A stretch of DNA of 64,000 nt, from the NCBI RefSeq assembly GCF_947493565.1, contig NZ_CANLRG010000001.1, positions 1 to 64,000 of the forward strand, in the 5' to 3' direction. The stretch is from an uncultured Lutibacter sp. (GTDB lineage: Bacteria; Bacteroidota; Bacteroidia; Flavobacteriales; Flavobacteriaceae). A program made the position numbers and the translations under genes. Below, one piece after another: positions 1 through 64,000 of this stretch (its first letter is position 1; each line of letters opens with the position of its first letter). The notes under the pieces are model-generated. The model made no database searches. It was not told the DNA's origin and worked only from the letters and a program-made list of their open reading frames with translations.

Positions 1-384
1 AATGGAGGAATTATTTACCCAGCCTCACACTATGGGAGAGATTCGTTGGTAGGAATTGCCTTGTTTTTATCACATTTAGCACATTCACAAAAGAGTTGTA
101 AAGAGTTGAGGGAATGTTATCCAAATTATTATATGAGTAAAAATAAGATAGAGCTCACTCCAGAGATTGATGTAGACGAGGTTTTATCAACCATAGCAGT
201 ACAATACGAGTTGGAAGAGGTGATAACTATAGATGGAGTAAAGATTAATTTTGATAGCGAATGGGTTCATTTACGAAAATCAAACACCGAGCCAATAATC
301 AGAATTTATACCGAAAGTACTTCGCAAGCAAAAGCAGATGCATTAGCACAAAAACTAATGACTGAAATTAAAAATTGTATATAA
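1..384 (+). CDS. glmM: Phosphoglucosamine mutase, C-terminal part (5' end outside window)
   Basis: The frame is open from base 1 and ends at 384, so only the last 127 residues are present. The family isomerises glucosamine-6-phosphate to glucosamine-1-phosphate in the cytosol, feeding UDP-GlcNAc for peptidoglycan and lipid A. Seen: the conserved HYGRDSLVGIA stretch near the start of the fragment and the C-terminal phosphate-binding loop RKSNTEPIIRIY of alpha-D-phosphohexomutases. Domain 4 looks complete. A phosphomannomutase-type substrate cannot be excluded without the active-site serine loop, which lies upstream of the window. Confidence 0.85.
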   Translation, partial: NGGIIYPASHYGRDSLVGIALFLSHLAHSQKSCKELRECYPNYYMSKNKIELTPEIDVDEVLSTIAVQYELEEVITIDGVKINFDSEWVHLRKSNTEPIIRIYTESTSQAKADALAQKLMTEIKNCI

Positions 385-400
385 AATAATAAAGCTATTT

Positions 401-1228
401 ATGAAATTTAAAATAATTGTAATTGTATTATTACTATTCAGTAGTGTTACACATTCACAAACTACTAATTATAATGATTCCGGATTAAATAAGGGAAAGT
501 TTTTTGCTTATTGGGGATGGAATAGAGGTCATTATTCTACATCAGATATTACCTTTAAAGGAGATAATTATAATTTTACACTTTCTAATGTAAAGGCAAA
601 AGACAAACCAAAGCCTTTTGGTATTTATTATTTTAAACCTGATGAAATCACCATTCCTCAAACGAACTTTAGAATTGGTTATTTTTTTAAAGAAAATTAC
701 ACGGTAGCTTTAGGAGTAGATCATATGAAGTATGTAATGAAAAATGATCAAACTGTAAAAATTAATGGAACGATTAATTTAGGAGGCGATTTTGATGGAA
801 ATTATACTAATGATGAAATCGTTTTAACAGAAGATTTTTTATTGTTTGAACATACTGATGGGCTGAATTATGTAAATATTGAAGTAAGTAGATTTGATAA
901 TTTAGATAACTGGCTGAAGTTTAAAGTTAAAAACATAGATATTAATTTAACCGAAGGTGTTGGAGTTGGACTACTATATCCTAAAACCAATACAACTTTA
1001 TTAGGTAAAGAACGTTATGATGAATTCCATGTTTCTGGTTATGGTATTAGTGCTCATGCAGGTTTAAATATTACATTTTTTAAACACTTTTTTATTCAAT
1101 CTAATATTAAAGTAGGCTATATTAATATGAAGGATATTAGAACAACAGCAAGTACATCAGATTCTGCTTCTCAAAATTTTACTTTTTTTGAAAATATGTA
1201 TGTTTTTGGAGTTAGATTTAGTTTATAA
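401..1228 (+). CDS. Putative outer-membrane beta-barrel protein of unknown function
   Basis: 275 residues with an N-terminal signal peptide (positively charged start, hydrophobic VIVLLLFSSVTHSQ, cleavage near residue 20). The rest alternates polar and hydrophobic residues and ends in an aromatic strand, VFGVRFSL, typical of the last strand of an outer-membrane barrel. It starts 16 bases after glmM and may be cotranscribed with it. No enzymatic motif was recognised. A periplasmic beta-rich protein is the alternative. Confidence 0.6.
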   Translation: MKFKIIVIVLLLFSSVTHSQTTNYNDSGLNKGKFFAYWGWNRGHYSTSDITFKGDNYNFTLSNVKAKDKPKPFGIYYFKPDEITIPQTNFRIGYFFKENYTVALGVDHMKYVMKNDQTVKINGTINLGGDFDGNYTNDEIVLTEDFLLFEHTDGLNYVNIEVSRFDNLDNWLKFKVKNIDINLTEGVGVGLLYPKTNTTLLGKERYDEFHVSGYGISAHAGLNITFFKHFFIQSNIKVGYINMKDIRTTASTSDSASQNFTFFENMYVFGVRFSL

Positions 1229-1234
1229 AACAAC

Positions 1235-2116
1235 TTAATTAGGAGCTTTATCCTTATGCTTAAAACGTTTATGAGTCCAAAAGTAGTACTGAGGTTGTTT
1301 GCGTATTAATTGTTCAATTTTTTCTAAAAACACGTCGGTAAGTTCGTAATTAGGATACTTTAGGGCATTATTTGTAATTAAACTAAAAGTGGTTTCATAA
1401 TAACCTCTTTTAATTTTTTTTGTTTCAAATAATACAACATTCATATCGTATTTTTTAGCTAACATTTCAGTACCCGTATGAATAGGGACTTTAATTCCTA
1501 AAAAATGGTTCCAATAAAAAGTCTTTTTTAATTGAGGTGATTGATCGCTTAGCAATCCATACATAGATTGGATTTTATTTTTTTCATTAGAATCAATTTC
1601 TGAAATAGTTTTAGAAGTAGGTACCAAATTAACACCAAAACGAGATCTAGATTTTAGAATTTTTTTATTGAAATAAGGATTGTTTAATTTAGTAAAAGCA
1701 CCGTACGTTTTATAGCTTATATAAGGGTCTAAACCTAAAATCCATTCCCAATTTGCATAGTGAGCTCCAGTTAAAATAACACTTTTACCGTCTTTATATA
1801 ATTCATTTAAAAAAGTGAGGTTTGTATATTTGTAATGCTTGTCCAAAGCTTTTTTAGAAATGGTAAAAGATTTTATCATTTCCATAAAAATATCTACAAA
1901 GTGACTGTAAAATTTTTTACTAATTTGAATGATTTCTTCATTGGTTTTTTCAGGAAAAGCCAATTTTAAATTGTTGTATACTACCTTTTTTCGATACCCA
2001 ATAACATAATAAATAATTACGTAAAGAAAATCTGAAATAAAATATAAAATTTTAAAAGGTAAAATTGAAATTAACCAAATAATGGGATATACTAAAATGT
2101 AAACTATTAAATTCAT
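1235..2116 (-). CDS. Lysophospholipid / lipid A acyltransferase family protein (LpxL-HtrB like)
   Basis: 293 residues from an ATG at 2116; a TTG six codons upstream is less likely. The N-terminus is a membrane anchor (LIVYILVYPIIWLISILPF) followed by the family pattern YNNLKLAFPEK. The catalytic H-x4-E motif is visible as GAHYANWEW. LpxL-type enzymes transfer a secondary acyl chain to a lipid A precursor at the inner face of the cytoplasmic membrane. It is convergent with the preceding barrel-protein gene (6 bases apart) and divergent from the rhomboid gene. Whether the acceptor is lipid A or another lipid is not decided by the sequence. Confidence 0.8.
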   Translation of the reverse strand: MNLIVYILVYPIIWLISILPFKILYFISDFLYVIIYYVIGYRKKVVYNNLKLAFPEKTNEEIIQISKKFYSHFVDIFMEMIKSFTISKKALDKHYKYTNLTFLNELYKDGKSVILTGAHYANWEWILGLDPYISYKTYGAFTKLNNPYFNKKILKSRSRFGVNLVPTSKTISEIDSNEKNKIQSMYGLLSDQSPQLKKTFYWNHFLGIKVPIHTGTEMLAKKYDMNVVLFETKKIKRGYYETTFSLITNNALKYPNYELTDVFLEKIEQLIRKQPQYYFWTHKRFKHKDKAPN

Positions 2117-2222
2117 AACTAATATAAGCTGCAAATATCGTATTTAATTTTTAAAAGTTAGCTTACAAAAAAATCAATATCATAACTTTTTTATACTTTC
2201 GCTTAATTAAAATATTTCAATA

Positions 2223-2867
2223 ATGAATATAGATAAAACTCTTCTTTTAATAATTTTAGTTAATGTGATTGCTTCAATAAAAGGATTTAGCGATCGTTTG
2301 TTTTTTGATAAGTACAAATTTCAAATTGGTGCCATTAACAGAGGTGAAAAAATAAGGATGCTTACTTCTGCTTTTTTACATGTAGACTACTTACATTTAA
2401 TTTTAAATATGTATGTGCTTTATATTTTTGCGCCAATTATTATTTTTAAGTTAGGTGTTGTAAAATTTCTAATACTTTATTTTGGAAGTTTATTTGCAGG
2501 AAATTTTTTGACGTTGACGTTTCATAAAGATGAATTATATTATAGTGCAGTTGGGGCTTCTGGAGCTGTAGCAGGTATTATTTATGCGGCAATTTTATTA
2601 AACCCTGCAATGCAATTATTTATGTTTCCATTACCAATTCCAATTCCTGGGTATATATTTGGAGTAGGATATTTATTATATTCTATATATGGAATGAAAA
2701 ATAAGATGGGTAATATTGGTCATGCAGCTCATTTGGGAGGAGCAATTGGAGGGTATGCATTGTTATTATTGGTTTACCCACAGGTATTTACACATAGTTT
2801 TACTACGGTTGTTTTATTAGGAATTCCTATAGTACTTTTATTACTATTTGGAAATAAATTAAAATAA
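2223..2867 (+). CDS. Rhomboid family intramembrane serine protease
   Basis: 214 residues, about six membrane segments. Rhomboids cleave membrane-embedded helices using a Ser-His dyad. Seen: HLILNMYVLY (the H-x3-N motif of TM2), catalytic Ser113 in VGASGAVAG (GxSG), and HAAHLGG with His170 as the catalytic histidine. Length fits a bacterial rhomboid core of six helices without extra domains. It ends at a bidirectional terminator shared with the convergent tRNA-Gly gene. Substrate unknown. Confidence 0.88.
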   Translation: MNIDKTLLLIILVNVIASIKGFSDRLFFDKYKFQIGAINRGEKIRMLTSAFLHVDYLHLILNMYVLYIFAPIIIFKLGVVKFLILYFGSLFAGNFLTLTFHKDELYYSAVGASGAVAGIIYAAILLNPAMQLFMFPLPIPIPGYIFGVGYLLYSIYGMKNKMGNIGHAAHLGGAIGGYALLLLVYPQVFTHSFTTVVLLGIPIVLLLLFGNKLK

Positions 2868-2871
2868 AAAA

Positions 2872-2897
2872 AGCCAAACTTAAGTTTGGCTTTTTTT
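2872..2897. terminator. Bidirectional rho-independent terminator
   Basis: A perfect 20-base hairpin (AGCCAAACTT/AAGTTTGGCT) followed by seven T on the plus strand and preceded by an A-rich run that reads as T-rich on the minus strand. It lies between the convergent rhomboid gene and tRNA-Gly and can end both transcripts. Confidence 0.85.
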
Positions 2898-2898
2898 G

Positions 2899-2971
2899 AG
2901 CGAGAGACCGGGCTCGAACCGGCGACAGTCAGCTTGGAAGGCTGAAGCTCTACCAACTGAGCTACTCTCGC
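2899..2971 (-). tRNA. tRNA-Gly (anticodon TCC)
   Basis: 73 nt. On the minus strand: acceptor GCGAGAG pairs with CTCTCGC, D-stem GCTC/GAGC, anticodon stem TCAGC/GCTGA enclosing CTTCCAA (anticodon TCC), and T-arm GCCGG-TTCGAGC-CCGGT. The discriminator is U, as usual for bacterial tRNA-Gly. CCA is not encoded. It reads GGA and probably GGG codons. Confidence 0.96.
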
Positions 2972-2981
2972 GTTGGTGGTG

Positions 2982-3011
2982 CAAATATACAATCCTTTTA
3001 CATTTTTGCAA
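2982..3011 (-). promoter_or_regulatory. Promoter of tRNA-Gly
   Basis: On the minus strand a -33 TTG (3009-3011) is followed after 19 bases by TATATTTG (2982-2989), matching the Bacteroidota/Flavobacterium consensus TTG-N17-23-TAnnTTTG. It lies 10 bases before the tRNA 5' end. Confidence 0.75.
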
Positions 3012-3028
3012 ACGTTTTTTAAATAAAT

Positions 3029-3457
3029 TTAAATTATTTTTAGATAGTGAAAGCCTAATTTTTTGTACCCTTTTAATTCATAAAATTTATGAGATTTAAT
3101 ATTGTTTATGTAAGTATTTAATTCTGAGGCTTCATAACCATTTTTTTGCGCATAGTTATGAATCCATTTAAATAAAATTTTTCCAATTCCTTTGTTTCTA
3201 TATGTATCACTAATTATTACATGGTCTGGTTCAATAGTTTTTCCACAATAATGTCTTGTTAAATGCCATAATCCAGTAATTCCAATTAATTGCTTATCAA
3301 TATACACGCCAACACATTTGTAGTTTTGATAGGTAGACATTTCTAACACTCGTTTTTTTAAAATGGTTTCTTTAGTTGTTGTATTTAATTCTTTTAATAG
3401 AGGTAGTATGTTTAAAATATGTTTTTTTGAAATCAACTTTATTTCTATGTTTTGCAT
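3029..3457 (-). CDS. GNAT family N-acetyltransferase
   Basis: 142 residues. Single GNAT fold: the acetyl-CoA pyrophosphate-binding motif A is seen as YRNKGIGKILFKWIHNYA (R/Q-x-x-G-x-G/A), and motif B near the C-terminus as SHKFYELKGYKKLGFHY. GNAT enzymes move an acetyl group from acetyl-CoA to an amine of a small molecule or protein; the acceptor is not predictable here. Its C-terminus faces the tRNA promoter. It is divergent from the next GNAT gene at 3561. Confidence 0.85.
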   Translation of the reverse strand: MQNIEIKLISKKHILNILPLLKELNTTTKETILKKRVLEMSTYQNYKCVGVYIDKQLIGITGLWHLTRHYCGKTIEPDHVIISDTYRNKGIGKILFKWIHNYAQKNGYEASELNTYINNIKSHKFYELKGYKKLGFHYLKII

Positions 3458-3491
3458 AATAATAGTAATTTAGCATTGTTACAACAATTTT

Positions 3492-3545
3492 ATGAAAATA
3501 ATTTTAGAAACAGAACAAATTTATGCCAGAGGTAACCAGCAGTAA
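3492..3545 (+). pseudogene. Possible remnant of a GNAT gene N-terminus
   Basis: An 18-codon frame MKIILETEQIYARGNQQ-stop resembles the usual first strand of GNAT enzymes (MKIILETERLxLR). It stops 15 bases before the intact GNAT gene at 3561. It may be a decayed duplicate or a short leader; the match is only about ten residues long, so this is tentative. Confidence 0.3.
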
Positions 3546-3560
3546 TATATTCAATAATCA

Positions 3561-3995
3561 ATGATTCAAATTAAAAAAATTTCTGCAGAAGAAACTTATC
3601 CAATTAGGCTAGAGGTTTTACGTGAAAATATTCCATTACCATATAAATTTAATGGTGATTTTGATGAAAATACATTTCATATTGGTGCTTATAGAAATAA
3701 AAAACTTATAGCGGTTTCAAGTTATATGAAAGCTGAAAATAAAAATTTTAGAGGGAAACAGTATCAATTAAGAGGAATGGCTACACTAGTTGAATCTCAA
3801 GGTACTGGAGCCGGTAAATTAATGTTACAAGCAGCTTTTTCGATACTAACTAAAATGAATATTGATATACTTTGGTGCAATGCTAGAGTAATTGCAGTTG
3901 ATTTTTATAAAAAACAGGGCTTAGAAACATTAGGAGAACTTTTTGAAATACCGTTGGTTGGAGCTCATTATGTAATGTTTAAAAAATTAAAATAA
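3561..3995 (+). CDS. GNAT family N-acetyltransferase
   Basis: 144 residues. Motif A appears as VESQGTGAGKLMLQAAF (Q-x-x-G-x-G), preceded by the strand YQLRGMATL, and motif B as WCNARVIAVDFYKKQGLETLGELFEI. Cytosolic acetyl-CoA dependent acyltransferase of unknown acceptor. Its sequence differs clearly from the divergent GNAT gene at 3029-3457, so the two are not a recent duplication. It is one base upstream of the next gene, which suggests cotranscription. Confidence 0.85.
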   Translation: MIQIKKISAEETYPIRLEVLRENIPLPYKFNGDFDENTFHIGAYRNKKLIAVSSYMKAENKNFRGKQYQLRGMATLVESQGTGAGKLMLQAAFSILTKMNIDILWCNARVIAVDFYKKQGLETLGELFEIPLVGAHYVMFKKLK

Positions 3996-3996
3996 A

Positions 3997-4425
3997 ATGA
4001 AAAAAACGTTGTTATTAATTTCAATTATAATGTTGGTTGGTTGTCATTCAATTGACCAAAAAAAAGATAAAATTGAAATAAAAAAAGCCTTGCTTAAAAG
4101 TGCCGAAGATTGGAGTAATGGAGATATAGATGCTTATATGAATGTTTATTGGAAATCGGATAAGCTTCAATTTATTGGAAAAAATGGAATTACATATGGT
4201 TGGCAAAAAACATTAGAAAACTACAAAAAAGGATACCCAAGTAAAGAGCATACAGGAAAGTTGACATTTGAAATATTAAACATTAATTTTTTAGCAAAAG
4301 ATTTATATTCTTTAACAGGCAAATATCACTTAGAAAGAACTGTTGGCAATGCCAATGGAGTTTACACTTTAATATTTAAAAAAATAGATGGTAAATGGGT
4401 AATTATTTCAGATCATTCAGAGTAG
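3997..4425 (+). CDS. SnoaL/DUF4440-like lipoprotein
   Basis: 142 residues with a lipoprotein signal peptide (LLISIIMLVGC, lipobox Cys16). The mature part has the NTF2-like pattern KSAEDWSNGDIDAYMNVYWKSD and a C-terminal IFKKIDGKWVIISDHSE, as in DUF4440/SnoaL-like proteins, which form small cone-shaped ligand-binding dimers. No catalytic residues can be assigned. It overlaps the next gene by 31 bases. Confidence 0.75.
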   Translation: MKKTLLLISIIMLVGCHSIDQKKDKIEIKKALLKSAEDWSNGDIDAYMNVYWKSDKLQFIGKNGITYGWQKTLENYKKGYPSKEHTGKLTFEILNINFLAKDLYSLTGKYHLERTVGNANGVYTLIFKKIDGKWVIISDHSE

Positions 4426-5123
4426 TTTTAATAATTTCACTAATATTTTATGGTAAAGAAATGGTGTTTTCTCAAATTAAATATTCTGAAAACGCTTTAA
4501 CTGGCCAAGGAAATTTAAATTTGATAGGAGAAAATTACAAGCTTCAACCTAAAGTTTTAGAAGCTTTTAAACAAATGTCTTTACAAGCCAAAAAAGATGG
4601 AATACTAATTCAAATTGTCTCAGCTTATAGAAGTTTTGATCGGCAGCTAAGTATTTGGAATAGAAAGTATGCATCCTATGTTTCTGAGGGTTTAACTCCA
4701 CAGAGAGCTATTGAAAAAATTATTGAATATTCTACAATTCCAGGGACATCGAGACATCATTGGGGTACAGATATTGATATTATTGACGGAGCGGTAATTA
4801 AACCAAAAGAGCTTTTAATTGAAGAAAATTATAATGAAAATGGAAGCTTTTCCAAATTAAAAAAGTGGATGGATATAAATTCAGAAAGATTTGGTTTTTA
4901 TTTGGTCTATAACAATGATAAGGATAGAAAAGGGTTTAAATATGAGCCATGGCATTATAGCTATCAATCAATTTCAAAACCTATGTTAAAACAGTTTTTG
5001 ATACTAGATTTGAATGATATAATTAAAGAAAATTCCTTAAAAGGAAATAAATATATAACTGATCAAATTATTGCAAAATATACTTTAGAAAACATTTTAG
5101 ATATAAACAAAAATTTAAAATAG
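4395..5123 (+). CDS. M15B (VanY-type) D-alanyl-D-alanine carboxypeptidase family protein
   Basis: 242 residues. A hydrophobic N-terminal segment (VVLIISLIFYGKEMVFSQ) acts as a signal peptide. Zinc-peptidase motifs are present: SAYRSFDRQ, the ligand motif SRHHWGTDIDI (SxHxxGxAxD with Ile in place of Ala), and EPWHYSY carrying the last ligand His and the catalytic Glu. VanY-like enzymes trim terminal D-Ala from peptidoglycan stem peptides in the periplasm. The start overlaps the preceding lipoprotein gene by 31 bases, pointing to translational coupling. Confidence 0.85.
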   Translation: MGNYFRSFRVVLIISLIFYGKEMVFSQIKYSENALTGQGNLNLIGENYKLQPKVLEAFKQMSLQAKKDGILIQIVSAYRSFDRQLSIWNRKYASYVSEGLTPQRAIEKIIEYSTIPGTSRHHWGTDIDIIDGAVIKPKELLIEENYNENGSFSKLKKWMDINSERFGFYLVYNNDKDRKGFKYEPWHYSYQSISKPMLKQFLILDLNDIIKENSLKGNKYITDQIIAKYTLENILDINKNLK

Positions 5124-5240
5124 AATGATTCTAACTTGTTTATATTTAGATAAATGGTATATTTGAAGCAGTAAATGGCTTGCTTAGCTGAATGAATGGT
5201 GGTGCTTTTATACTCTTTCAGCAAATTTAAATTTTAATTG

Positions 5241-7337
5241 ATGCGGAAAATTGTTGTTTTTTTTCTTTTTTACATTTTTTCATCCATATTATATGGTCAA
5301 GATTCAACTTCAATAAAAAGTTTAAAAGCGGAACTGTATAACGCATCAGTAGACTCCACCAAAATTTCAATTGCACTAAAAATTGCAGATACTTATTTAA
5401 AACAAGAAAACGATTCTTCATTATTTTTTTATAATAAAGCTTTAGAAACAGCTAAAAATATAAATGATCAAAAAAAAATAGCCGATATTCTTTTTTATTT
5501 AGGATATAGCTATGAGTTTTTTAATGAACATAATTTAGCAATCCAAAATTATAAAGAAGCTAGATTATTATATATAGAACTCAAAGATAGCTTGAAAGAA
5601 GCCATGACAAATAACTATATAGGTTTTTGTTATACACATTTATACAACGAATCTAAAGCTATTGATTTTTATTTAAAATCTTTAAGTATTTATAAAAAGC
5701 TGAAAAATGATATTGGAATAGCCAATAATTATACAGATATAGGTAATTTGTATTATGCACAGGAAAATTTTAAAGTTGCAGAAGGTTACTATAATGATGC
5801 TTTTGAAATCTATAAAAGAATAGGAGATAAATTTGGAGAAGCAAGTAGTTACACTAATTTGGGAAATACCAATATTGATGAGAAAAATTTTAATAAAGGA
5901 TTAGAATTTTTTAAGAAATCAATTGTACTATATAAAGAAATTGATGATTTGGCAGGCATCGCAATTGCTTACAATAATATTGGAGATACTTATATAAAAT
6001 TAAAAGAATTTAAAAAATCAAAATCTTATTTTTCAAAAGCATTAGAATTAGCAAATGAAATTAAAGACCAAGATTTAAGAAGTCTTGTATTGTTAAATAT
6101 TTCAGATTTATATAATAACTCTGGTAATTTTAAAGAAGCTATAAAGAAAGCCAATGAAAGTAATAAAATAGCTAATGAGATTGGTAATTTAGAATATCAA
6201 GGACTTAATTTTTTGAATTTATCTGTAGCATATGATGGGCTAGGTAATTTTAAAGAAGCATTAAATTATTATAAGAAATATACTACATCTAAAGACAGTT
6301 TAATAAAAATTGATGGTAATAAAAAAATTCAATTATTTAATGCTTTAAATAAATTAGAAGAAAAAGAGCTAACAATTAATAATTTAGCAGCTGAAAATGA
6401 AATAACACAGTTAAAATATGATAATGAGAAAAAGTTAATTTATTTTTTAATTGGAGCAGTAGTAATTTTTGCTTTTTTAATAATACTATTTATTTACGAG
6501 CAAGAATCTAAGAAAAAAGCTTATAATTTATTGGAGTTTAAAAATTATCAAATTAGCAAATTAAATAATGAAATGCAGGAGCAACGAGATGTTTTAAAAC
6601 AAATGAATATTACAAAAGATAAATTTTTCTCTATCATTGCACACGATTTAAAGAATCCATTTAATTCTATAAAAGGTTTTACGGAATTATTAATTGAGAA
6701 TATAAACGAATATACTGAAGAAAAACAATTAAAATTTTTAAAGGTTGTAAAAGGTTCAACTGTAAAGGCATCTAGTTTATTAAATAATTTACTTATTTGG
6801 GCAAACTCACAGTCTGGAAATTTAAAGTTTAACCCTCAAAAAATTGATTTAAAAGTAGAATTAGCCAACGTAATTTCTTTTCTAGAAATTCAAGCATTTA
6901 ATAAGGATATAAAAATAGCCAATAAAATACAAGATAATATTTTTTTATATGCTGATGATAACATGTTAAGTACCATTTTGAGAAATCTTATTTCAAATGC
7001 AATTAAATTTACACAATCAGAGGGAAGAATTGAAATTATTTCTAATACAAAAAATGGATTTACTAAAATTTCTATAAAAGATTCGGGTATTGGAATTTCT
7101 GAAGAAAATCTTAAAAACTTATTTAATATAGAAACCAAAAAATCAACATTAGGTACTTCTAATGAGCAAGGATCTGGTTTAGGATTGATCTTGTGTAAAG
7201 AATTTGTTGAAAGGCATGGAGGTGAAATTTTTGTTGAAAGTGAGTTAACCTTAGGAAGTACTTTTTCATTTACTTTACCCAATTGGGAAAAAGCTAACCA
7301 ATCAAATAATATAAAAAAGCTAACATTAAACGTTTAA
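5241..7337 (+). CDS. TPR-containing sensor histidine kinase
   Basis: 698 residues from the ATG at 5241. Order: signal peptide (IVVFFLFYIFSSILYGQ), about seven tetratricopeptide repeats (~40-360, e.g. GIANNYTDIGNLYYAQENF, AYNNIGDTYIKLKEF), one membrane helix (~400-420), a coiled coil, HisKA with the H-box FFSIIAHDLKNPF (phospho-acceptor His468), and a HATPase_c domain with N-box NLISNAIKFT, DSGIGIS and GSGLGLILCKEF. A periplasmic TPR sensor drives a cytosolic kinase. No receiver domain is fused and no separate response regulator is adjacent; the next gene is an HTH regulator without a receiver. The stimulus is unknown. Confidence 0.9.
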   Translation: MRKIVVFFLFYIFSSILYGQDSTSIKSLKAELYNASVDSTKISIALKIADTYLKQENDSSLFFYNKALETAKNINDQKKIADILFYLGYSYEFFNEHNLAIQNYKEARLLYIELKDSLKEAMTNNYIGFCYTHLYNESKAIDFYLKSLSIYKKLKNDIGIANNYTDIGNLYYAQENFKVAEGYYNDAFEIYKRIGDKFGEASSYTNLGNTNIDEKNFNKGLEFFKKSIVLYKEIDDLAGIAIAYNNIGDTYIKLKEFKKSKSYFSKALELANEIKDQDLRSLVLLNISDLYNNSGNFKEAIKKANESNKIANEIGNLEYQGLNFLNLSVAYDGLGNFKEALNYYKKYTTSKDSLIKIDGNKKIQLFNALNKLEEKELTINNLAAENEITQLKYDNEKKLIYFLIGAVVIFAFLIILFIYEQESKKKAYNLLEFKNYQISKLNNEMQEQRDVLKQMNITKDKFFSIIAHDLKNPFNSIKGFTELLIENINEYTEEKQLKFLKVVKGSTVKASSLLNNLLIWANSQSGNLKFNPQKIDLKVELANVISFLEIQAFNKDIKIANKIQDNIFLYADDNMLSTILRNLISNAIKFTQSEGRIEIISNTKNGFTKISIKDSGIGISEENLKNLFNIETKKSTLGTSNEQGSGLGLILCKEFVERHGGEIFVESELTLGSTFSFTLPNWEKANQSNNIKKLTLNV

Positions 7338-7403
7338 ATTTATTTAACTAACAGGTATCAATAATAAAAATTGTATTTTTATTATTTAAAATTTAATAGT
7401 TTA

Positions 7404-10220
7404 ATGTTAAATATATTCAAAAAAATAGCCTTAATCTTAACATTTTTAATTTGTGCAAACATCAAAGCACAAGAATTACCTCCAATAGAAAACTTTTCAC
7501 CACTTAATTATTCAGGAGGTAATCAAAATTGGGCAATTTCTCAATCAAATGAAAATTATATTTATATAGCAAATAATAGTGGTTTGCTTGAATTTAATGG
7601 TGAGAAATGGAATTTATATCCATCTCCAAATAATACAATTTTACGTTCTGTTAATGTTGTGAAAAATAGAGTTTATACAGGATGTTATATGGAGTTTGGC
7701 TTTTGGGAAAAAAATGAGTTTGGGGTTTTAGATTACACCTCATTAAGTAATACTTTAAAAGAAGATTTAATTGAAGATGAACAATTTTGGAAAATATTAG
7801 AGTTAGATAAGTGGATACTATTTCAATCACTCAATCGCATATATATTTACAATACGTTAGATAAGAGTTTTAAAATAATTAATTCTAAAACCCCTATTAC
7901 AAAAGCCTTTAATATTGAAGGGATTATTTACTTTCAAAAAATAAATGACGGAGTTTATAAGGTTGAAAATGGAGAAGTATTACCCATTTCTACAAATGAG
8001 ATTTTTAAAAATAATATAGTTGTCAATATTTTTAAAGTTAAAGCTAAATTGTTACTGCAAACTCAACAAAAAGGGTTTTACTTTATTGATGAAGATGGCG
8101 AAACCAAATGGAATATAGAATTTAATAAAATATTAGAAGCGTCCAGTGTTTATAGTAGTATTAAATTAGAAGATAATAGTTTTATTTTAGGAACCATATC
8201 TAATGGAATTTATCATATTGATAGTCAGGGTAATTTAATCAATCAAATTAATCAAGAAGTAGGACTCAATAACAATACTGTCCTATCAATATTTCAAGAT
8301 AAGGATCAAAATATATGGTTAGGTTTAGATAATGGAATTAGCATAGTAAATTTTAGTTCTCCATTTAAAGTTTTTAATGATGTAAAAGGGAAATTAGGTT
8401 CAGTTTACACTTCAGTAATTTTTAATGACTATTTATATTTAGGAACCAATCAAGGATTATTTTATAAAAAATTAAATTCAAATACAACATTCAATTTCAT
8501 TAAAGGTACTAACGGTCAAGTTTGGTCTTTAGCAATTTATGATAATACCTTATTTTGTGGACATGATATTGGGACATATATAATAAAAAATAATCAAGCA
8601 AAATTAATTTCTGATGTTCAGGGAACTTGGGATATTAAACCCATTCCTACACAAGAAAATTTACTGATACAAGGCAACTATAACGGATTAAACATACTTG
8701 AAAAAGTTAATGATTCTTGGCGTTTTAAAAATAAAATTACAGGATTTGATATTTCAAGTAAATTTTTCGAATTTTCAGAAACCCATCAACTATTTGTAAG
8801 TCATGAATATAAAGGGGTTTTTAAATTAGAAATAGATAAGAAGTTTGAAAAAGTTGTTGAAGTTAATGAAGAAACTTCTGTTACAAAAGGACTAAAATCA
8901 GGATTGGTGAGTTATGATAATAATTTATATTATTCATCTGAAAAAGGGGTTTTTAAATACTCCAAGGATAAACATTTTTTTGAGTTAGATTCATTATTTA
9001 CAAATCAATTTTTTAAAAATGACAGCTACTATTCTGGAAAATTGATTACCAATAGCCAAACCAATACCTTATGGGGGTTTTTAGATAAGAGCATCGTATA
9101 TTTTTCACCTGGAATTTTAAATAATACGTTAAAAATAAATAGAATACCATTACCTGAATCTAAAAGAAGAGATATTGCTGGTTATGAAAGTTTAACTCAT
9201 TTAAAAGATCAATCTTACCTTATAGGTACTGCAAGAGGCTATATTATTTTAAATTTAGATAAACTTATTGATAAAGATTATGAAGTTAAAATTACTTCAA
9301 TTACTAAAGCTTCCATTAATTTGAATGAATCTAAAGTAAAATTGTTAAATGATAACCATTCTTTTAAATTTAAAAATAACAATTTAAGTTTTAATTTTAG
9401 TGTTCCAGAATATGAAAAATTTACAGAGATTAATTATCAGTATAAACTAGTTGGATTATACAATGATTGGAGTAAATGGTCAACAAATTCCGAAGCAACT
9501 TTTAAAAACTTACCTTATGGAAATTACACTTTTAAAGTGAATGCTCGCGTAGGAAATAAATTATCAAAAAATACTGCAAACTATTCATTTACCATTGAAA
9601 GACCTTGGTTTATATCTAATTTAATGCTTGTTTTTTATTCGTTATTATTTATTTTAATGGTGTTTTTAATTCATAATTTTTATAAGCGTTATTATACCAA
9701 ACAAAAAAGTAAGTTAATTGAAAAAAAACAACAAGAATTTACACTTTCACAATTAGAAAATGATAAGGTTATCATGAAATTGAGAAATGAAAAACTTAGG
9801 AATGAAGTGGAAGGTAAAACAAGAGAGTTATCAGCCTCTGCAATGAATATTATTAAGAAAAATGAGTTGCTAAGTACTATAAAAAACGAGTTATCAAAGA
9901 AAGATAGCACAGACAATGTAAAAAGAGTTTTAAAAATTATCAATCAAAATTTAAATAATAATGATGATTGGGAAGCTTTTCAAGAAGCTTTTAATAATGC
10001 TGATAGTGATTTTTTAAAGAAAGCAAAATCACTACATCCTACATTAACTCCAAATGATTTAAGGCTATGTGCTTACTTGAGATTAAATTTATCTTCTAAA
10101 GAAATAGCTCCGTTATTAAATATTTCTGTTAGAAGTGTTGAGATTAAAAGATACCGCTTGCGTAAAAAAATTAATCTGGAACACGAAAAAAGCCTTGTTG
10201 AGTATATTTTAGAGTTATAA
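7404..10220 (+). CDS. Membrane-tethered regulator: beta-propeller, Y_Y_Y domain, TM, coiled coil, LuxR-like HTH
   Basis: 938 residues from the ATG at 7404. Signal peptide (ALILTFLICANIKAQ); two-component-regulator propeller repeats (e.g. QDKDQNIWLGLDNGISIVNF) to ~600; a Y_Y_Y domain (~650-730; NYQYKLVGLYNDWSKWS, then LPYGNYTFKVNA); a membrane helix (~738-757); a Lys/Glu-rich coiled coil; and a C-terminal helix-turn-helix (~878-930) with LTPNDLRLCAYLRLNLSSK and LLNISVRSVEIKRYRLRKK. Kinase and receiver domains are absent, so this looks like a one-component regulator sensing a periplasmic ligand. It sits directly upstream of the beta-glucan susC and is the best candidate regulator of that locus. 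Confidence 0.85.
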   Translation: MLNIFKKIALILTFLICANIKAQELPPIENFSPLNYSGGNQNWAISQSNENYIYIANNSGLLEFNGEKWNLYPSPNNTILRSVNVVKNRVYTGCYMEFGFWEKNEFGVLDYTSLSNTLKEDLIEDEQFWKILELDKWILFQSLNRIYIYNTLDKSFKIINSKTPITKAFNIEGIIYFQKINDGVYKVENGEVLPISTNEIFKNNIVVNIFKVKAKLLLQTQQKGFYFIDEDGETKWNIEFNKILEASSVYSSIKLEDNSFILGTISNGIYHIDSQGNLINQINQEVGLNNNTVLSIFQDKDQNIWLGLDNGISIVNFSSPFKVFNDVKGKLGSVYTSVIFNDYLYLGTNQGLFYKKLNSNTTFNFIKGTNGQVWSLAIYDNTLFCGHDIGTYIIKNNQAKLISDVQGTWDIKPIPTQENLLIQGNYNGLNILEKVNDSWRFKNKITGFDISSKFFEFSETHQLFVSHEYKGVFKLEIDKKFEKVVEVNEETSVTKGLKSGLVSYDNNLYYSSEKGVFKYSKDKHFFELDSLFTNQFFKNDSYYSGKLITNSQTNTLWGFLDKSIVYFSPGILNNTLKINRIPLPESKRRDIAGYESLTHLKDQSYLIGTARGYIILNLDKLIDKDYEVKITSITKASINLNESKVKLLNDNHSFKFKNNNLSFNFSVPEYEKFTEINYQYKLVGLYNDWSKWSTNSEATFKNLPYGNYTFKVNARVGNKLSKNTANYSFTIERPWFISNLMLVFYSLLFILMVFLIHNFYKRYYTKQKSKLIEKKQQEFTLSQLENDKVIMKLRNEKLRNEVEGKTRELSASAMNIIKKNELLSTIKNELSKKDSTDNVKRVLKIINQNLNNNDDWEAFQEAFNNADSDFLKKAKSLHPTLTPNDLRLCAYLRLNLSSKEIAPLLNISVRSVEIKRYRLRKKINLEHEKSLVEYILEL

Positions 10221-10243
10221 GTTAATGCTACAAGTATAAAAAA

Positions 10244-10290
10244 TACCACAACATTACCACAACATGTTATTAACTATAACCTTATAGTTA
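10244..10290. promoter_or_regulatory. Candidate operator: tandem 11-base direct repeat plus inverted repeat
   Basis: TACCACAACAT occurs twice in exact tandem (10244-10254 and 10255-10265), one helical turn apart. Five bases later comes a perfect inverted repeat TAACTATAA-CC-TTATAGTTA (10271-10290). The array lies between the HTH regulator and susC, about 210 bases before the susC start, and is unusually GC-rich for this spacer. Likely binding site for the adjacent regulator; this is inference from position and symmetry. Confidence 0.55.
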
Positions 10291-10499
10291 TAAATTTTAT
10301 CAAATATTTTTTTCTTATTTTAAGTAGGTTAAAATTCTATTAAAAACACTGAATTTATTCAATTTGATATAAAATTAACATTCATTATTATTCTTTTTAA
10401 AAAGGAAAGATTTATAAACTGTATGTTTTTTGTATAGGTAGCTTTTTAGATTTAAGGAAATTTTAGCACTAGTTTTATTAAAACTTAACTCATCAATAT

Positions 10500-13400
10500 A
10501 TGAAATCATTTTTATTATCAATTTTTATAAGTTTTGTAGGTATATACGGATATGCACAAAACTATGAAATAAAAGGAATTGTAGTTGACGCAAGTGGATC
10601 ACCTTTACCAGGTGTATCTATAGTAGTCAAAAATACATTAAAAGGAACATCGACTGGCTTCGATGGAGACTTTATATTGTCTAATGTTCAAAAAGGGGAA
10701 ACACTAGTCTTTTCCTATCTTGGTTTTGTAACTAAAGAAATTGTTATTAACGATGGCAGTTTGTTAAATGTAACACTTACCGAAGACACTCAGAGTCTTG
10801 ATGAAGTAGTAGTGGTAGGGTATGGTACTCAGAAAAAAAGAGAAGTAACTGGAGCTGTATCTGTAGTAGACAGTCAAACTTTAGAAGATCTTAAGCCAGT
10901 TAAAATGGAACAAGCACTCCAAGGTACAGTAAGTGGAGTAAATGTTACTACCACATCTGGGGCTCCTGGTTCAGATATTAACATTAGAATAAGAGGTATT
11001 GCAACAAACGGTGATAATAAACCCTTAACTATTATAGATGGTTATATTGGAGAATTAGGTTTGTTAAACCCAAATGATGTAGAAACTATTACAGTATTAA
11101 AAGATGCACAAGCAGCTATTTATGGTTCTACAGGAGCAAATGGAGTAATTTTAATTACAACTAAAATGGGTAAAAAGAACTCTAAAGCAAAAATCTCTTA
11201 TAATACTTATTATGGATTTCAAGAAACCTCAAAAAAATTAAATGTTTTAAACGCTACAGAATATGCAGCATTGCTTAATGAAAGTTACGTAAGTGGTGGA
11301 GCACAAATTCCTTTTCCAAATATATCAGGTTTAAGTAAAGGTACAGATTGGCAAGACGAAGTTTTTGAAACCAATGTGCCTATTGTTAGTCATGATATTA
11401 CTATGACTGGTGGTTCCGATAAAATTACTTATGCCATCAGTGGTTCGCATTTAGATCAAGAAGGAATTATTGGAGGAAAGAAATCGGGTTTTTTAAGAAA
11501 TACTGCAAGAATATCTTTAGGAGCTGAACTTTCAGATAAGTTAAAATTAAAATCAAATGTTATTTATACTTATTTTAATAGAAAAACCCTTCCAGAAGGT
11601 GGTAATGCATCAGTATTATTAAATGCTGTAAATAGCCCTTCAACACTTGCTCCTTATGATGCCAATGGTGACTATACAGTTTTTCCAATTGGAAATTTAG
11701 GAAATGAAATGATTAACCCTTTAGCTCAAATTGCAAATACGTATAACGATTATAATTTCAAAAAGTTGAATGGTAATTTTGGATTAGATTATACCTTAAT
11801 GGAAGGTTTAGTTTTATCAAGTTCTATAGGCTTTAATACCTCAAACAGCGAAAGTAAAAGCTTTGCAAAAATTGTTGATTATGGAGGAAAAGTTTTTGAT
11901 GTAGCAAGAAGTTCAGTTAATCAAAATGCAATTAATAACAACGATTATTCATTTGATATTTATGCAACTTATACCAAACAAATTGATGATGACCATAAAA
12001 TTGTTGGAACTTTAGGTAATACTATTTTTAAAGAGTGGGGAAATGGATTATATGCAACAGGATACGATATACCAAATAACTCTTGGAGTAATGCAGATAT
12101 TTCGCTAGCAAACGGGGCACCAGCACCAGGTGTAATTCCTGTAAGTTCATATACTTTTGATGAAAGAAAGCTTTCATACTTTGGTAGATTACAATACGAT
12201 TTTAAAGGAAAATATCTTTTATCAGCTATGATAAGAAGAGATGCTTCAACTAAATTTGGCCCAGGAAATAAAGTTGGGTATTTTCCATCTTTTACTGCTG
12301 GTTGGATTTTATCTGACGAAAGTTTCTTTGGTGAATCTAAAGTGTTAAACTTCTTAAAATTAAGAGGTAGCTACGGTGCTTTAGGAAATGATAGAATTCC
12401 AACAAATGGATATATTTCTCAACTGTCAGGTGAAGCTACTTACGTTTTTGATGGTGCTTTAATTAATGGTGTGGCAACAGGACAAATTCCAAATCCAAAT
12501 TTAAAATGGGAGGAAGCAAGAAAGTTTGATGTAGGTATAGATTTAAAATTATTGAATAATAAAGTTGGAGTTGTTGCCGATTATTTTATTGATACTAGAG
12601 CAGATTTATTAATTCCATTTATTCCTACTTCTGGAATTTTAGGGCCTGGAGCGCCTGGAGCGGCTTCACCTACCATCAATGCAGGTACTGTAAAAAACTC
12701 AGGTTTAGAATTCTCTGTAGATTATAAAAATAACTTTACAGATGATTTTTCAATAAATGTAGCTTACAATGTAACATTCCTTAAAAATGAAGTTACAGAA
12801 ATTAATGGTACTGAGTTTATTGAAGGAGGAGTATTTGGTATTTCTCAACCAGCTCCATCAAGAATGGAAGTGGGACAACCAATAGGTTATTTTTATGGAT
12901 ATAAAACCGATGGAATTTTCCAAAATCAAAATGAAGTAGATGCACATCCTTCACAAATTGCTTTAGGAGCTGAATCTGCACCAGGAGATTTTAGATATGT
13001 AGATACTAATAATGACGGTGTTATTGATGTAAATGATAGAGCTAATATTGGAGACCCTATTCCAGAGGCAACAATGGGCTTAAACCTCCAGTTTAATTAT
13101 AAATCTTTTGATTTTTCAATGTACACCTTTGCCTCTGTTGGTAATGATATGGTAAGAAATTATGAAAGTATTTATCCAGATGCAAATAACCTAAATTATG
13201 TTTTAGATAGATGGACAGGAGAAGGAACAACCAATAGTACACCTAGAGTAACAACTGCTGCCTCTGTTAACAATGTATTCTCCACATATTATGTCGAAGA
13301 TGCATCGTATGTTAGAATTCAAAATATTCAATTAGGTTATACTTTTAATCCTGATTTATTAGAAAAAATAGGAGTCGATAAATTAAGACTATATACAAGT

Positions 13401-13541
13401 GCAAATAACTTATATACGTTCACAAAATACAGAGGTTATGATCCTGGAGCTTCAAGTGGAGCACCTATTGGTGGTGGGATTGATGATGGGTTTTACCCAA
13501 TTCCAAGAACATATATGGTAGGTTTAAACATTAACTTTTAA
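10500..13541 (+). CDS. SusC/RagA family TonB-dependent outer-membrane transporter (beta-glucan locus)
   Basis: 1013 residues. Signal peptide, then a carboxypeptidase-D regulatory-like domain (YEIKGIVVDASGSPLPGVSI, ~22-100), the TonB-box/plug start DEVVVVGYGTQKKREVTGAV, plug domain (~115-225, IRIRGIATNGDNKPLTIIDG), and a 22-strand barrel ending in RTYMVGLNINF. SusC proteins import oligosaccharides across the outer membrane using TonB energy, with SusD as lid. It is followed 11 bases later by susD. The CAZyme set downstream indicates a laminarin-type glucan as cargo. Confidence 0.95.
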   Translation: MKSFLLSIFISFVGIYGYAQNYEIKGIVVDASGSPLPGVSIVVKNTLKGTSTGFDGDFILSNVQKGETLVFSYLGFVTKEIVINDGSLLNVTLTEDTQSLDEVVVVGYGTQKKREVTGAVSVVDSQTLEDLKPVKMEQALQGTVSGVNVTTTSGAPGSDINIRIRGIATNGDNKPLTIIDGYIGELGLLNPNDVETITVLKDAQAAIYGSTGANGVILITTKMGKKNSKAKISYNTYYGFQETSKKLNVLNATEYAALLNESYVSGGAQIPFPNISGLSKGTDWQDEVFETNVPIVSHDITMTGGSDKITYAISGSHLDQEGIIGGKKSGFLRNTARISLGAELSDKLKLKSNVIYTYFNRKTLPEGGNASVLLNAVNSPSTLAPYDANGDYTVFPIGNLGNEMINPLAQIANTYNDYNFKKLNGNFGLDYTLMEGLVLSSSIGFNTSNSESKSFAKIVDYGGKVFDVARSSVNQNAINNNDYSFDIYATYTKQIDDDHKIVGTLGNTIFKEWGNGLYATGYDIPNNSWSNADISLANGAPAPGVIPVSSYTFDERKLSYFGRLQYDFKGKYLLSAMIRRDASTKFGPGNKVGYFPSFTAGWILSDESFFGESKVLNFLKLRGSYGALGNDRIPTNGYISQLSGEATYVFDGALINGVATGQIPNPNLKWEEARKFDVGIDLKLLNNKVGVVADYFIDTRADLLIPFIPTSGILGPGAPGAASPTINAGTVKNSGLEFSVDYKNNFTDDFSINVAYNVTFLKNEVTEINGTEFIEGGVFGISQPAPSRMEVGQPIGYFYGYKTDGIFQNQNEVDAHPSQIALGAESAPGDFRYVDTNNDGVIDVNDRANIGDPIPEATMGLNLQFNYKSFDFSMYTFASVGNDMVRNYESIYPDANNLNYVLDRWTGEGTTNSTPRVTTAASVNNVFSTYYVEDASYVRIQNIQLGYTFNPDLLEKIGVDKLRLYTSANNLYTFTKYRGYDPGASSGAPIGGGIDDGFYPIPRTYMVGLNINF

Positions 13542-13552
13542 TACGTATTAAA

Positions 13553-15046
13553 ATGAAAAAAAATTTATATAATACTATACTTTTAACAGCGTTTTTAACA
13601 ATAATTATTTCTTGTAGTGATGATTTTGTTGAGCGTCCTGTTGAATATTCTATTGATTCTGAGAATTACTTTAATTCTAAAGCTGAATATGAAAGCGCAT
13701 TAATAGGAGCTTACGACCTTTTGCAATCAACAGCAATTAATGTATTAATGTCAGAAATTGCATCCGATAATTCTTTATGTGGTGGAAATAGCCCTACCGA
13801 TGTCCCAAGTTATCAACAAATTGATGATATGATTCACACTCCTGTAAATGTGATGCTTAAAAAATCTTGGGATTTTATGTTTGCAGGAATTCAAAGATGT
13901 AACTATATTTTAGAGTTTAAAGATAAAACAGAGTTTGAGGGCAAAGATCAAATCATTGCTGAAACACGTTTCCTTAGAGCCTATTATCATTTTGAACTGG
14001 TTAAATGGTTTGGTGGAATTCCAATGAAAGGAGATGAAAGATTTGTTCCTGGTGATGAAACTACCATCCCTAGATCTTCAGTTGAAGAAGTGTATATTTC
14101 AATTTATGAAGATTTAATTTTTGCTTCAGAAAATTTAGATCCAGTTGCCTATGAGCAAGGTAGAGCAACAAGAGGAGCTGCATTAGCTTTATTAGGAAAA
14201 GCGTATTTATATGAAGCATCTTCAACAAATCAAGCAGCAAAATACGAACTAGCAGCTTCAACTTTACAAAAAGTTATCAATTCTGGTCTATATACATTGG
14301 TTCAAAATTATGATGAAATTTTTGAAATGGACGGTGAAAATGGTCCTGAATCTGTTTTTGAAGTACAATATACAGATGTAGAGGGTGCAAGTTACGGACA
14401 AGAACAATATTTTGAAGGAAATGTGATGGTTGGTTATAGTGGCCCTTATGGATATGAAGGACCTTTATTTACAGCAGGAAACAATTTTAACCTTCCAGTA
14501 CAAGAAGTTGTAGATGCTTTTGAAGAAGATGATTTAAGAAAAGATGTAACCATTTTAGATATGATATCTTGGATGGAAGAAACAGGAGCAACATACACAA
14601 TTCAACATGAAAATACGTTTTATTTTAATAGAAAATATATTCCTAGAAAAAGAAGTGAAAATGCGGCATTAGATTTAAAACTTACAAATCCAAATAATTA
14701 TAGAGCAATAAGATACTCTGATGTATTACTAATGGCTGCAGAGGCCTATAGCAAATCTGGTAATGATGCAAAAGCTGCAGAATATTTAAATGTTGTTAGA
14801 GACAGAGCATTTGGAGACCAAAATCATAGAATTACTTACACGGGTTCTAATTTATACAATGCAATTTTAGCGGAAAGAAGAGTTGAATTTGCAGGAGAGG
14901 GGCTTCGTTTCTTTGATTTAGTTAGAACAGGTAGAGCTGCACAAGAAATTGATGGTTTTACAGCAAATAAAAATGAATTATTTCCTATTCCATTAGAAGA
15001 AATTCAATTCTCAAATGGTAATTGGAATCAAAATCCAGGATATTAA
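13553..15046 (+). CDS. SusD/RagB family glycan-binding lipoprotein
   Basis: 497 residues. Lipoprotein signal (ILLTAFLTIIISC), then the SusD fold with TPR-like helices: ETRFLRAYYHFELVKWFGG, and the C-terminal signature RYSDVLLMAAEAYSK and AERRVEFAGEGLRFFDLVR. It caps the SusC barrel at the cell surface and binds the incoming oligosaccharide. The gene sits 11 bases after susC, the standard pair. Substrate is inferred from the locus, not from this sequence. Confidence 0.95.
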   Translation: MKKNLYNTILLTAFLTIIISCSDDFVERPVEYSIDSENYFNSKAEYESALIGAYDLLQSTAINVLMSEIASDNSLCGGNSPTDVPSYQQIDDMIHTPVNVMLKKSWDFMFAGIQRCNYILEFKDKTEFEGKDQIIAETRFLRAYYHFELVKWFGGIPMKGDERFVPGDETTIPRSSVEEVYISIYEDLIFASENLDPVAYEQGRATRGAALALLGKAYLYEASSTNQAAKYELAASTLQKVINSGLYTLVQNYDEIFEMDGENGPESVFEVQYTDVEGASYGQEQYFEGNVMVGYSGPYGYEGPLFTAGNNFNLPVQEVVDAFEEDDLRKDVTILDMISWMEETGATYTIQHENTFYFNRKYIPRKRSENAALDLKLTNPNNYRAIRYSDVLLMAAEAYSKSGNDAKAAEYLNVVRDRAFGDQNHRITYTGSNLYNAILAERRVEFAGEGLRFFDLVRTGRAAQEIDGFTANKNELFPIPLEEIQFSNGNWNQNPGY

Positions 15047-15060
15047 AATACACGATTATT

Positions 15061-17109
15061 ATGAAAACATTAAAATATATTTTACCTATTCTTTTACTTA
15101 TCACAGTGGTTTTTAGCTGTAGTGAAGATGAATTTGGTAATACAAATTTTGTTGATAGCATATTAGCTCCAACAAATGTGGTAGCTGAGTTTAATATTAC
15201 ACAAGATAATACAGGCTTAGTTACAATTACACCTAATAGCCAAGGAGCTGTTAATTATACTATTTATTTAGGAGATGGTACCGTTGAACCAGTTAAAGTC
15301 AAGCAAGGAGAAAATATTTCTCATGTTTATGCAGAAGGTAATTATGATGTAAAAGTGGTAGCAACAGGTGTATCAGGATTAAAGACTGAAATTATACAAC
15401 CATTGGTAGTTTCTTTTAAAGCTCCTGAAAATTTGGTTGTTGAAATTACAAATGATGAAGCAACTTCAAAACAAGTAAACGTTAAAGCAACAGCAGATTA
15501 CGCTACGATGTTTGAAGTGTATTTTGGTGAAGAAGGAAATGATGAGCCAGTTTCAGGGAATATTGGTGAAACCGTATCTTATGTATATGCAGAACCAGGT
15601 GTTTATACTATAAAAGTGGTAGTTAAAGGTGCTGCAATTGAAACCAATGAATATTCGGTTGAATTTGAAGTAACTGAAATTCTTCAACCAATTGAAAAAG
15701 CTCCAACTCCAAGAAATAGAAATGAAGCGGATGTAGTTTCAATTTTTAGTGATGTATATTCTAACATTACAGTTACTGAATGGAATCCAGGCTGGGGACA
15801 ATCTACTATTTTATCTCCTTTTGATGTAGATGGAGATAATATTTTAAAATACGATTATTTAAATTATACAGGAATTGTTACTGACTATGGTAACCCAACT
15901 GATGTTTCCGCAATGGAATATATTCATTTTGACTATTGGACTAACGATGCAGAAAGCATTGGTTTTAAAATTGTAAATACCAACCAACCAGATGGTTCTC
16001 CTGAAAAAGAATATGAAGTTACAATTTCCGAAATTACCGCAGGTGCTTGGGTAAGTGTTGATATTCCATTATCTGAATTTACTACAGATATGTCTGCAAT
16101 AACACAAATGTTATTTGTTTCAAATGGGGTTACCGTATTTATAGATAACTTATATTTTTGGAAGGAAGCTACAGGAAACCCTGCTGCTGGAGTATTACCA
16201 ATAAACTTTGAATCTCCTTATGAGCTGAGTTCATTTGATGGCGGTGATATTTCAATTATTGACAATCCAGATACTAATGGAAATTCATCAGCAAAAGTAC
16301 TTCAATTAGTTAAAGGAGCTGGTCAAACGTGGGCAGGTTCAAAAATTACTGTGGATACTCCTTTTGGTATTGAAGAATCAGTTACAGTAAATGCTAAAGT
16401 GTGGTCGCCAAGAGCAGGATTAAAATTATTGATGAAATATGAAGATGCTACCCCTTGGCCAAATACACAGGCAACTGCCGAAATTGTAGCAGAAACTACA
16501 ACTTCTAATGCTTGGGAAGAATTAAGTTTTACCTTGACTGGGGTAGACCCTAATATTGATTATTATAACTTGGTGTTGATAATGGATAATGGAACCGCTG
16601 GAGATGGATCTAGTGATTATACAATTTATGTAGATGATATCTCTGTTGCTTCTTTCTTAGATTTTGAGCCAGAGTTAGAAATAAGTTCATTTGATGGTGG
16701 AGAAATTTCAATTGTTGACAATCCAGATACTAATGGGAATTCTTCTTTAAAAGTTGCAAAATTAGTTAAAGGAGCTGGTCAAACGTGGGCAGGTTCAAAA
16801 ATTACTGTAGATACTCCTTTTGGCATTGAAGAATCAATAACAATAAGAGCTAAAGTATGGTCGCCAAGAGCAGGATTAAAATTATTGATGAAATTTGAAG
16901 ATGCTACCCCTTGGCCAAATACACAGGCAACTGCTGAAATTGTAGCAGAAACAACAACTTCAAATACATGGGAAGAATTAAGTTTCACCTTAACTGGGGT
17001 AGATCCAAACGTTGATTATTATAATATGGTATTGATAATGGATAATGGTACAGCAGGAGATGGTTCAAGTGATTATACAATATACATAGATGATATTGTA
17101 AAAAATTAA
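15061..17109 (+). CDS. PKD/CBM-like surface glycan-binding lipoprotein with a duplicated C-terminal module
   Basis: 682 residues from the ATG at 15061 (lipobox LLITVVFSC). Order: two PKD/Ig-like domains (~30-215), one carbohydrate-binding-type beta-sandwich (~220-378), then two nearly identical ~152-residue beta-sandwich modules (383-534 and 535-682), both with SSFDGG, AGSKITVDTPFGIEES, AKVWSPRAGLKLLMK and DDI ends. No catalytic motif is visible. Its place right after susCD fits a surface glycan-binding protein of the SusE/F type. The module copies share long identical DNA tracts, so the duplication is recent. Confidence 0.8.
   Translation: MKTLKYILPILLLITVVFSCSEDEFGNTNFVDSILAPTNVVAEFNITQDNTGLVTITPNSQGAVNYTIYLGDGTVEPVKVKQGENISHVYAEGNYDVKVVATGVSGLKTEIIQPLVVSFKAPENLVVEITNDEATSKQVNVKATADYATMFEVYFGEEGNDEPVSGNIGETVSYVYAEPGVYTIKVVVKGAAIETNEYSVEFEVTEILQPIEKAPTPRNRNEADVVSIFSDVYSNITVTEWNPGWGQSTILSPFDVDGDNILKYDYLNYTGIVTDYGNPTDVSAMEYIHFDYWTNDAESIGFKIVNTNQPDGSPEKEYEVTISEITAGAWVSVDIPLSEFTTDMSAITQMLFVSNGVTVFIDNLYFWKEATGNPAAGVLPINFESPYELSSFDGGDISIIDNPDTNGNSSAKVLQLVKGAGQTWAGSKITVDTPFGIEESVTVNAKVWSPRAGLKLLMKYEDATPWPNTQATAEIVAETTTSNAWEELSFTLTGVDPNIDYYNLVLIMDNGTAGDGSSDYTIYVDDISVASFLDFEPELEISSFDGGEISIVDNPDTNGNSSLKVAKLVKGAGQTWAGSKITVDTPFGIEESITIRAKVWSPRAGLKLLMKFEDATPWPNTQATAEIVAETTTSNTWEELSFTLTGVDPNVDYYNMVLIMDNGTAGDGSSDYTIYIDDIVKN
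16207..17109 (+). repeat. Tandem in-frame duplication, period 456 bases
   Basis: The two C-terminal modules of the surface protein are direct repeats (16207-16662 and 16663-17109). Matching points, such as GGAGCTGGTCAAACGTGGGC at 16315 and 16771, are exactly 456 bases apart. Many blocks are identical, others differ mainly at third positions. Confidence 0.9.
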
Positions 17110-17130
17110 AAATAATTTTAAAAGTAAATT

Positions 17131-18798
17131 ATGAAAAATATAAAATATATATTAGGTCTTTTTCTTACATTAACGCTTGTAGTTAGTTGTGAAGAAGAAA
17201 AATATGAATTTGGAGATATAGTTGCTCCCTCAAATGTCCAAGTAACTGCAGAAATTATCGGGCAAGATTTGAGTAATCCTGATCTGTTAAATGGTGATGG
17301 AACAGGTTTTGTAACATTTACAGCTGTTGCGGATAATGTTATAAGCTATAAATTTAATTTTGGAGATGGTTATGTTGAAGTTGCTCCATCTGGAAAAATT
17401 ACGCATCGATTTACCAAAGTAGGAGTAAATAACTTTACTGTAGTTGTTAGTGCAATAGGTACTGGAGGGGTTACATCAACTACTACTGTTGATATAGAGG
17501 TATACAGCTCATTTACTGATGCAGAAGCCGAAGATCTTTTAAGTGGAGGTGTTATAGGTGAGGGTAAAACTTGGTACTGGGCATCTGATTTACCATTGCA
17601 TGTTGGTATGGGACCTGCAAATGATGATTACGGTGGAGGTGAATTTGCTTGGCCAAATTGGTGGAATGCAATACAACCTTGGGATGATGAAAAATCTTGT
17701 ATGTATGCTGATGAGTTTGTATTTACTAAAACAATAAATGGCATTACATTTGAACAGACTGCTGGACCAGCGTTTATTCCTGGAACTTATGCGGGTGTAT
17801 TAGGTGTTGATGGAGATACGTGTCATGATGAAACTGTTGCAACAACAATGTATGGAGTTAAAAATGTTTCTATGTTTCCTTCATCTACCAGAGCTGCATT
17901 GGAAGGAAATTACTATGACACAGCATATAGACAAACATCTTTTGAAATATCAGATGGAGGATTCTTAGGATGGTATGTAGGTTCAGGTACTTATGATATT
18001 ATTAGCATATCTGAAGATTATTTATTAGTTAGAGTTGAAGAAGCTTCGTCTGTTGGAGCTGCTTGGTATCAATTATTTACCTCTACAAAACCAGTACAGG
18101 AAACAGGATTTTCAGAATTGGTATGGTCAGATGAATTTGATACAGATGGAGCTCCAGATGCTTCAAAATGGACATACGATCTTGGCGATGGAGGCTGGGG
18201 AAATGGTGAAGAACAAACCTATACAAATAATGCAGAAAATGTTTCTATAACAGATGGTATTTTAAAAATTACAGCTAAATCAGATGGAAATGGAGGTTAT
18301 ACTTCAGCAAGATTAAAAACTCAAGATTTATATAGCTTTACTTATGGTAGAGTTGATGTAAGAGCAAAATTACCAGCTTCTCAAGGAACTTGGCCTGCAA
18401 TATGGATGCTAGGAGATAGTTTTAGTACTGTTGGATGGCCTGCTAGTGGTGAAATAGACATTATGGAACAAACAGGTGCTGATAAAAATAATACTTTAGG
18501 AACTTGTCACTGGTTTGATTCTGGAACTAATGCAAATGCAAGTTATGGTGAAACTACAGCTGTAGTAAATACTTCAACAGAGTTTCATGTTTATTCTTTA
18601 GAATGGACTGAAGACTCACTTAAAATATTTGTTGATGACATAAAATTTTATGAACTGGCTAATAATGGAGATTTACCTTTTAACGATAATTTCTTTATGA
18701 TTTTAAATGTTGCAATGGGAGGATCTTTAGGAGGAACAATAGATGCTGGTTTTACAGAAGATTCTATGGAAGTGGATTATGTAAGAGTTTATCAATAA
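17131..18798 (+). CDS. Surface beta-1,3-glucanase (GH16 laminarinase) with PKD and binding domain
   Basis: 555 residues. Lipoprotein (FLTLTLVVSC), PKD domain (~35-125, YKFNFGDGYVEVAPSGKITH), a ~180-residue domain rich in Trp and Gly (~130-315, e.g. GKTWYWASDLPLHVGMGPAN, WPNWWNAIQPW), then GH16 (~325-555). Catalytic motif GEIDIMEQ: nucleophile Glu441, Asp443, acid/base Glu446, the beta-bulge type typical of laminarinases. It should cut beta-1,3-glucan at the outer membrane before SusCD import. The middle domain resembles glycan-binding regions of SusE/F-like proteins. A hairpin without a T-run follows. Confidence 0.92.
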   Translation: MKNIKYILGLFLTLTLVVSCEEEKYEFGDIVAPSNVQVTAEIIGQDLSNPDLLNGDGTGFVTFTAVADNVISYKFNFGDGYVEVAPSGKITHRFTKVGVNNFTVVVSAIGTGGVTSTTTVDIEVYSSFTDAEAEDLLSGGVIGEGKTWYWASDLPLHVGMGPANDDYGGGEFAWPNWWNAIQPWDDEKSCMYADEFVFTKTINGITFEQTAGPAFIPGTYAGVLGVDGDTCHDETVATTMYGVKNVSMFPSSTRAALEGNYYDTAYRQTSFEISDGGFLGWYVGSGTYDIISISEDYLLVRVEEASSVGAAWYQLFTSTKPVQETGFSELVWSDEFDTDGAPDASKWTYDLGDGGWGNGEEQTYTNNAENVSITDGILKITAKSDGNGGYTSARLKTQDLYSFTYGRVDVRAKLPASQGTWPAIWMLGDSFSTVGWPASGEIDIMEQTGADKNNTLGTCHWFDSGTNANASYGETTAVVNTSTEFHVYSLEWTEDSLKIFVDDIKFYELANNGDLPFNDNFFMILNVAMGGSLGGTIDAGFTEDSMEVDYVRVYQ

Positions 18799-18825
18799 TT
18801 GAGTTTTTAAAATAGATTTGATTTA

Positions 18826-18854
18826 AAAGGTCAGAAAATACTATTCTGACCTTT
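18826..18854 (+). other. Intercistronic hairpin after the GH16 gene
   Basis: An 11-bp perfect stem AAAGGTCAGAA / TTCTGACCTTT with a 7-base loop. It is followed by CATCAA, not a T-run, so it is a poor intrinsic terminator. It may stabilise the upstream susCD-GH16 mRNA or partially attenuate transcription into the GH30-MFS segment. Confidence 0.55.
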
Positions 18855-18934
18855 CATCAAATTTTAAAACTTTTGATAAAGTCAAACAAAAAATGTTTCA
18901 CTGTTAATACCTATAATAACTTTATTCAACTTTA

Positions 18935-20428
18935 ATGTTTAGATATTCTAAAAATAGAAACTTACTAGGATTATTTTGCCTGTTAGTAGCCTTGTTTACT
19001 AGCTGTAATACTTCTAATTTTAAAAATAATGATGTTAATAAAGATATCGTTGAAACTCTTTTATTAACGAAAAATGAAATTTTTCAAACGTCATCAAAAA
19101 CAACACAAAAACTAGAAAGCATAGGAAGTATAAAATTTAATTCGCTTAAGCAACCATTTGAAACGGATGTAGCAATTTTTGTTAATACTTCCAAACAATT
19201 TCAAGAGTTTATTGGGATAGGTGCGGCACTTACCGATGCATCAGCCGAGACATTTTTCAAGTTAAGTGAAGATCAACAAAGACGTTTTATGGAAGCTTAT
19301 TTTAGCTTAGATAAAGGTATTGGTTATTCGTTGGCAAGAACCATAATACATAGCTGTGATTTTTCAAGTGAAAGTTACACTTATGTTGAAGAAGGAGATG
19401 AAAAATTAGAAACTTTTTCAATTGCCCATGATAAAAAATATCGTATACCATTTACTAAAAAAGCTATTGAAGCTGCTGGTGGTAAATTGTTAATGTATGC
19501 AAGCCCTTGGAGTCCTCCTGCATTTATGAAAACAAATAATAGTATGTTACAAGGAGGAAAATTAAAATCTCAATTTTATCAGCCTTGGGCAAATTATTAT
19601 GTAAAGTTTATTAAGGCATATGAAACAGAAGGAATTCCAATTTGGGGATTGTCTATTCAAAATGAACCAATGGCTGTACAACGATGGGAATCTTGTATAT
19701 ATACTGCTGAAGAAGAGAGAGATTTCTTAAAAAATTATTTAGGACCTACGCTTGAAAAAGAAGGTTTGGGAGATAAAAAAATTATTGTTTGGGATCATAA
19801 TAGAGATTTACTTTTTGATAGAGCAAGTGTAATTTTAAAGGATCCTGAAGCCAGTAAATATGTTTGGGGTACAGGATTTCATTGGTATGAAGATTGGAAA
19901 GATGGAACGCCAATGTTTAAAAATGTAGCTGCTGTAAATGAAAGTTTTCCAGATAAAAAATTAATTTTTACAGAGGGTTGTAACGAAGCTTACGATATAA
20001 ATAGAATAGGAGATCCAAAACTGGCAGAACGTTATGCAAAAGCAATGATTAACGATTTTAATAATGGAACAGTAGCTTGGACAGATTGGAATATCTTGCT
20101 GAACGAAACTGGTGGCCCAAACCACGTTGGAAACTTATGTTTTGCTCCTGTTCATGGCAATACACAAACAGGAGAACTTACTTTTACAAACTCGTTTTAT
20201 TACATTGGTCATTTTTCAAAATTTATTAGACCTGGAGCTAAACGAATCTCTACTGGATCAACATCAAATAATTTAAGCGCAACATCATTCAAAAATATTA
20301 ATGGAAGTATTGTAATAGTTGTTTTAAACGAAAACGATGCTGAAATAGATTACAGACTTACAATTGATAATCAAACTTCAAATGTTAAAATATCAGGTAG
20401 ATCAATTCAAACGATTATTTTAAACTAA
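18935..20428 (+). CDS. GH30 family beta-glucanase/glucosidase (probably beta-1,6 active)
   Basis: 497 residues. Lipoprotein signal (LLVALFTSC), then a GH30 TIM barrel with a C-terminal beta-sandwich. Landmarks: FIGIGAALTDASAETFFKLS, SPWSPPAFMKTN, acid/base Glu244 in SIQNEPMAVQRW, nucleophile Glu347 in FTEGCNEAY, and GHFSKFIRPGAKRI. In characterised laminarin loci, GH30 enzymes remove beta-1,6-linked glucose branches; that activity is inferred here from context. It is 6 bases upstream of the MFS gene. Glucosylceramidase-type annotation is a family name only. Confidence 0.88.
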   Translation: MFRYSKNRNLLGLFCLLVALFTSCNTSNFKNNDVNKDIVETLLLTKNEIFQTSSKTTQKLESIGSIKFNSLKQPFETDVAIFVNTSKQFQEFIGIGAALTDASAETFFKLSEDQQRRFMEAYFSLDKGIGYSLARTIIHSCDFSSESYTYVEEGDEKLETFSIAHDKKYRIPFTKKAIEAAGGKLLMYASPWSPPAFMKTNNSMLQGGKLKSQFYQPWANYYVKFIKAYETEGIPIWGLSIQNEPMAVQRWESCIYTAEEERDFLKNYLGPTLEKEGLGDKKIIVWDHNRDLLFDRASVILKDPEASKYVWGTGFHWYEDWKDGTPMFKNVAAVNESFPDKKLIFTEGCNEAYDINRIGDPKLAERYAKAMINDFNNGTVAWTDWNILLNETGGPNHVGNLCFAPVHGNTQTGELTFTNSFYYIGHFSKFIRPGAKRISTGSTSNNLSATSFKNINGSIVIVVLNENDAEIDYRLTIDNQTSNVKISGRSIQTIILN

Positions 20429-20434
20429 ATTATT

Positions 20435-21952
20435 ATGAATAAATCATATACTATTACCATCAGTTTTATTGTAGCTTTAGGCGGTTTTCTTCTAGGTTTT
20501 GATAGTGCTGTTATTTCTGGAGCTATAACAGGAATCAGGTCTTATTTTGAAATGTCTGATTGGGAGCTTGGTTTTTCAGTAGGTTGTGTCATTTTTGGGG
20601 CTATGGCTGGAAATATTTTTGCAGGACCACTAAGCGATAAATATGGAAGAAAAAAACTATTAATAGTTACAGCAATATTGTTTACAGTTTCAGCAACATG
20701 GTCTGCATTAGCAACCAATTACATTTCATTTGTAATAGCAAGAATAATTGGAGGAGTTGGTATAGGAGGCGCAATTTTAATAGCTCCAATTTATATTGCA
20801 GAAGTTGCTCCGCCAAAATTAAGAGGAAGTTTAGTTTCTTTAAATCAATTAAACATAGTTATAGGTATTTCAGTTGCTTATTTTTCAAATTATTTTTTAA
20901 AAGATATTGAAGGAGAGAGTTGGAGATGGATGTTAGGAGTTGAAGCAATTCCTGCATTCTTATATTTTTTAGCGCTATTTATAGTGCCTAGAAGCCCAAG
21001 ATGGCTAATTCAAAAATTGAATCGAGTAGATTTGGCTGAAAAGATATTGAACAAAATTGGAGGTAAACAATTTGCTAAAATTACGATTGAAGAAATTCTA
21101 AGAGGAGTTGCTAAAAAGCAAGCTAAAGGAACTTATGCAGATTTTTTTAGTAAAAGAATGACCACTGTCGTAATCATTGCATTTGGATTGGCATTTTTTC
21201 AACAAATTACAGGGATAAACGCTATTTTTTATTATGCTCCAACTATTTTTGAACAAGCCGGAGGCAGTACAGATTCATCATTTTTACAGGCAATAGTTGT
21301 AGGTCTTACTAATTTGGTTTTTACACTGGTTGCAATTAGGTTAATTGATAAATTAGGTAGAAAGCCTTTATTGATAATTGGAACTTCTGCTATGACTATT
21401 GCCTTGACTATGGCAACATTAGCATTTAACAATGCAACGTATGATTTTAATGAAAACAATCTTCAAAAAATTGAAAATAGCGAGTTAAAATTAGCGCTTA
21501 ATCAAATAAAAGGAACTTCATTTAATTCACAGAATGAATTGTTTGAAAATTTAGAACAAATTTTAACTAAAGAACAGCTTTTTAACTTCAAAAGATACGA
21601 GGTAAAAAACTTTATAAGTATTAATGCAACCTTAGTATTAATTGCAATTTTATTATATGTAGCTGCATTTGCAATCTCATTAGGACCTGTAATGTGGACA
21701 ATGTTATCAGAAATTTTCCCTGGAAATGTGAAAGGAATAGCTATTTCAGCAGTTGGTTTCTTTAACTCTTTAGTAAGTTATACGGTGACTCAATTTTTCC
21801 CTTGGGAATTGACCAATTTAGGACCTACAATTACCTTTGCTATTTATGCATTAATGGCAGTATTATCCTTATTGTTTGTATTAAAATACATAGTTGAAAC
21901 CAAAGGAAGAAGTTTAGAAGAAGTTGAAGAATTATTAATGAGAGTAGAATAA
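20435..21952 (+). CDS. Sugar porter family MFS transporter
   Basis: 505 residues, 12 membrane segments. Sugar-porter signatures: GPLSDKYGRKKLLIV, PRSPRWLI (PESPRWL variant), FQQITGINAIFYYAPTIFE, and the C-terminal ETKGRSLEEVEELL. It moves glucose or small oligosaccharides across the inner membrane, usually with H+ or Na+. An unusual insertion of about 65 residues (~332-396) sits in the loop between TM9 and TM10. Spacing of 6 bases from GH30 and 1 base to the next gene shows an operon. With the downstream phosphorylase it provides a cytosolic route. Confidence 0.92.
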   Translation: MNKSYTITISFIVALGGFLLGFDSAVISGAITGIRSYFEMSDWELGFSVGCVIFGAMAGNIFAGPLSDKYGRKKLLIVTAILFTVSATWSALATNYISFVIARIIGGVGIGGAILIAPIYIAEVAPPKLRGSLVSLNQLNIVIGISVAYFSNYFLKDIEGESWRWMLGVEAIPAFLYFLALFIVPRSPRWLIQKLNRVDLAEKILNKIGGKQFAKITIEEILRGVAKKQAKGTYADFFSKRMTTVVIIAFGLAFFQQITGINAIFYYAPTIFEQAGGSTDSSFLQAIVVGLTNLVFTLVAIRLIDKLGRKPLLIIGTSAMTIALTMATLAFNNATYDFNENNLQKIENSELKLALNQIKGTSFNSQNELFENLEQILTKEQLFNFKRYEVKNFISINATLVLIAILLYVAAFAISLGPVMWTMLSEIFPGNVKGIAISAVGFFNSLVSYTVTQFFPWELTNLGPTITFAIYALMAVLSLLFVLKYIVETKGRSLEEVEELLMRVE

Positions 21953-21953
21953 G

Positions 21954-23267
21954 ATGAAAAAAATAATTGGACTAGTTATTGCTATTTTTCTTTTTGTTGG
22001 TTGTAAGGACAATCAATCAAAAAGTGAGCAAATAATCACAAAAAATAAACCTGTAAAAGTCACACTTAAAAAAGAAAATGGAAAATTTCAATTGTATGTA
22101 AATAACAAACCATTTTATATAAAGGGAGCTGGTTTAGAACACGGTAATATTGAGTCATTAGCGAAACATAAAGGAAATTCTTTTAGAACTTGGAGAACAG
22201 AAAATGGGAAAAAAAGTGGAAAAGAAATTCTAGATGAGGCTTATAAAAATGGGCTAATGGTTGCAATGGGAATTGAAGTTGGTAGAGAAAGACATGGTTT
22301 TGATTATAATGATACAATTGCAGTAAATAACCAGCTAGAAAGAATTAAAAAAGAAGTATTAGCATTAAAAGATCATCCAGCTTTACTTTTATGGGGTATT
22401 GGAAATGAGTTGAATTTAAGATATACAAATCCTAAAGTTTGGAATGCAGTTAATGACATTTCTAAAATGATTCATAAAATTGATCCCAATCACTTAACTA
22501 CCACTAGTTTGGCAGGAATTTCTAAAAATGAAGTTGATTTAATAAAAGAGCGTTGTTCAGATTTAGATATATTGTCTTTACAAATGTATGGAGATTTACC
22601 AAACTTGCCCAAATTAGTTAGAGAATTTGGTTGGGAAGGTGCTTATATGGTTACAGAATGGGGAGCAACAGGACATTGGGAAGTTCCTAAAACAAGTTGG
22701 GGAGCTCCAATTGAAGAAAACAGCACTTTAAAAGCAGCTAATTATTTAAAAAGATACCAAAAAGGTATTCAAGCAGATACTTTGCAATGTATAGGTTCTT
22801 ATGTTTTTCTTTGGGGAAATAAACAAGAACGAACCCCTACTTGGTATGGTATATTTTTAGAAAATGGAGATGAAACAGAATCGGTTGATGTAATGCATTA
22901 TATTTGGAATGGTACATGGCCTCAAAATAGAACACCACAAATAAAAGCATTTACCTTAAATGGAAAAACAGCCTACGAAGATGTAATTTTTAAATATGGA
23001 GATGAAGGAACCGCTTCAGTTAAAATTTACGATTTTGAAAATGATGCTATTAAATATTCTTGGGAAATTTTACCTGAAAGCACTGATTTACAAGATGGTG
23101 GAGATTACGAAGAACGACCTAAAGCGATTAGTGTAGAAGTGATTAATGAGGACAATGGTGAGTATGTTTTTAAAACGCCAAAAAAGGGTATTTATCGTTT
23201 ATTTGTTTATGCAAGTGATGGAAATGGACATGCTGCAACAGCAAATATTCCTTTTAAAGTAGAATAA
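21954..23267 (+). CDS. Glycoside hydrolase, GH2-type TIM barrel (GH158-like, probable beta-1,3-glucanase)
   Basis: 437 residues. Lipoprotein (AIFLFVGC). A clan-A TIM barrel (~35-320) with acid/base Glu152 in LLWGIGNELNLRY and nucleophile Glu235 in MVTEWGATGHWEV, followed by an Ig-like domain (~340-437). It lacks the sugar-binding and sandwich domains of full GH2 enzymes. The 83-residue spacing of the two glutamates, the C-terminal Ig-like domain and the locus suggest GH158, a family with endo-beta-1,3-glucanases; this family call is inference. It is one base after the MFS gene and ends before a terminator. Confidence 0.7.
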   Translation: MKKIIGLVIAIFLFVGCKDNQSKSEQIITKNKPVKVTLKKENGKFQLYVNNKPFYIKGAGLEHGNIESLAKHKGNSFRTWRTENGKKSGKEILDEAYKNGLMVAMGIEVGRERHGFDYNDTIAVNNQLERIKKEVLALKDHPALLLWGIGNELNLRYTNPKVWNAVNDISKMIHKIDPNHLTTTSLAGISKNEVDLIKERCSDLDILSLQMYGDLPNLPKLVREFGWEGAYMVTEWGATGHWEVPKTSWGAPIEENSTLKAANYLKRYQKGIQADTLQCIGSYVFLWGNKQERTPTWYGIFLENGDETESVDVMHYIWNGTWPQNRTPQIKAFTLNGKTAYEDVIFKYGDEGTASVKIYDFENDAIKYSWEILPESTDLQDGGDYEERPKAISVEVINEDNGEYVFKTPKKGIYRLFVYASDGNGHAATANIPFKVE

Positions 23268-23291
23268 TAAAAAAATATCATAGTTAAAAAT

Positions 23292-23324
23292 AAAACCTCT
23301 TTCAGTAACTTTAAGAGGTTTTTG
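23292..23324 (+). terminator. Rho-independent terminator inside the glucan locus
   Basis: 10-bp stem AAAACCTCTT / AAGAGGTTTT, 11-base loop, then a short T-run ending TTTTTG. It separates the GH16-GH30-MFS-GH158-like segment from the phosphorylase-GH16-GH3 segment. Confidence 0.7.
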
Positions 23325-23360
23325 TAATACCAAAAAATAGTTAAAATTAAACTAAGTCAA

Positions 23361-26300
23361 ATGTATATAGGAAAAAATAAAGCCTTTATTGAAGCTAATG
23401 TAGTGGCTGGTGAAATGATAAATTTAAATAATGAAAGCTATTATAAAATTTCTAATGTAGACCAAATGAGGCCTTTTTTTATGAGCATTGTTAGTGACTC
23501 TAATCATTGGATGTTTATAGCAAGTAATGGAGGTTTAAGCGCTGGAAGAAAAAATAGCGATTTAGCACTTTTTCCATATTATACAGACGATAAAATTACA
23601 GAATCTTTTGAAATTACAGGAAGTAAAACAATTTTAAAAATTGAAATCGACTCAAAAAAATACTTATGGGAACCTTTTTCAGAAACCCAAAAGAGTATTT
23701 ATAATATTTCAAGAAATTTATATAAAAATAGCTATGGAAATAAATTAATTTTTGAAGAAATTAATAATGATTTAAGTGTAATTTTTAGATATGAATGGAA
23801 TTCTAGCAATAGGTTTGGCTTTGTCAAAAAATCAACAATTATAAATAACAACCACCAAAGTATTCAAGCTCAAGTTTTAGATGGAATTCAAAACATTGTT
23901 CCTTATGGAGTTTCTGCAGAGATGCAAAATACAAGAAGTAATTTAGTAGATGCATATAAAAAAAATGAACTTGAAGAGGAAGTAGGAATTGGAATTTATG
24001 CTTTGAGTGCAATTATAGTCGATAAAGCAGAACCAAGTGAAGCTTTAAAAGCTACTATTGCTTGGTCTTTAGGAATTAAAAATCCAACCTACTTATTATC
24101 CTCATTGCAATTAAATAACTTTAGAAAAGAAGTAAAAATTACCCAAGAAACAGATATAAAAGCTGAAAAAGGAGCTTATTTTACTTGCTTTAAAACCAAA
24201 ATAGCGTCAAATAATTCAACTTCCTGGATGCAAGTAGCAAATGTAAATCAAACAATTAGTGCTATTTGCGAAATTTCAGAACAAATTAAAAATAATAAAA
24301 ATCTTCAAAGGTTAGTAGAAGAAGATATTGATCTAGGAACCAAAAGATTAATTGAGCTTTCGGGGAACTCAGATGGGATACAGTTAACTTCAGATACGTT
24401 AGTAAATACTAGGCATTTTTCTAATACGCTTTTTAATATCATGCGTGGAGGAATTTTTGATGATAATTACCAGATTGAAAAGAAAGACTTTACTGCTTAT
24501 ATTTTAAATGCAAATAAAAAAGTTTATAAGAAAAAAGAACAATTTTTAAAGCAGATTCCAAATAAATTTTCATTAGAATTATTAAGAGAAACTGCAAAAA
24601 ATCAAGAAGATAAAAACTTTAGAAGACTGTGTTTTGAGTATTTACCGTTAAAATTTAGTAGAAGACACGGAGATCCAAGTAGACCTTGGAATAAATTTTC
24701 AATTAATACCAAAAGTGAAATAGATGGTTCTAAAATATTAGATTATGAAGGGAATTGGAGAGATATATTTCAAAATTGGGAAGCTTTAGCACATTCATAC
24801 CCTAATTTTATTGAAGGTATGATTCATAAGTTTTTAAATGCTACAACCTTTGAAGGCTATAATCCATACAGAGTTACAAAAACAGGTTTTGATTGGGAGG
24901 TAATTGAGCCTAATGATCCTTGGTCGTTTATTGGTTATTGGGGAGATCATCAAATCATTTATTTATTGAAGTTTTTAGAATTTAGTGAAAATTATTTTCC
25001 AAATGAATTAAGCAACTATTTTAACCAAGACTTATTTGTTTATGCCAATGTTCCTTATAAAATTAAAAGCTATTCTGAAATTTTAAACAATCCAAAAGAT
25101 ACCATAGAATTTGATGTTGAATTAAACGAAAAAATTAATCAAAAAAAGCTTGAATTAGGTTCAGATGGAGCATTGTTAAGAGACGAGAATTTCTTTATTC
25201 ACAAAGTAAATTTAATAGAAAAATTGTTAGTTCCTGTATTGGCTAAAATCTCAAATTTTATTCCAGAGGCTGGAATTTGGCTAAATACACAACGGCCAGA
25301 GTGGAATGATGCCAACAATGCACTAGTTGGTAATGGAGTTTCTATGGTAACGTTGTATTATCTAAACCGTTTTATAACATTTTTTGAAGACCTTGTTCAA
25401 AAAAATAATACTATTGAAAAAACTGAAATTTCTGAAGAACTGTATATGTTTTTTAAAGAAGTAGTTAAAACATTTACTGAAAATGAACATGTGTTAAATG
25501 GAAAAATATCTGATAGAAAACGTAAAACAATTTTAGATGGTTTAGCAACAGCAGGAAGTTCATATAGAATGAGTGTGTATAACAAAGGATTTACAAGTAA
25601 TAAAATAGCCATTACTAAAGCCGAACTTTTAGAATTTTTTAAACTTTCAAAGTTTTTTATAGATCATACAATTAGGGAAAATAAGAGAGAAGATAAACTT
25701 TATCACTCCTATAATTTAATTTATATTAAAAATGAATTGGAAATTTCGATTTCTCATTTACCTGAAATGCTAGAAGGTCAAGTAGCTGTATTAAGTTCAG
25801 GCGCTATTTCTACCATTGAAAGTTTAGAAATTATAGATTCTTTAAGAAACAGTGCATTGTATAGAGAAGATCAGAATAGTTATTTATTATATCCAAACAA
25901 AGAATTAGCTCGATTTACTGAAAAAAATACAATTCCTAAAACTAAAGTGAATAATTCTAAGTTTCTACAAACACTTCTAAAAAATGGAAATACACAAATT
26001 ATTGAAAAAGATATCCAAGGAAACTATCATTTTAATGGAAATTTCAATAATGTAAAATGTCTTAAAAAAGCATTGTTAGAATTAAATTCAGATACATATT
26101 CCAATTTAATTTTGAAAGAAAAAGAATATTTATTTAGTCTTTTTGAAGAAGTTTTTAACCATAAGGCATTTACTGGAAGATCAGGTACTTTTTTCGGATA
26201 TGAAGGGTTAGGCTCTATCTACTGGCATATGGTTTCAAAGCTTTTATTGGCAGTTCAAGAAAATTGTGTACAGGCAGTTGATAATAATGAAAGTATAAAA

Positions 26301-26810
26301 TTAATAAATCAATTAAATCATCATTATCACGAAATTAATAAAGGGATAGGAGTTCATAAATCTCCAAAAATTTATGGGGCGTTTCCAACAGATCCATATT
26401 CGCACACACCTGCAGGAAAAGGTGCTCAACAACCAGGAATGACAGGACAAGTTAAGGAAGATGTAATTTGTAGATATGGAGAGTTAGGAATATTGATTAA
26501 AGATGGGAAATTACACTTTAATCCATTTTTATTAAAAAGAACTGAATTTTTACAAAAATCAAGTGCTTTTAAGTATACAGCAATAAGTAAAGAGCTTAAA
26601 GAACTTATTTTAAAGAGCAATAGTCTTTGTTTTACATATTGTCAGATTCCTATCATTTATAAATTGGGTACAAAAAAACAACTAGAAGTAATATTTAGTA
26701 ATGGTGCTAAAAAGAAGTTAAACCTGTTAAGTTTGCCAAAAATTATAAGTAATCAAATTTTTAGTAGAACAGGAGAAATTGAGAAAATAATAGTGTCAAT
26801 TTTAAAATAG
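23361..26810 (+). CDS. GH94-clan glucan phosphorylase, probably GH149 (beta-1,3-glucan phosphorylase)
   Basis: 1149 residues without signal peptide, so cytosolic, unlike the other CAZymes here. An N-terminal beta-sandwich (~1-330) precedes an (alpha/alpha)6 barrel. QRPEWNDANNALVGNG resembles the GDWNDGMN catalytic Asp motif of GH94-type phosphorylases, placing the acid at Asp650; GYWGDHQIIYLLKF and GAQQPGMTGQVKEDVICRYG are further conserved blocks. GH149 proteins are about this long and use phosphate to release glucose-1-phosphate from beta-1,3-glucans. The family is inferred from length, motif and neighbours. It is followed 2 bases later by a GH16 gene. Confidence 0.72.
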   Translation: MYIGKNKAFIEANVVAGEMINLNNESYYKISNVDQMRPFFMSIVSDSNHWMFIASNGGLSAGRKNSDLALFPYYTDDKITESFEITGSKTILKIEIDSKKYLWEPFSETQKSIYNISRNLYKNSYGNKLIFEEINNDLSVIFRYEWNSSNRFGFVKKSTIINNNHQSIQAQVLDGIQNIVPYGVSAEMQNTRSNLVDAYKKNELEEEVGIGIYALSAIIVDKAEPSEALKATIAWSLGIKNPTYLLSSLQLNNFRKEVKITQETDIKAEKGAYFTCFKTKIASNNSTSWMQVANVNQTISAICEISEQIKNNKNLQRLVEEDIDLGTKRLIELSGNSDGIQLTSDTLVNTRHFSNTLFNIMRGGIFDDNYQIEKKDFTAYILNANKKVYKKKEQFLKQIPNKFSLELLRETAKNQEDKNFRRLCFEYLPLKFSRRHGDPSRPWNKFSINTKSEIDGSKILDYEGNWRDIFQNWEALAHSYPNFIEGMIHKFLNATTFEGYNPYRVTKTGFDWEVIEPNDPWSFIGYWGDHQIIYLLKFLEFSENYFPNELSNYFNQDLFVYANVPYKIKSYSEILNNPKDTIEFDVELNEKINQKKLELGSDGALLRDENFFIHKVNLIEKLLVPVLAKISNFIPEAGIWLNTQRPEWNDANNALVGNGVSMVTLYYLNRFITFFEDLVQKNNTIEKTEISEELYMFFKEVVKTFTENEHVLNGKISDRKRKTILDGLATAGSSYRMSVYNKGFTSNKIAITKAELLEFFKLSKFFIDHTIRENKREDKLYHSYNLIYIKNELEISISHLPEMLEGQVAVLSSGAISTIESLEIIDSLRNSALYREDQNSYLLYPNKELARFTEKNTIPKTKVNNSKFLQTLLKNGNTQIIEKDIQGNYHFNGNFNNVKCLKKALLELNSDTYSNLILKEKEYLFSLFEEVFNHKAFTGRSGTFFGYEGLGSIYWHMVSKLLLAVQENCVQAVDNNESIKLINQLNHHYHEINKGIGVHKSPKIYGAFPTDPYSHTPAGKGAQQPGMTGQVKEDVICRYGELGILIKDGKLHFNPFLLKRTEFLQKSSAFKYTAISKELKELILKSNSLCFTYCQIPIIYKLGTKKQLEVIFSNGAKKKLNLLSLPKIISNQIFSRTGEIEKIIVSILK

Positions 26811-26812
26811 TT

Positions 26813-27574
26813 ATGAAAAAGTACTTACTAATTTTAGTAGTAACATTCTTGCTTTTTTCTTGTAAAACGAAACAAGAATTAATTTGGGAAGAAAATTTTG
26901 AAGGTACAAGTTTAAATAATAATTTTTGGAATTTTGAATTGGGAGATGGTTGCCCAAAGCTATGTGGATGGGGAAATAATGAAAAACAGATTTATACTAA
27001 AAATAATCACACCTTAAAAAATGGTTTTTTAACAATTACGGCAAAACTTGAAGATTCAATTTATACTTCAACTAGGATTACTACTAAAAATAAAATTGAA
27101 TTTCAATATGGCAAAATTGAAGTGAGGGCAAAGTTGCCTTTAGGAAAAGGCTTATGGCCTGCATTTTGGATGCTAGGAAGCAATATAGATGAGGTTAAAT
27201 GGCCGCTGTGTGGTGAAATTGATATTTTAGAATATGTTGGCCGTGAACCTGAAAATATTTTTACAACAGTACATACACAAGACAGTTATGGAAACTCTAA
27301 AAATACTCGAAAAGCTAAAATTCAAGGGATTGAAAAAGGATTTCATATATATGCTGCTAATTGGACCCCTAATAAAATAGATTTTTTAATAGATAACCGA
27401 TTATTTTATACCTATAAACCAAAAAATAAAACCGTAGAAACTTGGCCTTTTAATCAACCTTTCTATATAATTGTTAACCTAGCAATAGGAGGTAATTTTG
27501 GAGGGAATGATATTGATAATACTATTTTTCCTAAAGATTTTGTATTGGATTATATACGAGTCTATAAAAATTAA
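26813..27574 (+). CDS. GH16 beta-glucanase lipoprotein (second copy)
   Basis: 253 residues: lipoprotein signal (LVVTFLLFSC) and a single GH16 domain, without accessory modules. Catalytic motif GEIDILEY: nucleophile Glu135, acid/base Glu140, the laminarinase beta-bulge type. It has WAPAFWMLG-type substrate strands (LWPAFWMLGS) and ends in the family strand DYIRVYKN. It differs from the larger GH16 (17131-18798) and is probably the trimming endoglucanase for imported oligosaccharides or a second surface enzyme. Stop and GH3 start are 13 bases apart. Confidence 0.92.
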   Translation: MKKYLLILVVTFLLFSCKTKQELIWEENFEGTSLNNNFWNFELGDGCPKLCGWGNNEKQIYTKNNHTLKNGFLTITAKLEDSIYTSTRITTKNKIEFQYGKIEVRAKLPLGKGLWPAFWMLGSNIDEVKWPLCGEIDILEYVGREPENIFTTVHTQDSYGNSKNTRKAKIQGIEKGFHIYAANWTPNKIDFLIDNRLFYTYKPKNKTVETWPFNQPFYIIVNLAIGGNFGGNDIDNTIFPKDFVLDYIRVYKN

Positions 27575-27587
27575 AGAACTCTTTCTA

Positions 27588-29894
27588 ATGAAAATATTAA
27601 TTCAAATAATTATAGTCTTTTTAATATTTACAAGCTGTAATAACCATGAACAAATCGTTGAAACACAAATTAAAATAAGTGAATTTCAAACAGATGAAAC
27701 AGAACTAAAAATTAAAAAGTTAGTATCAAAAATGACCTTAAAAGAAAAGGCTGGTCAAATGTTAAATATTGGTTTGCCAGCTATTTTAACAGGTGATTAC
27801 TGGGATGTGAGAGATAGTGCTGTTTTTGATAGTATAAAATTTAAAAAATTTATCATAGATTATGCGGTGGGATCAATCCATAATACACCAGGATATCCAG
27901 CTTTTAAAGAAGATTGGCATAGAATTATAAAGAAAATTCAAGATTCGGCGATGCAGCACACTCGATTAAAAATTCCTGTATTATACGGAATTGATAATAT
28001 TCATGGAGCTAATTATGTTAATGAATCAGTAATATTCCCACATCAAATTGCGGTAGCAGCAACTTGGAATCCTGGATTATCCAAACTTGGAGCTAAAATT
28101 ACGTCTTACGAGTCTAGAGCAGCATCATTACCTTGGAACTTTAATCCGAATGCAGATGTAGCAGTAAATCCACTTTGGGGAAGAATTGCTGAAAGTTATG
28201 GTGAAGATCCATATTTAATTTCTGAGATGACAAATGCTTATATTGAAGGCTCTCAGGAAGAAGGGTTACAAAGTCAATTTTCAACAGCAGTATGCGTAAA
28301 ACATTTTTTGGGTTATGGAGCAGGTAAAAATGGGAAAGATCGTGCCAATGCGTTGATTCCTGAAAATAATTTACGTCAGTATTTTTTACCACCTTTTGAA
28401 AAAGCAATTCAAAAAGGTGCTATGGGTGTTATGGTCAGTTCTAATGCTGTAAACGGTATTCCTTGTCATATAAATAAGTATTATATTACTGATATTTTAA
28501 AAGAAGAATTAGGTTTTAAAGGTGTTGTAATTTCAGATTTTAGTGATGTTGAATTTTTGGTTGAAGCTCATCAATCTGCTAAAGATATGCGTGAAGCTAC
28601 TAAATTAGCAGTAAATGCTGGTTTAGATTTATTGATGAATCCATACGACGCTGATATTGTAGATATAATAGTTGAATTGGTTGAAACTGGTGATATATCT
28701 ATGCGCAGAATTGATGATGCGGTTACACGTATTTTACGTTTGAAATTTTACCTAAACCTTTTTGAAAACCCTTATACTAATCCCAAAGACTATCCAAATG
28801 TTGGAAATGAAAAACATATTAAAGCAAACTATCAAATAGCCAGTGAATCAATTACTTTATTAAAAAATAAAGGGAATATTTTACCTCTTACAAAAGCTTC
28901 AAAAATAGTTGTTACTGGTTACGCTTCAAATTCTATAAATATATTGAATGGAGCTTGGTCGAGATCATTTTTAGGAAGAGATACCACCTATAACGATTCA
29001 AGTAAATTAACAGTAGTACAAGCAATTGAAAAGCATATTGGAGCAGCCAATGTGACATATGTAGAAGGAACTGATTATTTGAACGATGTTAATTCAAATT
29101 TAGCAGTTTCTAAAGCAGGTAATGCAGATATAATTATAGTTTGTGTTGGTGAAATTCCTGCTTCTGAAAAGCCTTCAGATATTAATGAACTGGAATTGCC
29201 AAGAGTACAACAAGAATTAGTTGAGAAATTAGCTAAAACTGGAAAACCAGTTATTTTAGTGATGGTTCAAGGTCGCCCAAGAATTATTAAAGATATTGAA
29301 CCTTTAGTTGATGGGATTTTAATGGCTTATTTACCTGGTCAAGAAGGAGGAAGAGCCATATCTGATGTGCTTTTTGGAAAAATTAATCCAAGCGGAAAAT
29401 TACCATATACGTATCCTAAATATTCTGGAAATGCACTAACCTATTATCACAAAAAAACAGATATAAGAGATGTTAATTGGGGGTATGATGGGTTTTATCC
29501 TCAGTTTGAGTTTGGATACGGTTTATCTTATACAACCTTCGAGTACTCAAATTTTCATATAAATAAAGATACTTTATATAGATCAGATCAATTTAATGTT
29601 TCAATTGATGTAAAAAATACTGGTAAAATTAAAGGGAAGGAAATTGTTGAGTTGTATTTAAAAGATATGGTTGCTATTTTATCTCCTGATTCTAAAAGGT
29701 TAATACGTTTTCAAAAAGTAGATTTAGAGGTAGGAGAAAGCAAAACAGTAAATTTCACCCTATCACTAAACGACTTAAAAAGTATTGATATAAACAATAA
29801 TTGGACGGTAGAAGAAGGTGAGTTTGAACTGCAAATAGGAGGAAACCCATCAGAATTAAAAACTAAGAAAATATTTTTTACTAAAGGAAATTAA
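27588..29894 (+). CDS. GH3 beta-glucosidase
   Basis: 768 residues from the ATG at 27588 (lipobox IVFLIFTSC). Order: GH3 N-terminal TIM barrel (VLYGIDNIHGANYVNESVIF, CVKHFLGYGAGKNGKDRANA), nucleophile Asp317 in GVVISDFSDVEF, GH3 C-terminal sandwich domain (ILPLTKASKIVVTG, LPGQEGGRAISDVLFGK), and a fibronectin-III-like domain (~680-768). It should release glucose from laminari-oligosaccharides in the periplasm. It is the last gene of the glucan locus. Confidence 0.93.
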   Translation: MKILIQIIIVFLIFTSCNNHEQIVETQIKISEFQTDETELKIKKLVSKMTLKEKAGQMLNIGLPAILTGDYWDVRDSAVFDSIKFKKFIIDYAVGSIHNTPGYPAFKEDWHRIIKKIQDSAMQHTRLKIPVLYGIDNIHGANYVNESVIFPHQIAVAATWNPGLSKLGAKITSYESRAASLPWNFNPNADVAVNPLWGRIAESYGEDPYLISEMTNAYIEGSQEEGLQSQFSTAVCVKHFLGYGAGKNGKDRANALIPENNLRQYFLPPFEKAIQKGAMGVMVSSNAVNGIPCHINKYYITDILKEELGFKGVVISDFSDVEFLVEAHQSAKDMREATKLAVNAGLDLLMNPYDADIVDIIVELVETGDISMRRIDDAVTRILRLKFYLNLFENPYTNPKDYPNVGNEKHIKANYQIASESITLLKNKGNILPLTKASKIVVTGYASNSINILNGAWSRSFLGRDTTYNDSSKLTVVQAIEKHIGAANVTYVEGTDYLNDVNSNLAVSKAGNADIIIVCVGEIPASEKPSDINELELPRVQQELVEKLAKTGKPVILVMVQGRPRIIKDIEPLVDGILMAYLPGQEGGRAISDVLFGKINPSGKLPYTYPKYSGNALTYYHKKTDIRDVNWGYDGFYPQFEFGYGLSYTTFEYSNFHINKDTLYRSDQFNVSIDVKNTGKIKGKEIVELYLKDMVAILSPDSKRLIRFQKVDLEVGESKTVNFTLSLNDLKSIDINNNWTVEEGEFELQIGGNPSELKTKKIFFTKGN

Positions 29895-30192
29895 CTAAAG
29901 TTTATAAAGCTTATTTTTTTATTAAAAAATAATATTTACTTAATGTTAATATTTAATAAGTGTAAAAAAATTATTAAACATTTTTATTGTGTTTTAAAAC
30001 ATTATTGGTTAAAATTGCACTTAAATTAATTGAATTTTAAAGAATTCTAATTAGTTTATTATTTTTTAAAATGATAAGTATCGAGTTTTCAAGTGTTTAT
30101 TTTACTGATTCAATTCAATATTTTTATAAAAAATAATTTCATCAAAAATAAATCTATTAAATACCTACATTTGTTTCCAATTTAATTTTCTA
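29895..30192. other. AT-rich intergenic region before the deletion scar
   Basis: About 300 bases with no supportable gene. It holds a weak A/T-only hairpin just after the GH3 stop and, near its end, a -7 element. Probably the original upstream region of the truncated ECF sigma gene. Confidence 0.6.
30166..30173 (+). promoter_or_regulatory. -7 promoter element upstream of the truncated sigma gene
   Basis: TACATTTG matches TAnnTTTG, 19 bases before the ATG at 30193. No TTG is found at the expected -33 distance. After the deletion this promoter would drive the susC tail, susD and possibly the TlpA gene. Confidence 0.5.
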
Positions 30193-30315
30193 ATGCAAAA
30201 ACCAAAAAAAATTAACCAAAAGTTATTATTAGAAAAACTCAGCAGAGGTGATGAAACTGCGTTGGTAACTATTTATAAAGAGTATTGGGAAATTATGTAT
30301 TTGGCTGCATATTAA
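30193..30315 (+). pseudogene. ECF sigma factor gene, N-terminal 40 codons only
   Basis: Reads LLEKLSRGDETALVTIYKEY then WEIMYLAAY and stops. This matches region 1.2/2.1 at the start of FecI-type ECF sigma factors (LFxxYYxxLxxxAY). The conserved DxxDxVQEVF segment that should follow about ten residues later is absent; instead the DNA continues, in another frame, as the tail of a susC gene. ECF sigma plus FecR anti-sigma often precede susCD in Bacteroidota. Confidence 0.7.
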
Positions 30316-30536
30316 CAGAAGACGCTTCACACATAAGGTTTCAAGAGGTGAATTTAACGTATAATGTACCAACAAAATTTATTGATAAAATTGGTTTAAA
30401 TTCAGCTAGAGTTTATACACAAGCTAATAATCTTGGAACCATTTTATTTAATGATTTTGGTGAAGATCCTGAATACCCAAGAGGTACTATTAAGCCGCAA
30501 ACAACAGTTACGTTTGGAGTTCAATTAAATTTTTAA
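30313..30536 (+). pseudogene. SusC/RagA transporter gene, C-terminal ~75 codons only
   Basis: The frame reads TEDASHIRFQEVNLTYNVPT and ends TVTFGVQLNF, the C-terminal barrel strands of SusC proteins; the intact SusC at 10500 has YVEDASYVRIQNIQLGYTF at the same place, about 85 residues from its end. No signal peptide, plug or start codon in context is present, so no functional transporter can be made. The break with the sigma fragment lies between about 30308 and 30320. The intact susD follows 11 bases later. Confidence 0.85.
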
Positions 30537-30547
30537 AATAGAAACAC

Positions 30548-32077
30548 ATGAAAAATTTTAAATATATAATATTATTAATTTTAATAGTAAACTTAGTAGC
30601 AAGTTGTAATGATTTTTTAGATGAAGAACCATCAAAATCTACAGCTACTGTCCCTGATAAATTAGAACATTTAGAAGCACTACTTAATAACTATGGTGAG
30701 TTTTATAGTGAACCAGCCTCCGAGTTAATTTTTTCAACAGATGACTATGGTTTTATAACTGATTTATATGATGCTTCAACGAGCTCATACAGTCTTACTT
30801 CATTACAATATGGTACATGGGACAAAGAATATTTACCAAATACCAATAGACCTTATTGGCCACGTGAATGGGAGAAAATTTTTACCGCAAATTTAGTAAT
30901 GCAAAATTTAGGAAGTGTTGCAGGAGAGGATACTGAAAAGAAACAAATTAAAGCAGAAGCACATTTTATTAGAGCCTATAGCTATTTTCAATTAGCAAAC
31001 ATTTATTGTTTACCTTATACAGAAGGAAATAAGCAAGAGCTAGGACTTCCAATAAAAGAAACTACCAGTTTTGAAGAAAGCATGGAAAGAGTAAGTTTAG
31101 AGGATACTTGGAAATTTATTGAATCTGACTTAAATAAAGCTTTAGAATTAACACGTTCTTTTACTCAAGTAAATGATTTAAACCGTACTTGGAGAGCAAG
31201 TACAGCTGCTGTAAATGGTTTTGCGGCACGTTATTATTTAGCATTAAATGATTATGAAAAAGCTCAATCTTATGCTCAAGAAGCATTAAATGAATATGAC
31301 TTTTTAAGAGATTATAATACAGATATGAGTTTTTCTAATGCACCTACGCAAGTAACTATATTTAATCCTGAGCCTACTCAAGTGAGTATTGATTTTCCAT
31401 ATACACATGATTCACAAGAAGCTGATTTAATGTTAGCTTGGGGAGAATCGTATTACTTTAGAGCGTTATCAAATGGCTCTTGGAAATATTGGCCATCTGA
31501 AGAGTTATTATCACTTTATAATCAAACTTATGATTTAAGGTTTAAATACCATATGGTTGAAGGATATTCATACGAACAAGCAAATGCTGTAGATCCTCCT
31601 TACAATTACCCAGGCTATGTTTTCTTTCATAGATCAGACATCTTAAGTGGTCCATCAGTACCAGAAATGTTATTAATTTTAGCTGAATGTCAAGTTAGAA
31701 CAGGAGCATATGCACAAGGTATTCAAACAATCAATCAATTAAGGGCAAGTAGAATGGATGCGTCTGCACCTTCAGAAATAATTAATTTAAGTGCCGCTTC
31801 ACAAGCAGAAGCTTTAGTGAAAGTTTTAGAAGAGCGAAGAAGAGAAATGCCTTTTGTACATAGATGGTATGATATTAGACGCTATAATAACAATGAAGAT
31901 AGCTCAGATGATGTTGTTGTAACTAGAACTTTTTACCCTTATAATGGAAGTTCAATTTTAGGAGCAGAAACACCTGTAAATTTTTCATTAGAAAAAAACT
32001 CAAGAAGGTATGCTAATCCACTACCTGATACCGATATTATAGCCTCGGACAATGTTTTAAAACAAAATACTTATTAA
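30548..32077 (+). CDS. SusD/RagB family lipoprotein, orphaned by loss of its SusC partner
   Basis: 509 residues. Lipobox IVNLVASC, N-terminal DFLDEEPSKST, helical SusD core (KAEAHFIRAYSYFQLANIYC) and the C-terminal signature LILAECQVRTG and LEERRREMPFVHRWYDIRR. The gene itself is complete and shows no stop or frameshift, though its SusC partner is reduced to a tail. It has low similarity to the SusD at 13553. No CAZyme lies nearby, so the original cargo may have been non-glycan or the enzymes were elsewhere. A strong terminator follows. Confidence 0.92.
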   Translation: MKNFKYIILLILIVNLVASCNDFLDEEPSKSTATVPDKLEHLEALLNNYGEFYSEPASELIFSTDDYGFITDLYDASTSSYSLTSLQYGTWDKEYLPNTNRPYWPREWEKIFTANLVMQNLGSVAGEDTEKKQIKAEAHFIRAYSYFQLANIYCLPYTEGNKQELGLPIKETTSFEESMERVSLEDTWKFIESDLNKALELTRSFTQVNDLNRTWRASTAAVNGFAARYYLALNDYEKAQSYAQEALNEYDFLRDYNTDMSFSNAPTQVTIFNPEPTQVSIDFPYTHDSQEADLMLAWGESYYFRALSNGSWKYWPSEELLSLYNQTYDLRFKYHMVEGYSYEQANAVDPPYNYPGYVFFHRSDILSGPSVPEMLLILAECQVRTGAYAQGIQTINQLRASRMDASAPSEIINLSAASQAEALVKVLEERRREMPFVHRWYDIRRYNNNEDSSDDVVVTRTFYPYNGSSILGAETPVNFSLEKNSRRYANPLPDTDIIASDNVLKQNTY

Positions 32078-32092
32078 GCTGATTTTCATTTG

Positions 32093-32132
32093 GTTTCACT
32101 GGTGTTTTTGTTAGCGCCAGTGAAACTTTTTT
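32093..32132 (+). terminator. Rho-independent terminator after the orphan susD
   Basis: 12-bp stem GTTTCACTGGTG / CGCCAGTGAAAC (one G-T pair), 10-base loop, then six T. It ends the susD transcript before the TlpA-like gene. Confidence 0.85.
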
Positions 32133-32234
32133 AATTAAGCTTAAATTTATAGTATTCAAATTATTGTATTTTTTTCAACAAAAAAATTCTTTTTAAAAGA
32201 GGTGTTGAACTAATTAATTTTTAAAAATTTTTAT

Positions 32235-33623
32235 ATGAATTTTAAATCTTTAATTCTTTTGTTTGGTGTAGTTATTTTTACAATTTCTTGTAAGGATTCA
32301 GCTAATAAAGATAAAAAATCTAAAAAAGTGACTCTAGTTGGAACGATAGCCAATTATGAACAAGATACTTTATATTTAAAAAATATAACAGCTAAAAATA
32401 CCTTATATAAAGATATTGTTTATGCTATTCCTTTAATAAATAAAACAAATTTTAATTTTACCTTCGACCTAGAAGAACCAAACTATTTTCAATCTGGTAG
32501 AACTTTTTTTTATTTAACTCCAGGCGATAGTTTAGTTGCAAATATTGATACTAAAGGAAGAGATTTAGCCTCATTTACAGGAAAAGGAGCTGAAGCTAAT
32601 AATTTTTTAAGAAAATTGCCGTATCCAAAAGGAGGTTCTTACTGGGGAAATAAAGAGTTGTCAGCAAATATTAAGTCTTATAAAGACATGCCAGAGACTT
32701 TTAAAATAGTTGTAGAGGATCGTTTAAATGTTTTAAGGGCACTCACTAATGTTTCTGATGAATTTAAACGTTTAGAGAGTTCTCGTATTAATTTTGATTA
32801 TGTAAATACCTTGAAATCTACTACATATCTTTATTATTATAAATTGAGATCAGGAGATATTACAGAAGAGCAATATAATACCTTAACCCAAGAAGCTTCA
32901 GAATATTTAACACCATTTATGGAGTCTTATTTAAAAGATTTTAATAGTACAGATTATTTACAACTAGAAGTCTTTCAATCAATTTTATATTATTTAAAAG
33001 ATGATTCATTTAGAGCTAAACTTAATTTGCCTGAATTAAGCGAAGAATTAAAGGAATATATTGTTACAGGCAATTTGATTTCAGAATTCTCTAAAGAAGG
33101 TTATTCAAAAGCTTTTAAAGAAAAATTAAATCAAGAAAAAAGTAAAATTAAGAATCAGGAATATATAAATGCAATTGAATTTAAAGAGAAAGAATATGAA
33201 GCTATAACTGAGGGGAGTCCAGCATCTGATTTAAAATTTAATAAGTTGGATGGAAGTACTGTTAATTTAAGTGATTATAAGGGAAAAGTTGTAGTTATTG
33301 ATTTATGGGCAACTTGGTGTGGCCCTTGTATGGCTGAAAAGCCATCTTTTGAGGCTTTAGAAGAAAAATTTCATAATAATGATAATGTAGAATTTATTTC
33401 ACTTTCTATAGATACAGAAAAAACTTGGAAAAAATATTTTGAAAAGAATGAAGTAAAAGGGAATCAGCTTCAAATATATAGAAATGAGCTTTCAGATTAT
33501 ATGGTTGTTAGTATCCCACGTTTTTTTGTAATTGATAAAGATCAAAAAATTGTGGATGTATTTGCTCCTTGGCCATCGTCTGGTAAACTTGAAGAAATGA
33601 TTAATAATATTTTAAATAAGTAA
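32235..33623 (+). CDS. TlpA-like thioredoxin-fold lipoprotein
   Basis: 462 residues. Lipobox VVIFTISC, a ~300-residue N-terminal region with a DUF4369-like beta start and a helical middle, then a TlpA/AhpC-TSA thioredoxin domain (~325-462) with DLWATWCGPCMAEKPSFEAL, the CxxC redox pair, and the cis-Pro strand SIPRFFVIDKD. Such proteins act as periplasmic thiol-disulfide reductases and often accompany SusCD loci in Bacteroidota. It is separated from the orphan susD by a terminator, so it probably has its own promoter. Confidence 0.88.
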   Translation: MNFKSLILLFGVVIFTISCKDSANKDKKSKKVTLVGTIANYEQDTLYLKNITAKNTLYKDIVYAIPLINKTNFNFTFDLEEPNYFQSGRTFFYLTPGDSLVANIDTKGRDLASFTGKGAEANNFLRKLPYPKGGSYWGNKELSANIKSYKDMPETFKIVVEDRLNVLRALTNVSDEFKRLESSRINFDYVNTLKSTTYLYYYKLRSGDITEEQYNTLTQEASEYLTPFMESYLKDFNSTDYLQLEVFQSILYYLKDDSFRAKLNLPELSEELKEYIVTGNLISEFSKEGYSKAFKEKLNQEKSKIKNQEYINAIEFKEKEYEAITEGSPASDLKFNKLDGSTVNLSDYKGKVVVIDLWATWCGPCMAEKPSFEALEEKFHNNDNVEFISLSIDTEKTWKKYFEKNEVKGNQLQIYRNELSDYMVVSIPRFFVIDKDQKIVDVFAPWPSSGKLEEMINNILNK

Positions 33624-33777
33624 CTTGTAAGTATAAAGCATTATTTTATTAATACTAGCTTTTATATTATTGCTATGAGGAAAATTGCAAAATGAATGGT
33701 AGCCTACAAAAATGAACATTTAACTTTTTAAATAAAAAATAAGTTTTTAATATCTAAAGTATTGTTTGTTTTAAATT

Positions 33778-33814
33778 TAAAAAGCGATTTAGGAAACCCT
33801 AAATCGCTTTTTTT
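33778..33814. terminator. Bidirectional terminator between the TlpA gene and tRNA-Met
   Basis: 13-bp stem AAAGCGATTTAGG / CCTAAATCGCTTT with a 4-base loop and flanking A and T runs on both sides. The two genes converge here. Confidence 0.85.
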
Positions 33815-33829
33815 AATAGTGTAATTTTG

Positions 33830-33903
33830 TAGCGTGATGCAGAATTGAACTGCAGACCTCCGGGTTATGAATCCGACGCTCTAACCAACTGAGCTACCAC
33901 GCC
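33830..33903 (-). tRNA. tRNA-Met (anticodon CAT), probably elongator
   Basis: 74 nt. On the minus strand: acceptor GGCGTGG / TCACGCT (two wobble pairs at the ends), D-stem GCTC/GAGC, anticodon loop TTCATAA, T-arm TGCAG-TTCAATT-CTGCA, discriminator A; CCA not encoded. The anticodon stem has an A-C mismatch at its loop end. It lacks the three G-C pairs of initiator tRNA. A CAT-anticodon tRNA-Ile2 is the alternative and would need sequence comparison. Confidence 0.9.
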
Positions 33904-33917
33904 ATTTATTGAGGGTG

Positions 33918-33949
33918 CAAATATAAAAATAAATAATTTGATGCAGCAA
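33918..33949 (-). promoter_or_regulatory. Promoter of tRNA-Met
   Basis: Minus-strand TTG (33947-33949), 21 bases, then TATATTTG (33918-33925), 14 bases before the tRNA. Matches TTG-N17-23-TAnnTTTG. Confidence 0.7.
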
Positions 33950-34029
33950 ATTTATTGACTAATTTTTTTAATAATTTAAATTTTTTTTAAATAGAATATT
34001 TATATATATTGTGCTTTTAAAATGAGAAT

Positions 34030-34413
34030 ATGTCTACAAAAGTAAAATTTGAAATTGAGTTTCCTATACACGCATCACCTCAGATGTTATACCAATATTT
34101 CGGAACCCCTTCTGGACTTTCAGAATGGTTTGCTGATAATGTAAATTCACGCGGAGAAATATATACGTTTATTTGGGATTCTTCTGAAGAAAAAGCTAAA
34201 GTTCTACAAGAACGGCCAGGTGAAAAAATTAAATTTAAATGGTTAGAAGATGGAGATGATAAAACTTTTTTTGAATTTCGTATTGAAGTAGACGAAATTA
34301 CTAAAGACGTTTCTTTAATTGTTACAGATTTTTCAGAAGAAGATGAAATTGAAGAATCTAAAATGTTTTGGGAAAATCAAATCAATGAATTAAAACATAC
34401 AATAGGAGCTTAG
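34030..34413 (+). CDS. START/SRPBCC-like domain protein
   Basis: 127 residues, no signal peptide. Helix-grip fold pattern: KFEIEFPIHASPQMLYQYFG, LSEWFADNV, and a C-terminal long helix ESKMFWENQINELKHTIG. Resembles AHSA1/START-like proteins common in Flavobacteria, which bind small hydrophobic ligands or assist chaperones; no ligand can be assigned. It is monocistronic, bounded by the tRNA promoter and a terminator. Confidence 0.82.
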   Translation: MSTKVKFEIEFPIHASPQMLYQYFGTPSGLSEWFADNVNSRGEIYTFIWDSSEEKAKVLQERPGEKIKFKWLEDGDDKTFFEFRIEVDEITKDVSLIVTDFSEEDEIEESKMFWENQINELKHTIGA

Positions 34414-34435
34414 TTTATAGCGAGTTATTAAAAAT

Positions 34436-34468
34436 AAAAAACCTTGAATTTATTCAAGGTTTTTTTTA
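34436..34468 (+). terminator. Rho-independent terminator
   Basis: 9-bp stem ACCTTGAAT / ATTCAAGGT with a 2-base loop, extended by flanking A-T pairs, then eight T. It ends the START-like gene just before the promoter of the next gene. Confidence 0.85.
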
Positions 34469-34470
34469 TG

Positions 34471-34478
34471 TAAATTTG
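34471..34478 (+). promoter_or_regulatory. -7 element for the aminotransferase IV gene
   Basis: TAAATTTG directly after a terminator, 18 bases before the ATG at 34497. It overlaps a TTG at 34476, which therefore cannot be the start codon. Confidence 0.65.
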
Positions 34479-34496
34479 CCTCTTAAAATAGAGGTA

Positions 34497-35315
34497 ATGA
34501 TAAATTTTAATGGTAGTTTTTTAGAAAAATCAACAACTTTTTTTAATGCTGAAAATAGAGCTTTTAAATATGGAGATGCGTTGTTTGAAACAATTAAAGT
34601 ATTTAATTCTAGAGTTGTGTTTTTAGAAGACCACTATTTTAGGTTAATGGCTTCGATGAGAATGCTTCGAATGGAGATTCCTATGTCATTTACGTTAGAT
34701 TTTTTTGAATCAGAAATTTTAAAAACTGTTAGAGAGAATAAGTTAACCAATGCAAGAGTAAGAATAACAGTTTACAGAGGTAATGGAGGTTTGTACACTC
34801 CTATTAATAATTCAGTACAATATTTAGTTGAAGCTTCAATGTTACAAGTTGAAAAAAAAGCAAGCTATACAGTTGATTTATTTAAAGATTATTATTGCTA
34901 TTCGGGGTTACTATCAACAATAAAAACCACTAATAAACTGACAAATATTTTGGCAAGTATATACGCTTCAGAAAATAATTTAAATAATTGCATTTTATTA
35001 AACGAAAGAAAATTTGTTGCTGAAGCAATTAATGGAAATATTTTTATAGTAGTAGATAACAAGATAAAAACACCTCCAATTACTGAAGGGTGTGTTAAGG
35101 GAATTGTTAGAAAAAAACTAATTGATATACTTTCTAAAAATCCAAATTATAATTTAGAAGAAACACCTATTTCGCCATTTGAGTTGCAAAAAGCAAATGA
35201 AGTTTTTATAACAAATACAATTATAGGAATTCAGTCTGTAACAAAATACAAAAAAAGTAATTATAAAACGGAAGTAGCAGATGAACTAAAAGAAGAACTA
35301 GAAGTTTTAATTTAA
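34497..35315 (+). CDS. Aminotransferase class IV (branched-chain aminotransferase / PabC-like)
   Basis: 272 residues from the ATG at 34497. Fold-type IV PLP enzyme: N-terminal FNAENRAFKYGDALFETIKV, EDHYFRLMASMRML, the PLP-lysine strand STIKTTNKLTNILAS, and C-terminal ETPISPFELQKANEVFITNT. Family activities are branched-chain amino acid transamination, D-amino acid transamination, or 4-amino-4-deoxychorismate lyase (folate). The short length and sequence type favour a PabC-like lyase, but the reaction is not settled. It overlaps the convergent YqgE gene by 9 bases. Confidence 0.85.
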   Translation: MINFNGSFLEKSTTFFNAENRAFKYGDALFETIKVFNSRVVFLEDHYFRLMASMRMLRMEIPMSFTLDFFESEILKTVRENKLTNARVRITVYRGNGGLYTPINNSVQYLVEASMLQVEKKASYTVDLFKDYYCYSGLLSTIKTTNKLTNILASIYASENNLNNCILLNERKFVAEAINGNIFIVVDNKIKTPPITEGCVKGIVRKKLIDILSKNPNYNLEETPISPFELQKANEVFITNTIIGIQSVTKYKKSNYKTEVADELKEELEVLI

Positions 35316-35864
35316 AGCTGGGTTTTTTGGAGCGTTTGCCCAAATTTGGTATTCACCACCAAATGTTAATAATTGATTTTTCCATATATCATTACTGTTA
35401 ACTTTAAATAAGTTAGGGTATTTATTATTAACAACAACCCAAGTAGCTTCTCTAAGTTCTTCATCTAGTTGAGTAATTGACCAGCCAGTATATCCTAAAA
35501 AAAATCTAATATCTGTTGCTTCAATTTCTTTTGAATTTAATAATTCAGTGAGTACATCAAAATCTCCTCCCCAATAAATATTTTTATCAATTTTTATGCT
35601 ATTTGGAATTAGATGAGGCACTTTATGCATAAAATACAAATTTTCCTGTTCAACAGGTCCTCCATGAAATATCGTATAATCAATATTAATTTCAGGAATT
35701 AAATCTTTTAAAACAAAATCGGTTGGTTTGTTCAATATAAAACCAATACATCCATCTTTATTATGTTCAGTTAAATAGATAACAGATCTATTAAATTCTT
35801 TGTCATTTAGAATAGATGGTTCTGCAACAAGTAATTTTCCTTTTGATGGATTAAGCTCTAACAT
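35307..35864 (-). CDS. YqgE/AlgH family protein (UPF0301)
   Basis: 185 residues. Family pattern: KGKLLVAEPSILNDKEFNRS, VIYLTEHNKDGCIGFILNKP, the motif FHGGPVEQENLYFMH, and FLGYTGWSITQLDEEL. Cytosolic protein of unclear biochemical role; in Pseudomonas AlgH affects alginate and other virulence traits. The gene follows the HU gene on the same strand but the HU terminator separates them. Confidence 0.93.
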   Translation of the reverse strand: MLELNPSKGKLLVAEPSILNDKEFNRSVIYLTEHNKDGCIGFILNKPTDFVLKDLIPEINIDYTIFHGGPVEQENLYFMHKVPHLIPNSIKIDKNIYWGGDFDVLTELLNSKEIEATDIRFFLGYTGWSITQLDEELREATWVVVNNKYPNLFKVNSNDIWKNQLLTFGGEYQIWANAPKNPALN

Positions 35865-35898
35865 ACAATTACCTTTGTTTAAATATAGTAATTTTTAT

Positions 35899-35934
35899 CT
35901 AAAAAAAAAACTCTCTAATAAGTTAGAGAGTTTT
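35899..35934 (-). terminator. Terminator of the HU gene
   Basis: Stem CTCTCTAA / TTAGAGAG with a 4-base loop; on the minus strand it is followed by a run of ten T. Confidence 0.88.
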
Positions 35935-35961
35935 AAAAATAATAAGATGTCGTCTTATTTA

Positions 35962-36234
35962 TTAGTTAACTGCGTCACTAAATCCAGCACCTGCTTTAAA
36001 TTTTACAACGTTTTTAGCTGCAATTTTAATAGTTTTTCCAGTTTGAGGGTTTCTTCCAGTTCTAGCTGCTCTTTTAGAGATAGACCAAGTTCCCCATCCT
36101 ACTAATGCAACTTTTCCACCTTTTTTAAGTGTGTTTGTTACATTTTCTGTTAATGATTCTAGAGCTGCTTTTGCTGCTGCTTTTGTGATGCCAGCATCAG
36201 CTGCCATAGCATCAATTAAATCTGATTTGTTCAT
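35962..36234 (-). CDS. HU family DNA-binding protein
   Basis: 90 residues, full family length. N-terminal [20 protein letters not shown], and the DNA-binding arm region [20 protein letters not shown] with the conserved RxGRNPxTG. Histone-like nucleoid protein that bends DNA as a dimer. It is monocistronic, with a good promoter and a terminator, and the strong signals suggest high expression. Confidence 0.97.
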
Positions 36235-36286
36235 AATTTAAATATTAAATTAATTGGTTAAACATTTTTTTCTTTTAAATGCTTAA

Positions 36287-36316
36287 CAAAGTTATACGGA
36301 ATAAGGGTTTGTGCAA
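36287..36316 (-). promoter_or_regulatory. Promoter of the HU gene
   Basis: Minus strand: TTG (36314-36316), 19-base spacer, TAACTTTG (36287-36294). Full match to the Bacteroidota promoter pattern. The untranslated leader is about 45 bases. Confidence 0.78.
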
Positions 36317-36420
36317 GTTTTTATTAAAAAAAGTACCTCTTTTGTTAATAAATGTATCTAAATGTTAATAACCTTGAGGCTTTTTATATAAATAAGCTGT
36401 AAGCCCTTTAAAATATGGGT

Positions 36421-37365
36421 TTATTTAAACATTGCATTTTTATGAAAAGTAAATCCATTTAATAAGCTTTTACTATCCATTTTTCGTTTACCAGCAATTT
36501 GAAGAGATTCAATTATTAAATAACCTTCATTTACGGCAACTTTAATATCATTTTTAGAAATAACTAAAAAACCTGTTTTGTGTTGATGATGAATGATTTC
36601 TTTTTTTACATCAAAAATTTTGACTTTAATTTCTTCACCATTATTAATAAGGGTTGTCCAAGCAGCAGGATATGGATTCAATCCACGTATTAAATTATAA
36701 ATATTTGTCAAATAATCATTCCAATTGATATGGCAGGTTTCATTAAATATTTTGGGTGCAGGTTTTTCTTCTGCAGTTGGTTGCTTTTTTGTGGTTACAT
36801 TTCCTTTTTCTATTAATTGAACGGTTTTAACAACCAATTGACTTCCAATATTCATTAATTTATCATGCAATTCTCCAACTGTTTCTTCTTCTTGAATATT
36901 GGTTTCTTCTTGTAAAATAATATGACCAGTGTCAATTTTTTCATCAATAAAAAAAGTAGTAACTCCAGTTTTAGTTTCACCATTAATAATTGCCCAATTT
37001 ATTGGTGCTGCTCCTCTATAATTAGGTAATAGTGATGCATGTAAGTTAAAAGTTCCGTATTTTGGTAATTGCCAAATCTGTTTAGGTAACATTCTAAATG
37101 CAACAACTATTTGTAAGTTTACACTTAAAGCTTTTAATTCATTAAGAAAATCATCGCTTTTTAAATTTGTAGGCTGTAGTAACTTTAAATTATGTGCAAT
37201 CGCATATTTTTTCACTGCAGATTCATTTAGCTTTCTTCCTCTACCTGCAGGTTTATCAGGTGCTGTAATTACGCCAACAATATTAAAATTAGCTTTTATA
37301 AGTGCATCTAATGTTGCAACAGCAAAATCAGGAGTTCCCATAAATACAATTCTCAAATCTTTCAT
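36421..37365 (-). CDS. fmt: Methionyl-tRNA formyltransferase
   Basis: 314 residues, the usual length. It formylates initiator Met-tRNA using 10-formyl-THF. Seen: N-terminal RIVFMGTPDFAVATLDALI, the active-site HASLLPNYRGAAPINWAI with the folate-binding loop, KIDTGHIILQEE, and the C-terminal OB-like domain with NPYPAAWTTL. Its start overlaps the recQ stop by one base, so the two are coupled. Confidence 0.97.
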   Translation of the reverse strand: MKDLRIVFMGTPDFAVATLDALIKANFNIVGVITAPDKPAGRGRKLNESAVKKYAIAHNLKLLQPTNLKSDDFLNELKALSVNLQIVVAFRMLPKQIWQLPKYGTFNLHASLLPNYRGAAPINWAIINGETKTGVTTFFIDEKIDTGHIILQEETNIQEEETVGELHDKLMNIGSQLVVKTVQLIEKGNVTTKKQPTAEEKPAPKIFNETCHINWNDYLTNIYNLIRGLNPYPAAWTTLINNGEEIKVKIFDVKKEIIHHQHKTGFLVISKNDIKVAVNEGYLIIESLQIAGKRKMDSKSLLNGFTFHKNAMFK

Positions 37366-39260
37366 TAAAAGTTACTTTTAAATTTATTTTGCGAAGTTAT
37401 GGTTATTTTATTTTTTTCTAATAATATTTTTAGTGAATTTAAAACTTCGGTTTCGGAGTACTTTAATTGGGTAACTAGTTCTTTTGAAGATAAAGGATGG
37501 TGTTTTAAAAGCTCAATTATTTCTTGAATAATATCTTTTACGGAACTAGGTTTAGTAGTTTTTGTTTTACATACGTCGCATTGACCACAAGGTGTTGAAC
37601 TAGTTTCATCAAAATAAGCTAATAACTGAATGTTTCTACAGGTTTTAATATTTCTTATATATGCTATCGTTGCATTTAATTTATCAAATTTTACTTGATT
37701 TCGTTTTTGAATACTTTTTGAAATACTATTTATGGTATAATCATCTTCTCGTGCAACTAAAAATAACAATTTAGAACTATTATCTTCAAAAAGATACTCA
37801 ACAATTCCATAGGAATTTAAATCGTTTAAATGATTGACAACATCACTTTTATTGATTGTTAGTTTTTTAGCTAAATTAAATTCATTTATTATAGTATGGT
37901 GTTCTGAAATTCCACCGTAACTTCTTAAAATTAATTTAATTAGTTCTCCTTTTACAGGATGCTCATTTATATAATGAATTAATTGTTTACTGCTAATTAT
38001 AAATTTTAACGTTGATCTTTTACTGTAATTTTCATCTAAAATTAAAATACTCTCTTTTTCTAAAATTTTAATAGCATTATAAGTTTGTAATAAGTTTAAT
38101 TGGTAGGTATGACAAAATTCTTGAAGTGTAAAATTAAATGGGGTTGTTGGTGTTTCACCTAAAGCAACTTTATAATATTGATTTAAATGTGAATATACTT
38201 TTTTAACAAATTTTACAGAAGCTATGGTGCTTTCAAATTTTGAAGTTGTTTCAAAAAGTTGCGTATTGTTTGTTAAAAGGATAGAGTATGCTTTTTCTCT
38301 ATCTCTTCCAGCTCTTCCAGCTTCTTGGATAAAATTTTCTAAACTATTAGGAATATTTATATGAATAACTGCTCTTACATTAGGTTTGTCAATGCCCATT
38401 CCAAAAGCATTGGTAGCCACCATTATAGGAGTTTCATCATTCATCCATTTAGAAAAGGCTTCATTTTTTTCTAAAAATGATAAACCACCATGGTAAAAAC
38501 TACTTTTAAATTTATTGATCTGTAGAAGATTACTAATTGTTTTGGTTTGTTTTCTACTGTTGGTATAAATAATACTTGAACCACTTAGTTTTTTTAAAAT
38601 TTGAAGTAATTTACCATAAATATCTTCGGTAAAAAGAACACTATAACTTAAATTTTTTCTTTGAAATGATTTTTTAAAAACGGTGGCGTTGGGTATTTCT
38701 AGTTGTAATTGAATATCTTCCAATACTCTTTTTGTTGCGGTAGCAGTTAAGGCTATAAATGGCGTTTTGGGATGTAATTTTTTTAAAACCTTTAATTGAA
38801 GATAAGAAGGTCTAAAATCATGTCCCCATTCAGATATGCAATGGGCTTCATCTATTGCAAATAATGAAACCTGAAGTTGTTTGATTTTTTCTTGAACAAA
38901 ACTAGATTGTAATTTTTCAGGAGACAAGTATAAAAATTTATACCCTCCAAACTGTAGATTGTCAAAAGCTACAATTACTTCTTCTTGTGTAAGTTGTGAG
39001 GTTAAAGCAATAGCCTTAATGTTTTTTTCTTTTAAACTATTTACTTGGTCTTGTATAAGTGCAATTAAGGGGGAAATTACAATACAAACTCCTTCTAAAA
39101 TCATAGCAGGAACTTGATAACATAAAGATTTACCGCCTCCTGTGGGCAATAAAACTAGTGTATCTTTACCATCTAAAACATTGTTAATTATTGTTTGTTG
39201 TGGAGTTCTAAATTCGTTATAATTCCAATATTTTTTTAATATGTGTAAAGGTGTATTCAT
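37365..39260 (-). CDS. recQ: ATP-dependent DNA helicase RecQ
   Basis: 631 residues. 3'-5' SF2 helicase for recombination and repair. Motifs: Walker A LLPTGGGKSLCYQVPA, DEAH box AIDEAHCISEWGHDFRPSYL, TATATKRVLEDI, motif VI QEAGRAGRDREKA, the zinc cysteines in CRNIQLLAYF and CGQCDVC, and a short C-terminal winged helix. A full HRDC domain is not evident, as in the short RecQ form. The start overlaps the upstream ATPase gene by 4 bases. Confidence 0.95.
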   Translation of the reverse strand: MNTPLHILKKYWNYNEFRTPQQTIINNVLDGKDTLVLLPTGGGKSLCYQVPAMILEGVCIVISPLIALIQDQVNSLKEKNIKAIALTSQLTQEEVIVAFDNLQFGGYKFLYLSPEKLQSSFVQEKIKQLQVSLFAIDEAHCISEWGHDFRPSYLQLKVLKKLHPKTPFIALTATATKRVLEDIQLQLEIPNATVFKKSFQRKNLSYSVLFTEDIYGKLLQILKKLSGSSIIYTNSRKQTKTISNLLQINKFKSSFYHGGLSFLEKNEAFSKWMNDETPIMVATNAFGMGIDKPNVRAVIHINIPNSLENFIQEAGRAGRDREKAYSILLTNNTQLFETTSKFESTIASVKFVKKVYSHLNQYYKVALGETPTTPFNFTLQEFCHTYQLNLLQTYNAIKILEKESILILDENYSKRSTLKFIISSKQLIHYINEHPVKGELIKLILRSYGGISEHHTIINEFNLAKKLTINKSDVVNHLNDLNSYGIVEYLFEDNSSKLLFLVAREDDYTINSISKSIQKRNQVKFDKLNATIAYIRNIKTCRNIQLLAYFDETSSTPCGQCDVCKTKTTKPSSVKDIIQEIIELLKHHPLSSKELVTQLKYSETEVLNSLKILLEKNKITITSQNKFKSNF

Positions 39261-39793
39261 TGTTTAATACACGCTAAAATAAAATCAGTTCTTTTGGTTA
39301 CCGTTCCAGTTGGAACTTCAATAATGTTGTAATTTAATTCTTTGTAAGTTCTTTCTAAATGGTTATGTATAGCTAAGGCTTGTTCAAAATTTTCATAACG
39401 TTCGTTATCCGATATGTAAATATCTTCCCAAGGAGGCATTAAAAAAATATAATTATAGCGGTATAAATTACTTTTGTGAATGTAAGTTTTAGGATAGTCA
39501 ATACTAATATAATTCATATAAGCATGTACATCTGGAATTCCTCTATCAAAAAAAACGATATCATTATTTTTGATTTCAGCATCGGTATATTGATGAATAC
39601 GACCCTCTAAAAGCATTTCACTAAAGAGTAAAGGTTTGGTCAAAAATAATTGTTCAATACCTTTTTTACGTGCATTTAAAGTAACTTCTCTAGAAATTTC
39701 TGGCATGCACAAAAAATTGCGTTTTGCTAATTCTTCAATTACAGTTGATTTTCCAGTGCCAGGACCTCCAGTAATGACTATTTTCTTTTGCAT
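39257..39793 (-). CDS. AAA family (AAA_28-type) nucleotide kinase-like ATPase
   Basis: 178 residues. Walker A VITGGPGTGKSTVIEELAKR at the N-terminus, CMPEISREVT, and Walker B-like DIVFFDRGIPDVHAYM. Resembles the small NTPases related to the NadR kinase domain or deoxynucleoside kinases. Substrate unknown. It heads the ATPase-recQ-fmt operon with 4- and 1-base overlaps. A minus-strand -7 element TATTTTTG lies at 39798-39805, so the transcript leader is very short. Confidence 0.8.
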   Translation of the reverse strand: MQKKIVITGGPGTGKSTVIEELAKRNFLCMPEISREVTLNARKKGIEQLFLTKPLLFSEMLLEGRIHQYTDAEIKNNDIVFFDRGIPDVHAYMNYISIDYPKTYIHKSNLYRYNYIFLMPPWEDIYISDNERYENFEQALAIHNHLERTYKELNYNIIEVPTGTVTKRTDFILACIKQ

Positions 39794-39880
39794 AACACAA
39801 AAATAAGGTATTCGTTAAATTATACTAAAAAATAATAATGTAATTTTGTCAGCTAAATATTAACATTATTAAGGTGGTAT

Positions 39881-39888
39881 TATATTTG
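39881..39888 (+). promoter_or_regulatory. -7 element for the DUF493 gene
   Basis: TATATTTG, 25 bases before the ATG at 39914, in the divergent spacer from the AAA ATPase gene. No TTG at the expected -33 distance. Confidence 0.5.
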
Positions 39889-39913
39889 CTTCTCTTATTT
39901 GTAAAAAAATAGA

Positions 39914-40195
39914 ATGGACAATAGAACGCAATTTTATAAAAAGTTAAAGAAAAAATTGAAGAAGGATACAACTTTTCCAACAAAGTATCTATTTAAATTT
40001 ATAGTTCCAACAGATGAAAATAAAATTCAGCAAGTAGAAGATTTATTTAACTATCAAGGAGCTGTTATTAATAAAACTTCATCAAGAACAGGTAAATACA
40101 CTAGTGTTTCAATTCATATTGTTATGAAAAAAGCAGATGATATTATTTTAAAATACCAAGCTGCAGAAAAAATTGAAGGAATTATATCTTTGTGA
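39914..40195 (+). CDS. DUF493 family protein (YbeD-like)
   Basis: 93 residues. Small alpha/beta protein with the family features FPTKYLFKFIVPTDENKIQQ and KYTSVSIHIVMKKADDI, matching the ferredoxin-like YbeD/DUF493 fold. A regulatory ACT-like role has been proposed for the family; none can be shown here. Monocistronic by spacing. Confidence 0.85.
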   Translation: MDNRTQFYKKLKKKLKKDTTFPTKYLFKFIVPTDENKIQQVEDLFNYQGAVINKTSSRTGKYTSVSIHIVMKKADDIILKYQAAEKIEGIISL

Positions 40196-40288
40196 TTCTT
40201 TTAACAGCAATTCATAATAATATAAAATAAATTGCAGCGTTTTTTTAACACATTATTTAGTATAAATTAAAGTTGGTAAAATTATTTT

Positions 40289-41899
40289 ATGAAATTAAAA
40301 TATGTAATTATTATTTTTCTTTTTATCATCTCTAAAACTTTTTCTCAGGAAAAAGAAAAAGTTTTATTTACTATCAATAATGAGCCTTTTTATACTCATG
40401 AGTTTTTAAAAGTGTATAAAAAAAACCTGACTTTAATGCCTTCGTCTGAAGAAAATTCTATTGAAACTTATTTAAACCTATTTGTAACATATAAATTAAA
40501 AGTAAAAGAAGCTAAAGATTTAAAGCTGGATACTTTACCAAAATTTAGGAGAGAATTAAATACTTATAAAAGCAAATTAATATTACCCTATTTAAAAGAT
40601 GAACAAACAACTGAAAAGTTGGTTAATGAAGCTTATGAAAGATTGCAAAAAGAAGTAGAAGTAAGTCATATTTTAATAAATTTAAAACCAAATTACACCT
40701 TTTCGGATACATTAGAGGCATATAATAAATTGCTTCAAGCAAGAGATTTAGTATTGAAAGGTTCAAGTTTTTCTGAAGTTGCAAAAAAATATTCTGAGGA
40801 TCCTACAGTTAGTCAAAATAATGGAAATATTGGATATTTTACAGCTTTACAAATGGTTTATCCTTTTGAAAATATTGCATATTCAACACCAATTTCTGAA
40901 ATTTCTATGCCCTTTAGAACAAAATTTGGATATCATATTTTAAAAGTTCATAATATAAGAAAAGCTAGGGGAGAAGTTGAAGTTGCTCATATTATGATTG
41001 AAGGTGATACCGGAAAAAGCAAAACTACAATTGATTCAATTTATAAAGAACTTGTAATAAATAAAACTAATTTTGAAAATATAGCAACAAAGCTTTCTGA
41101 AGATAGAGCCAGTGCTGTTAATGGGGGTAAATTGCCTAAATTTGGAACAGGTCAAATGATTGAAGAGTTTACAGATATGGCATTTTCTTTAACTAATGAA
41201 AATACTATTTCTAAGCCATTTAAAACACCATTTGGATGGCATATTATAAAATTAATTAAAAAGTACCCATTAGAAAGTTTCGATAAACTTAAAAGTAAAA
41301 TAAGACAGCAAATTGAAAAGGATGAACGCTCAAAATTGATTGAAAAATCACTTATTAATAAATTATCTAAGCTATATGCAATTAATGTTAATAAAAATGC
41401 ATTGCGTCAATTTCAAATTGATGATTGGAAAAACAATAATAAAAATTTCCAAAAGCTATTATTAACCATAGAAACAAAAGAAATTAATCAACTTAAATTT
41501 ATTAATTATTTAAAAAGAAATAACTTATCGGATATTTATACAGCCTTTAGTTTATTTAAAGAAAACGAAATTTTAAATTATTATAAAGAAAATATTGAAA
41601 AAACAAATGCAGAATTTGCTGCTATTTTTAAAGAGTTTAAAGAAGGTTTGTTACTTTTTGATTTATTAGAAAAAAAAGTATGGACAAAATCTAAAGAAAA
41701 TGAAGGCCTCATTCATTTTTATGCATTACACAAAGAGGATAAATATAAAAATAAAGCGTTTGAAAACATCAAAGGAATTGTTATTACCGATTATCAAAAT
41801 GAGTTAGAAAAAATATGGATTAATGAGCTTCATAAAAAATATAACGTTAAATTTAACAATTCAGAAAAAAAGAAAATTTTAAAAACAAATTTTAAGTAA
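40289..41899 (+). CDS. Periplasmic peptidyl-prolyl isomerase with two parvulin domains (SurA/PpiC type)
   Basis: 536 residues. Signal peptide (IIIFLFIISKTFSQ), N-terminal helical chaperone region, then two parvulin domains (~122-225 and ~228-330) with VEVSHILINLKPN, NNGNIGYFTALQMVYPFENI, FGYHILKV and VEVAHIMIEG, NGGKLPKFGTGQMIEEF, FGWHIIKLI. A Lys-rich ~200-residue tail follows. Likely outer-membrane protein folding factor. First gene of a PPIase-lipoprotein-PPIase-MoxR cluster, one base from the next gene. Confidence 0.9.
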   Translation: MKLKYVIIIFLFIISKTFSQEKEKVLFTINNEPFYTHEFLKVYKKNLTLMPSSEENSIETYLNLFVTYKLKVKEAKDLKLDTLPKFRRELNTYKSKLILPYLKDEQTTEKLVNEAYERLQKEVEVSHILINLKPNYTFSDTLEAYNKLLQARDLVLKGSSFSEVAKKYSEDPTVSQNNGNIGYFTALQMVYPFENIAYSTPISEISMPFRTKFGYHILKVHNIRKARGEVEVAHIMIEGDTGKSKTTIDSIYKELVINKTNFENIATKLSEDRASAVNGGKLPKFGTGQMIEEFTDMAFSLTNENTISKPFKTPFGWHIIKLIKKYPLESFDKLKSKIRQQIEKDERSKLIEKSLINKLSKLYAINVNKNALRQFQIDDWKNNNKNFQKLLLTIETKEINQLKFINYLKRNNLSDIYTAFSLFKENEILNYYKENIEKTNAEFAAIFKEFKEGLLLFDLLEKKVWTKSKENEGLIHFYALHKEDKYKNKAFENIKGIVITDYQNELEKIWINELHKKYNVKFNNSEKKKILKTNFK

Positions 41900-41900
41900 A

Positions 41901-42749
41901 TTGAAACCAGTTATAATTTTAATAGGAGTACTATTTTTATTCCAATCATGTGATTATTTCACCATTAAAAAGGAGACAAATGAACCTGTTGCAAGAGTGA
42001 ATAATAATTACTTGTATAAAAAAGATTTAAAAAACATTTACAGCTCAGAAATTACTTCTCAAGATAGTATTTTGTTAACCAATAATTATATAAATAATTG
42101 GATAAAACAACAATTATTATTGTCTAAAGCTCAAATAAATTTAGAAAATAAAGCTGAGAAATTTGACAACTTAGTAAAAAAGTATCGTGAAGATTTATAC
42201 ATAAATGCGTATAAAGAAGGTGTTGTAAATGAATATTTAGATACCGAAATTTCTGAAAGTGATTTAGCGCAATTTTACAATGAGAATAACCAAAATTTTA
42301 GGCTAAATGAAGAGTTGGTTAAAGTGAAGTTTATAAAATTTGGGAAAGACATTAATAACAAAAAAGAATTGATAAAACTATTTAAATCAACTAAAAAAGA
42401 AGATTTAGACAGTCTTCAAGCTAAAGAATTCAACCTTAATTCTTATCATCTCAACGATTCAATTTGGGTAAAATATAGAGATTTAATAGTTAAACTACCA
42501 ATTTTAAAAGCAATAGAAAAACAAGAATTGCTAAAAAAAGATAATTTTATTCAAAAAGAAGACTCATTAAGCTTATATTTGGTGACTATTAAACAGGTGT
42601 TAAATAGAAATGAAATAGCACCAAAAAGCTATATGGAACCCACCATAAAGCAAATGATATTACACCAGCGTAAACTGTTATTATTAAAAAATATTGAAGA
42701 AACATTAATTGATGATGCAAATAAAAAACAACAATTTGAAATATATTAA
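41901..42749 (+). CDS. SurA-N-like lipoprotein, TTG start
   Basis: 282 residues. The only usable start is a TTG at 41901, one base after the previous stop; it gives a perfect lipoprotein signal (VIILIGVLFLFQSC). The helical body (NNWIKQQLLLSKAQINLENK, then VVNEYLDTEISESDLAQFYN) resembles SurA/PpiD chaperone regions, but no parvulin domain is recognisable. Placed between two PPIases, it is probably a lipid-anchored member of the same outer-membrane folding system. This role is inferred from position and fold. Confidence 0.75.
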   Translation: MKPVIILIGVLFLFQSCDYFTIKKETNEPVARVNNNYLYKKDLKNIYSSEITSQDSILLTNNYINNWIKQQLLLSKAQINLENKAEKFDNLVKKYREDLYINAYKEGVVNEYLDTEISESDLAQFYNENNQNFRLNEELVKVKFIKFGKDINNKKELIKLFKSTKKEDLDSLQAKEFNLNSYHLNDSIWVKYRDLIVKLPILKAIEKQELLKKDNFIQKEDSLSLYLVTIKQVLNRNEIAPKSYMEPTIKQMILHQRKLLLLKNIEETLIDDANKKQQFEIY

Positions 42750-42750
42750 A

Positions 42751-44109
42751 ATGAAACAACATATTATTGGACTTATCTTATTCCTATTTTTTATTAGTGC
42801 AAAGGCACAAGAAAGAATTAAAGTTGATGGAGTAGCAGTTGTAGTAGGAAAGAATATAGTTTTAGATTCTGACATTGACAAGTTTAAAAAAGAACTTCAA
42901 AGTAGAATAGAAGGTAAAATTAATATTTCTGATTGTGAAATTTTAGAAGAAATTATGACACAAAAATTGCTAGCACATCATGCAGTAGTTGATAGTATTG
43001 TAGTTTCTGATCCAGAAGTAAATAGCGAAGTTGAGCGTAACATTGCCTATTTTGCTCAGCAATTAGGATCTGTAGAAAAAGCAATTGAATATTATGGTTT
43101 TAGTGATGAAGAAGAGTTAAGAACTGAATTGGCAGGTATACAAAGGGAGCAACTACTTATTAAAAGAGAAAGAGCGACCATTACTGAAAAAATAGATGTC
43201 ACACCTGAAGAAGTTAGAACTTATTTTAAAAATTTAGAAGTAGATAACAATTTACCTGAGTTTAGTGCCGAAATAGAATTAGCACAAATAGTAAAATATG
43301 TAAAACCATCTGAAGAAGAGGTTGAACGAGTAATTAATAAGTTAAATGAACTTAAAAAAGAAATTGAAGAAGGTTATAGCTTTCGTTTAAAAGCAATAAT
43401 TAATTCTGATGATCCTGCAGTTTCTGGCAATGGTGCTGGTGCTGGAGGTAAATACACCATTACTCGCGAAAGTGGTTTTATTAAAGAGTTTAAAGAAGTT
43501 GCTTTTAGTTTAGATGAAGGTGAAATTTCAGAACCATTTGAATCAGGTTTTGGATACCATATTATTCAAGTAGAAAAAATTAAAGGTCAAGAACGCGATG
43601 TACGTCATATTTTAATGCAACCTAAAATTAGTGTAGCAGAATTACAGGCTTCTAAAGAAGAGTTAGCCAAAATTCGTGAAGAAATTTTAAAAGGAGAAAT
43701 AACATTTGAAGATGCAGTTTTAAAATATTCTGACGATGAGGATACTAAAAATAATAAGGGCTTAATTTTAAATCCTAATACAAACGATACACGTTTTGAT
43801 TTAACCTTAATTGGGCCAGATTTATATGCCAAAGTTAATAATTTAAAAGCAGGTGAAATAACAGAACCTTTTTATGAAGAGGTTAGGGGTGGAGAAAAAA
43901 TGCATAAAATTTTGCTATTAAAAAGTAAGGATGATACCCATACAGCTAATTTCACTAAAGATTACGAAAAAATCCAACAATTAGCACTTCAAAAAAAGCA
44001 AGAAGAAACCGTTGAAAAATGGGCAAAAGATAAAATTATTGATACCTACATTAAAATCAATAAAGATTTTAAAAAATGTACCTTTAAAAATAATTGGAAA
44101 AAGGAATAA
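42751..44109 (+). CDS. SurA-like peptidyl-prolyl isomerase
   Basis: 452 residues from the ATG at 42751, one base past the previous stop. Signal peptide (LILFLFFISAKAQ), SurA N-domain starting VDGVAVVVGKNIVLDSDIDK, and two parvulin domains (~170-285, ~288-400) with AEIELAQIVKY, FGYHIIQVEKIKG, RDVRHILMQPKIS. It should chaperone unfolded barrel proteins in the periplasm. Third gene of the cluster and directly upstream of the MoxR ATPase. Confidence 0.92.
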   Translation: MKQHIIGLILFLFFISAKAQERIKVDGVAVVVGKNIVLDSDIDKFKKELQSRIEGKINISDCEILEEIMTQKLLAHHAVVDSIVVSDPEVNSEVERNIAYFAQQLGSVEKAIEYYGFSDEEELRTELAGIQREQLLIKRERATITEKIDVTPEEVRTYFKNLEVDNNLPEFSAEIELAQIVKYVKPSEEEVERVINKLNELKKEIEEGYSFRLKAIINSDDPAVSGNGAGAGGKYTITRESGFIKEFKEVAFSLDEGEISEPFESGFGYHIIQVEKIKGQERDVRHILMQPKISVAELQASKEELAKIREEILKGEITFEDAVLKYSDDEDTKNNKGLILNPNTNDTRFDLTLIGPDLYAKVNNLKAGEITEPFYEEVRGGEKMHKILLLKSKDDTHTANFTKDYEKIQQLALQKKQEETVEKWAKDKIIDTYIKINKDFKKCTFKNNWKKE

Positions 44110-44110
44110 T

Positions 44111-45064
44111 ATGTCTGATGTTGCTGCATTAAAAAAGTTGGTTGAAAAGCATAAAGCACTTCAAAATGAAATTGGAAAAGTAATTATTGGTCAAAAAAAA
44201 GCTGTTGATCACATTTTACTTTCTATTTTAAGTGGAGGACACTCATTATTGGTTGGAGTACCTGGACTAGCTAAAACATTGATGGTACATACCATAGCTA
44301 AAACATTGGGTTTAGATTTTAAGAGAATTCAATTTACTCCAGATTTAATGCCATCAGATATTTTAGGAAGTGAAATTTTAGATGAAACCAACCACTTTAA
44401 ATTTATAAAAGGACCAATTTTTAGCAATATCATTTTAGCTGATGAAATTAATCGTACGCCACCAAAAACCCAAGCAGCTTTACTTGAGGCTATGCAAGAA
44501 CATTCGGTAACGGTTTCTGGTCACCATCATAAATTAGCAAAACCATTTTTTGTATTGGCCACTCAAAATCCTATAGAACAAGAAGGAACGTATCCATTGC
44601 CTGAAGCTCAGCTAGACCGTTTTATGTTTTCTATAAATTTAGATTACCCTAGTTTTAATGAAGAAGTTGAAGTGGTTAAAAGCACAACCAATGATATAAA
44701 AAATGAAGTTCAACCATTGCTTTCTGCTGAAGAAATTAATAATTTCCAACATTTAATTAGAAGAATTCCTATTGCTGATAATGTGATTGAATATGCAGTG
44801 AAATTGGTTTCTAAAACTCGTCCTAACACACCTAACGCACCAACAATTGTAAATAATTATATTGATTGGGGGGCTGGTCCAAGAGCCTCTCAAAACTTAA
44901 TTTTAGGAGCAAAAGCAAACGCAGCAGTTTGTGGTAAATTTTCGCCTGATATAGAAGATGTACAAGCGGTTGCTTATGCTATTTTAAAACATAGAATTGT
45001 AAAAAATTATAAAGCAGAAGCTGAAGGAGTTACAGAAAAGCAAGTAATTAAAGAATTGTTTTAG
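44111..45064 (+). CDS. MoxR family AAA+ ATPase
   Basis: 317 residues from the ATG at 44111, one base past the SurA-like stop. Walker A LLVGVPGLAKTLM, Walker B IILADEINRTPPKTQAALLEAM, sensor 1 FVLATQNPIEQEGTYPLPEA, and the C-terminal lid domain WGAGPRASQNLILGAKA. MoxR ATPases act as metal-insertion or maturation chaperones, usually with VWA/DUF58 partners, which are not adjacent here. Being in a SurA operon suggests a link with envelope protein maturation. Overlaps convergent rsmD by 4 bases. Confidence 0.94.
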   Translation: MSDVAALKKLVEKHKALQNEIGKVIIGQKKAVDHILLSILSGGHSLLVGVPGLAKTLMVHTIAKTLGLDFKRIQFTPDLMPSDILGSEILDETNHFKFIKGPIFSNIILADEINRTPPKTQAALLEAMQEHSVTVSGHHHKLAKPFFVLATQNPIEQEGTYPLPEAQLDRFMFSINLDYPSFNEEVEVVKSTTNDIKNEVQPLLSAEEINNFQHLIRRIPIADNVIEYAVKLVSKTRPNTPNAPTIVNNYIDWGAGPRASQNLILGAKANAAVCGKFSPDIEDVQAVAYAILKHRIVKNYKAEAEGVTEKQVIKELF

Positions 45065-45618
45065 TTGTTAATTTCTAGAACTTCATTTTCAAAAAAGCTA
45101 AACATATTTCCTCCGTATTTTTTTTGGTAGCTAAGCCTTTTATGTTTTGTTAAATCTGTATGTTTGGAGTGTTCAATTATTAAAATTCCGTTTTCTGAAA
45201 GTAATTTATTTTCAAAAACTAATGTAGCAATGCGCTCAAATTTATCAACTTCAAAATCATAAGGTGGATCAGCAAAAATAATATCATAAGTACCCGTCGA
45301 TTTTTCTAAAAATTTAAATACATCAGATTTAAAGGTACTAATGTCAAAATTAAGTTCTTTAGCTGTATTGTTAATAAATTTAATACAACCAAAATGAGCA
45401 TCAATAGCCGTAATTTGGGCTGTACCTCTTGATGCAAATTCATAGCTTATATTACCAGTACCAGCAAATAAATCAAGTACATTTATATCACTAAAATAAT
45501 ACAGGTTGTTAATAATGTTAAACAAAGCCTCTTTAGCCATGTCAGTAGTTGGTCTTACAGGTAAATTTTTGGGTGCTTGTAAACGTTTACTTTTATATTT
45601 TCCAGAAATTATACGCAT
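45061..45618 (-). CDS. rsmD: 16S rRNA (guanine966-N2)-methyltransferase RsmD
   Basis: 185 residues. N-terminal MRIISGKYKSKRLQAPKNLP and RPTTDMAKEALFNII; SAM motif I DLFAGTGNISYEFASRG; catalytic DPPY in IIFADPPYDF. It methylates G966 of 16S rRNA during 30S assembly. Three bases follow the DUF3822 stop, so it is cotranscribed with it; the pairing is common in Flavobacteria. Confidence 0.95.
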   Translation of the reverse strand: MRIISGKYKSKRLQAPKNLPVRPTTDMAKEALFNIINNLYYFSDINVLDLFAGTGNISYEFASRGTAQITAIDAHFGCIKFINNTAKELNFDISTFKSDVFKFLEKSTGTYDIIFADPPYDFEVDKFERIATLVFENKLLSENGILIIEHSKHTDLTKHKRLSYQKKYGGNMFSFFENEVLEINN

Positions 45619-45621
45619 ATT

Positions 45622-46467
45622 TTAAAATTGATTCAATACTATAAATTGTGAATGCACCGACAATTCGTTAAGGCTTGTAGATTTTTTTGAAGGTGAGTAG
45701 AAATTAATATTTCTAATATATTGGTAAAGGATGGTGTACAACTCAGATTCTTTTTCAATATCTCCCATTAGTACTAGGTTAAGTTCTTCTGGATTTAATT
45801 CTAATTGTTCAGCTGTAAAAAGTATGTAATAAATAAAATCTTCTTTTGTACTAAAGTTGAAGCAGTTAAAAAGTTTAAATTTTTTTTCTTTTAAAACCAC
45901 AATCTCAAAGTTGTTGTTAGTAACATTCACAAAACAGAAATCTCCATCAGAATTTTTGTATTCGTTTAATAATTTTTCAATTAAAACAGTAGAGGAATGC
46001 TTAAATATAAAGGAGCCATAATGATCTAATAAAAAATTATTGATATTTACAAATGGAATATATACATTAACAATTTCAGAATTATTTATTTCATCAAAAG
46101 TAATAAAATCGTTTTCTAAAACTTTGACAGAATACTTTAAATAATCTGGTAAATATTCTTTATCAAAAAAAGGCTTAGGAACTTGCGTTACTAAGTTATT
46201 AAAATGTGCTACACTTACCGAGTTAAACTTTAATTGAAGAATTTTCTCTTTTTTAAAAATTTCTTCTACAAATTCTAAATGTTTATAAGGGGAAATACCG
46301 TTTTGATTGTCAAATTCAAATTTAGCAAAGTAACCAAATTCATTTACAATTTTGTTATAGATACAAAAAGAAAATCCATCCAAACTAAGTTGGATGGATA
46401 AATGATTTTCTTCTAGATTAAAAAAATCTATATTTTTATTCGCTATCTTTTTTATCTCCTTTATCAT
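45622..46467 (-). CDS. DUF3822 family protein
   Basis: About 281 residues if begun at the ATG at 46467; a start at 46494 would add nine. Bacteroidota-specific family with an actin-like (ASKHA) fold pattern: NHLSIQLSLDGFSFCIYN, VPFVNINNFLLDHYGSF type strand, and a C-terminal LNPEELNLVLMGDIEKES. Function unknown; genomic coupling with rsmD is the only clue. The start lies inside the end of the upstream membrane-protein gene. Confidence 0.75.
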   Translation of the reverse strand: MIKEIKKIANKNIDFFNLEENHLSIQLSLDGFSFCIYNKIVNEFGYFAKFEFDNQNGISPYKHLEFVEEIFKKEKILQLKFNSVSVAHFNNLVTQVPKPFFDKEYLPDYLKYSVKVLENDFITFDEINNSEIVNVYIPFVNINNFLLDHYGSFIFKHSSTVLIEKLLNEYKNSDGDFCFVNVTNNNFEIVVLKEKKFKLFNCFNFSTKEDFIYYILFTAEQLELNPEELNLVLMGDIEKESELYTILYQYIRNINFYSPSKKSTSLNELSVHSQFIVLNQF

Positions 46468-47167
46468 AAAATGGAGGCCAGTTACCGTCTTCACTTACTT
46501 CTGTTAATGAACCAACTCTAATATACTCACCTCTAACTTCTTCACCGCCAATGGCTTCTTTTTCTTGTTTTACTAGGTTAATATCCATTCCTTTTAAAAT
46601 AAGGGCTTTATCAACTTTAATTTCAAAAACTTGAGCTTTTAAACCAGCAATTTTTTCAATTTCACCAATTTCTATTTTAAATTTTTGATCAGTTCCTGGA
46701 ATGTTTAGCATATTTTTATAATCTCTTCCAACAAAATAGGCTCTAACATCTTCGTAACCAATAGTATCAACAACTCTTTCTTCAATTTCTTTTGTAATAC
46801 CACCACCAACATTTATTGTTTTAGGAACGTTTCTAGTTTGAGTTAATGCGTATTTTGCTGTATCTAAAAATTTAATAAGAGCCTCACCATCAGAAGTGTA
46901 CGTTCCAATTACTTTTTTATGAGCAACTTCAGCATCACGAAGGATTTTTAAATTATTAATTACTTTAGCATATTTTACTTTTTTCTCTTTATTAAACTTG
47001 ATAGGTTTTAAAATTTCAAAATTAATTTTATAAACTAAAAAAGCCGCTAAGGCAATTAAAATTATTGAGATTATCCAATGTAATTTTTTTGGAATAAAAT
47101 TTACAATTGCATAAGCCAAAAAGCCTGTAACTATAATACCAGCTATTATTATTAGAACTGTTGTCAT
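46436..47167 (-). CDS. Membrane-anchored protein of unknown function
   Basis: 243 residues from the ATG at 47167 (an upstream in-frame codon adds eleven residues). Two N-terminal membrane helices (VLIIIAGIIVTGFLAYAIV and WIISIILIALAAFLVYKI), then a Lys/Glu-rich soluble domain containing ILRDAEVAHKKVIGTYTSDG, a pattern seen in pilin-like or type II secretion-related proteins. The acidic tail overlaps the DUF3822 start. Typical of Flavobacteria; role not known. Confidence 0.6.
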   Translation of the reverse strand: MTTVLIIIAGIIVTGFLAYAIVNFIPKKLHWIISIILIALAAFLVYKINFEILKPIKFNKEKKVKYAKVINNLKILRDAEVAHKKVIGTYTSDGEALIKFLDTAKYALTQTRNVPKTINVGGGITKEIEERVVDTIGYEDVRAYFVGRDYKNMLNIPGTDQKFKIEIGEIEKIAGLKAQVFEIKVDKALILKGMDINLVKQEKEAIGGEEVRGEYIRVGSLTEVSEDGNWPPFYDKGDKKDSE

Positions 47168-47250
47168 TTTTGTGTATGTTAATTTTATGTGTGTACGCAA
47201 ATCTACAAATTTTTTTTAATGAGAAAAACTTTTAAGCATAAATCAATTTG

Positions 47251-47258
47251 TATATTTG
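47251..47258 (+). promoter_or_regulatory. -7 element for the RecD-like helicase gene
   Basis: TATATTTG, 15 bases before the ATG at 47274. It shows that the in-frame TTG at 47256 lies within the promoter and is not the start. Confidence 0.55.
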
Positions 47259-47273
47259 AAATTTATTACAAAC

Positions 47274-48698
47274 ATGACAAAAACTCCCACTGAATTTTAT
47301 AAAACACTCGTAGATAAGTTTCCATTTAAACCTACAAATTCGCAAGAATTATTACTGGAAAATTTAGTTGAATTTATTTTTGATAAGAGTAAAGAAACAC
47401 TTTTTATAATGAAGGGATATGCAGGAACAGGAAAAACAACCACAATTAGTACGGTAGTTAATAATTTATGGAAAATAGGGAAAAAGGCTGTTTTATTAGC
47501 GCCAACAGGAAGAGCTGCTAAAGTTATTTCAGGTTATTCAAATAGGCAGGCGTTTACAATTCATAAAAAAATCTATTTTCCTAAAAAAAATAAAGCGGGT
47601 GGGGTAGATTTTACCTTACAACCAAACAAACATACCAATACTATTTTTATTATAGATGAAGCTTCTATGATTCCTGATAGTCCTAGCAATGCTAAGTTGT
47701 TCGAAAACGGTTCATTATTAGATGATTTAATGTCATATGTATATTCAGGTGTAAATTGTAAAATTATTTTTATTGGAGATACAGCTCAGTTACCTCCTGT
47801 AAAATTATCAATTAGTCCAGCTCTTGATGCACAAAAATTGGAGTTAAATTATAATAAAATAGTAACTGAAATTGAATTAAATGAAGTAATGCGACAACAT
47901 TCAGATTCAGGAATTTTAATAAATGCTACAGAGCTGCGTTTAATTTTAGCGAATAATGGCTTTGATGAATTTAAATTTCAGTTAGGTTTTCCTGATTTGA
48001 TTAGACTAGTTGATGGGTATGAAATAGAAGATGCTATTAATACTGCTTACGATAATATTGGAGTAGAAGATACCGCTTTTATTGTACGTTCTAATAAAAG
48101 AGCCAATCAATACAACCAGCAAATTAGAAGTAAAATTAGAGGGCAAGAAAATGAGATTTCAACTGGAGATTTTGTGATGGTAGTAAAAAATAATTATTTC
48201 TGGTTAAAAGATTCTAATGATGCAGGTTTTATTGCTAATGGAGATATTTGTGAAGTTTTACAAATTTATAATACCAAAGAATTGTATGGATTTAGGTTTG
48301 CAGAAGTGAAAGTTAGAATGATTGATTACCCAAATCAAAAACCATTTGATACTGTTTTATTATTAGATACTTTAACATCTGAATCACCTTCACTTACTTA
48401 TGAAGAATCAAATAAACTGTATCAAGAAGTGGGGAAGGATTTTGCTCATGAAAAATCAAAATACAAACAATTTTTGGGAATCAAAAAGAGTAAATATTTT
48501 AACGCCTTGCAAGTTAAGTTTTCTTATGCTGTTACTTGTCATAAATCGCAAGGAGGGCAGTGGAAAACAGTATTTATTGAACAACCATATTTACCAGATG
48601 GGCAAAATATAGAATATTTAAGATGGTTGTATACTGCAGTAACTAGAGCACAAGAAAAAGTGTATTTAATAGGTTTTAAAGATGAATTTTTTAATTAA
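47274..48698 (+). CDS. RecD/UvrD-like ATP-dependent DNA helicase
   Basis: 474 residues. SF1 helicase: Walker A IMKGYAGTGKTTTISTVV, LLAPTGRAAKVISGYS, motif II IIDEASMIP, motif III FIGDTAQLPPVKLS, then the C-terminal UvrD_C_2 part VTCHKSQGGQWKTVFIEQ and LYTAVTRAQEKVYLIGF. No nuclease domain. Related to RecD2/Dda helicases; probably a repair or replication accessory helicase. It is convergent with ybaB. Confidence 0.88.
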   Translation: MTKTPTEFYKTLVDKFPFKPTNSQELLLENLVEFIFDKSKETLFIMKGYAGTGKTTTISTVVNNLWKIGKKAVLLAPTGRAAKVISGYSNRQAFTIHKKIYFPKKNKAGGVDFTLQPNKHTNTIFIIDEASMIPDSPSNAKLFENGSLLDDLMSYVYSGVNCKIIFIGDTAQLPPVKLSISPALDAQKLELNYNKIVTEIELNEVMRQHSDSGILINATELRLILANNGFDEFKFQLGFPDLIRLVDGYEIEDAINTAYDNIGVEDTAFIVRSNKRANQYNQQIRSKIRGQENEISTGDFVMVVKNNYFWLKDSNDAGFIANGDICEVLQIYNTKELYGFRFAEVKVRMIDYPNQKPFDTVLLLDTLTSESPSLTYEESNKLYQEVGKDFAHEKSKYKQFLGIKKSKYFNALQVKFSYAVTCHKSQGGQWKTVFIEQPYLPDGQNIEYLRWLYTAVTRAQEKVYLIGFKDEFFN

Positions 48699-48713
48699 CA
48701 TTTTAAAAGAGTC

Positions 48714-49034
48714 CTATTTAAATAAATCCATTCCTGGAATGTTAGGCATTCCATCTTTGGCGGCGGCAGCTAATTCAGTTTCGCTAATGGTATTGGCTTT
48801 ATCTAGTGCTTTATTTAAAGCTAAAACTAAATAATCTTCAATTTCCTCTTTGTCAGTTAATTCTTCGGCTATTGAAATACTTTTTACCAATCTATTGGCA
48901 GTAACTGAAACTTTGACCTTGCCATTACCTGCTTCACCATCAACAAAAATAGTATTTAATCTTGCTTTTGTTGCTTCTATTTTTTCTTGAGCTTCTTTAA
49001 GCTTTCCCATCATACTAGAAAAATCTCCAAACAT
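48714..49034 (-). CDS. YbaB/EbfC family nucleoid-associated protein
   Basis: 106 residues from the ATG at 49034, the family length. Features: [40 protein letters not shown], and [18 protein letters not shown]. Small dimeric DNA-binding protein. The start is fixed by a -7 element 28 bases upstream; a longer upstream reading would run through that promoter. Confidence 0.93.
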
Positions 49035-49062
49035 TTTATTTAAATTTAACAAGTTACAAGCG

Positions 49063-49079
49063 CAAATATAGTATTTTTG
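49063..49079. promoter_or_regulatory. Back-to-back -7 elements of divergent ybaB and oligopeptidase B genes
   Basis: On the minus strand TATATTTG (49063-49070) faces ybaB; on the plus strand TATTTTTG (49072-49079) faces the peptidase. They are separated by one base, so the two promoters must exclude each other's polymerase. Confidence 0.6.
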
Positions 49080-49108
49080 CGGCTGAGAGAAAATATTCGT
49101 TAAAGTAT

Positions 49109-51160
49109 ATGATGTTAAGACCGCCAAAGGCAGAGAAGATTGAAAAGAAGTTAGAAATTCACGGGGATGTTAGAATTGATAATTATTATTGGCTAAATGA
49201 AAAAGAAAACCCAAAAGTTATAGGATATTTAAATGCCGAAAATACCTATTACAATTCTCAAACAGCTCATACAAAGCAATTTCAAGAAGATTTATTTCAA
49301 GAAATGAAATCTCGTATTAAAGAAGATGACGAGTCAGTTCCTTATAAAAAAAATAAATATTTTTATACTACACGTTATCAAAAAGGGATGCAATACCCCA
49401 TTTATGCTCGTAAAAAAGAAACTTTAGAAGCTTCAGAAGAAATTATGTTCGACGTTAATAAAATGGCCGAAGGACATACATATTTTAAACTTTCTGGAAT
49501 GTCGGTAAGTCCAAATAATAAGTATATTGCTTTTGGTGTTGATACCGTAAGTAGAAGGCAATACACGTTGCAATTTAAAAATCTAGAAACAGGTGAAATA
49601 TTTCCTGAAAAAATAGAGAATACTACAGGAAGTTCATCTTGGTCAAATGATAATAAAACAATTTTTTATACCCAAAAAAATCCAATTACTTTACGTAGTG
49701 AAAAAATATTTAGACATGTATTAGGAACTGACCCTTCAGAAGATGTAGAAATTTATTTTGAGAAGGATGAAACTTTTAGTGCTTATGTTTATCGATCAAA
49801 ATCAGATAAATATTTAATCATAGGTTCTTTTAGCACGGTTTCAACAGAATATCATATTTTAGAAGCTGATAACCCAACAGGAAAATTTAGAATTTTTCAA
49901 CCACGAGAGCGTGATTTAGAATATAATATTGCGCATTATGGGGTGAGTTTTTACATACTTACAAATAAAGACAATGCTACCAATTTTAAATTAATGAAAA
50001 CCACAGAAGAGGCTACATTAAAAGAAAACTGGTATGATGTGATACCACATAGAGAAGAGGTATTGTTGGAAGATATTTCCATTTTTAAAAATTTTTTAGT
50101 AGTTGAAGAGCGTTTTAATGGTTTAAATAAAATTAGAATTATTCGTTGGAATGATTCTGAAGATTTTTACTTGCCTTTTGATGAAGAAACTTATTCTGCA
50201 GGTGTTTATTACAATCCTGAGTTCGATACTAATATTATTCGTTATGGATATAATTCAATGACAACTCCAAGTAGTGTAATAGATTTTAATGTAGATAATA
50301 AAACAAAAGAAATAAAGAAAGAGCAAGAAGTTTTAGGAGGTAAATTTAATAAACAGAATTATATAAGTGAAAGAATTTGGGCAACATCAAAAGATGGAAC
50401 TAAAATTCCTATTTCATTAGTCCATCATAAAAATACCTCTTTAACCAAAAATACCCCATTGTTATTGTACGGATACGGATCTTATGGTTATACTATTGAT
50501 GCTGGTTTTAGCACTACACGTTTAAGCTTGTTGGATAGAGGTTTTGTATTTGCAATTGCTCATGTGCGTGGAAGTGAATATTTAGGTAGAAAATGGTATG
50601 ATGAAGGTAAACTATTTCATAAAATGAATACGTTTACCGATTTTATAGATTGTGCAAAGCATTTAATATCAATAGGATATACGTCTAAAAATCATTTATA
50701 TGCAAGTGGTGGATCGGCTGGAGGTTTATTAATGGGAGCTGTTATTAATATGAATCCTGAGCTGTTTCATGGAGTTTTAGTTTCTGTCCCTTTTGTTGAT
50801 GTTTTAACCACGATGCTTGATGACTCAATACCTTTAACAACGGGCGAATATGATGAATGGGGAAATCCTAATGAAAAAGAATATTATGATTATATGAAAT
50901 TATATTCACCCTATGATAATGTATCAAGACAAAATTATCCGAATATGCTTGTAACAACTGGTTTACATGATTCTCAAGTGCAATATTTTGAACCAGCAAA
51001 ATGGGTAGCAAAACTTAGAGAGTTTAAAACAGATAAAAATATTTTATTGATGCATACCAATATGGAAGCCGGTCATGGCGGTGCTTCTGGACGTTTTGAT
51101 TCATTAAAAGAAACAGCTAGAGATTATAGTTTTCTAATAGATTTAGAAGGAAAATCATAA
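49109..51160 (+). CDS. ptrB: Oligopeptidase B (S9A prolyl oligopeptidase family)
   Basis: 683 residues. N-terminal seven-bladed propeller opening with [20 protein letters not shown] and an alpha/beta-hydrolase C-terminal domain: catalytic Ser536 in [14 protein letters not shown], Asp region [15 protein letters not shown], His in [12 protein letters not shown]9A oligopeptidase B cleaves short peptides after basic residues. No signal peptide, so cytosolic. A second ATG one codon downstream is equally possible as start. Confidence 0.92.
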
Positions 51161-51177
51161 TTTTAAAAAAATATTAT

Positions 51178-51185
51178 TAAATTTG
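51178..51185 (+). promoter_or_regulatory. -7 element for the cysteine-synthase-like gene
   Basis: TAAATTTG, 67 bases before the ATG at 51253. No clear -33 TTG. Confidence 0.5.
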
Positions 51186-51252
51186 CACGTTGTAGATTAT
51201 TATTCATAATTCATTTTTTGAATATTTCATATTTTGAATTAAACTCTTAAAA

Positions 51253-52290
51253 ATGACACAAAATACCGGTATAAGTAACAATATTCTAGACCTTATTGGT
51301 AGTACTCCTTTAATTAAGCTTAATAAAATAACCAAAAACCTTCCAGGTAATTTCTATGCTAAGTATGAAGGGTTTAACCCTGGACATTCTATGAAAGATA
51401 GAATTGCATTGTATATAATTGAAGAAGCTGAACGCCAAGGAATACTAAAAAAAGGTAGTACTGTAATAGAGACTACTTCAGGAAATACTGGCTTTAGTAT
51501 GGCTTTAGTTAGTATTATTAAAGGTTATAAGTGTATTTTAGCTGTTAATTCTAAAGCTTCCGCTGGAAAAATTAACATGTTAAAGGCTATGGGAGCCAAG
51601 GTTTATGTATGTCCAGCGCATGTTAGTGCAGACGATCCTCGCTCTTATTATGAAGTTGCCAAAAGATTGCATAATGAAACAGCTAATTCAGTATACATTA
51701 ATCAATATTTTAACGACTTAAATACAGAAGCTCATTACAGATCTACTGGTCCTGAAATATGGAAACAAACAAATGGGGAAATCACTCATTTGATTGCTGC
51801 TAGTGGTACAGGAGGAACAATTTCAGGTGTGGCTAAGTATTTAAAAGAACAAAATCCTAAAGTAAAAGTTTTAGGAGTTGATGCTTTTGGATCTATTTTA
51901 AAGAAATTCCATGAAACAGGAGAATTTGATAAAAATGAAATTTACCCATACAGAATTGAGGGATTAGGAAAAAATTTAATTCCTACAGCAACTAATTTTG
52001 ATGTTATTGATACCTTTGAAAAAGTTACAGATGAGTCTGCTGCACATAGAGCTAGAGAATTAGCGATAACTGAAGGGCTATTTACAGGTTATACAAGTGG
52101 TGCTGTTGTACAAGCAGCTATGCAATACAATGAGATGGGAATGTTTAATGAAAATTCTAAAGTAGTATTAATTCTGCCAGACCATGGTTCTCGGTATATG
52201 GAGAAAATTTATAGTGATGATTGGATGAAAGAGCAAGGTTTTTTTGACGCAAAAAAACAAGCTCATGAACAAGTTGAATACATTAAGTAA
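51253..52290 (+). CDS. PLP-dependent cysteine synthase family enzyme (candidate cysteate synthase)
   Basis: 345 residues. Fold-type II PLP enzyme: PLP Lys48 in [31 protein letters not shown], phosphate loop SGTGGTISG, and [17 protein letters not shown]. CysK/CBS relatives replace a beta substituent of a serine derivative; SMKDR and TTSGNTGFS differ from canonical CysK SVKDR and PTSGNTG. The next gene, 148 bases on, is an alpha-oxoamine synthase of the type that condenses cysteate with an acyl thioester. A role in making cysteate is inferred from this pairing; ordinary cysteine synthase is the alternative. A terminator separates them. Confidence 0.75.
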
Positions 52291-52310
52291 ATAAAATATA
52301 AATTAATTAA

Positions 52311-52344
52311 AAGGAGCTGGAAATTTTTTTCAGCTCTTTTTTTG
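52311..52344 (+). terminator. Rho-independent terminator
   Basis: 9-bp stem AAGGAGCTG / CAGCTCTTT with an 11-base loop, then a T-run. It lies between the cysteine-synthase-like and CFAT-like genes. Confidence 0.75.
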
Positions 52345-52438
52345 TTTAATTTACATTTGAATAGCATAAAAAAAATTACGTAATTTGCACTATCGTAAAT
52401 ATGCTTTTAAAAGTGCTATTTATGTTTAAATATATACA

Positions 52439-53683
52439 ATGAAAGACTTATTTGAAAGAATTATAAAAGACAAAGGTCCGTTAGGGAAATGGGCTAAGCA
52501 AGCAGAAGGTTATTATGTTTTTCCAAAGTTAGAAGGTGAAATTTCTAATAGAATGGTTTTTAATGGTAAAAATGTAATTACTTGGAGTATTAACGATTAT
52601 CTAGGTCTAGCAAATCACCCTGAAGTTAGAAAAGCTGATGCAGAGGCTGCTGCAGAATATGGAATGGCATATCCAATGGGTGCTAGAATGATGTCAGGGC
52701 ATACGAAATACCATGAACAATTAGAAAAAGAATGTGCTGAATTTGTTGATAAAGAAGCAGCATATTTAGTAAACTTTGGATATCAAGGTATGGTTTCTGC
52801 AATTGATGCTTTAGTTAGCAAACATGATGTTATTGTGTATGATATCGATTCACACGCTTGTATTATTGATGGGGTTAGATTACACCATGGTAAACGCTTT
52901 ACATATCAACATAACGATATAGAAAGTTTAGAAAAGAATTTGCAACGAGCTTCTAAAATTGCAGAAGAAAACAATGGCGGTATTTTAGTAATATCAGAAG
53001 GTGTTTTTGGTATGAGGGGTGAACAAGGTAAATTGAAAGAAATAGCCGCTTTAAAAACCAAATATAATTTTAGATTATTAGTTGATGATGCACATGGTTT
53101 TGGAACTTTAGGAGAAGGAGGAAGAGGAACAGGTTTTGAACAAGGTGTGCAAGATGAAATTGATGTGTACTTTGCAACCTTTGCAAAATCTATGGCAGGA
53201 ATAGGCGCTTTTTTTGCGGCAGATAAAGATATAATTCAGTACTTACAATACAATATGCGTTCTCAAATGTTTGCAAAATCTTTACCAATGCCAATGGTAA
53301 AAGGAGCTTTAAAACGTTTGGATATGCTTAGAACAATGCCAGAACTTAAGGCCAAGTTATGGGAAAATGTAAACGCTCTTCAAAATGGGTTAAAAGAAAA
53401 TGGTTTTAATATAGGAAAAACAAATACTTGTGTAACGCCTGTATTTTTAGAGGGTGATATACCTGAAGCTATGGCTATGGTAAATGATTTAAGAGAAAAC
53501 TATGGAATTTTCTGTTCTATAGTGGTATATCCTGTTATCCCTAAGGGATTAATTATTCTTAGGTTAATTCCAACGGCAACTCATAATTTAGATGATGTAA
53601 AAGAAACTATTGAATCTTTCTCAGCAATTAGATCTAAACTTGAAAAAGGTATTTATAAACGTATCGCAGCATCAATGATTTAA
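52439..53683 (+). CDS. Alpha-oxoamine synthase family (serine palmitoyltransferase / cysteate acyltransferase like)
   Basis: 414 residues. Fold-type I PLP enzyme: SINDYLGLANHPEVRKADAE, GARMMSGHTKYHEQLEKE, LLVDDAHGFGTLGEGGRGTG, and PLP Lys250 in TFAKSMAGIGAFFAAD. The family (BioF, KBL, SPT) condenses an amino acid with an acyl thioester and releases CO2. In Flavobacterium a member, CFAT, condenses cysteate with acyl chains to start capnine synthesis. The neighbouring cysteine-synthase-like gene favours that reading over serine palmitoyltransferase. It converges with the FNR-like gene. Confidence 0.78.
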   Translation: MKDLFERIIKDKGPLGKWAKQAEGYYVFPKLEGEISNRMVFNGKNVITWSINDYLGLANHPEVRKADAEAAAEYGMAYPMGARMMSGHTKYHEQLEKECAEFVDKEAAYLVNFGYQGMVSAIDALVSKHDVIVYDIDSHACIIDGVRLHHGKRFTYQHNDIESLEKNLQRASKIAEENNGGILVISEGVFGMRGEQGKLKEIAALKTKYNFRLLVDDAHGFGTLGEGGRGTGFEQGVQDEIDVYFATFAKSMAGIGAFFAADKDIIQYLQYNMRSQMFAKSLPMPMVKGALKRLDMLRTMPELKAKLWENVNALQNGLKENGFNIGKTNTCVTPVFLEGDIPEAMAMVNDLRENYGIFCSIVVYPVIPKGLIILRLIPTATHNLDDVKETIESFSAIRSKLEKGIYKRIAASMI

Positions 53684-53702
53684 TTTATAAAGAAATACAA
53701 AT

Positions 53703-53737
53703 AAAAAAAGACCTTTTAATTAAAAGGTCTTTTTTTA
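53703..53737. terminator. Bidirectional terminator
   Basis: Near-perfect palindrome around AAAGACCTTTTAAT / TAAAAGGTCTTT with A and T runs on both flanks, between two convergent genes. Confidence 0.88.
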
Positions 53738-53761
53738 TTTGTATTATATAATAGTAATTCT

Positions 53762-54448
53762 TTAATAACCTTCTGAAAGGTTTTTAAGCATATTTTTATT
53801 TATAATTTTAATTTTTTTTCCTATTAAATCTATAACGCCATCTTTTTTAAGGTTAGACAATAATCTAATAGCAGATTCTGTTGCAGTTCCAATAGTATTA
53901 GCAATCTCTTCTCTAGTTAAAACTACATCAATACAACCTTCATTATCAATTCCAAAAATATCCTCTAAATTTAATAAAGTTTCAGCAAGTCTATCCTTTA
54001 CAGGTTTTTGTGCCATTTGTGAAATAGAAGTATTTGCTTGACTTAATTGAAGCGATATATTGCGTATTAAATTTAAAGAAAATTGAGGGTTGTCTCTTAT
54101 AGAATCTAAAATATCGCCTTTAGGAATAAAACAAACATGCATATCTTCTAAGGCAGTAGCATTTAAACCTACAGGCTCATCACTTAGAATAGATCTATGG
54201 CCTAAAATATCACCACCTTTAATAAATTTAATGATTTGTTCTTTACCGTTAGTATTTAATTTAGTCAATTTACATTTTCCATCCCTAATACAATAGAGCC
54301 CATTAATAGAGTTTCCTTCAGTCATTAAATTCTCACCTTTTTTTATGAGGAGTGAAGTTTTATGTTCTGAAAATCTTTCTAATTCTTCGTGAGTTAAAGT
54401 TTTCAAAGCGTTAAAACGCTTCATAATACATTGTCCACATTTTGACAT
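53762..54448 (-). CDS. CRP/FNR family transcriptional regulator, FNR-like
   Basis: 228 residues. N-terminal Cys4-x2-Cys7 (MSKCGQC), cyclic-nucleotide-binding-like beta-roll (~25-125), dimer helix, and a winged HTH (~150-215) with LTREEIANTIGTATESAIRL. Cys106 in DMHVCFIP aligns with the cluster ligand Cys122 of E. coli FNR (SMVCEIP); Cys53 and Cys59 lie in the beta-roll. The third N-terminal ligand of FNR is missing. It is divergent from the cbb3 oxidase locus and two FNR-type palindromes lie there, so it probably activates that locus under low oxygen. Confidence 0.87.
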   Translation of the reverse strand: MSKCGQCIMKRFNALKTLTHEELERFSEHKTSLLIKKGENLMTEGNSINGLYCIRDGKCKLTKLNTNGKEQIIKFIKGGDILGHRSILSDEPVGLNATALEDMHVCFIPKGDILDSIRDNPQFSLNLIRNISLQLSQANTSISQMAQKPVKDRLAETLLNLEDIFGIDNEGCIDVVLTREEIANTIGTATESAIRLLSNLKKDGVIDLIGKKIKIINKNMLKNLSEGY

Positions 54449-54484
54449 ATAATCTCGATTAAATTAATCTTGTAGTAAAACGCT

Positions 54485-54492
54485 CAAATGTA
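54485..54492 (-). promoter_or_regulatory. -7 element of the FNR-like gene
   Basis: Minus-strand TACATTTG, 37 bases before the start codon. The palindrome at 54502-54515 begins 9 bases upstream of it, over the spacer and -33 region, a position that suggests self-repression. Confidence 0.55.
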
Positions 54493-54501
54493 CAAAATTA
54501 A

Positions 54502-54515
54502 ATGATATTTATCAT
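54502..54515. promoter_or_regulatory. FNR-type palindrome upstream of ccoI
   Basis: Perfect palindrome ATGAT-ATTT-ATCAT, containing the FNR core TGAT-N4-ATCA. Its centre is 28.5 bases upstream of the -7 element TAGTTTTG (54537-54544) of ccoI, so about -41.5 from the expected start of transcription. Confidence 0.7.
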
Positions 54516-54536
54516 ACTTAAAAGGGAATAATTGAA

Positions 54537-54544
54537 TAGTTTTG
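54537..54544 (+). promoter_or_regulatory. -7 element of ccoI
   Basis: TAGTTTTG (TAnnTTTG), 18 bases before the ATG at 54563. No -33 TTG is present, as expected for an activator-dependent promoter. Confidence 0.6.
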
Positions 54545-54562
54545 TGGTGTATTTAAAAAACT

Positions 54563-56932
54563 ATGAGCCAAAATAATTGTTATCATTGTGGAGCCGATTG
54601 TGGTAAAAAACCAATTGAGTTTGATGAAAGAAAATTTTGTTGTAACGGGTGTAAAACAGTTTATGAAATATTAAATGCAAACGAGTTAACTTGTTATTAT
54701 GATTTTGAAGCTTCACCAGGAACTATTCCAAGTGATATTAAAGGTAAATATAATTATTTAGAAACACCTGAAATTATTGAAAAGCTATTAGAGTTTGATG
54801 ATGGTACTACTTCAGTTGCTGAATTTTATATTCCAAGTATTCATTGCAGTTCTTGCATTTGGGTGTTAGAAAATTTAAATAAGATAAATAATGGGGTTAC
54901 CACTTCTATGGTTAATTTTCCTAAAAAAACGGTTCGTATAACTTTTAAAAACAGTTCTACAACTTTAAAAGATGTGGTGGAACTTATTACTTCTATAGGT
55001 TACGAACCTTATATTAGTTTAGATGATGATGAAGGAAGAAAAAGTACTGTTGACAAAACGTTAATATATCAAGTTTCAATTGCTGCTTTTTCATTTGGTA
55101 ATATTATGCTATTATCTTTTCCAGAATATTTTCAGGTAGATGAATTTTGGTTAGAAAAATACAAACATTTGTTTAGGTATTTAATGTTTGTAATGGCAAT
55201 TCCAGTAGTGTTTTATTCTGCTAAAGATTATTTTATATCGGCATATAAAGGGTTACGTCATAAAATTTTAAATATTGATGTGCCTATAGCTTTAGGAATT
55301 TCAGTTTTGTTTATTAGAAGCTCAATTGAGATTATGTTAGATATAGGTTCTGGCTTTTTTGATAGTTTGGCAGGGTTGGTATTTTTTCTATTACTAGGAA
55401 AATTTTTTCAACAAAAAACCTATAACTTTTTATCTTTTGAAAGAGATTATAAATCGTACTTTCCAATTGCTGTAACTAAAATTAACAAAGGGAAAGAAGT
55501 AAATATTGCTGTAAAAGATATTCAAAAAGGAGATAGGCTTTTAATTAGAAATGAAGAATTGATTCCTGTTGATGGTATTTTAATTAATGGAAATGCTGCA
55601 ATTAACTACAGTTTTGTAACAGGGGAATCTTTGCCTGTGATGAAGCAATCAGGAGATAAATTATTTGCAGGTGGAAAACAAACATCTGGAGCCATTGAAA
55701 TGGAAGTAATTAATACAATTGCTCAAAGTTATTTAACTCAACTTTGGAGCAACGATGTGTTTAGTAAAAATAATGAAAAAACGATAAAAAATATTACAGA
55801 TTCAATTAGTAAGTATTTTACAATAGCAATTTTATTGATTGCTTTTTTTGCTGGTATTTTTTGGTATTTTTATAATCCCCAAATGGTTTTTAATGTAGTA
55901 ACCGCAGTTTTAATTATAGCGTGCCCTTGCGCATTGGCTTTGTCTGCTCCGTTTTCCTTTGGCAATATTTTACGAATTTTTGGATATAAAAAATTCTATT
56001 TAAGAAATGCTGAAACTATAGAAAATATTTCCAAAATTGATACCATTATTTTTGATAAAACAGGAACCATAACTTCAAGTGATAAAGCACAATTAATTTA
56101 TAAAGGAGAAGATTTAACGTTAAAAGAGTTAAGAGCTTTAAAAACTGTTTTAAGAGCATCTAATCATCCTTTGAGTAGAACGCTCTATGACTTTTTAGAA
56201 GACGAACCTTTTGAAGAATCTCCAATAAATTTTGAAGAAATATTAGGTAAAGGTATTGAAGCTACCGTCAATAATTTAACTATTAAATTAGGGTCTTCAA
56301 GTTTCGTTAATGCAATTTCAGAAAAAACAAATGAAACTTCAATACATATAAAAATCAATCATAAAATAAAAGGAAGTTTTACTTTTAAAAATAGTTACAG
56401 AGAAGGAACAAAAGAAGTTTTTGAAACTTTAGCAAAACATTATAAACTAGTTATTCTATCTGGAGATAATGATGGAGAAAAACCTTATTTAGAAACCTTA
56501 TTACCTAAAAATACAGTTTTTCAATTCAATCAAAAACCAGAAAACAAACTCAACTTTATTAAGAAACTACAAGAAAAAGGAGCTCATGTGATGATGATTG
56601 GCGATGGCTTAAATGATGCAGGTGCATTAGCACAAAGTAATGTTGGGATTGCAATTTCTGAAGATGTAAATGTGTTTTCACCAGCCTGTGATGCTATTTT
56701 AGACGCAAAACTTTTCAACAAATTGCCAAAGTTTTTAACACTTTCTAAAAAAACTATTTCAATTATTAAAGCCAGTTTTATACTGTCTTTTTGTTACAAT
56801 TTAGTTGGGATGTCATTTGCTTTAACAGGGATGTTAACCCCTATAGTTGCAGCAATTTTAATGCCTTTAAGTTCTATTACTATAGTGGTTTTTGTAACAA
56901 TTTTAACCAATTGGGTATCAAAAAAATTATAG
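54563..56932 (+). CDS. ccoI: Copper-transporting P1B-ATPase for cbb3 oxidase assembly (CcoI/FixI)
   Basis: 789 residues. N-terminal Cys-rich metal-binding segment (CYHCGADC, FCCNGCKTVYE), an HMA domain with IHCSSCIWVLENL, about eight membrane helices, the ion-binding Cys454-Pro-Cys456 (IIACPCALALSAPF), phosphorylated Asp498 in FDKTGTITSS, and GDGLNDAGALAQS. CcoI exports Cu(I) for insertion into the CuB site of cbb3 oxidase. The unusual APF after CPCALALS and its place before ccoS-ccoNO support this role rather than copper detoxification. Confidence 0.93.
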   Translation: MSQNNCYHCGADCGKKPIEFDERKFCCNGCKTVYEILNANELTCYYDFEASPGTIPSDIKGKYNYLETPEIIEKLLEFDDGTTSVAEFYIPSIHCSSCIWVLENLNKINNGVTTSMVNFPKKTVRITFKNSSTTLKDVVELITSIGYEPYISLDDDEGRKSTVDKTLIYQVSIAAFSFGNIMLLSFPEYFQVDEFWLEKYKHLFRYLMFVMAIPVVFYSAKDYFISAYKGLRHKILNIDVPIALGISVLFIRSSIEIMLDIGSGFFDSLAGLVFFLLLGKFFQQKTYNFLSFERDYKSYFPIAVTKINKGKEVNIAVKDIQKGDRLLIRNEELIPVDGILINGNAAINYSFVTGESLPVMKQSGDKLFAGGKQTSGAIEMEVINTIAQSYLTQLWSNDVFSKNNEKTIKNITDSISKYFTIAILLIAFFAGIFWYFYNPQMVFNVVTAVLIIACPCALALSAPFSFGNILRIFGYKKFYLRNAETIENISKIDTIIFDKTGTITSSDKAQLIYKGEDLTLKELRALKTVLRASNHPLSRTLYDFLEDEPFEESPINFEEILGKGIEATVNNLTIKLGSSSFVNAISEKTNETSIHIKINHKIKGSFTFKNSYREGTKEVFETLAKHYKLVILSGDNDGEKPYLETLLPKNTVFQFNQKPENKLNFIKKLQEKGAHVMMIGDGLNDAGALAQSNVGIAISEDVNVFSPACDAILDAKLFNKLPKFLTLSKKTISIIKASFILSFCYNLVGMSFALTGMLTPIVAAILMPLSSITIVVFVTILTNWVSKKL

Positions 56933-56970
56933 AACTTAAAAAAAGTAAATCAATTTTTGCGTAAGTTTAT

Positions 56971-56984
56971 ATGATAATTATCAT
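56971..56984. promoter_or_regulatory. FNR-type palindrome upstream of ccoS-ccoNO
   Basis: Perfect palindrome ATGAT-AATT-ATCAT. Centre 29.5 bases upstream of the -7 element TATTTTTG (57007-57014), the same geometry as the site before ccoI. Confidence 0.7.
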
Positions 56985-57006
56985 TTTATTTGCAATTAGT
57001 AAATGA

Positions 57007-57014
57007 TATTTTTG
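57007..57014 (+). promoter_or_regulatory. -7 element of the ccoS-ccoNOQP operon
   Basis: TATTTTTG, 35 bases before the ccoS ATG at 57050. No TTG at a 17-23 base distance. Confidence 0.6.
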
Positions 57015-57049
57015 TCATTAAAAATCAAAAGAAAACTAGTAACTAAAAA

Positions 57050-57235
57050 ATGGAAGTAGTCTACATAACAATAGGCGTGAGTATTGTTGTTGCCGTATTT
57101 TTTTTCATTGTATTTATAAAGTCAGTTAAGTCTGGGCAGTATGAAGATACGCATACACCAGCCGTACGGATGTTGTTTGATGATGAATTGGTTACTGAAA
57201 AAAAGGACAAAATCAAAAAAGTAAAATCAAAATAA
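57050..57235 (+). CDS. ccoS: cbb3-type oxidase assembly protein CcoS
   Basis: 61 residues: one N-terminal membrane helix (VYITIGVSIVVAVFFFIVFI), then SVKSGQYEDTHTPAVRMLFD, the CcoS signature of a conserved Gly-Gln-Phe/Tyr-Asp/Glu-Asp segment followed by Pro and RML. CcoS is needed for cofactor insertion into cbb3 oxidase. It begins the ccoNOQP operon, 33 bases before ccoNO. Confidence 0.93.
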   Translation: MEVVYITIGVSIVVAVFFFIVFIKSVKSGQYEDTHTPAVRMLFDDELVTEKKDKIKKVKSK

Positions 57236-57268
57236 AATCAAAAATAACTAACAATTAATCAAACAAGT

Positions 57269-59437
57269 ATGGAAAAAGAACAGTTTTATTATGACAATAA
57301 AATCGTAAAAATGTTTCTTTGGGCTACAATTCTGTGGGGAGTTGTAGGAATGTTAGTAGGGCTTTTAGTAGCGCTACTTTTTGTTTTCCCAGGATTATTA
57401 GAATTTACAGGAGCTGAAAATGCTATTTCGTGGTTAAGTTTTGGACGATTAAGACCATTACATACCAATGCAGTAATTTTTGCCTTTGTAGGTAATGGTA
57501 TTTTTTTAGGAGTTTATTATTCAACTCAAAGACTGCTTAAAGCAAGAATGTTTAACGATGTTTTAAGTAGAATTCATTTTTGGGGTTGGCAAGCAATTAT
57601 TGTTGCCGCTGCAATTACGTTACCTTTAGGTTTAACATCTTCTAAAGAATATGCAGAATTAGAATGGCCAATAGATATTGCCGTTGTTTTAATTTGGGTA
57701 GTTTTTGGAATCAACCTTATTGGTACTATCTTAAAAAGAAGACAAAGACATATTTATGTAGCTATATGGTTTTATATTGCTACATTAGTTACTATTGCGG
57801 TTCTTTATATATTTAACAATTTAGAAATGCCAGTATCTGCATTTAAAAGTTACTCAGTATATTCTGGAGTACAAGATGCATTGGTACAGTGGTGGTACGG
57901 ACATAATGCTGTTGCATTTTTCTTAACAACACCAATTTTAGGTTTAATGTATTATTTTGTGCCTAAGGTTGCGAATAGACCTGTTTATTCATATAGATTA
58001 TCTATTATTCATTTTTGGACATTAATATTCTTATATATTTGGGCAGGACCACACCATTTATTATATACAGCTTTACCAGAATGGGCTCAAAACTTAGGAA
58101 CTGTATTTTCTGTAATGTTAATTTTCCCATCTTGGGGAGGTATGATAAACGGTTTACTAACACTGCGTGGTGCTTGGGATAAAGTACGTGAAAATCCTGT
58201 GTTAAAATTCTTTGTAGTTGCAATTACTGGTTATGGTATGGCAACCTTTGAAGGTCCAATGTTATCATTTAAAAACTTAAATGCAATTGGACATTATACT
58301 GATTGGATTGTTGGGCACGTGCATATTGGAGCTCTAGCTTGGAATGGATTTATGATTGCTGGTATTGTATATTGGTTAGCAGAAAAATTATGGAAAACAC
58401 CATTATATTCTAAAAAATTAGCCAATACTCATTTTTGGCTAGGAACTTTAGGTATCCTGTTTTATGCAATACCTTTATATGTTGCAGGTTTTACACAAGC
58501 ATTTATGTGGAAACAATTCAATCCTGATGGAACTTTAGTTTATGGTAACTTTCTTGAAACCGTAACACAAGTAATTCCAATGTATGCTATGCGTGCTATT
58601 GGTGGTACTTTATATTTAACAGGTTTCATTTTGTTAGCAATCAATATTATTAAAACTGCAAAAGCTGGTTCAACCGTTGAAGATGAATTAGCAGAAGCAG
58701 CACCATTGAAAAAAATTAGTGGGCAAAGAGTTGCTGGTGAAGGATTCCATACTTGGCTAGAAAGAAAAGTAGTGCTATTTTCTATTTTAACTACTGTAGC
58801 TATTTTAATTGGGGGTTTAGTTGAAATTGTTCCTTTATTATTAGTAAAATCTAACGTGCCAACTATCGAAAGTGTTAAACCATATACACCGTTAGAATTA
58901 GAAGGTAGAGATATTTATATTAGAGAAGGTTGTAATAACTGTCACTCACAAATGATTCGTCCTTTCCGTTCTGAAGTTGAACGTTATGGTGAGTATTCTA
59001 AAGCAGGTGAATTTGTTTATGATTTTCCATTTTTATGGGGATCTCGTAGAACTGGGCCAGACGTTCATAGAGTTGGAGGAAAATATAATGATAATTGGCA
59101 TTTTAACCATATGTTAGATCCTAGATCTACATCGCCAGGATCTATTATGCCTCGTTACGCTTGGTTAGTTAAAAATGATATAAATGCTTCTAATTTAGAA
59201 AATAAAATGAAAGGGTTAGTCTCTTTAGGAGTGCCATACTCTGACGAGGATATTAGTGGAGCAAAACAAGCACTTTTAACCCAAGCTAAAGAAATTGAAA
59301 ATAACTTAAGACAAGATCCAGAGTTTGTTAAAAATTATGGATCAAGCAATATCCAAAATAAGGAAATTGTAGCATTAATTGCTTATTTGCAAAGATTGGG
59401 TACAGATATTAAAACAACTAAAACAGCATTAAAATAA
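57269..59437 (+). CDS. ccoNO: cbb3-type cytochrome c oxidase, fused subunits I and II (CcoNO)
   Basis: 722 residues. Residues ~1-490 are CcoN: 12 membrane helices with heme and CuB histidine motifs such as RPLHTNAVIF, WWYGHNAVAFFLT, AGPHHLLYTALPEW and GHVHIGALAWNG. After a linker and one more helix (~500-525), the rest is CcoO with heme c site Cys555-x2-Cys558-His559 (GCNNCHSQMIRPF), the methionine segment GSIMPRYAWL, and a C-terminal helix. The terminal oxidase reduces oxygen at low tension and pumps protons. Fusion of the two subunits is characteristic of Bacteroidota. Confidence 0.96.
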   Translation: MEKEQFYYDNKIVKMFLWATILWGVVGMLVGLLVALLFVFPGLLEFTGAENAISWLSFGRLRPLHTNAVIFAFVGNGIFLGVYYSTQRLLKARMFNDVLSRIHFWGWQAIIVAAAITLPLGLTSSKEYAELEWPIDIAVVLIWVVFGINLIGTILKRRQRHIYVAIWFYIATLVTIAVLYIFNNLEMPVSAFKSYSVYSGVQDALVQWWYGHNAVAFFLTTPILGLMYYFVPKVANRPVYSYRLSIIHFWTLIFLYIWAGPHHLLYTALPEWAQNLGTVFSVMLIFPSWGGMINGLLTLRGAWDKVRENPVLKFFVVAITGYGMATFEGPMLSFKNLNAIGHYTDWIVGHVHIGALAWNGFMIAGIVYWLAEKLWKTPLYSKKLANTHFWLGTLGILFYAIPLYVAGFTQAFMWKQFNPDGTLVYGNFLETVTQVIPMYAMRAIGGTLYLTGFILLAINIIKTAKAGSTVEDELAEAAPLKKISGQRVAGEGFHTWLERKVVLFSILTTVAILIGGLVEIVPLLLVKSNVPTIESVKPYTPLELEGRDIYIREGCNNCHSQMIRPFRSEVERYGEYSKAGEFVYDFPFLWGSRRTGPDVHRVGGKYNDNWHFNHMLDPRSTSPGSIMPRYAWLVKNDINASNLENKMKGLVSLGVPYSDEDISGAKQALLTQAKEIENNLRQDPEFVKNYGSSNIQNKEIVALIAYLQRLGTDIKTTKTALK

Positions 59438-59442
59438 TTTGT

Positions 59443-59643
59443 ATGTTAAAATTTATAAAACATAATTTAGCAAGTATTGATGGTGTTGAAATTTATCCTA
59501 TAATTTCACTTGTACTGTTCTTTGTAGTTTTTATTACTATGGTAGTTTTTGTATTTAAACTTCCAAAAAGAAGAATAGATGAGGTAAGTCAAATGCCATT
59601 ATTAGATAACGATAATAATACTAAAGAAATTACTCATGAATAA
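59443..59643 (+). CDS. ccoQ: cbb3 oxidase small subunit CcoQ-like
   Basis: 66 residues: one membrane helix (IISLVLFFVVFITMVVFVF) followed by KLPKRRIDEVSQMPLLDND, the usual CcoQ arrangement of helix, basic patch and acidic end. It lies 5 bases after ccoNO and overlaps ccoP by 8 bases. CcoQ stabilises the oxidase complex. Confidence 0.82.
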   Translation: MLKFIKHNLASIDGVEIYPIISLVLFFVVFITMVVFVFKLPKRRIDEVSQMPLLDNDNNTKEITHE

Positions 59644-60280
59644 AAATTCAGAAAATATATCGGGATGGAAAAAGTTGATGAAATCTTTAACCAAAGCCCA
59701 CGATTTAGGAACAGAAGAAGACATAATGTTAGACCATGATTATGATGGTATTAAAGAATTAGATAATGTATTACCACCTTGGTGGTTAGCAGGATTTTAT
59801 ATTACTATTGCTGCAAGTATATTTTATTATATAATGATTTTTGGTTTTGGAAAATATAATCAATACGATGAGTTAGCGGCTGAAATCGAAACAGCAAAGC
59901 AAGAGGTAGAAGCCTATAAAGCAGCCAATCCTGAAAAGTTTGATGATTCAAATATTGTTGCTTTTACCGATGAAGAAAATTTAGCTAAAGGAGCTGAATT
60001 ATTTACAACTAAAACTTGTACTGCTTGTCATTTATCTGATTTAGGAGGAAGTATTGGCCCAAATTTAACAGATGACAAATGGATTTTAGGAGGTGGAGTT
60101 AAAAATATTTACAATACCATAACTAATGGAGGTCGACCAGGAAAAGGAATGATTGCTTGGGAAAGCACTATTAGTAGAGAAGAAAGAATACAATTAGCCA
60201 GTTATATAATTTCAATGCAAGGAACTCAACCTGCAACTCCAAAAGCTGCAGAAGGTGATATTACTTGGCCTGAAGAATAG
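59636..60280 (+). CDS. ccoP: cbb3 oxidase subunit III (CcoP), single-heme form
   Basis: 214 residues. N-terminal PPWWLAGFYITIAASIFYYI, the CcoP transmembrane domain motif, a linker helix, and one cytochrome c domain with Cys128-x2-Cys131-His132 (CTACHLSDLGGSIGPNL) and a candidate distal Met in GKGMIAWE. Canonical CcoP is about 300 residues with two c-type hemes; here only one CxxCH exists. It overlaps ccoQ. A hairpin follows before ccoG. Confidence 0.93.
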   Translation: MNKNSENISGWKKLMKSLTKAHDLGTEEDIMLDHDYDGIKELDNVLPPWWLAGFYITIAASIFYYIMIFGFGKYNQYDELAAEIETAKQEVEAYKAANPEKFDDSNIVAFTDEENLAKGAELFTTKTCTACHLSDLGGSIGPNLTDDKWILGGGVKNIYNTITNGGRPGKGMIAWESTISREERIQLASYIISMQGTQPATPKAAEGDITWPEE

Positions 60281-60292
60281 TATTTAAAAAAT

Positions 60293-60328
60293 TAGTCTTC
60301 GCTAGAAGACTATGTTTTTGATTTTTTT
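60293..60328 (+). terminator. Hairpin after ccoP, likely terminator
   Basis: Perfect 8-bp stem TAGTCTTC / GAAGACTA with loop GCTA, followed about 2 bases later by an interrupted T-rich run. It separates ccoNOQP from ccoG. Confidence 0.6.
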
Positions 60329-60396
60329 AGTTAGTAGTATAGGCTGTTTTTTTAATTTTTGTCACTTTTGTATCAAGATGGATAAGTAATTAACCA

Positions 60397-60404
60397 TAAA
60401 TTTG
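60397..60404 (+). promoter_or_regulatory. -7 element of ccoG
   Basis: TAAATTTG, 41 bases before the ccoG ATG. No FNR-type palindrome is found at the distance seen for ccoI and ccoS. Confidence 0.5.
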
Positions 60405-60445
60405 TAAGGTGAAAAAAATTAGAAAACAGCCTTTTTTATTTAAAT

Positions 60446-61855
60446 ATGGAACAACAAGAAAACTTTAGAGATTCTATTGGAACAATAGACGAAAGAGGGA
60501 AAAGAAATTTTATCTTTCCTAAAAAACCAAAAGGAAGATATTACAATTATAGAACATTTGTTAGCTGGATTTTATTAGCATTTTTTTTAGCAGCTCCATT
60601 TATTAAAATAAAAGGAAATCAATTTTTATTATTTAATGTATTAGAAAGAAAGTTCCATATTTTTGGATTTCCTTTTTGGCCTCAAGACTTTCATTTACTA
60701 GTAATTTCATTATTGGTAAGTGTTGTTTTTGTAATATTATTTACTGTAGTTTTTGGTCGGATTTTTTGTGGATGGATGTGCCCTCAAACTATTTTTATGG
60801 AAATGGTTTTCAGAAAAGTGGAGTATTTAATAGAAGGTGATAGAAATAAACAAATAAAATTAGAGAAACAACCTTGGAATGCTGAAAAAATTAGAAAGAG
60901 AGTCACTAAATGGATCACTTTTTTTATTATTTCATTCTTTATATCAAATGTATTCCTAGCCTATGTTTTAGGTTCTGATGTAGTTTTGGGATATATTACA
61001 GATGGTCCAATAACCCATTTAGCTACCTTAATAAAATTATTAGTTTTTACAGCAGTTTTTTATTTTGTTTTCGCTTGGTTTAGAGAACAAGTATGTATTA
61101 TTGTTTGTCCTTATGGTAGATTGCAAGGAGTTTTATTAGATAATAAATCTATTAACGTAGCTTATGATTTTGTTAGAGGTGAAGGTGAAAGTGGTAGAAA
61201 AAAATTAAGAAAAGGAGAAAATAGGGAAGAATTAGGTCATGGTGATTGTATAGATTGTAAGCAATGTGTTCAAGTATGTCCAACAGGAATTGATATAAGA
61301 AATGGTACTCAATTAGAGTGTATCAACTGCACCGCTTGTATTGATGCGTGTGATGCAATTATGGATACATCGGGATTTGATAGAGGCTTAATTCGTTACG
61401 CTTCTGAAGATAATATAGAGAAAAAAGAAAAGTTTAAATTCAACGCACGTTTAATAGCCTATTCAGCAATTTTAACCATCTTAATTGGTGTTTTAATTAC
61501 CATGTTATTTTTACGTAATGATGTTGAAGCAACTGTGCTACGTCTTCCAGGTCAAACATTTCAAAGTACTACAACAACTATTAAAAACGTTTATACAATA
61601 AAATTAATTAATAAAACTACTGAAACCATTGAAAATGTTGATGTAAAGTTAATTTCACATGAAGGAACTGTTACTATGGTTGGTGGTGCTGTTAATATAG
61701 AAAAACAAGGACTTAAAGAAGGAACTTTATTTATTGAAATTAATAAAAAAGATTTAACTTCGTCAAAAGAGAAACTTAAAATTGGAATTTATTCAAATGG
61801 TAAATTAATTGAAACTACTTCAACTAATTTTACGGGACCTATAAAAATAAATTAA
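60446..61855 (+). CDS. ccoG: Cytochrome c oxidase accessory protein CcoG (FixG/RdxA)
   Basis: 469 residues. Five or so membrane helices, a periplasm-side motif FGRIFCGWMCPQTIFMEM, CIIVCPYGRLQGVL, and two 4Fe-4S clusters (CIDCKQCVQVCPTGIDI, CINCTACIDACD), then a C-terminal Ig-like periplasmic domain. CcoG is a Cu(II) reductase that supplies Cu(I) to the cbb3 assembly route. It starts after a hairpin and its own -7 element, and ccoH begins directly at the next base. Confidence 0.95.
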   Translation: MEQQENFRDSIGTIDERGKRNFIFPKKPKGRYYNYRTFVSWILLAFFLAAPFIKIKGNQFLLFNVLERKFHIFGFPFWPQDFHLLVISLLVSVVFVILFTVVFGRIFCGWMCPQTIFMEMVFRKVEYLIEGDRNKQIKLEKQPWNAEKIRKRVTKWITFFIISFFISNVFLAYVLGSDVVLGYITDGPITHLATLIKLLVFTAVFYFVFAWFREQVCIIVCPYGRLQGVLLDNKSINVAYDFVRGEGESGRKKLRKGENREELGHGDCIDCKQCVQVCPTGIDIRNGTQLECINCTACIDACDAIMDTSGFDRGLIRYASEDNIEKKEKFKFNARLIAYSAILTILIGVLITMLFLRNDVEATVLRLPGQTFQSTTTTIKNVYTIKLINKTTETIENVDVKLISHEGTVTMVGGAVNIEKQGLKEGTLFIEINKKDLTSSKEKLKIGIYSNGKLIETTSTNFTGPIKIN

Positions 61856-62308
61856 ATGAAATTAAAACTAACTTGGCCTGCAGGAATTATAATTTCCATA
61901 GCAGCATTTGTAATATTTATCTTGTACTTTGTGTTTAAAGTAACCTTTTTGCCTGAATACAACCATTATTTAGTATCAGAAGATTATTATAAAGATGAAT
62001 TAAATTACCAACAAGATATTGATAAATTAAAAAATGCTGTTTTATTAAGAGAAGATGTAACCATCCAAAAAGTGAAAGAAGGATTATTAATTAACTTTCC
62101 TTCTAATTTCAATTTTGAGGAAATAAAAGGAAGCATTTCATTTATGAGGATGTCTAACAATAAAATCGACTTTAAATTTCCAATTAAACTTGATTCACAC
62201 AAATTTTTAATCAAAGATGAATCTTTAGTTGATGGTAGATGGGACGTTAGAGTTGATTGGAGTATAAATGAAAAAAACTATTTATTTAAACAAAAACTGA
62301 CCTATTAA
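61856..62308 (+). CDS. ccoH: FixH/CcoH family protein
   Basis: 150 residues. One N-terminal helix (WPAGIIISIAAFVIFILYFV), then YNHYLVSEDYYKDELNYQQ, which is the FixH signature, and an Ig-like extracytoplasmic domain. FixH/CcoH assists assembly and stability of cbb3 oxidase. Start immediately after the ccoG stop; 2 bases before the SafE-like gene. Confidence 0.9.
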   Translation: MKLKLTWPAGIIISIAAFVIFILYFVFKVTFLPEYNHYLVSEDYYKDELNYQQDIDKLKNAVLLREDVTIQKVKEGLLINFPSNFNFEEIKGSISFMRMSNNKIDFKFPIKLDSHKFLIKDESLVDGRWDVRVDWSINEKNYLFKQKLTY

Positions 62309-62310
62309 AT

Positions 62311-63033
62311 ATGCTTTGGACTGCACTTGTTTTAGGTTTGGCTGGCAGTTTTCATTGCATTGGTATGTGCGGACCAATTGCTTTTGTAATTCCTGTTGAT
62401 AGAAGTTCTAAAACTAAATTAATTTTTCAAACTTTTTTATATCATTTAGGAAGGCTGATAAGCTATTCATTTATAGGAATGCTTTTTGGTTTAATTGGTA
62501 AGGGGTTATATTTAGCTGGTTTTCAACAGCGGTTATCTATTTTAATGGGGGTAATAATGATACTACTAGTAATTATTCCAGTTACCATTTTCAATAAATT
62601 TAATTTTTCAAAACCTTTATATAAAATTATAGCTAAAGTCAAATCTAAATTAGGACTATACCTTAATAAAAAATCTAATAAAGCATTATTTTCAATTGGT
62701 TTTTTCAATGGTTTTTTACCTTGTGGATTGGTATATATGGCTTTAATTGGTTCAGTTTCTACTGGAAACAGTATCCAAGGAGCTTTATATATGGCAGTAT
62801 TCGGTGTAGGAACAATTCCAATGATGACAGGTGCAATTTTGTTAGGAAATTTTGTAAATTTATCTTTACGAACAAAAATTCAAAAAGTAATACCTGTTTT
62901 TGTTGTTATTATCGGATTATTATTTATTTTGCGAGGATTAGGATTAGGAATTCCTTATGTTTCTCCATCTGATGCGAAACTGCAAATTTCTAATAACCCA
63001 GCAGAATGTGTAACCGTTGAAAATAATGATTAA
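62311..63033 (+). CDS. Sulfite exporter TauE/SafE family membrane protein (cbb3-linked)
   Basis: 240 residues, six membrane helices. GSFHCIGMCGPIAFVIPVD near the N-terminus and FFNGFLPCGLVYMALIG in the middle are the paired Cys-containing motifs of the DsbD/SafE-like proteins found next to cbb3 genes. These are thought to move Cu or reducing equivalents in oxidase assembly; sulfite export is the family name only. It is 2 bases after ccoH and 2 bases before a PPK2 gene. Confidence 0.85.
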   Translation: MLWTALVLGLAGSFHCIGMCGPIAFVIPVDRSSKTKLIFQTFLYHLGRLISYSFIGMLFGLIGKGLYLAGFQQRLSILMGVIMILLVIIPVTIFNKFNFSKPLYKIIAKVKSKLGLYLNKKSNKALFSIGFFNGFLPCGLVYMALIGSVSTGNSIQGALYMAVFGVGTIPMMTGAILLGNFVNLSLRTKIQKVIPVFVVIIGLLFILRGLGLGIPYVSPSDAKLQISNNPAECVTVENND

Positions 63034-63035
63034 TA

Positions 63036-63893
63036 GTGCAAGATACTCCTAAACTTACCATTGAAGATTTTAATAAAGCAACTTCAAATAAAGAATTATT
63101 ACAAATAATTAAAGAAAAAAAAATTCCAATAGATAAAGTATCTAAAAAGTTATTTTATGAGGATGAATTACGTAAGCTTCAAATAGAATTGGTAAAACTG
63201 CAACAATGGGTTTCTAAAAATAAAAAGCGTGTTGCTATTATTTTTGAAGGACGTGATGCTGCTGGTAAAGGAGGTAACATAAGAAGGTTTACAGAGCATT
63301 TAAACCCTCGATCTATGAGAGTTGTGGCATTAACAAAGCCTACAGAAGTAGAACAAGGTCAATGGTATTTTAGAAGATATATTAAAGAACTACCAAACGC
63401 AGGTGAAATTGTGTTTTTTGATAGAAGTTGGTATAATAGAGCTGTTGTAGAACCAGTAATGGGATTTTGTAATGATGCTCAATATCAAAACTTTATGGTA
63501 CAAGTACCAGAGTTCGAGCATATGCTATATGAAGATGGATTGATATTAATAAAGTTTTGGTTTTCAATTTCAAAAGACGAACAGTTAGCAAGGTTTAACG
63601 CCCGTTTGGGAACACCTTTAAAACGTTGGAAATTTAGTCCAGTAGATAGAAAGGGGCAGGAGCTTTGGAATAAATATACTCATTACAAAGAACAAATGTA
63701 CAGTAGAACTCATACAAGTTATAGCCCTTGGATTACAGTTAAAGCTAATGATAAAAAAATAGCACGTTTAGAATGTATTAGATATGTATTGTCTCAATTT
63801 AATTACGATGGTAAAGGTGAAGCATTAACAACGTTATTAACCGACCCTAATATAATTATGAGATATTATCGTTCATCCAAACAAATCGATTAA
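63036..63893 (+). CDS. ppk2: Polyphosphate kinase 2 family protein, GTG start
   Basis: 285 residues from a GTG, 2 bases after the SafE-like stop. PPK2 fold: Walker A FEGRDAAGKGGNIRRFTEHL, lid arginines in ALTKPTEVEQGQWYFRRYI, Walker B FFDRSWYNRAVVEPVMGF, and FSISKDEQLARFNAR. PPK2 enzymes transfer phosphate between polyphosphate and nucleotides. Length fits class I (single domain, NDP to NTP). No other in-frame ATG is close to the start. A second PPK2-like gene follows after 2 bases. Confidence 0.93.
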   Translation: MQDTPKLTIEDFNKATSNKELLQIIKEKKIPIDKVSKKLFYEDELRKLQIELVKLQQWVSKNKKRVAIIFEGRDAAGKGGNIRRFTEHLNPRSMRVVALTKPTEVEQGQWYFRRYIKELPNAGEIVFFDRSWYNRAVVEPVMGFCNDAQYQNFMVQVPEFEHMLYEDGLILIKFWFSISKDEQLARFNARLGTPLKRWKFSPVDRKGQELWNKYTHYKEQMYSRTHTSYSPWITVKANDKKIARLECIRYVLSQFNYDGKGEALTTLLTDPNIIMRYYRSSKQID

Positions 63894-63895
63894 CT

Positions 63896-64000
63896 ATGAA
63901 AGAGAAAGAATTTAAACTAACGGAAGAAGGAGTAGAAATATTAAATACTAATAAAGGCTTAACAGCACTACTTTCTAAAGAACCTTATAATTTAGAAAAG
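63896..64000 (+). CDS. Start of a second gene, probably another PPK2 (3' end outside window)
   Basis: 35 codons are present: MKEKEFKLTEEGVEILNTNK, then GLTALLSKEPYNLEK. There is no catalytic motif yet. The length and charge of the segment resemble the N-terminal extension of PPK2 proteins, and tandem ppk2 genes are common, so this is a guess from position and limited sequence. Confidence 0.4.
   Translation, partial: MKEKEFKLTEEGVEILNTNKGLTALLSKEPYNLEK

Follow-up and report, generated by a model that had tools for sequence, protein, structure and literature searches.

FecI/FecR-type signalling is a relay in which a transporter senses its substrate and FecR passes the signal to a sigma factor, as described, with FecA of E. 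coli as the example, in PMC11658791; the same paper describes SusD as the lid of SusC. By analogy, signalling of the FecA type would extend to SusC, and a locus from which sensor, relay, sigma factor and pore are gone should therefore not work. Complete FecI/FecR-type SusC/SusD loci of Bacteroidota (TIGR02985, PF04773, TIGR04056, SusD) are found in Cellulophaga (L051, L053), Polaribacter (L052), Tamlana (L060), Flaviramulus (L056), Seonamhaeicola (L058), Maribacter (L059) and others. The surviving ends of the locus reported here are like these in identity and order. Unlike them, it lacks the sigma factor past codon 40, the whole of fecR and about 94% of susC.

A susC or susD without its partner is not rare, since about one in ten PULDB loci (3,317 of 30,951, according to PMC6499787) is set aside for lacking adjacent susC and susD. 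The present locus resembles those in its missing partner, but here the cause can be read at base level. Among the titles and abstract openings listed in searches of an open-access library, we found no description of a scar of this kind. We analyzed a 64,000-nucleotide stretch of an uncultured Lutibacter sp. genome (the window; its features are collected in Table 1) and put the probability that two gene pieces were joined by a deletion in a sigma-FecR-SusC-SusD locus at about 90%. The scar is probably real, clean and recent, and as a kind of event it would be ordinary pseudogenization. Its use is to show, base by base, how a SusC/D system under signal control can be lost, with one illegitimate join removing sensor, regulator and pore. 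An intact lipoprotein gene is left over that annotation could still count to a working uptake locus, a caution that susD alone is no basis for inferring uptake.

Table 1. Features in and around the scarred locus (window positions)
Feature	Position	Strand	Evidence
Accessory block holding the scar	7243..33779	.	Left flank to 7243 and right flank from 33779/33778 both present in congeners G011 and G007
Possible -7 box of the former sigma gene's promoter, TACATTTG (weak)	30166..30173	+	Box match
First 40 codons of ECF sigma factor gene	30193..30312	+	Custom sigma profile, shuffles, G385 sigma alignment
Probable deletion joint	30311..30312	.	At most 1 bp shared; compared with 5 sigma and 14 SusC relatives
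Last 74 codons and stop of SusC/RagA TonB-dependent transporter gene	30312..30536	+	TIGR04056, 14-relative alignment
TAA stop ending the sigma piece, one codon past the joint	30313..30315	+	Reading frame
Intact SusD lipoprotein gene, SusC partner now missing	30548..32077	+	PF14322, PF07980, L050 identity
Terminator-like stem-loop, 15 pairs, then T run, after susD	32092..32127	+	
TlpA-like thiol-disulfide oxidoreductase gene	32235..33623	+	Thioredoxin-like domains
tRNA-Met (cat) at accessory block edge	33829..33903	-	

The start of a sigma factor and the end of a SusC

The first piece is a plus-strand reading frame that opens with ATG at 30193 and has TAT at 30310 to 30312 as its last codon. 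Standard libraries did not pick up these 40 residues, neither Pfam (E up to 1) nor NCBIfam (E up to 10) reporting the piece. We scored the 691 stop-to-stop window frames of at least 30 amino acids with a custom profile built from 41 sigma factors of loci L050 to L091. The piece ranked first of the 691 with an E value of 1.9e-5, the next frame reaching 0.15, and its score of 18.6 bits compared with 9.9 for the top one of 2,000 shuffles of the piece. With a profile score above all shuffles and all other window frames, chance resemblance to a sigma factor was rejected, and the piece was assigned to the N-terminal stretch of a Bacteroidota ECF sigma factor (TIGR02985). The remaining sigma domains are absent from the window, where no other frame came up to the profile's inclusion threshold; in a sigma search of the genome, none of the matches listed lies on contig C1 below 122 kb.

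In a search of 397 family genomes, the closest sigma relative was G385:C3:58908-59018, with 54% identity and an E value of 1.1e-8. Aligned directly, the two share 56% over 36 amino acids, and the alignment ends in a common YWE.MYLAAY exactly at the end of the window's piece. The 40-residue query gave E values of 1e-4 or better in three of these genomes (its own, G298 and G385). Within the genus, 15 of 38 genomes matched at an E value of 0.01, the top match besides the scar being one of 46% in G012. The intact sigma factor on contig C3 of the same genome is 37% identical to the piece (E = 3.1e-5). Among the 41 profile sigmas, those of L060, L088, L084 and L054 come nearest, the L060 sigma at only 33% identity. 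An earlier note on this DNA had taken the 40 codons for an ECF sigma start and had staked its reading on a sigma match; the profile and the G385 alignment supply one.

The second piece consists of 74 codons (30312 to 30533) followed by a stop at 30534 to 30536. It matches TIGR04056 of NCBIfam at profile positions 907 to 981 of 981 (E = 1.4e-14; score 53.5, against a cut-off of 368), which corresponds to the C-terminal barrel end of SusC/RagA; with 74 codons only, there is no signal peptide, plug domain or main barrel. In an alignment with 14 relatives, homology runs from the Leu codon at 30312 through the C-terminus, at an identity of 58 to 65% to L043 through L046, 52% to L047, and 41 to 42% to L048 and L049. 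Going by sequence, we regard its identity as a SusC end as certain; a SusC end of about 75 codons, in another frame behind the sigma start, is also what the earlier note had described.

The gene behind the joint had been called an intact susD, and its frame indeed runs for 509 codons without a stop and encodes both SusD domains, N- and C-terminal, above the Pfam cut-offs (PF14322, E = 6.9e-27; PF07980, E = 2.7e-11). The protein is 67% identical to the SusD of the Cellulophaga locus L050. A search of solved structures returned general SusD-family entries only (15 sequences, best E value 7e-28).

The joint at base level

The ends of the two homologies were compared base by base with relatives. 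Directly behind the last Tyr codon that matches, five of five sigma relatives have A, versus T at 30313 in the window; the base before the SusC Leu codon is T or C (a Tyr codon) in 14 of 14 SusC relatives, versus A at 30311. Sigma DNA therefore ends no later than 30312, and SusC DNA starts no earlier than 30312. Homologies to two genes that lie apart in relatives thus come together at one base, with zero or one base shared and no filler. The joint had been placed at about 30308 to 30320; the comparison puts it at 30311/30312. A 3-bp joint at TAT from which one T was lost later is possible too, so the loss may have taken more than one step.

We considered whether the assembler had joined two separate places while the missing genes are still in the cell, which we regard as highly improbable. 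In its favor, the genome is a draft of 37 contigs. Against this, the joint has at most 1 bp in common, so there is no repeat to collapse, and repeat collapse was rejected as unlikely on that ground. The site also lies 30 kb inside a 420-kb contig; the sole other match to the scar region in this genome, among the candidates scored, is 37 bp of AT-rich spacer at 86%; and the lost susC and fecR were found on no other contig. A read-level chimera or a strain-private change may also be the source of the joint.

The preferred reading, a deletion by which an ECF sigma start came to adjoin a susC end, agrees with the one proposed earlier. It draws on the cluster layout in relatives, on homologies that end at the same base and on a search of the genome in which the lost genes were not found elsewhere.

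Intact clusters in relatives and the size of the loss

A scan with a susD alignment, one genome per species, gave 80 loci, of which 42 (L050 to L091, with SusD 40 to 67% identical) were tabulated and 38 (L092 to L129) left out. Upstream genes were counted in the 38 tabulated loci with at least 7.5 kb of upstream sequence, L066, L068, L070 and L073 being too short there. A susC stands before susD in all 38, though L050, L071 and L084 have it in two pieces; upstream there is a fecR in 37 and a sigma gene in 35. L087 has neither fecR nor sigma, and L071 and L081 have no sigma within this distance. The comparison with intact relatives that had been recommended thus shows the expected sigma-FecR-SusC-SusD clusters. 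Congeners offered no such counterpart: among 60 genomes searched for this SusD, including its own and 36 congeners, only its own matched at a threshold of E 1e-30. A search with the scar DNA found only short matches elsewhere, of 22 to 91 bases. Where candidates were scored, at most three per genome were taken, so orthologues may have been missed.

Three further observations concern these relatives. The susC genes in two frames lie at 6351-9989 in L050 (with an in-frame TAG), 6399-9889 in L071 and 6349-9989 in L084, and may be broken copies as well, or else reflect sequence errors. In a separately fetched set, G200 (L043 12114-14132) has FecR, SusC, SusD and TlpA and no adjacent sigma. Locus L235 (G385:C3:42001-62000) carries two more sigma-FecR-SusC-SusD modules directly after its orthologous cluster, making at least three in a row.

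By a plain deletion, the joint can arise only from a layout with a co-directional sigma gene. Among the closer loci, the sigma gene is co-directional in L054, L055, L059 and L060 and divergent in L050 to L053, L056, L058 and L061. In a SusD tree, the window groups with L052, L055, L056, L058, L059, L060 and L061 (support 0.99), and this group contains both arrangements, co-directional in L055, L059 and L060 and divergent in L052, L056, L058 and L061. The four loci whose SusD is most similar, Cellulophaga L050, L051 and L053 and Polaribacter L052, have a divergent sigma from which a simple deletion cannot give the joint. The stretch equivalent to the loss measures 5,316 bp in L054, 5,125 bp in L055 and 5,271 bp in L060; that of L088, a fourth co-directional locus, was not measurable by the motif used.

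The ancestor would have carried, in one direction, an ECF sigma gene, an anti-sigma fecR, a susC of about 1,200 codons, susD and tlpA, the layout seen in L054 and L060. The two breaks, one in sigma codon 40 and one 74 codons short of the susC end, would have been joined with 0 to 1 bp in common. From such an ancestor the join would have removed about 5.1 to 5.3 kb, or more if it spanned two tandem modules, and would have left a 40-codon sigma stub, an out-of-frame SusC tail, and intact susD and tlpA. The lost part of susC had been put at about 900 codons; with 74 codons left, and with the 1,203-residue SusC of L060 as the measure, about 1,130 is the better figure.

The deletion could instead have run across two tandem modules, with the sigma start from one, the SusC tail from the next, and roughly 10 kb or more lost. 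We hold this to be possible, if the less likely course. The best sigma relative (56% over 36 amino acids) heads a module that directly follows the orthologous SusC/D cluster in G385, another module comes behind that one, and the relatives of highest SusD identity carry a divergent sigma of another type. However, a G385 module downstream of the orthologous SusC/D is in the wrong order for the joint, and in L054 and L060 a single module combines this SusC/D with a co-directional sigma of the same subtype in front. Given the layout of these two loci, we prefer the single module by roughly two to one. Relatives of tlpA fit both models, occurring in the L044 and L052 clusters and behind a different SusC/D in G012.

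The missing genes in the rest of the genome

The missing parts were also looked for elsewhere in the genome. The genome has 13 SusC-family loci above the family cut-off. Their best matches to nine SusCs of the lost type were 25 to 27% identical over about 470 to 1,270 amino acids or 36 to 43% over 365 to 421 amino acids, versus 51 to 81% among the nine themselves (the L050 member being a piece of 836 amino acids) and 43 to 48% between these and the more distant L088. Thus no orthologous SusC was found among the 13 loci compared. FecR genes (PF04773) occur in the whole genome as the copies on contigs C2 and C3 only, each inside a complete sigma-FecR-SusC-SusD set, and none lies between the sigma and susC pieces. 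Two sigma factors of the genome exceed the family cut-off, and these are the partners of the C2 and C3 FecR. With no orthologous SusC and no spare FecR, transfer was rejected. As no SusC, FecR or sigma of the lost type is found elsewhere, the middle of the locus therefore appears gone. That the rest of sigma and the fecR were lost, as the earlier note had it, likewise agrees with the stop of the frame at 30313 to 30315 and with the confinement of FecR to C2 and C3.

Two other family matches in this genome each contain one TAA inside the matched stretch: a SusC match, L137 (G000:C10:1598-4726), and a sigma-family match, L211 (G000:C4:174416-174871). Both are possibly further pseudogenes.

Consequences for the remaining genes

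Without SusC, the SusD lid would have no pore to cover and a sigma factor would receive no surface signal. By what is known of SusC/D and FecI/FecR biology, the system should then be nonfunctional and susD a passenger that is expected to decay. So far, decay looks slight. The SusC tail has no internal stop and none of its 20 columns invariant among 16 relatives (L050 to L065) is changed; in SusD, 3 of 115 invariant columns are changed, compared with 0 to 10 of 112 to 122 in the 16 relatives. Relative to the identity predicted from SusD, the tail deviates by a mean of -0.19 standard deviations; against the six closest relatives it falls 0.6 to 1.7 standard deviations below prediction, and it may have undergone slight relaxed change. 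In 1,000 trials of simulated neutral change, which start from today's sequence and ignore insertions and deletions, the tail stayed as intact in 7% at 0.05 changes per site and in 1.4% at 0.08; susD stayed as intact in 5.5% at 0.02 per site. Given that SusD and the SusC tail are little decayed, the loss is therefore young or SusD still under selection: the deletion is probably recent relative to the divergence from these relatives or, for susD only, selection continues.

The earlier note had further proposed that the promoter of the regulatory gene now lies in front of susD. By position it is plausible, though unproven, that susD is now driven from there; the promoter searches gave no signal above chance. 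A box of the form TANNTTTG, the flavobacterial primary -7 box according to the part of PMC9723704 used here, is present upstream of the sigma piece at 30166 to 30173. Such boxes are not more frequent in the window than expected (128 found, 130 expected), and there is no TTTG partner 15 to 25 bases upstream of this one.

We weighed the idea that the remodeled locus is in use, the sigma promoter giving signal-independent SusD (and perhaps TlpA) that serves another SusC or has a binding role, and judge it improbable. It would account for a SusD without stops or excess change at conserved columns, and for an intact susD start region and terminator-like hairpin behind susD. Recency, however, accounts for the intactness equally well, and the promoter searches show nothing above chance. 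The other SusCs of the genome are also distant from the lost type, a SusD of the same type without SusC has decayed in G080, and the hairpin separates susD from tlpA. It is slightly less probable still that the deletion was kept for its rewiring, with the sigma promoter making SusD without a surface signal and SusD acting as partner of a foreign SusC or binding at the surface on its own.

The G080 locus (L042 9342-10781) is like ours in having an orthologous SusD (64%) without a co-directional SusC or FecR in front. Unlike ours, it has also lost homology to the first 29 SusD codons and carries an in-frame TAA, and its upstream sigma, a complete one, adjoins a different FecR-SusC-SusD set in divergent orientation. 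We read this wreck, from its gene order and sequence, as an independent second loss, which suggests that the system was lost at least twice in the family.

The tlpA gene probably belongs to the same cluster as susD. Relatives of it stand directly after the orthologous susD in L043 (48%) and within the cluster at 55 to 56% in L052 and L044/L056. A 55% relative also terminates a different sigma-FecR-SusC-SusD cluster in the congener G012 (L236), so tlpA is not exclusive to this system. Since the hairpin at 32092 to 32127 lies between susD and tlpA, the latter probably has a promoter of its own.

Genomic setting

The surroundings were compared with those of the eight congeners whose sequence reaches far enough upstream of the corresponding tRNA-Met, L198 being too short and left out. 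Between the flanks lie about 270 bp in G011 and 780 bp in G007, versus ~26 kb in the window. In the six others, the window's left flank is absent from the ~17.5 kb fetched and other genes are found there; one of the six, L200, has a different SusC/D locus at the same spot. By Pfam, the block in the window contains SusC, SusD, two GH16, GH30, a sugar transporter, a GH2-like gene and GH3 in addition to the scarred locus, and the GH3 gene upstream of the scar ends at 29894. Going by gene sets of this kind, the substrate of the polysaccharide locus may be laminarin. Together, the polysaccharide locus and the scarred locus would form an accessory block of roughly 26 kb at a variable site, judging from these comparisons. 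No attachment repeats were seen, in that 7201 to 7500 and 33601 to 33960 have no common word of at least 11 bases. The gene beside the tRNA-Met in the congener locus L195, which had been taken for an integrase, was dropped as such, having no Pfam match. Between the upstream SusD and GH16, a PKD-domain protein (15022-17109) has two tandem domain copies that are identical at 119 of 134 residues, as if recently duplicated.
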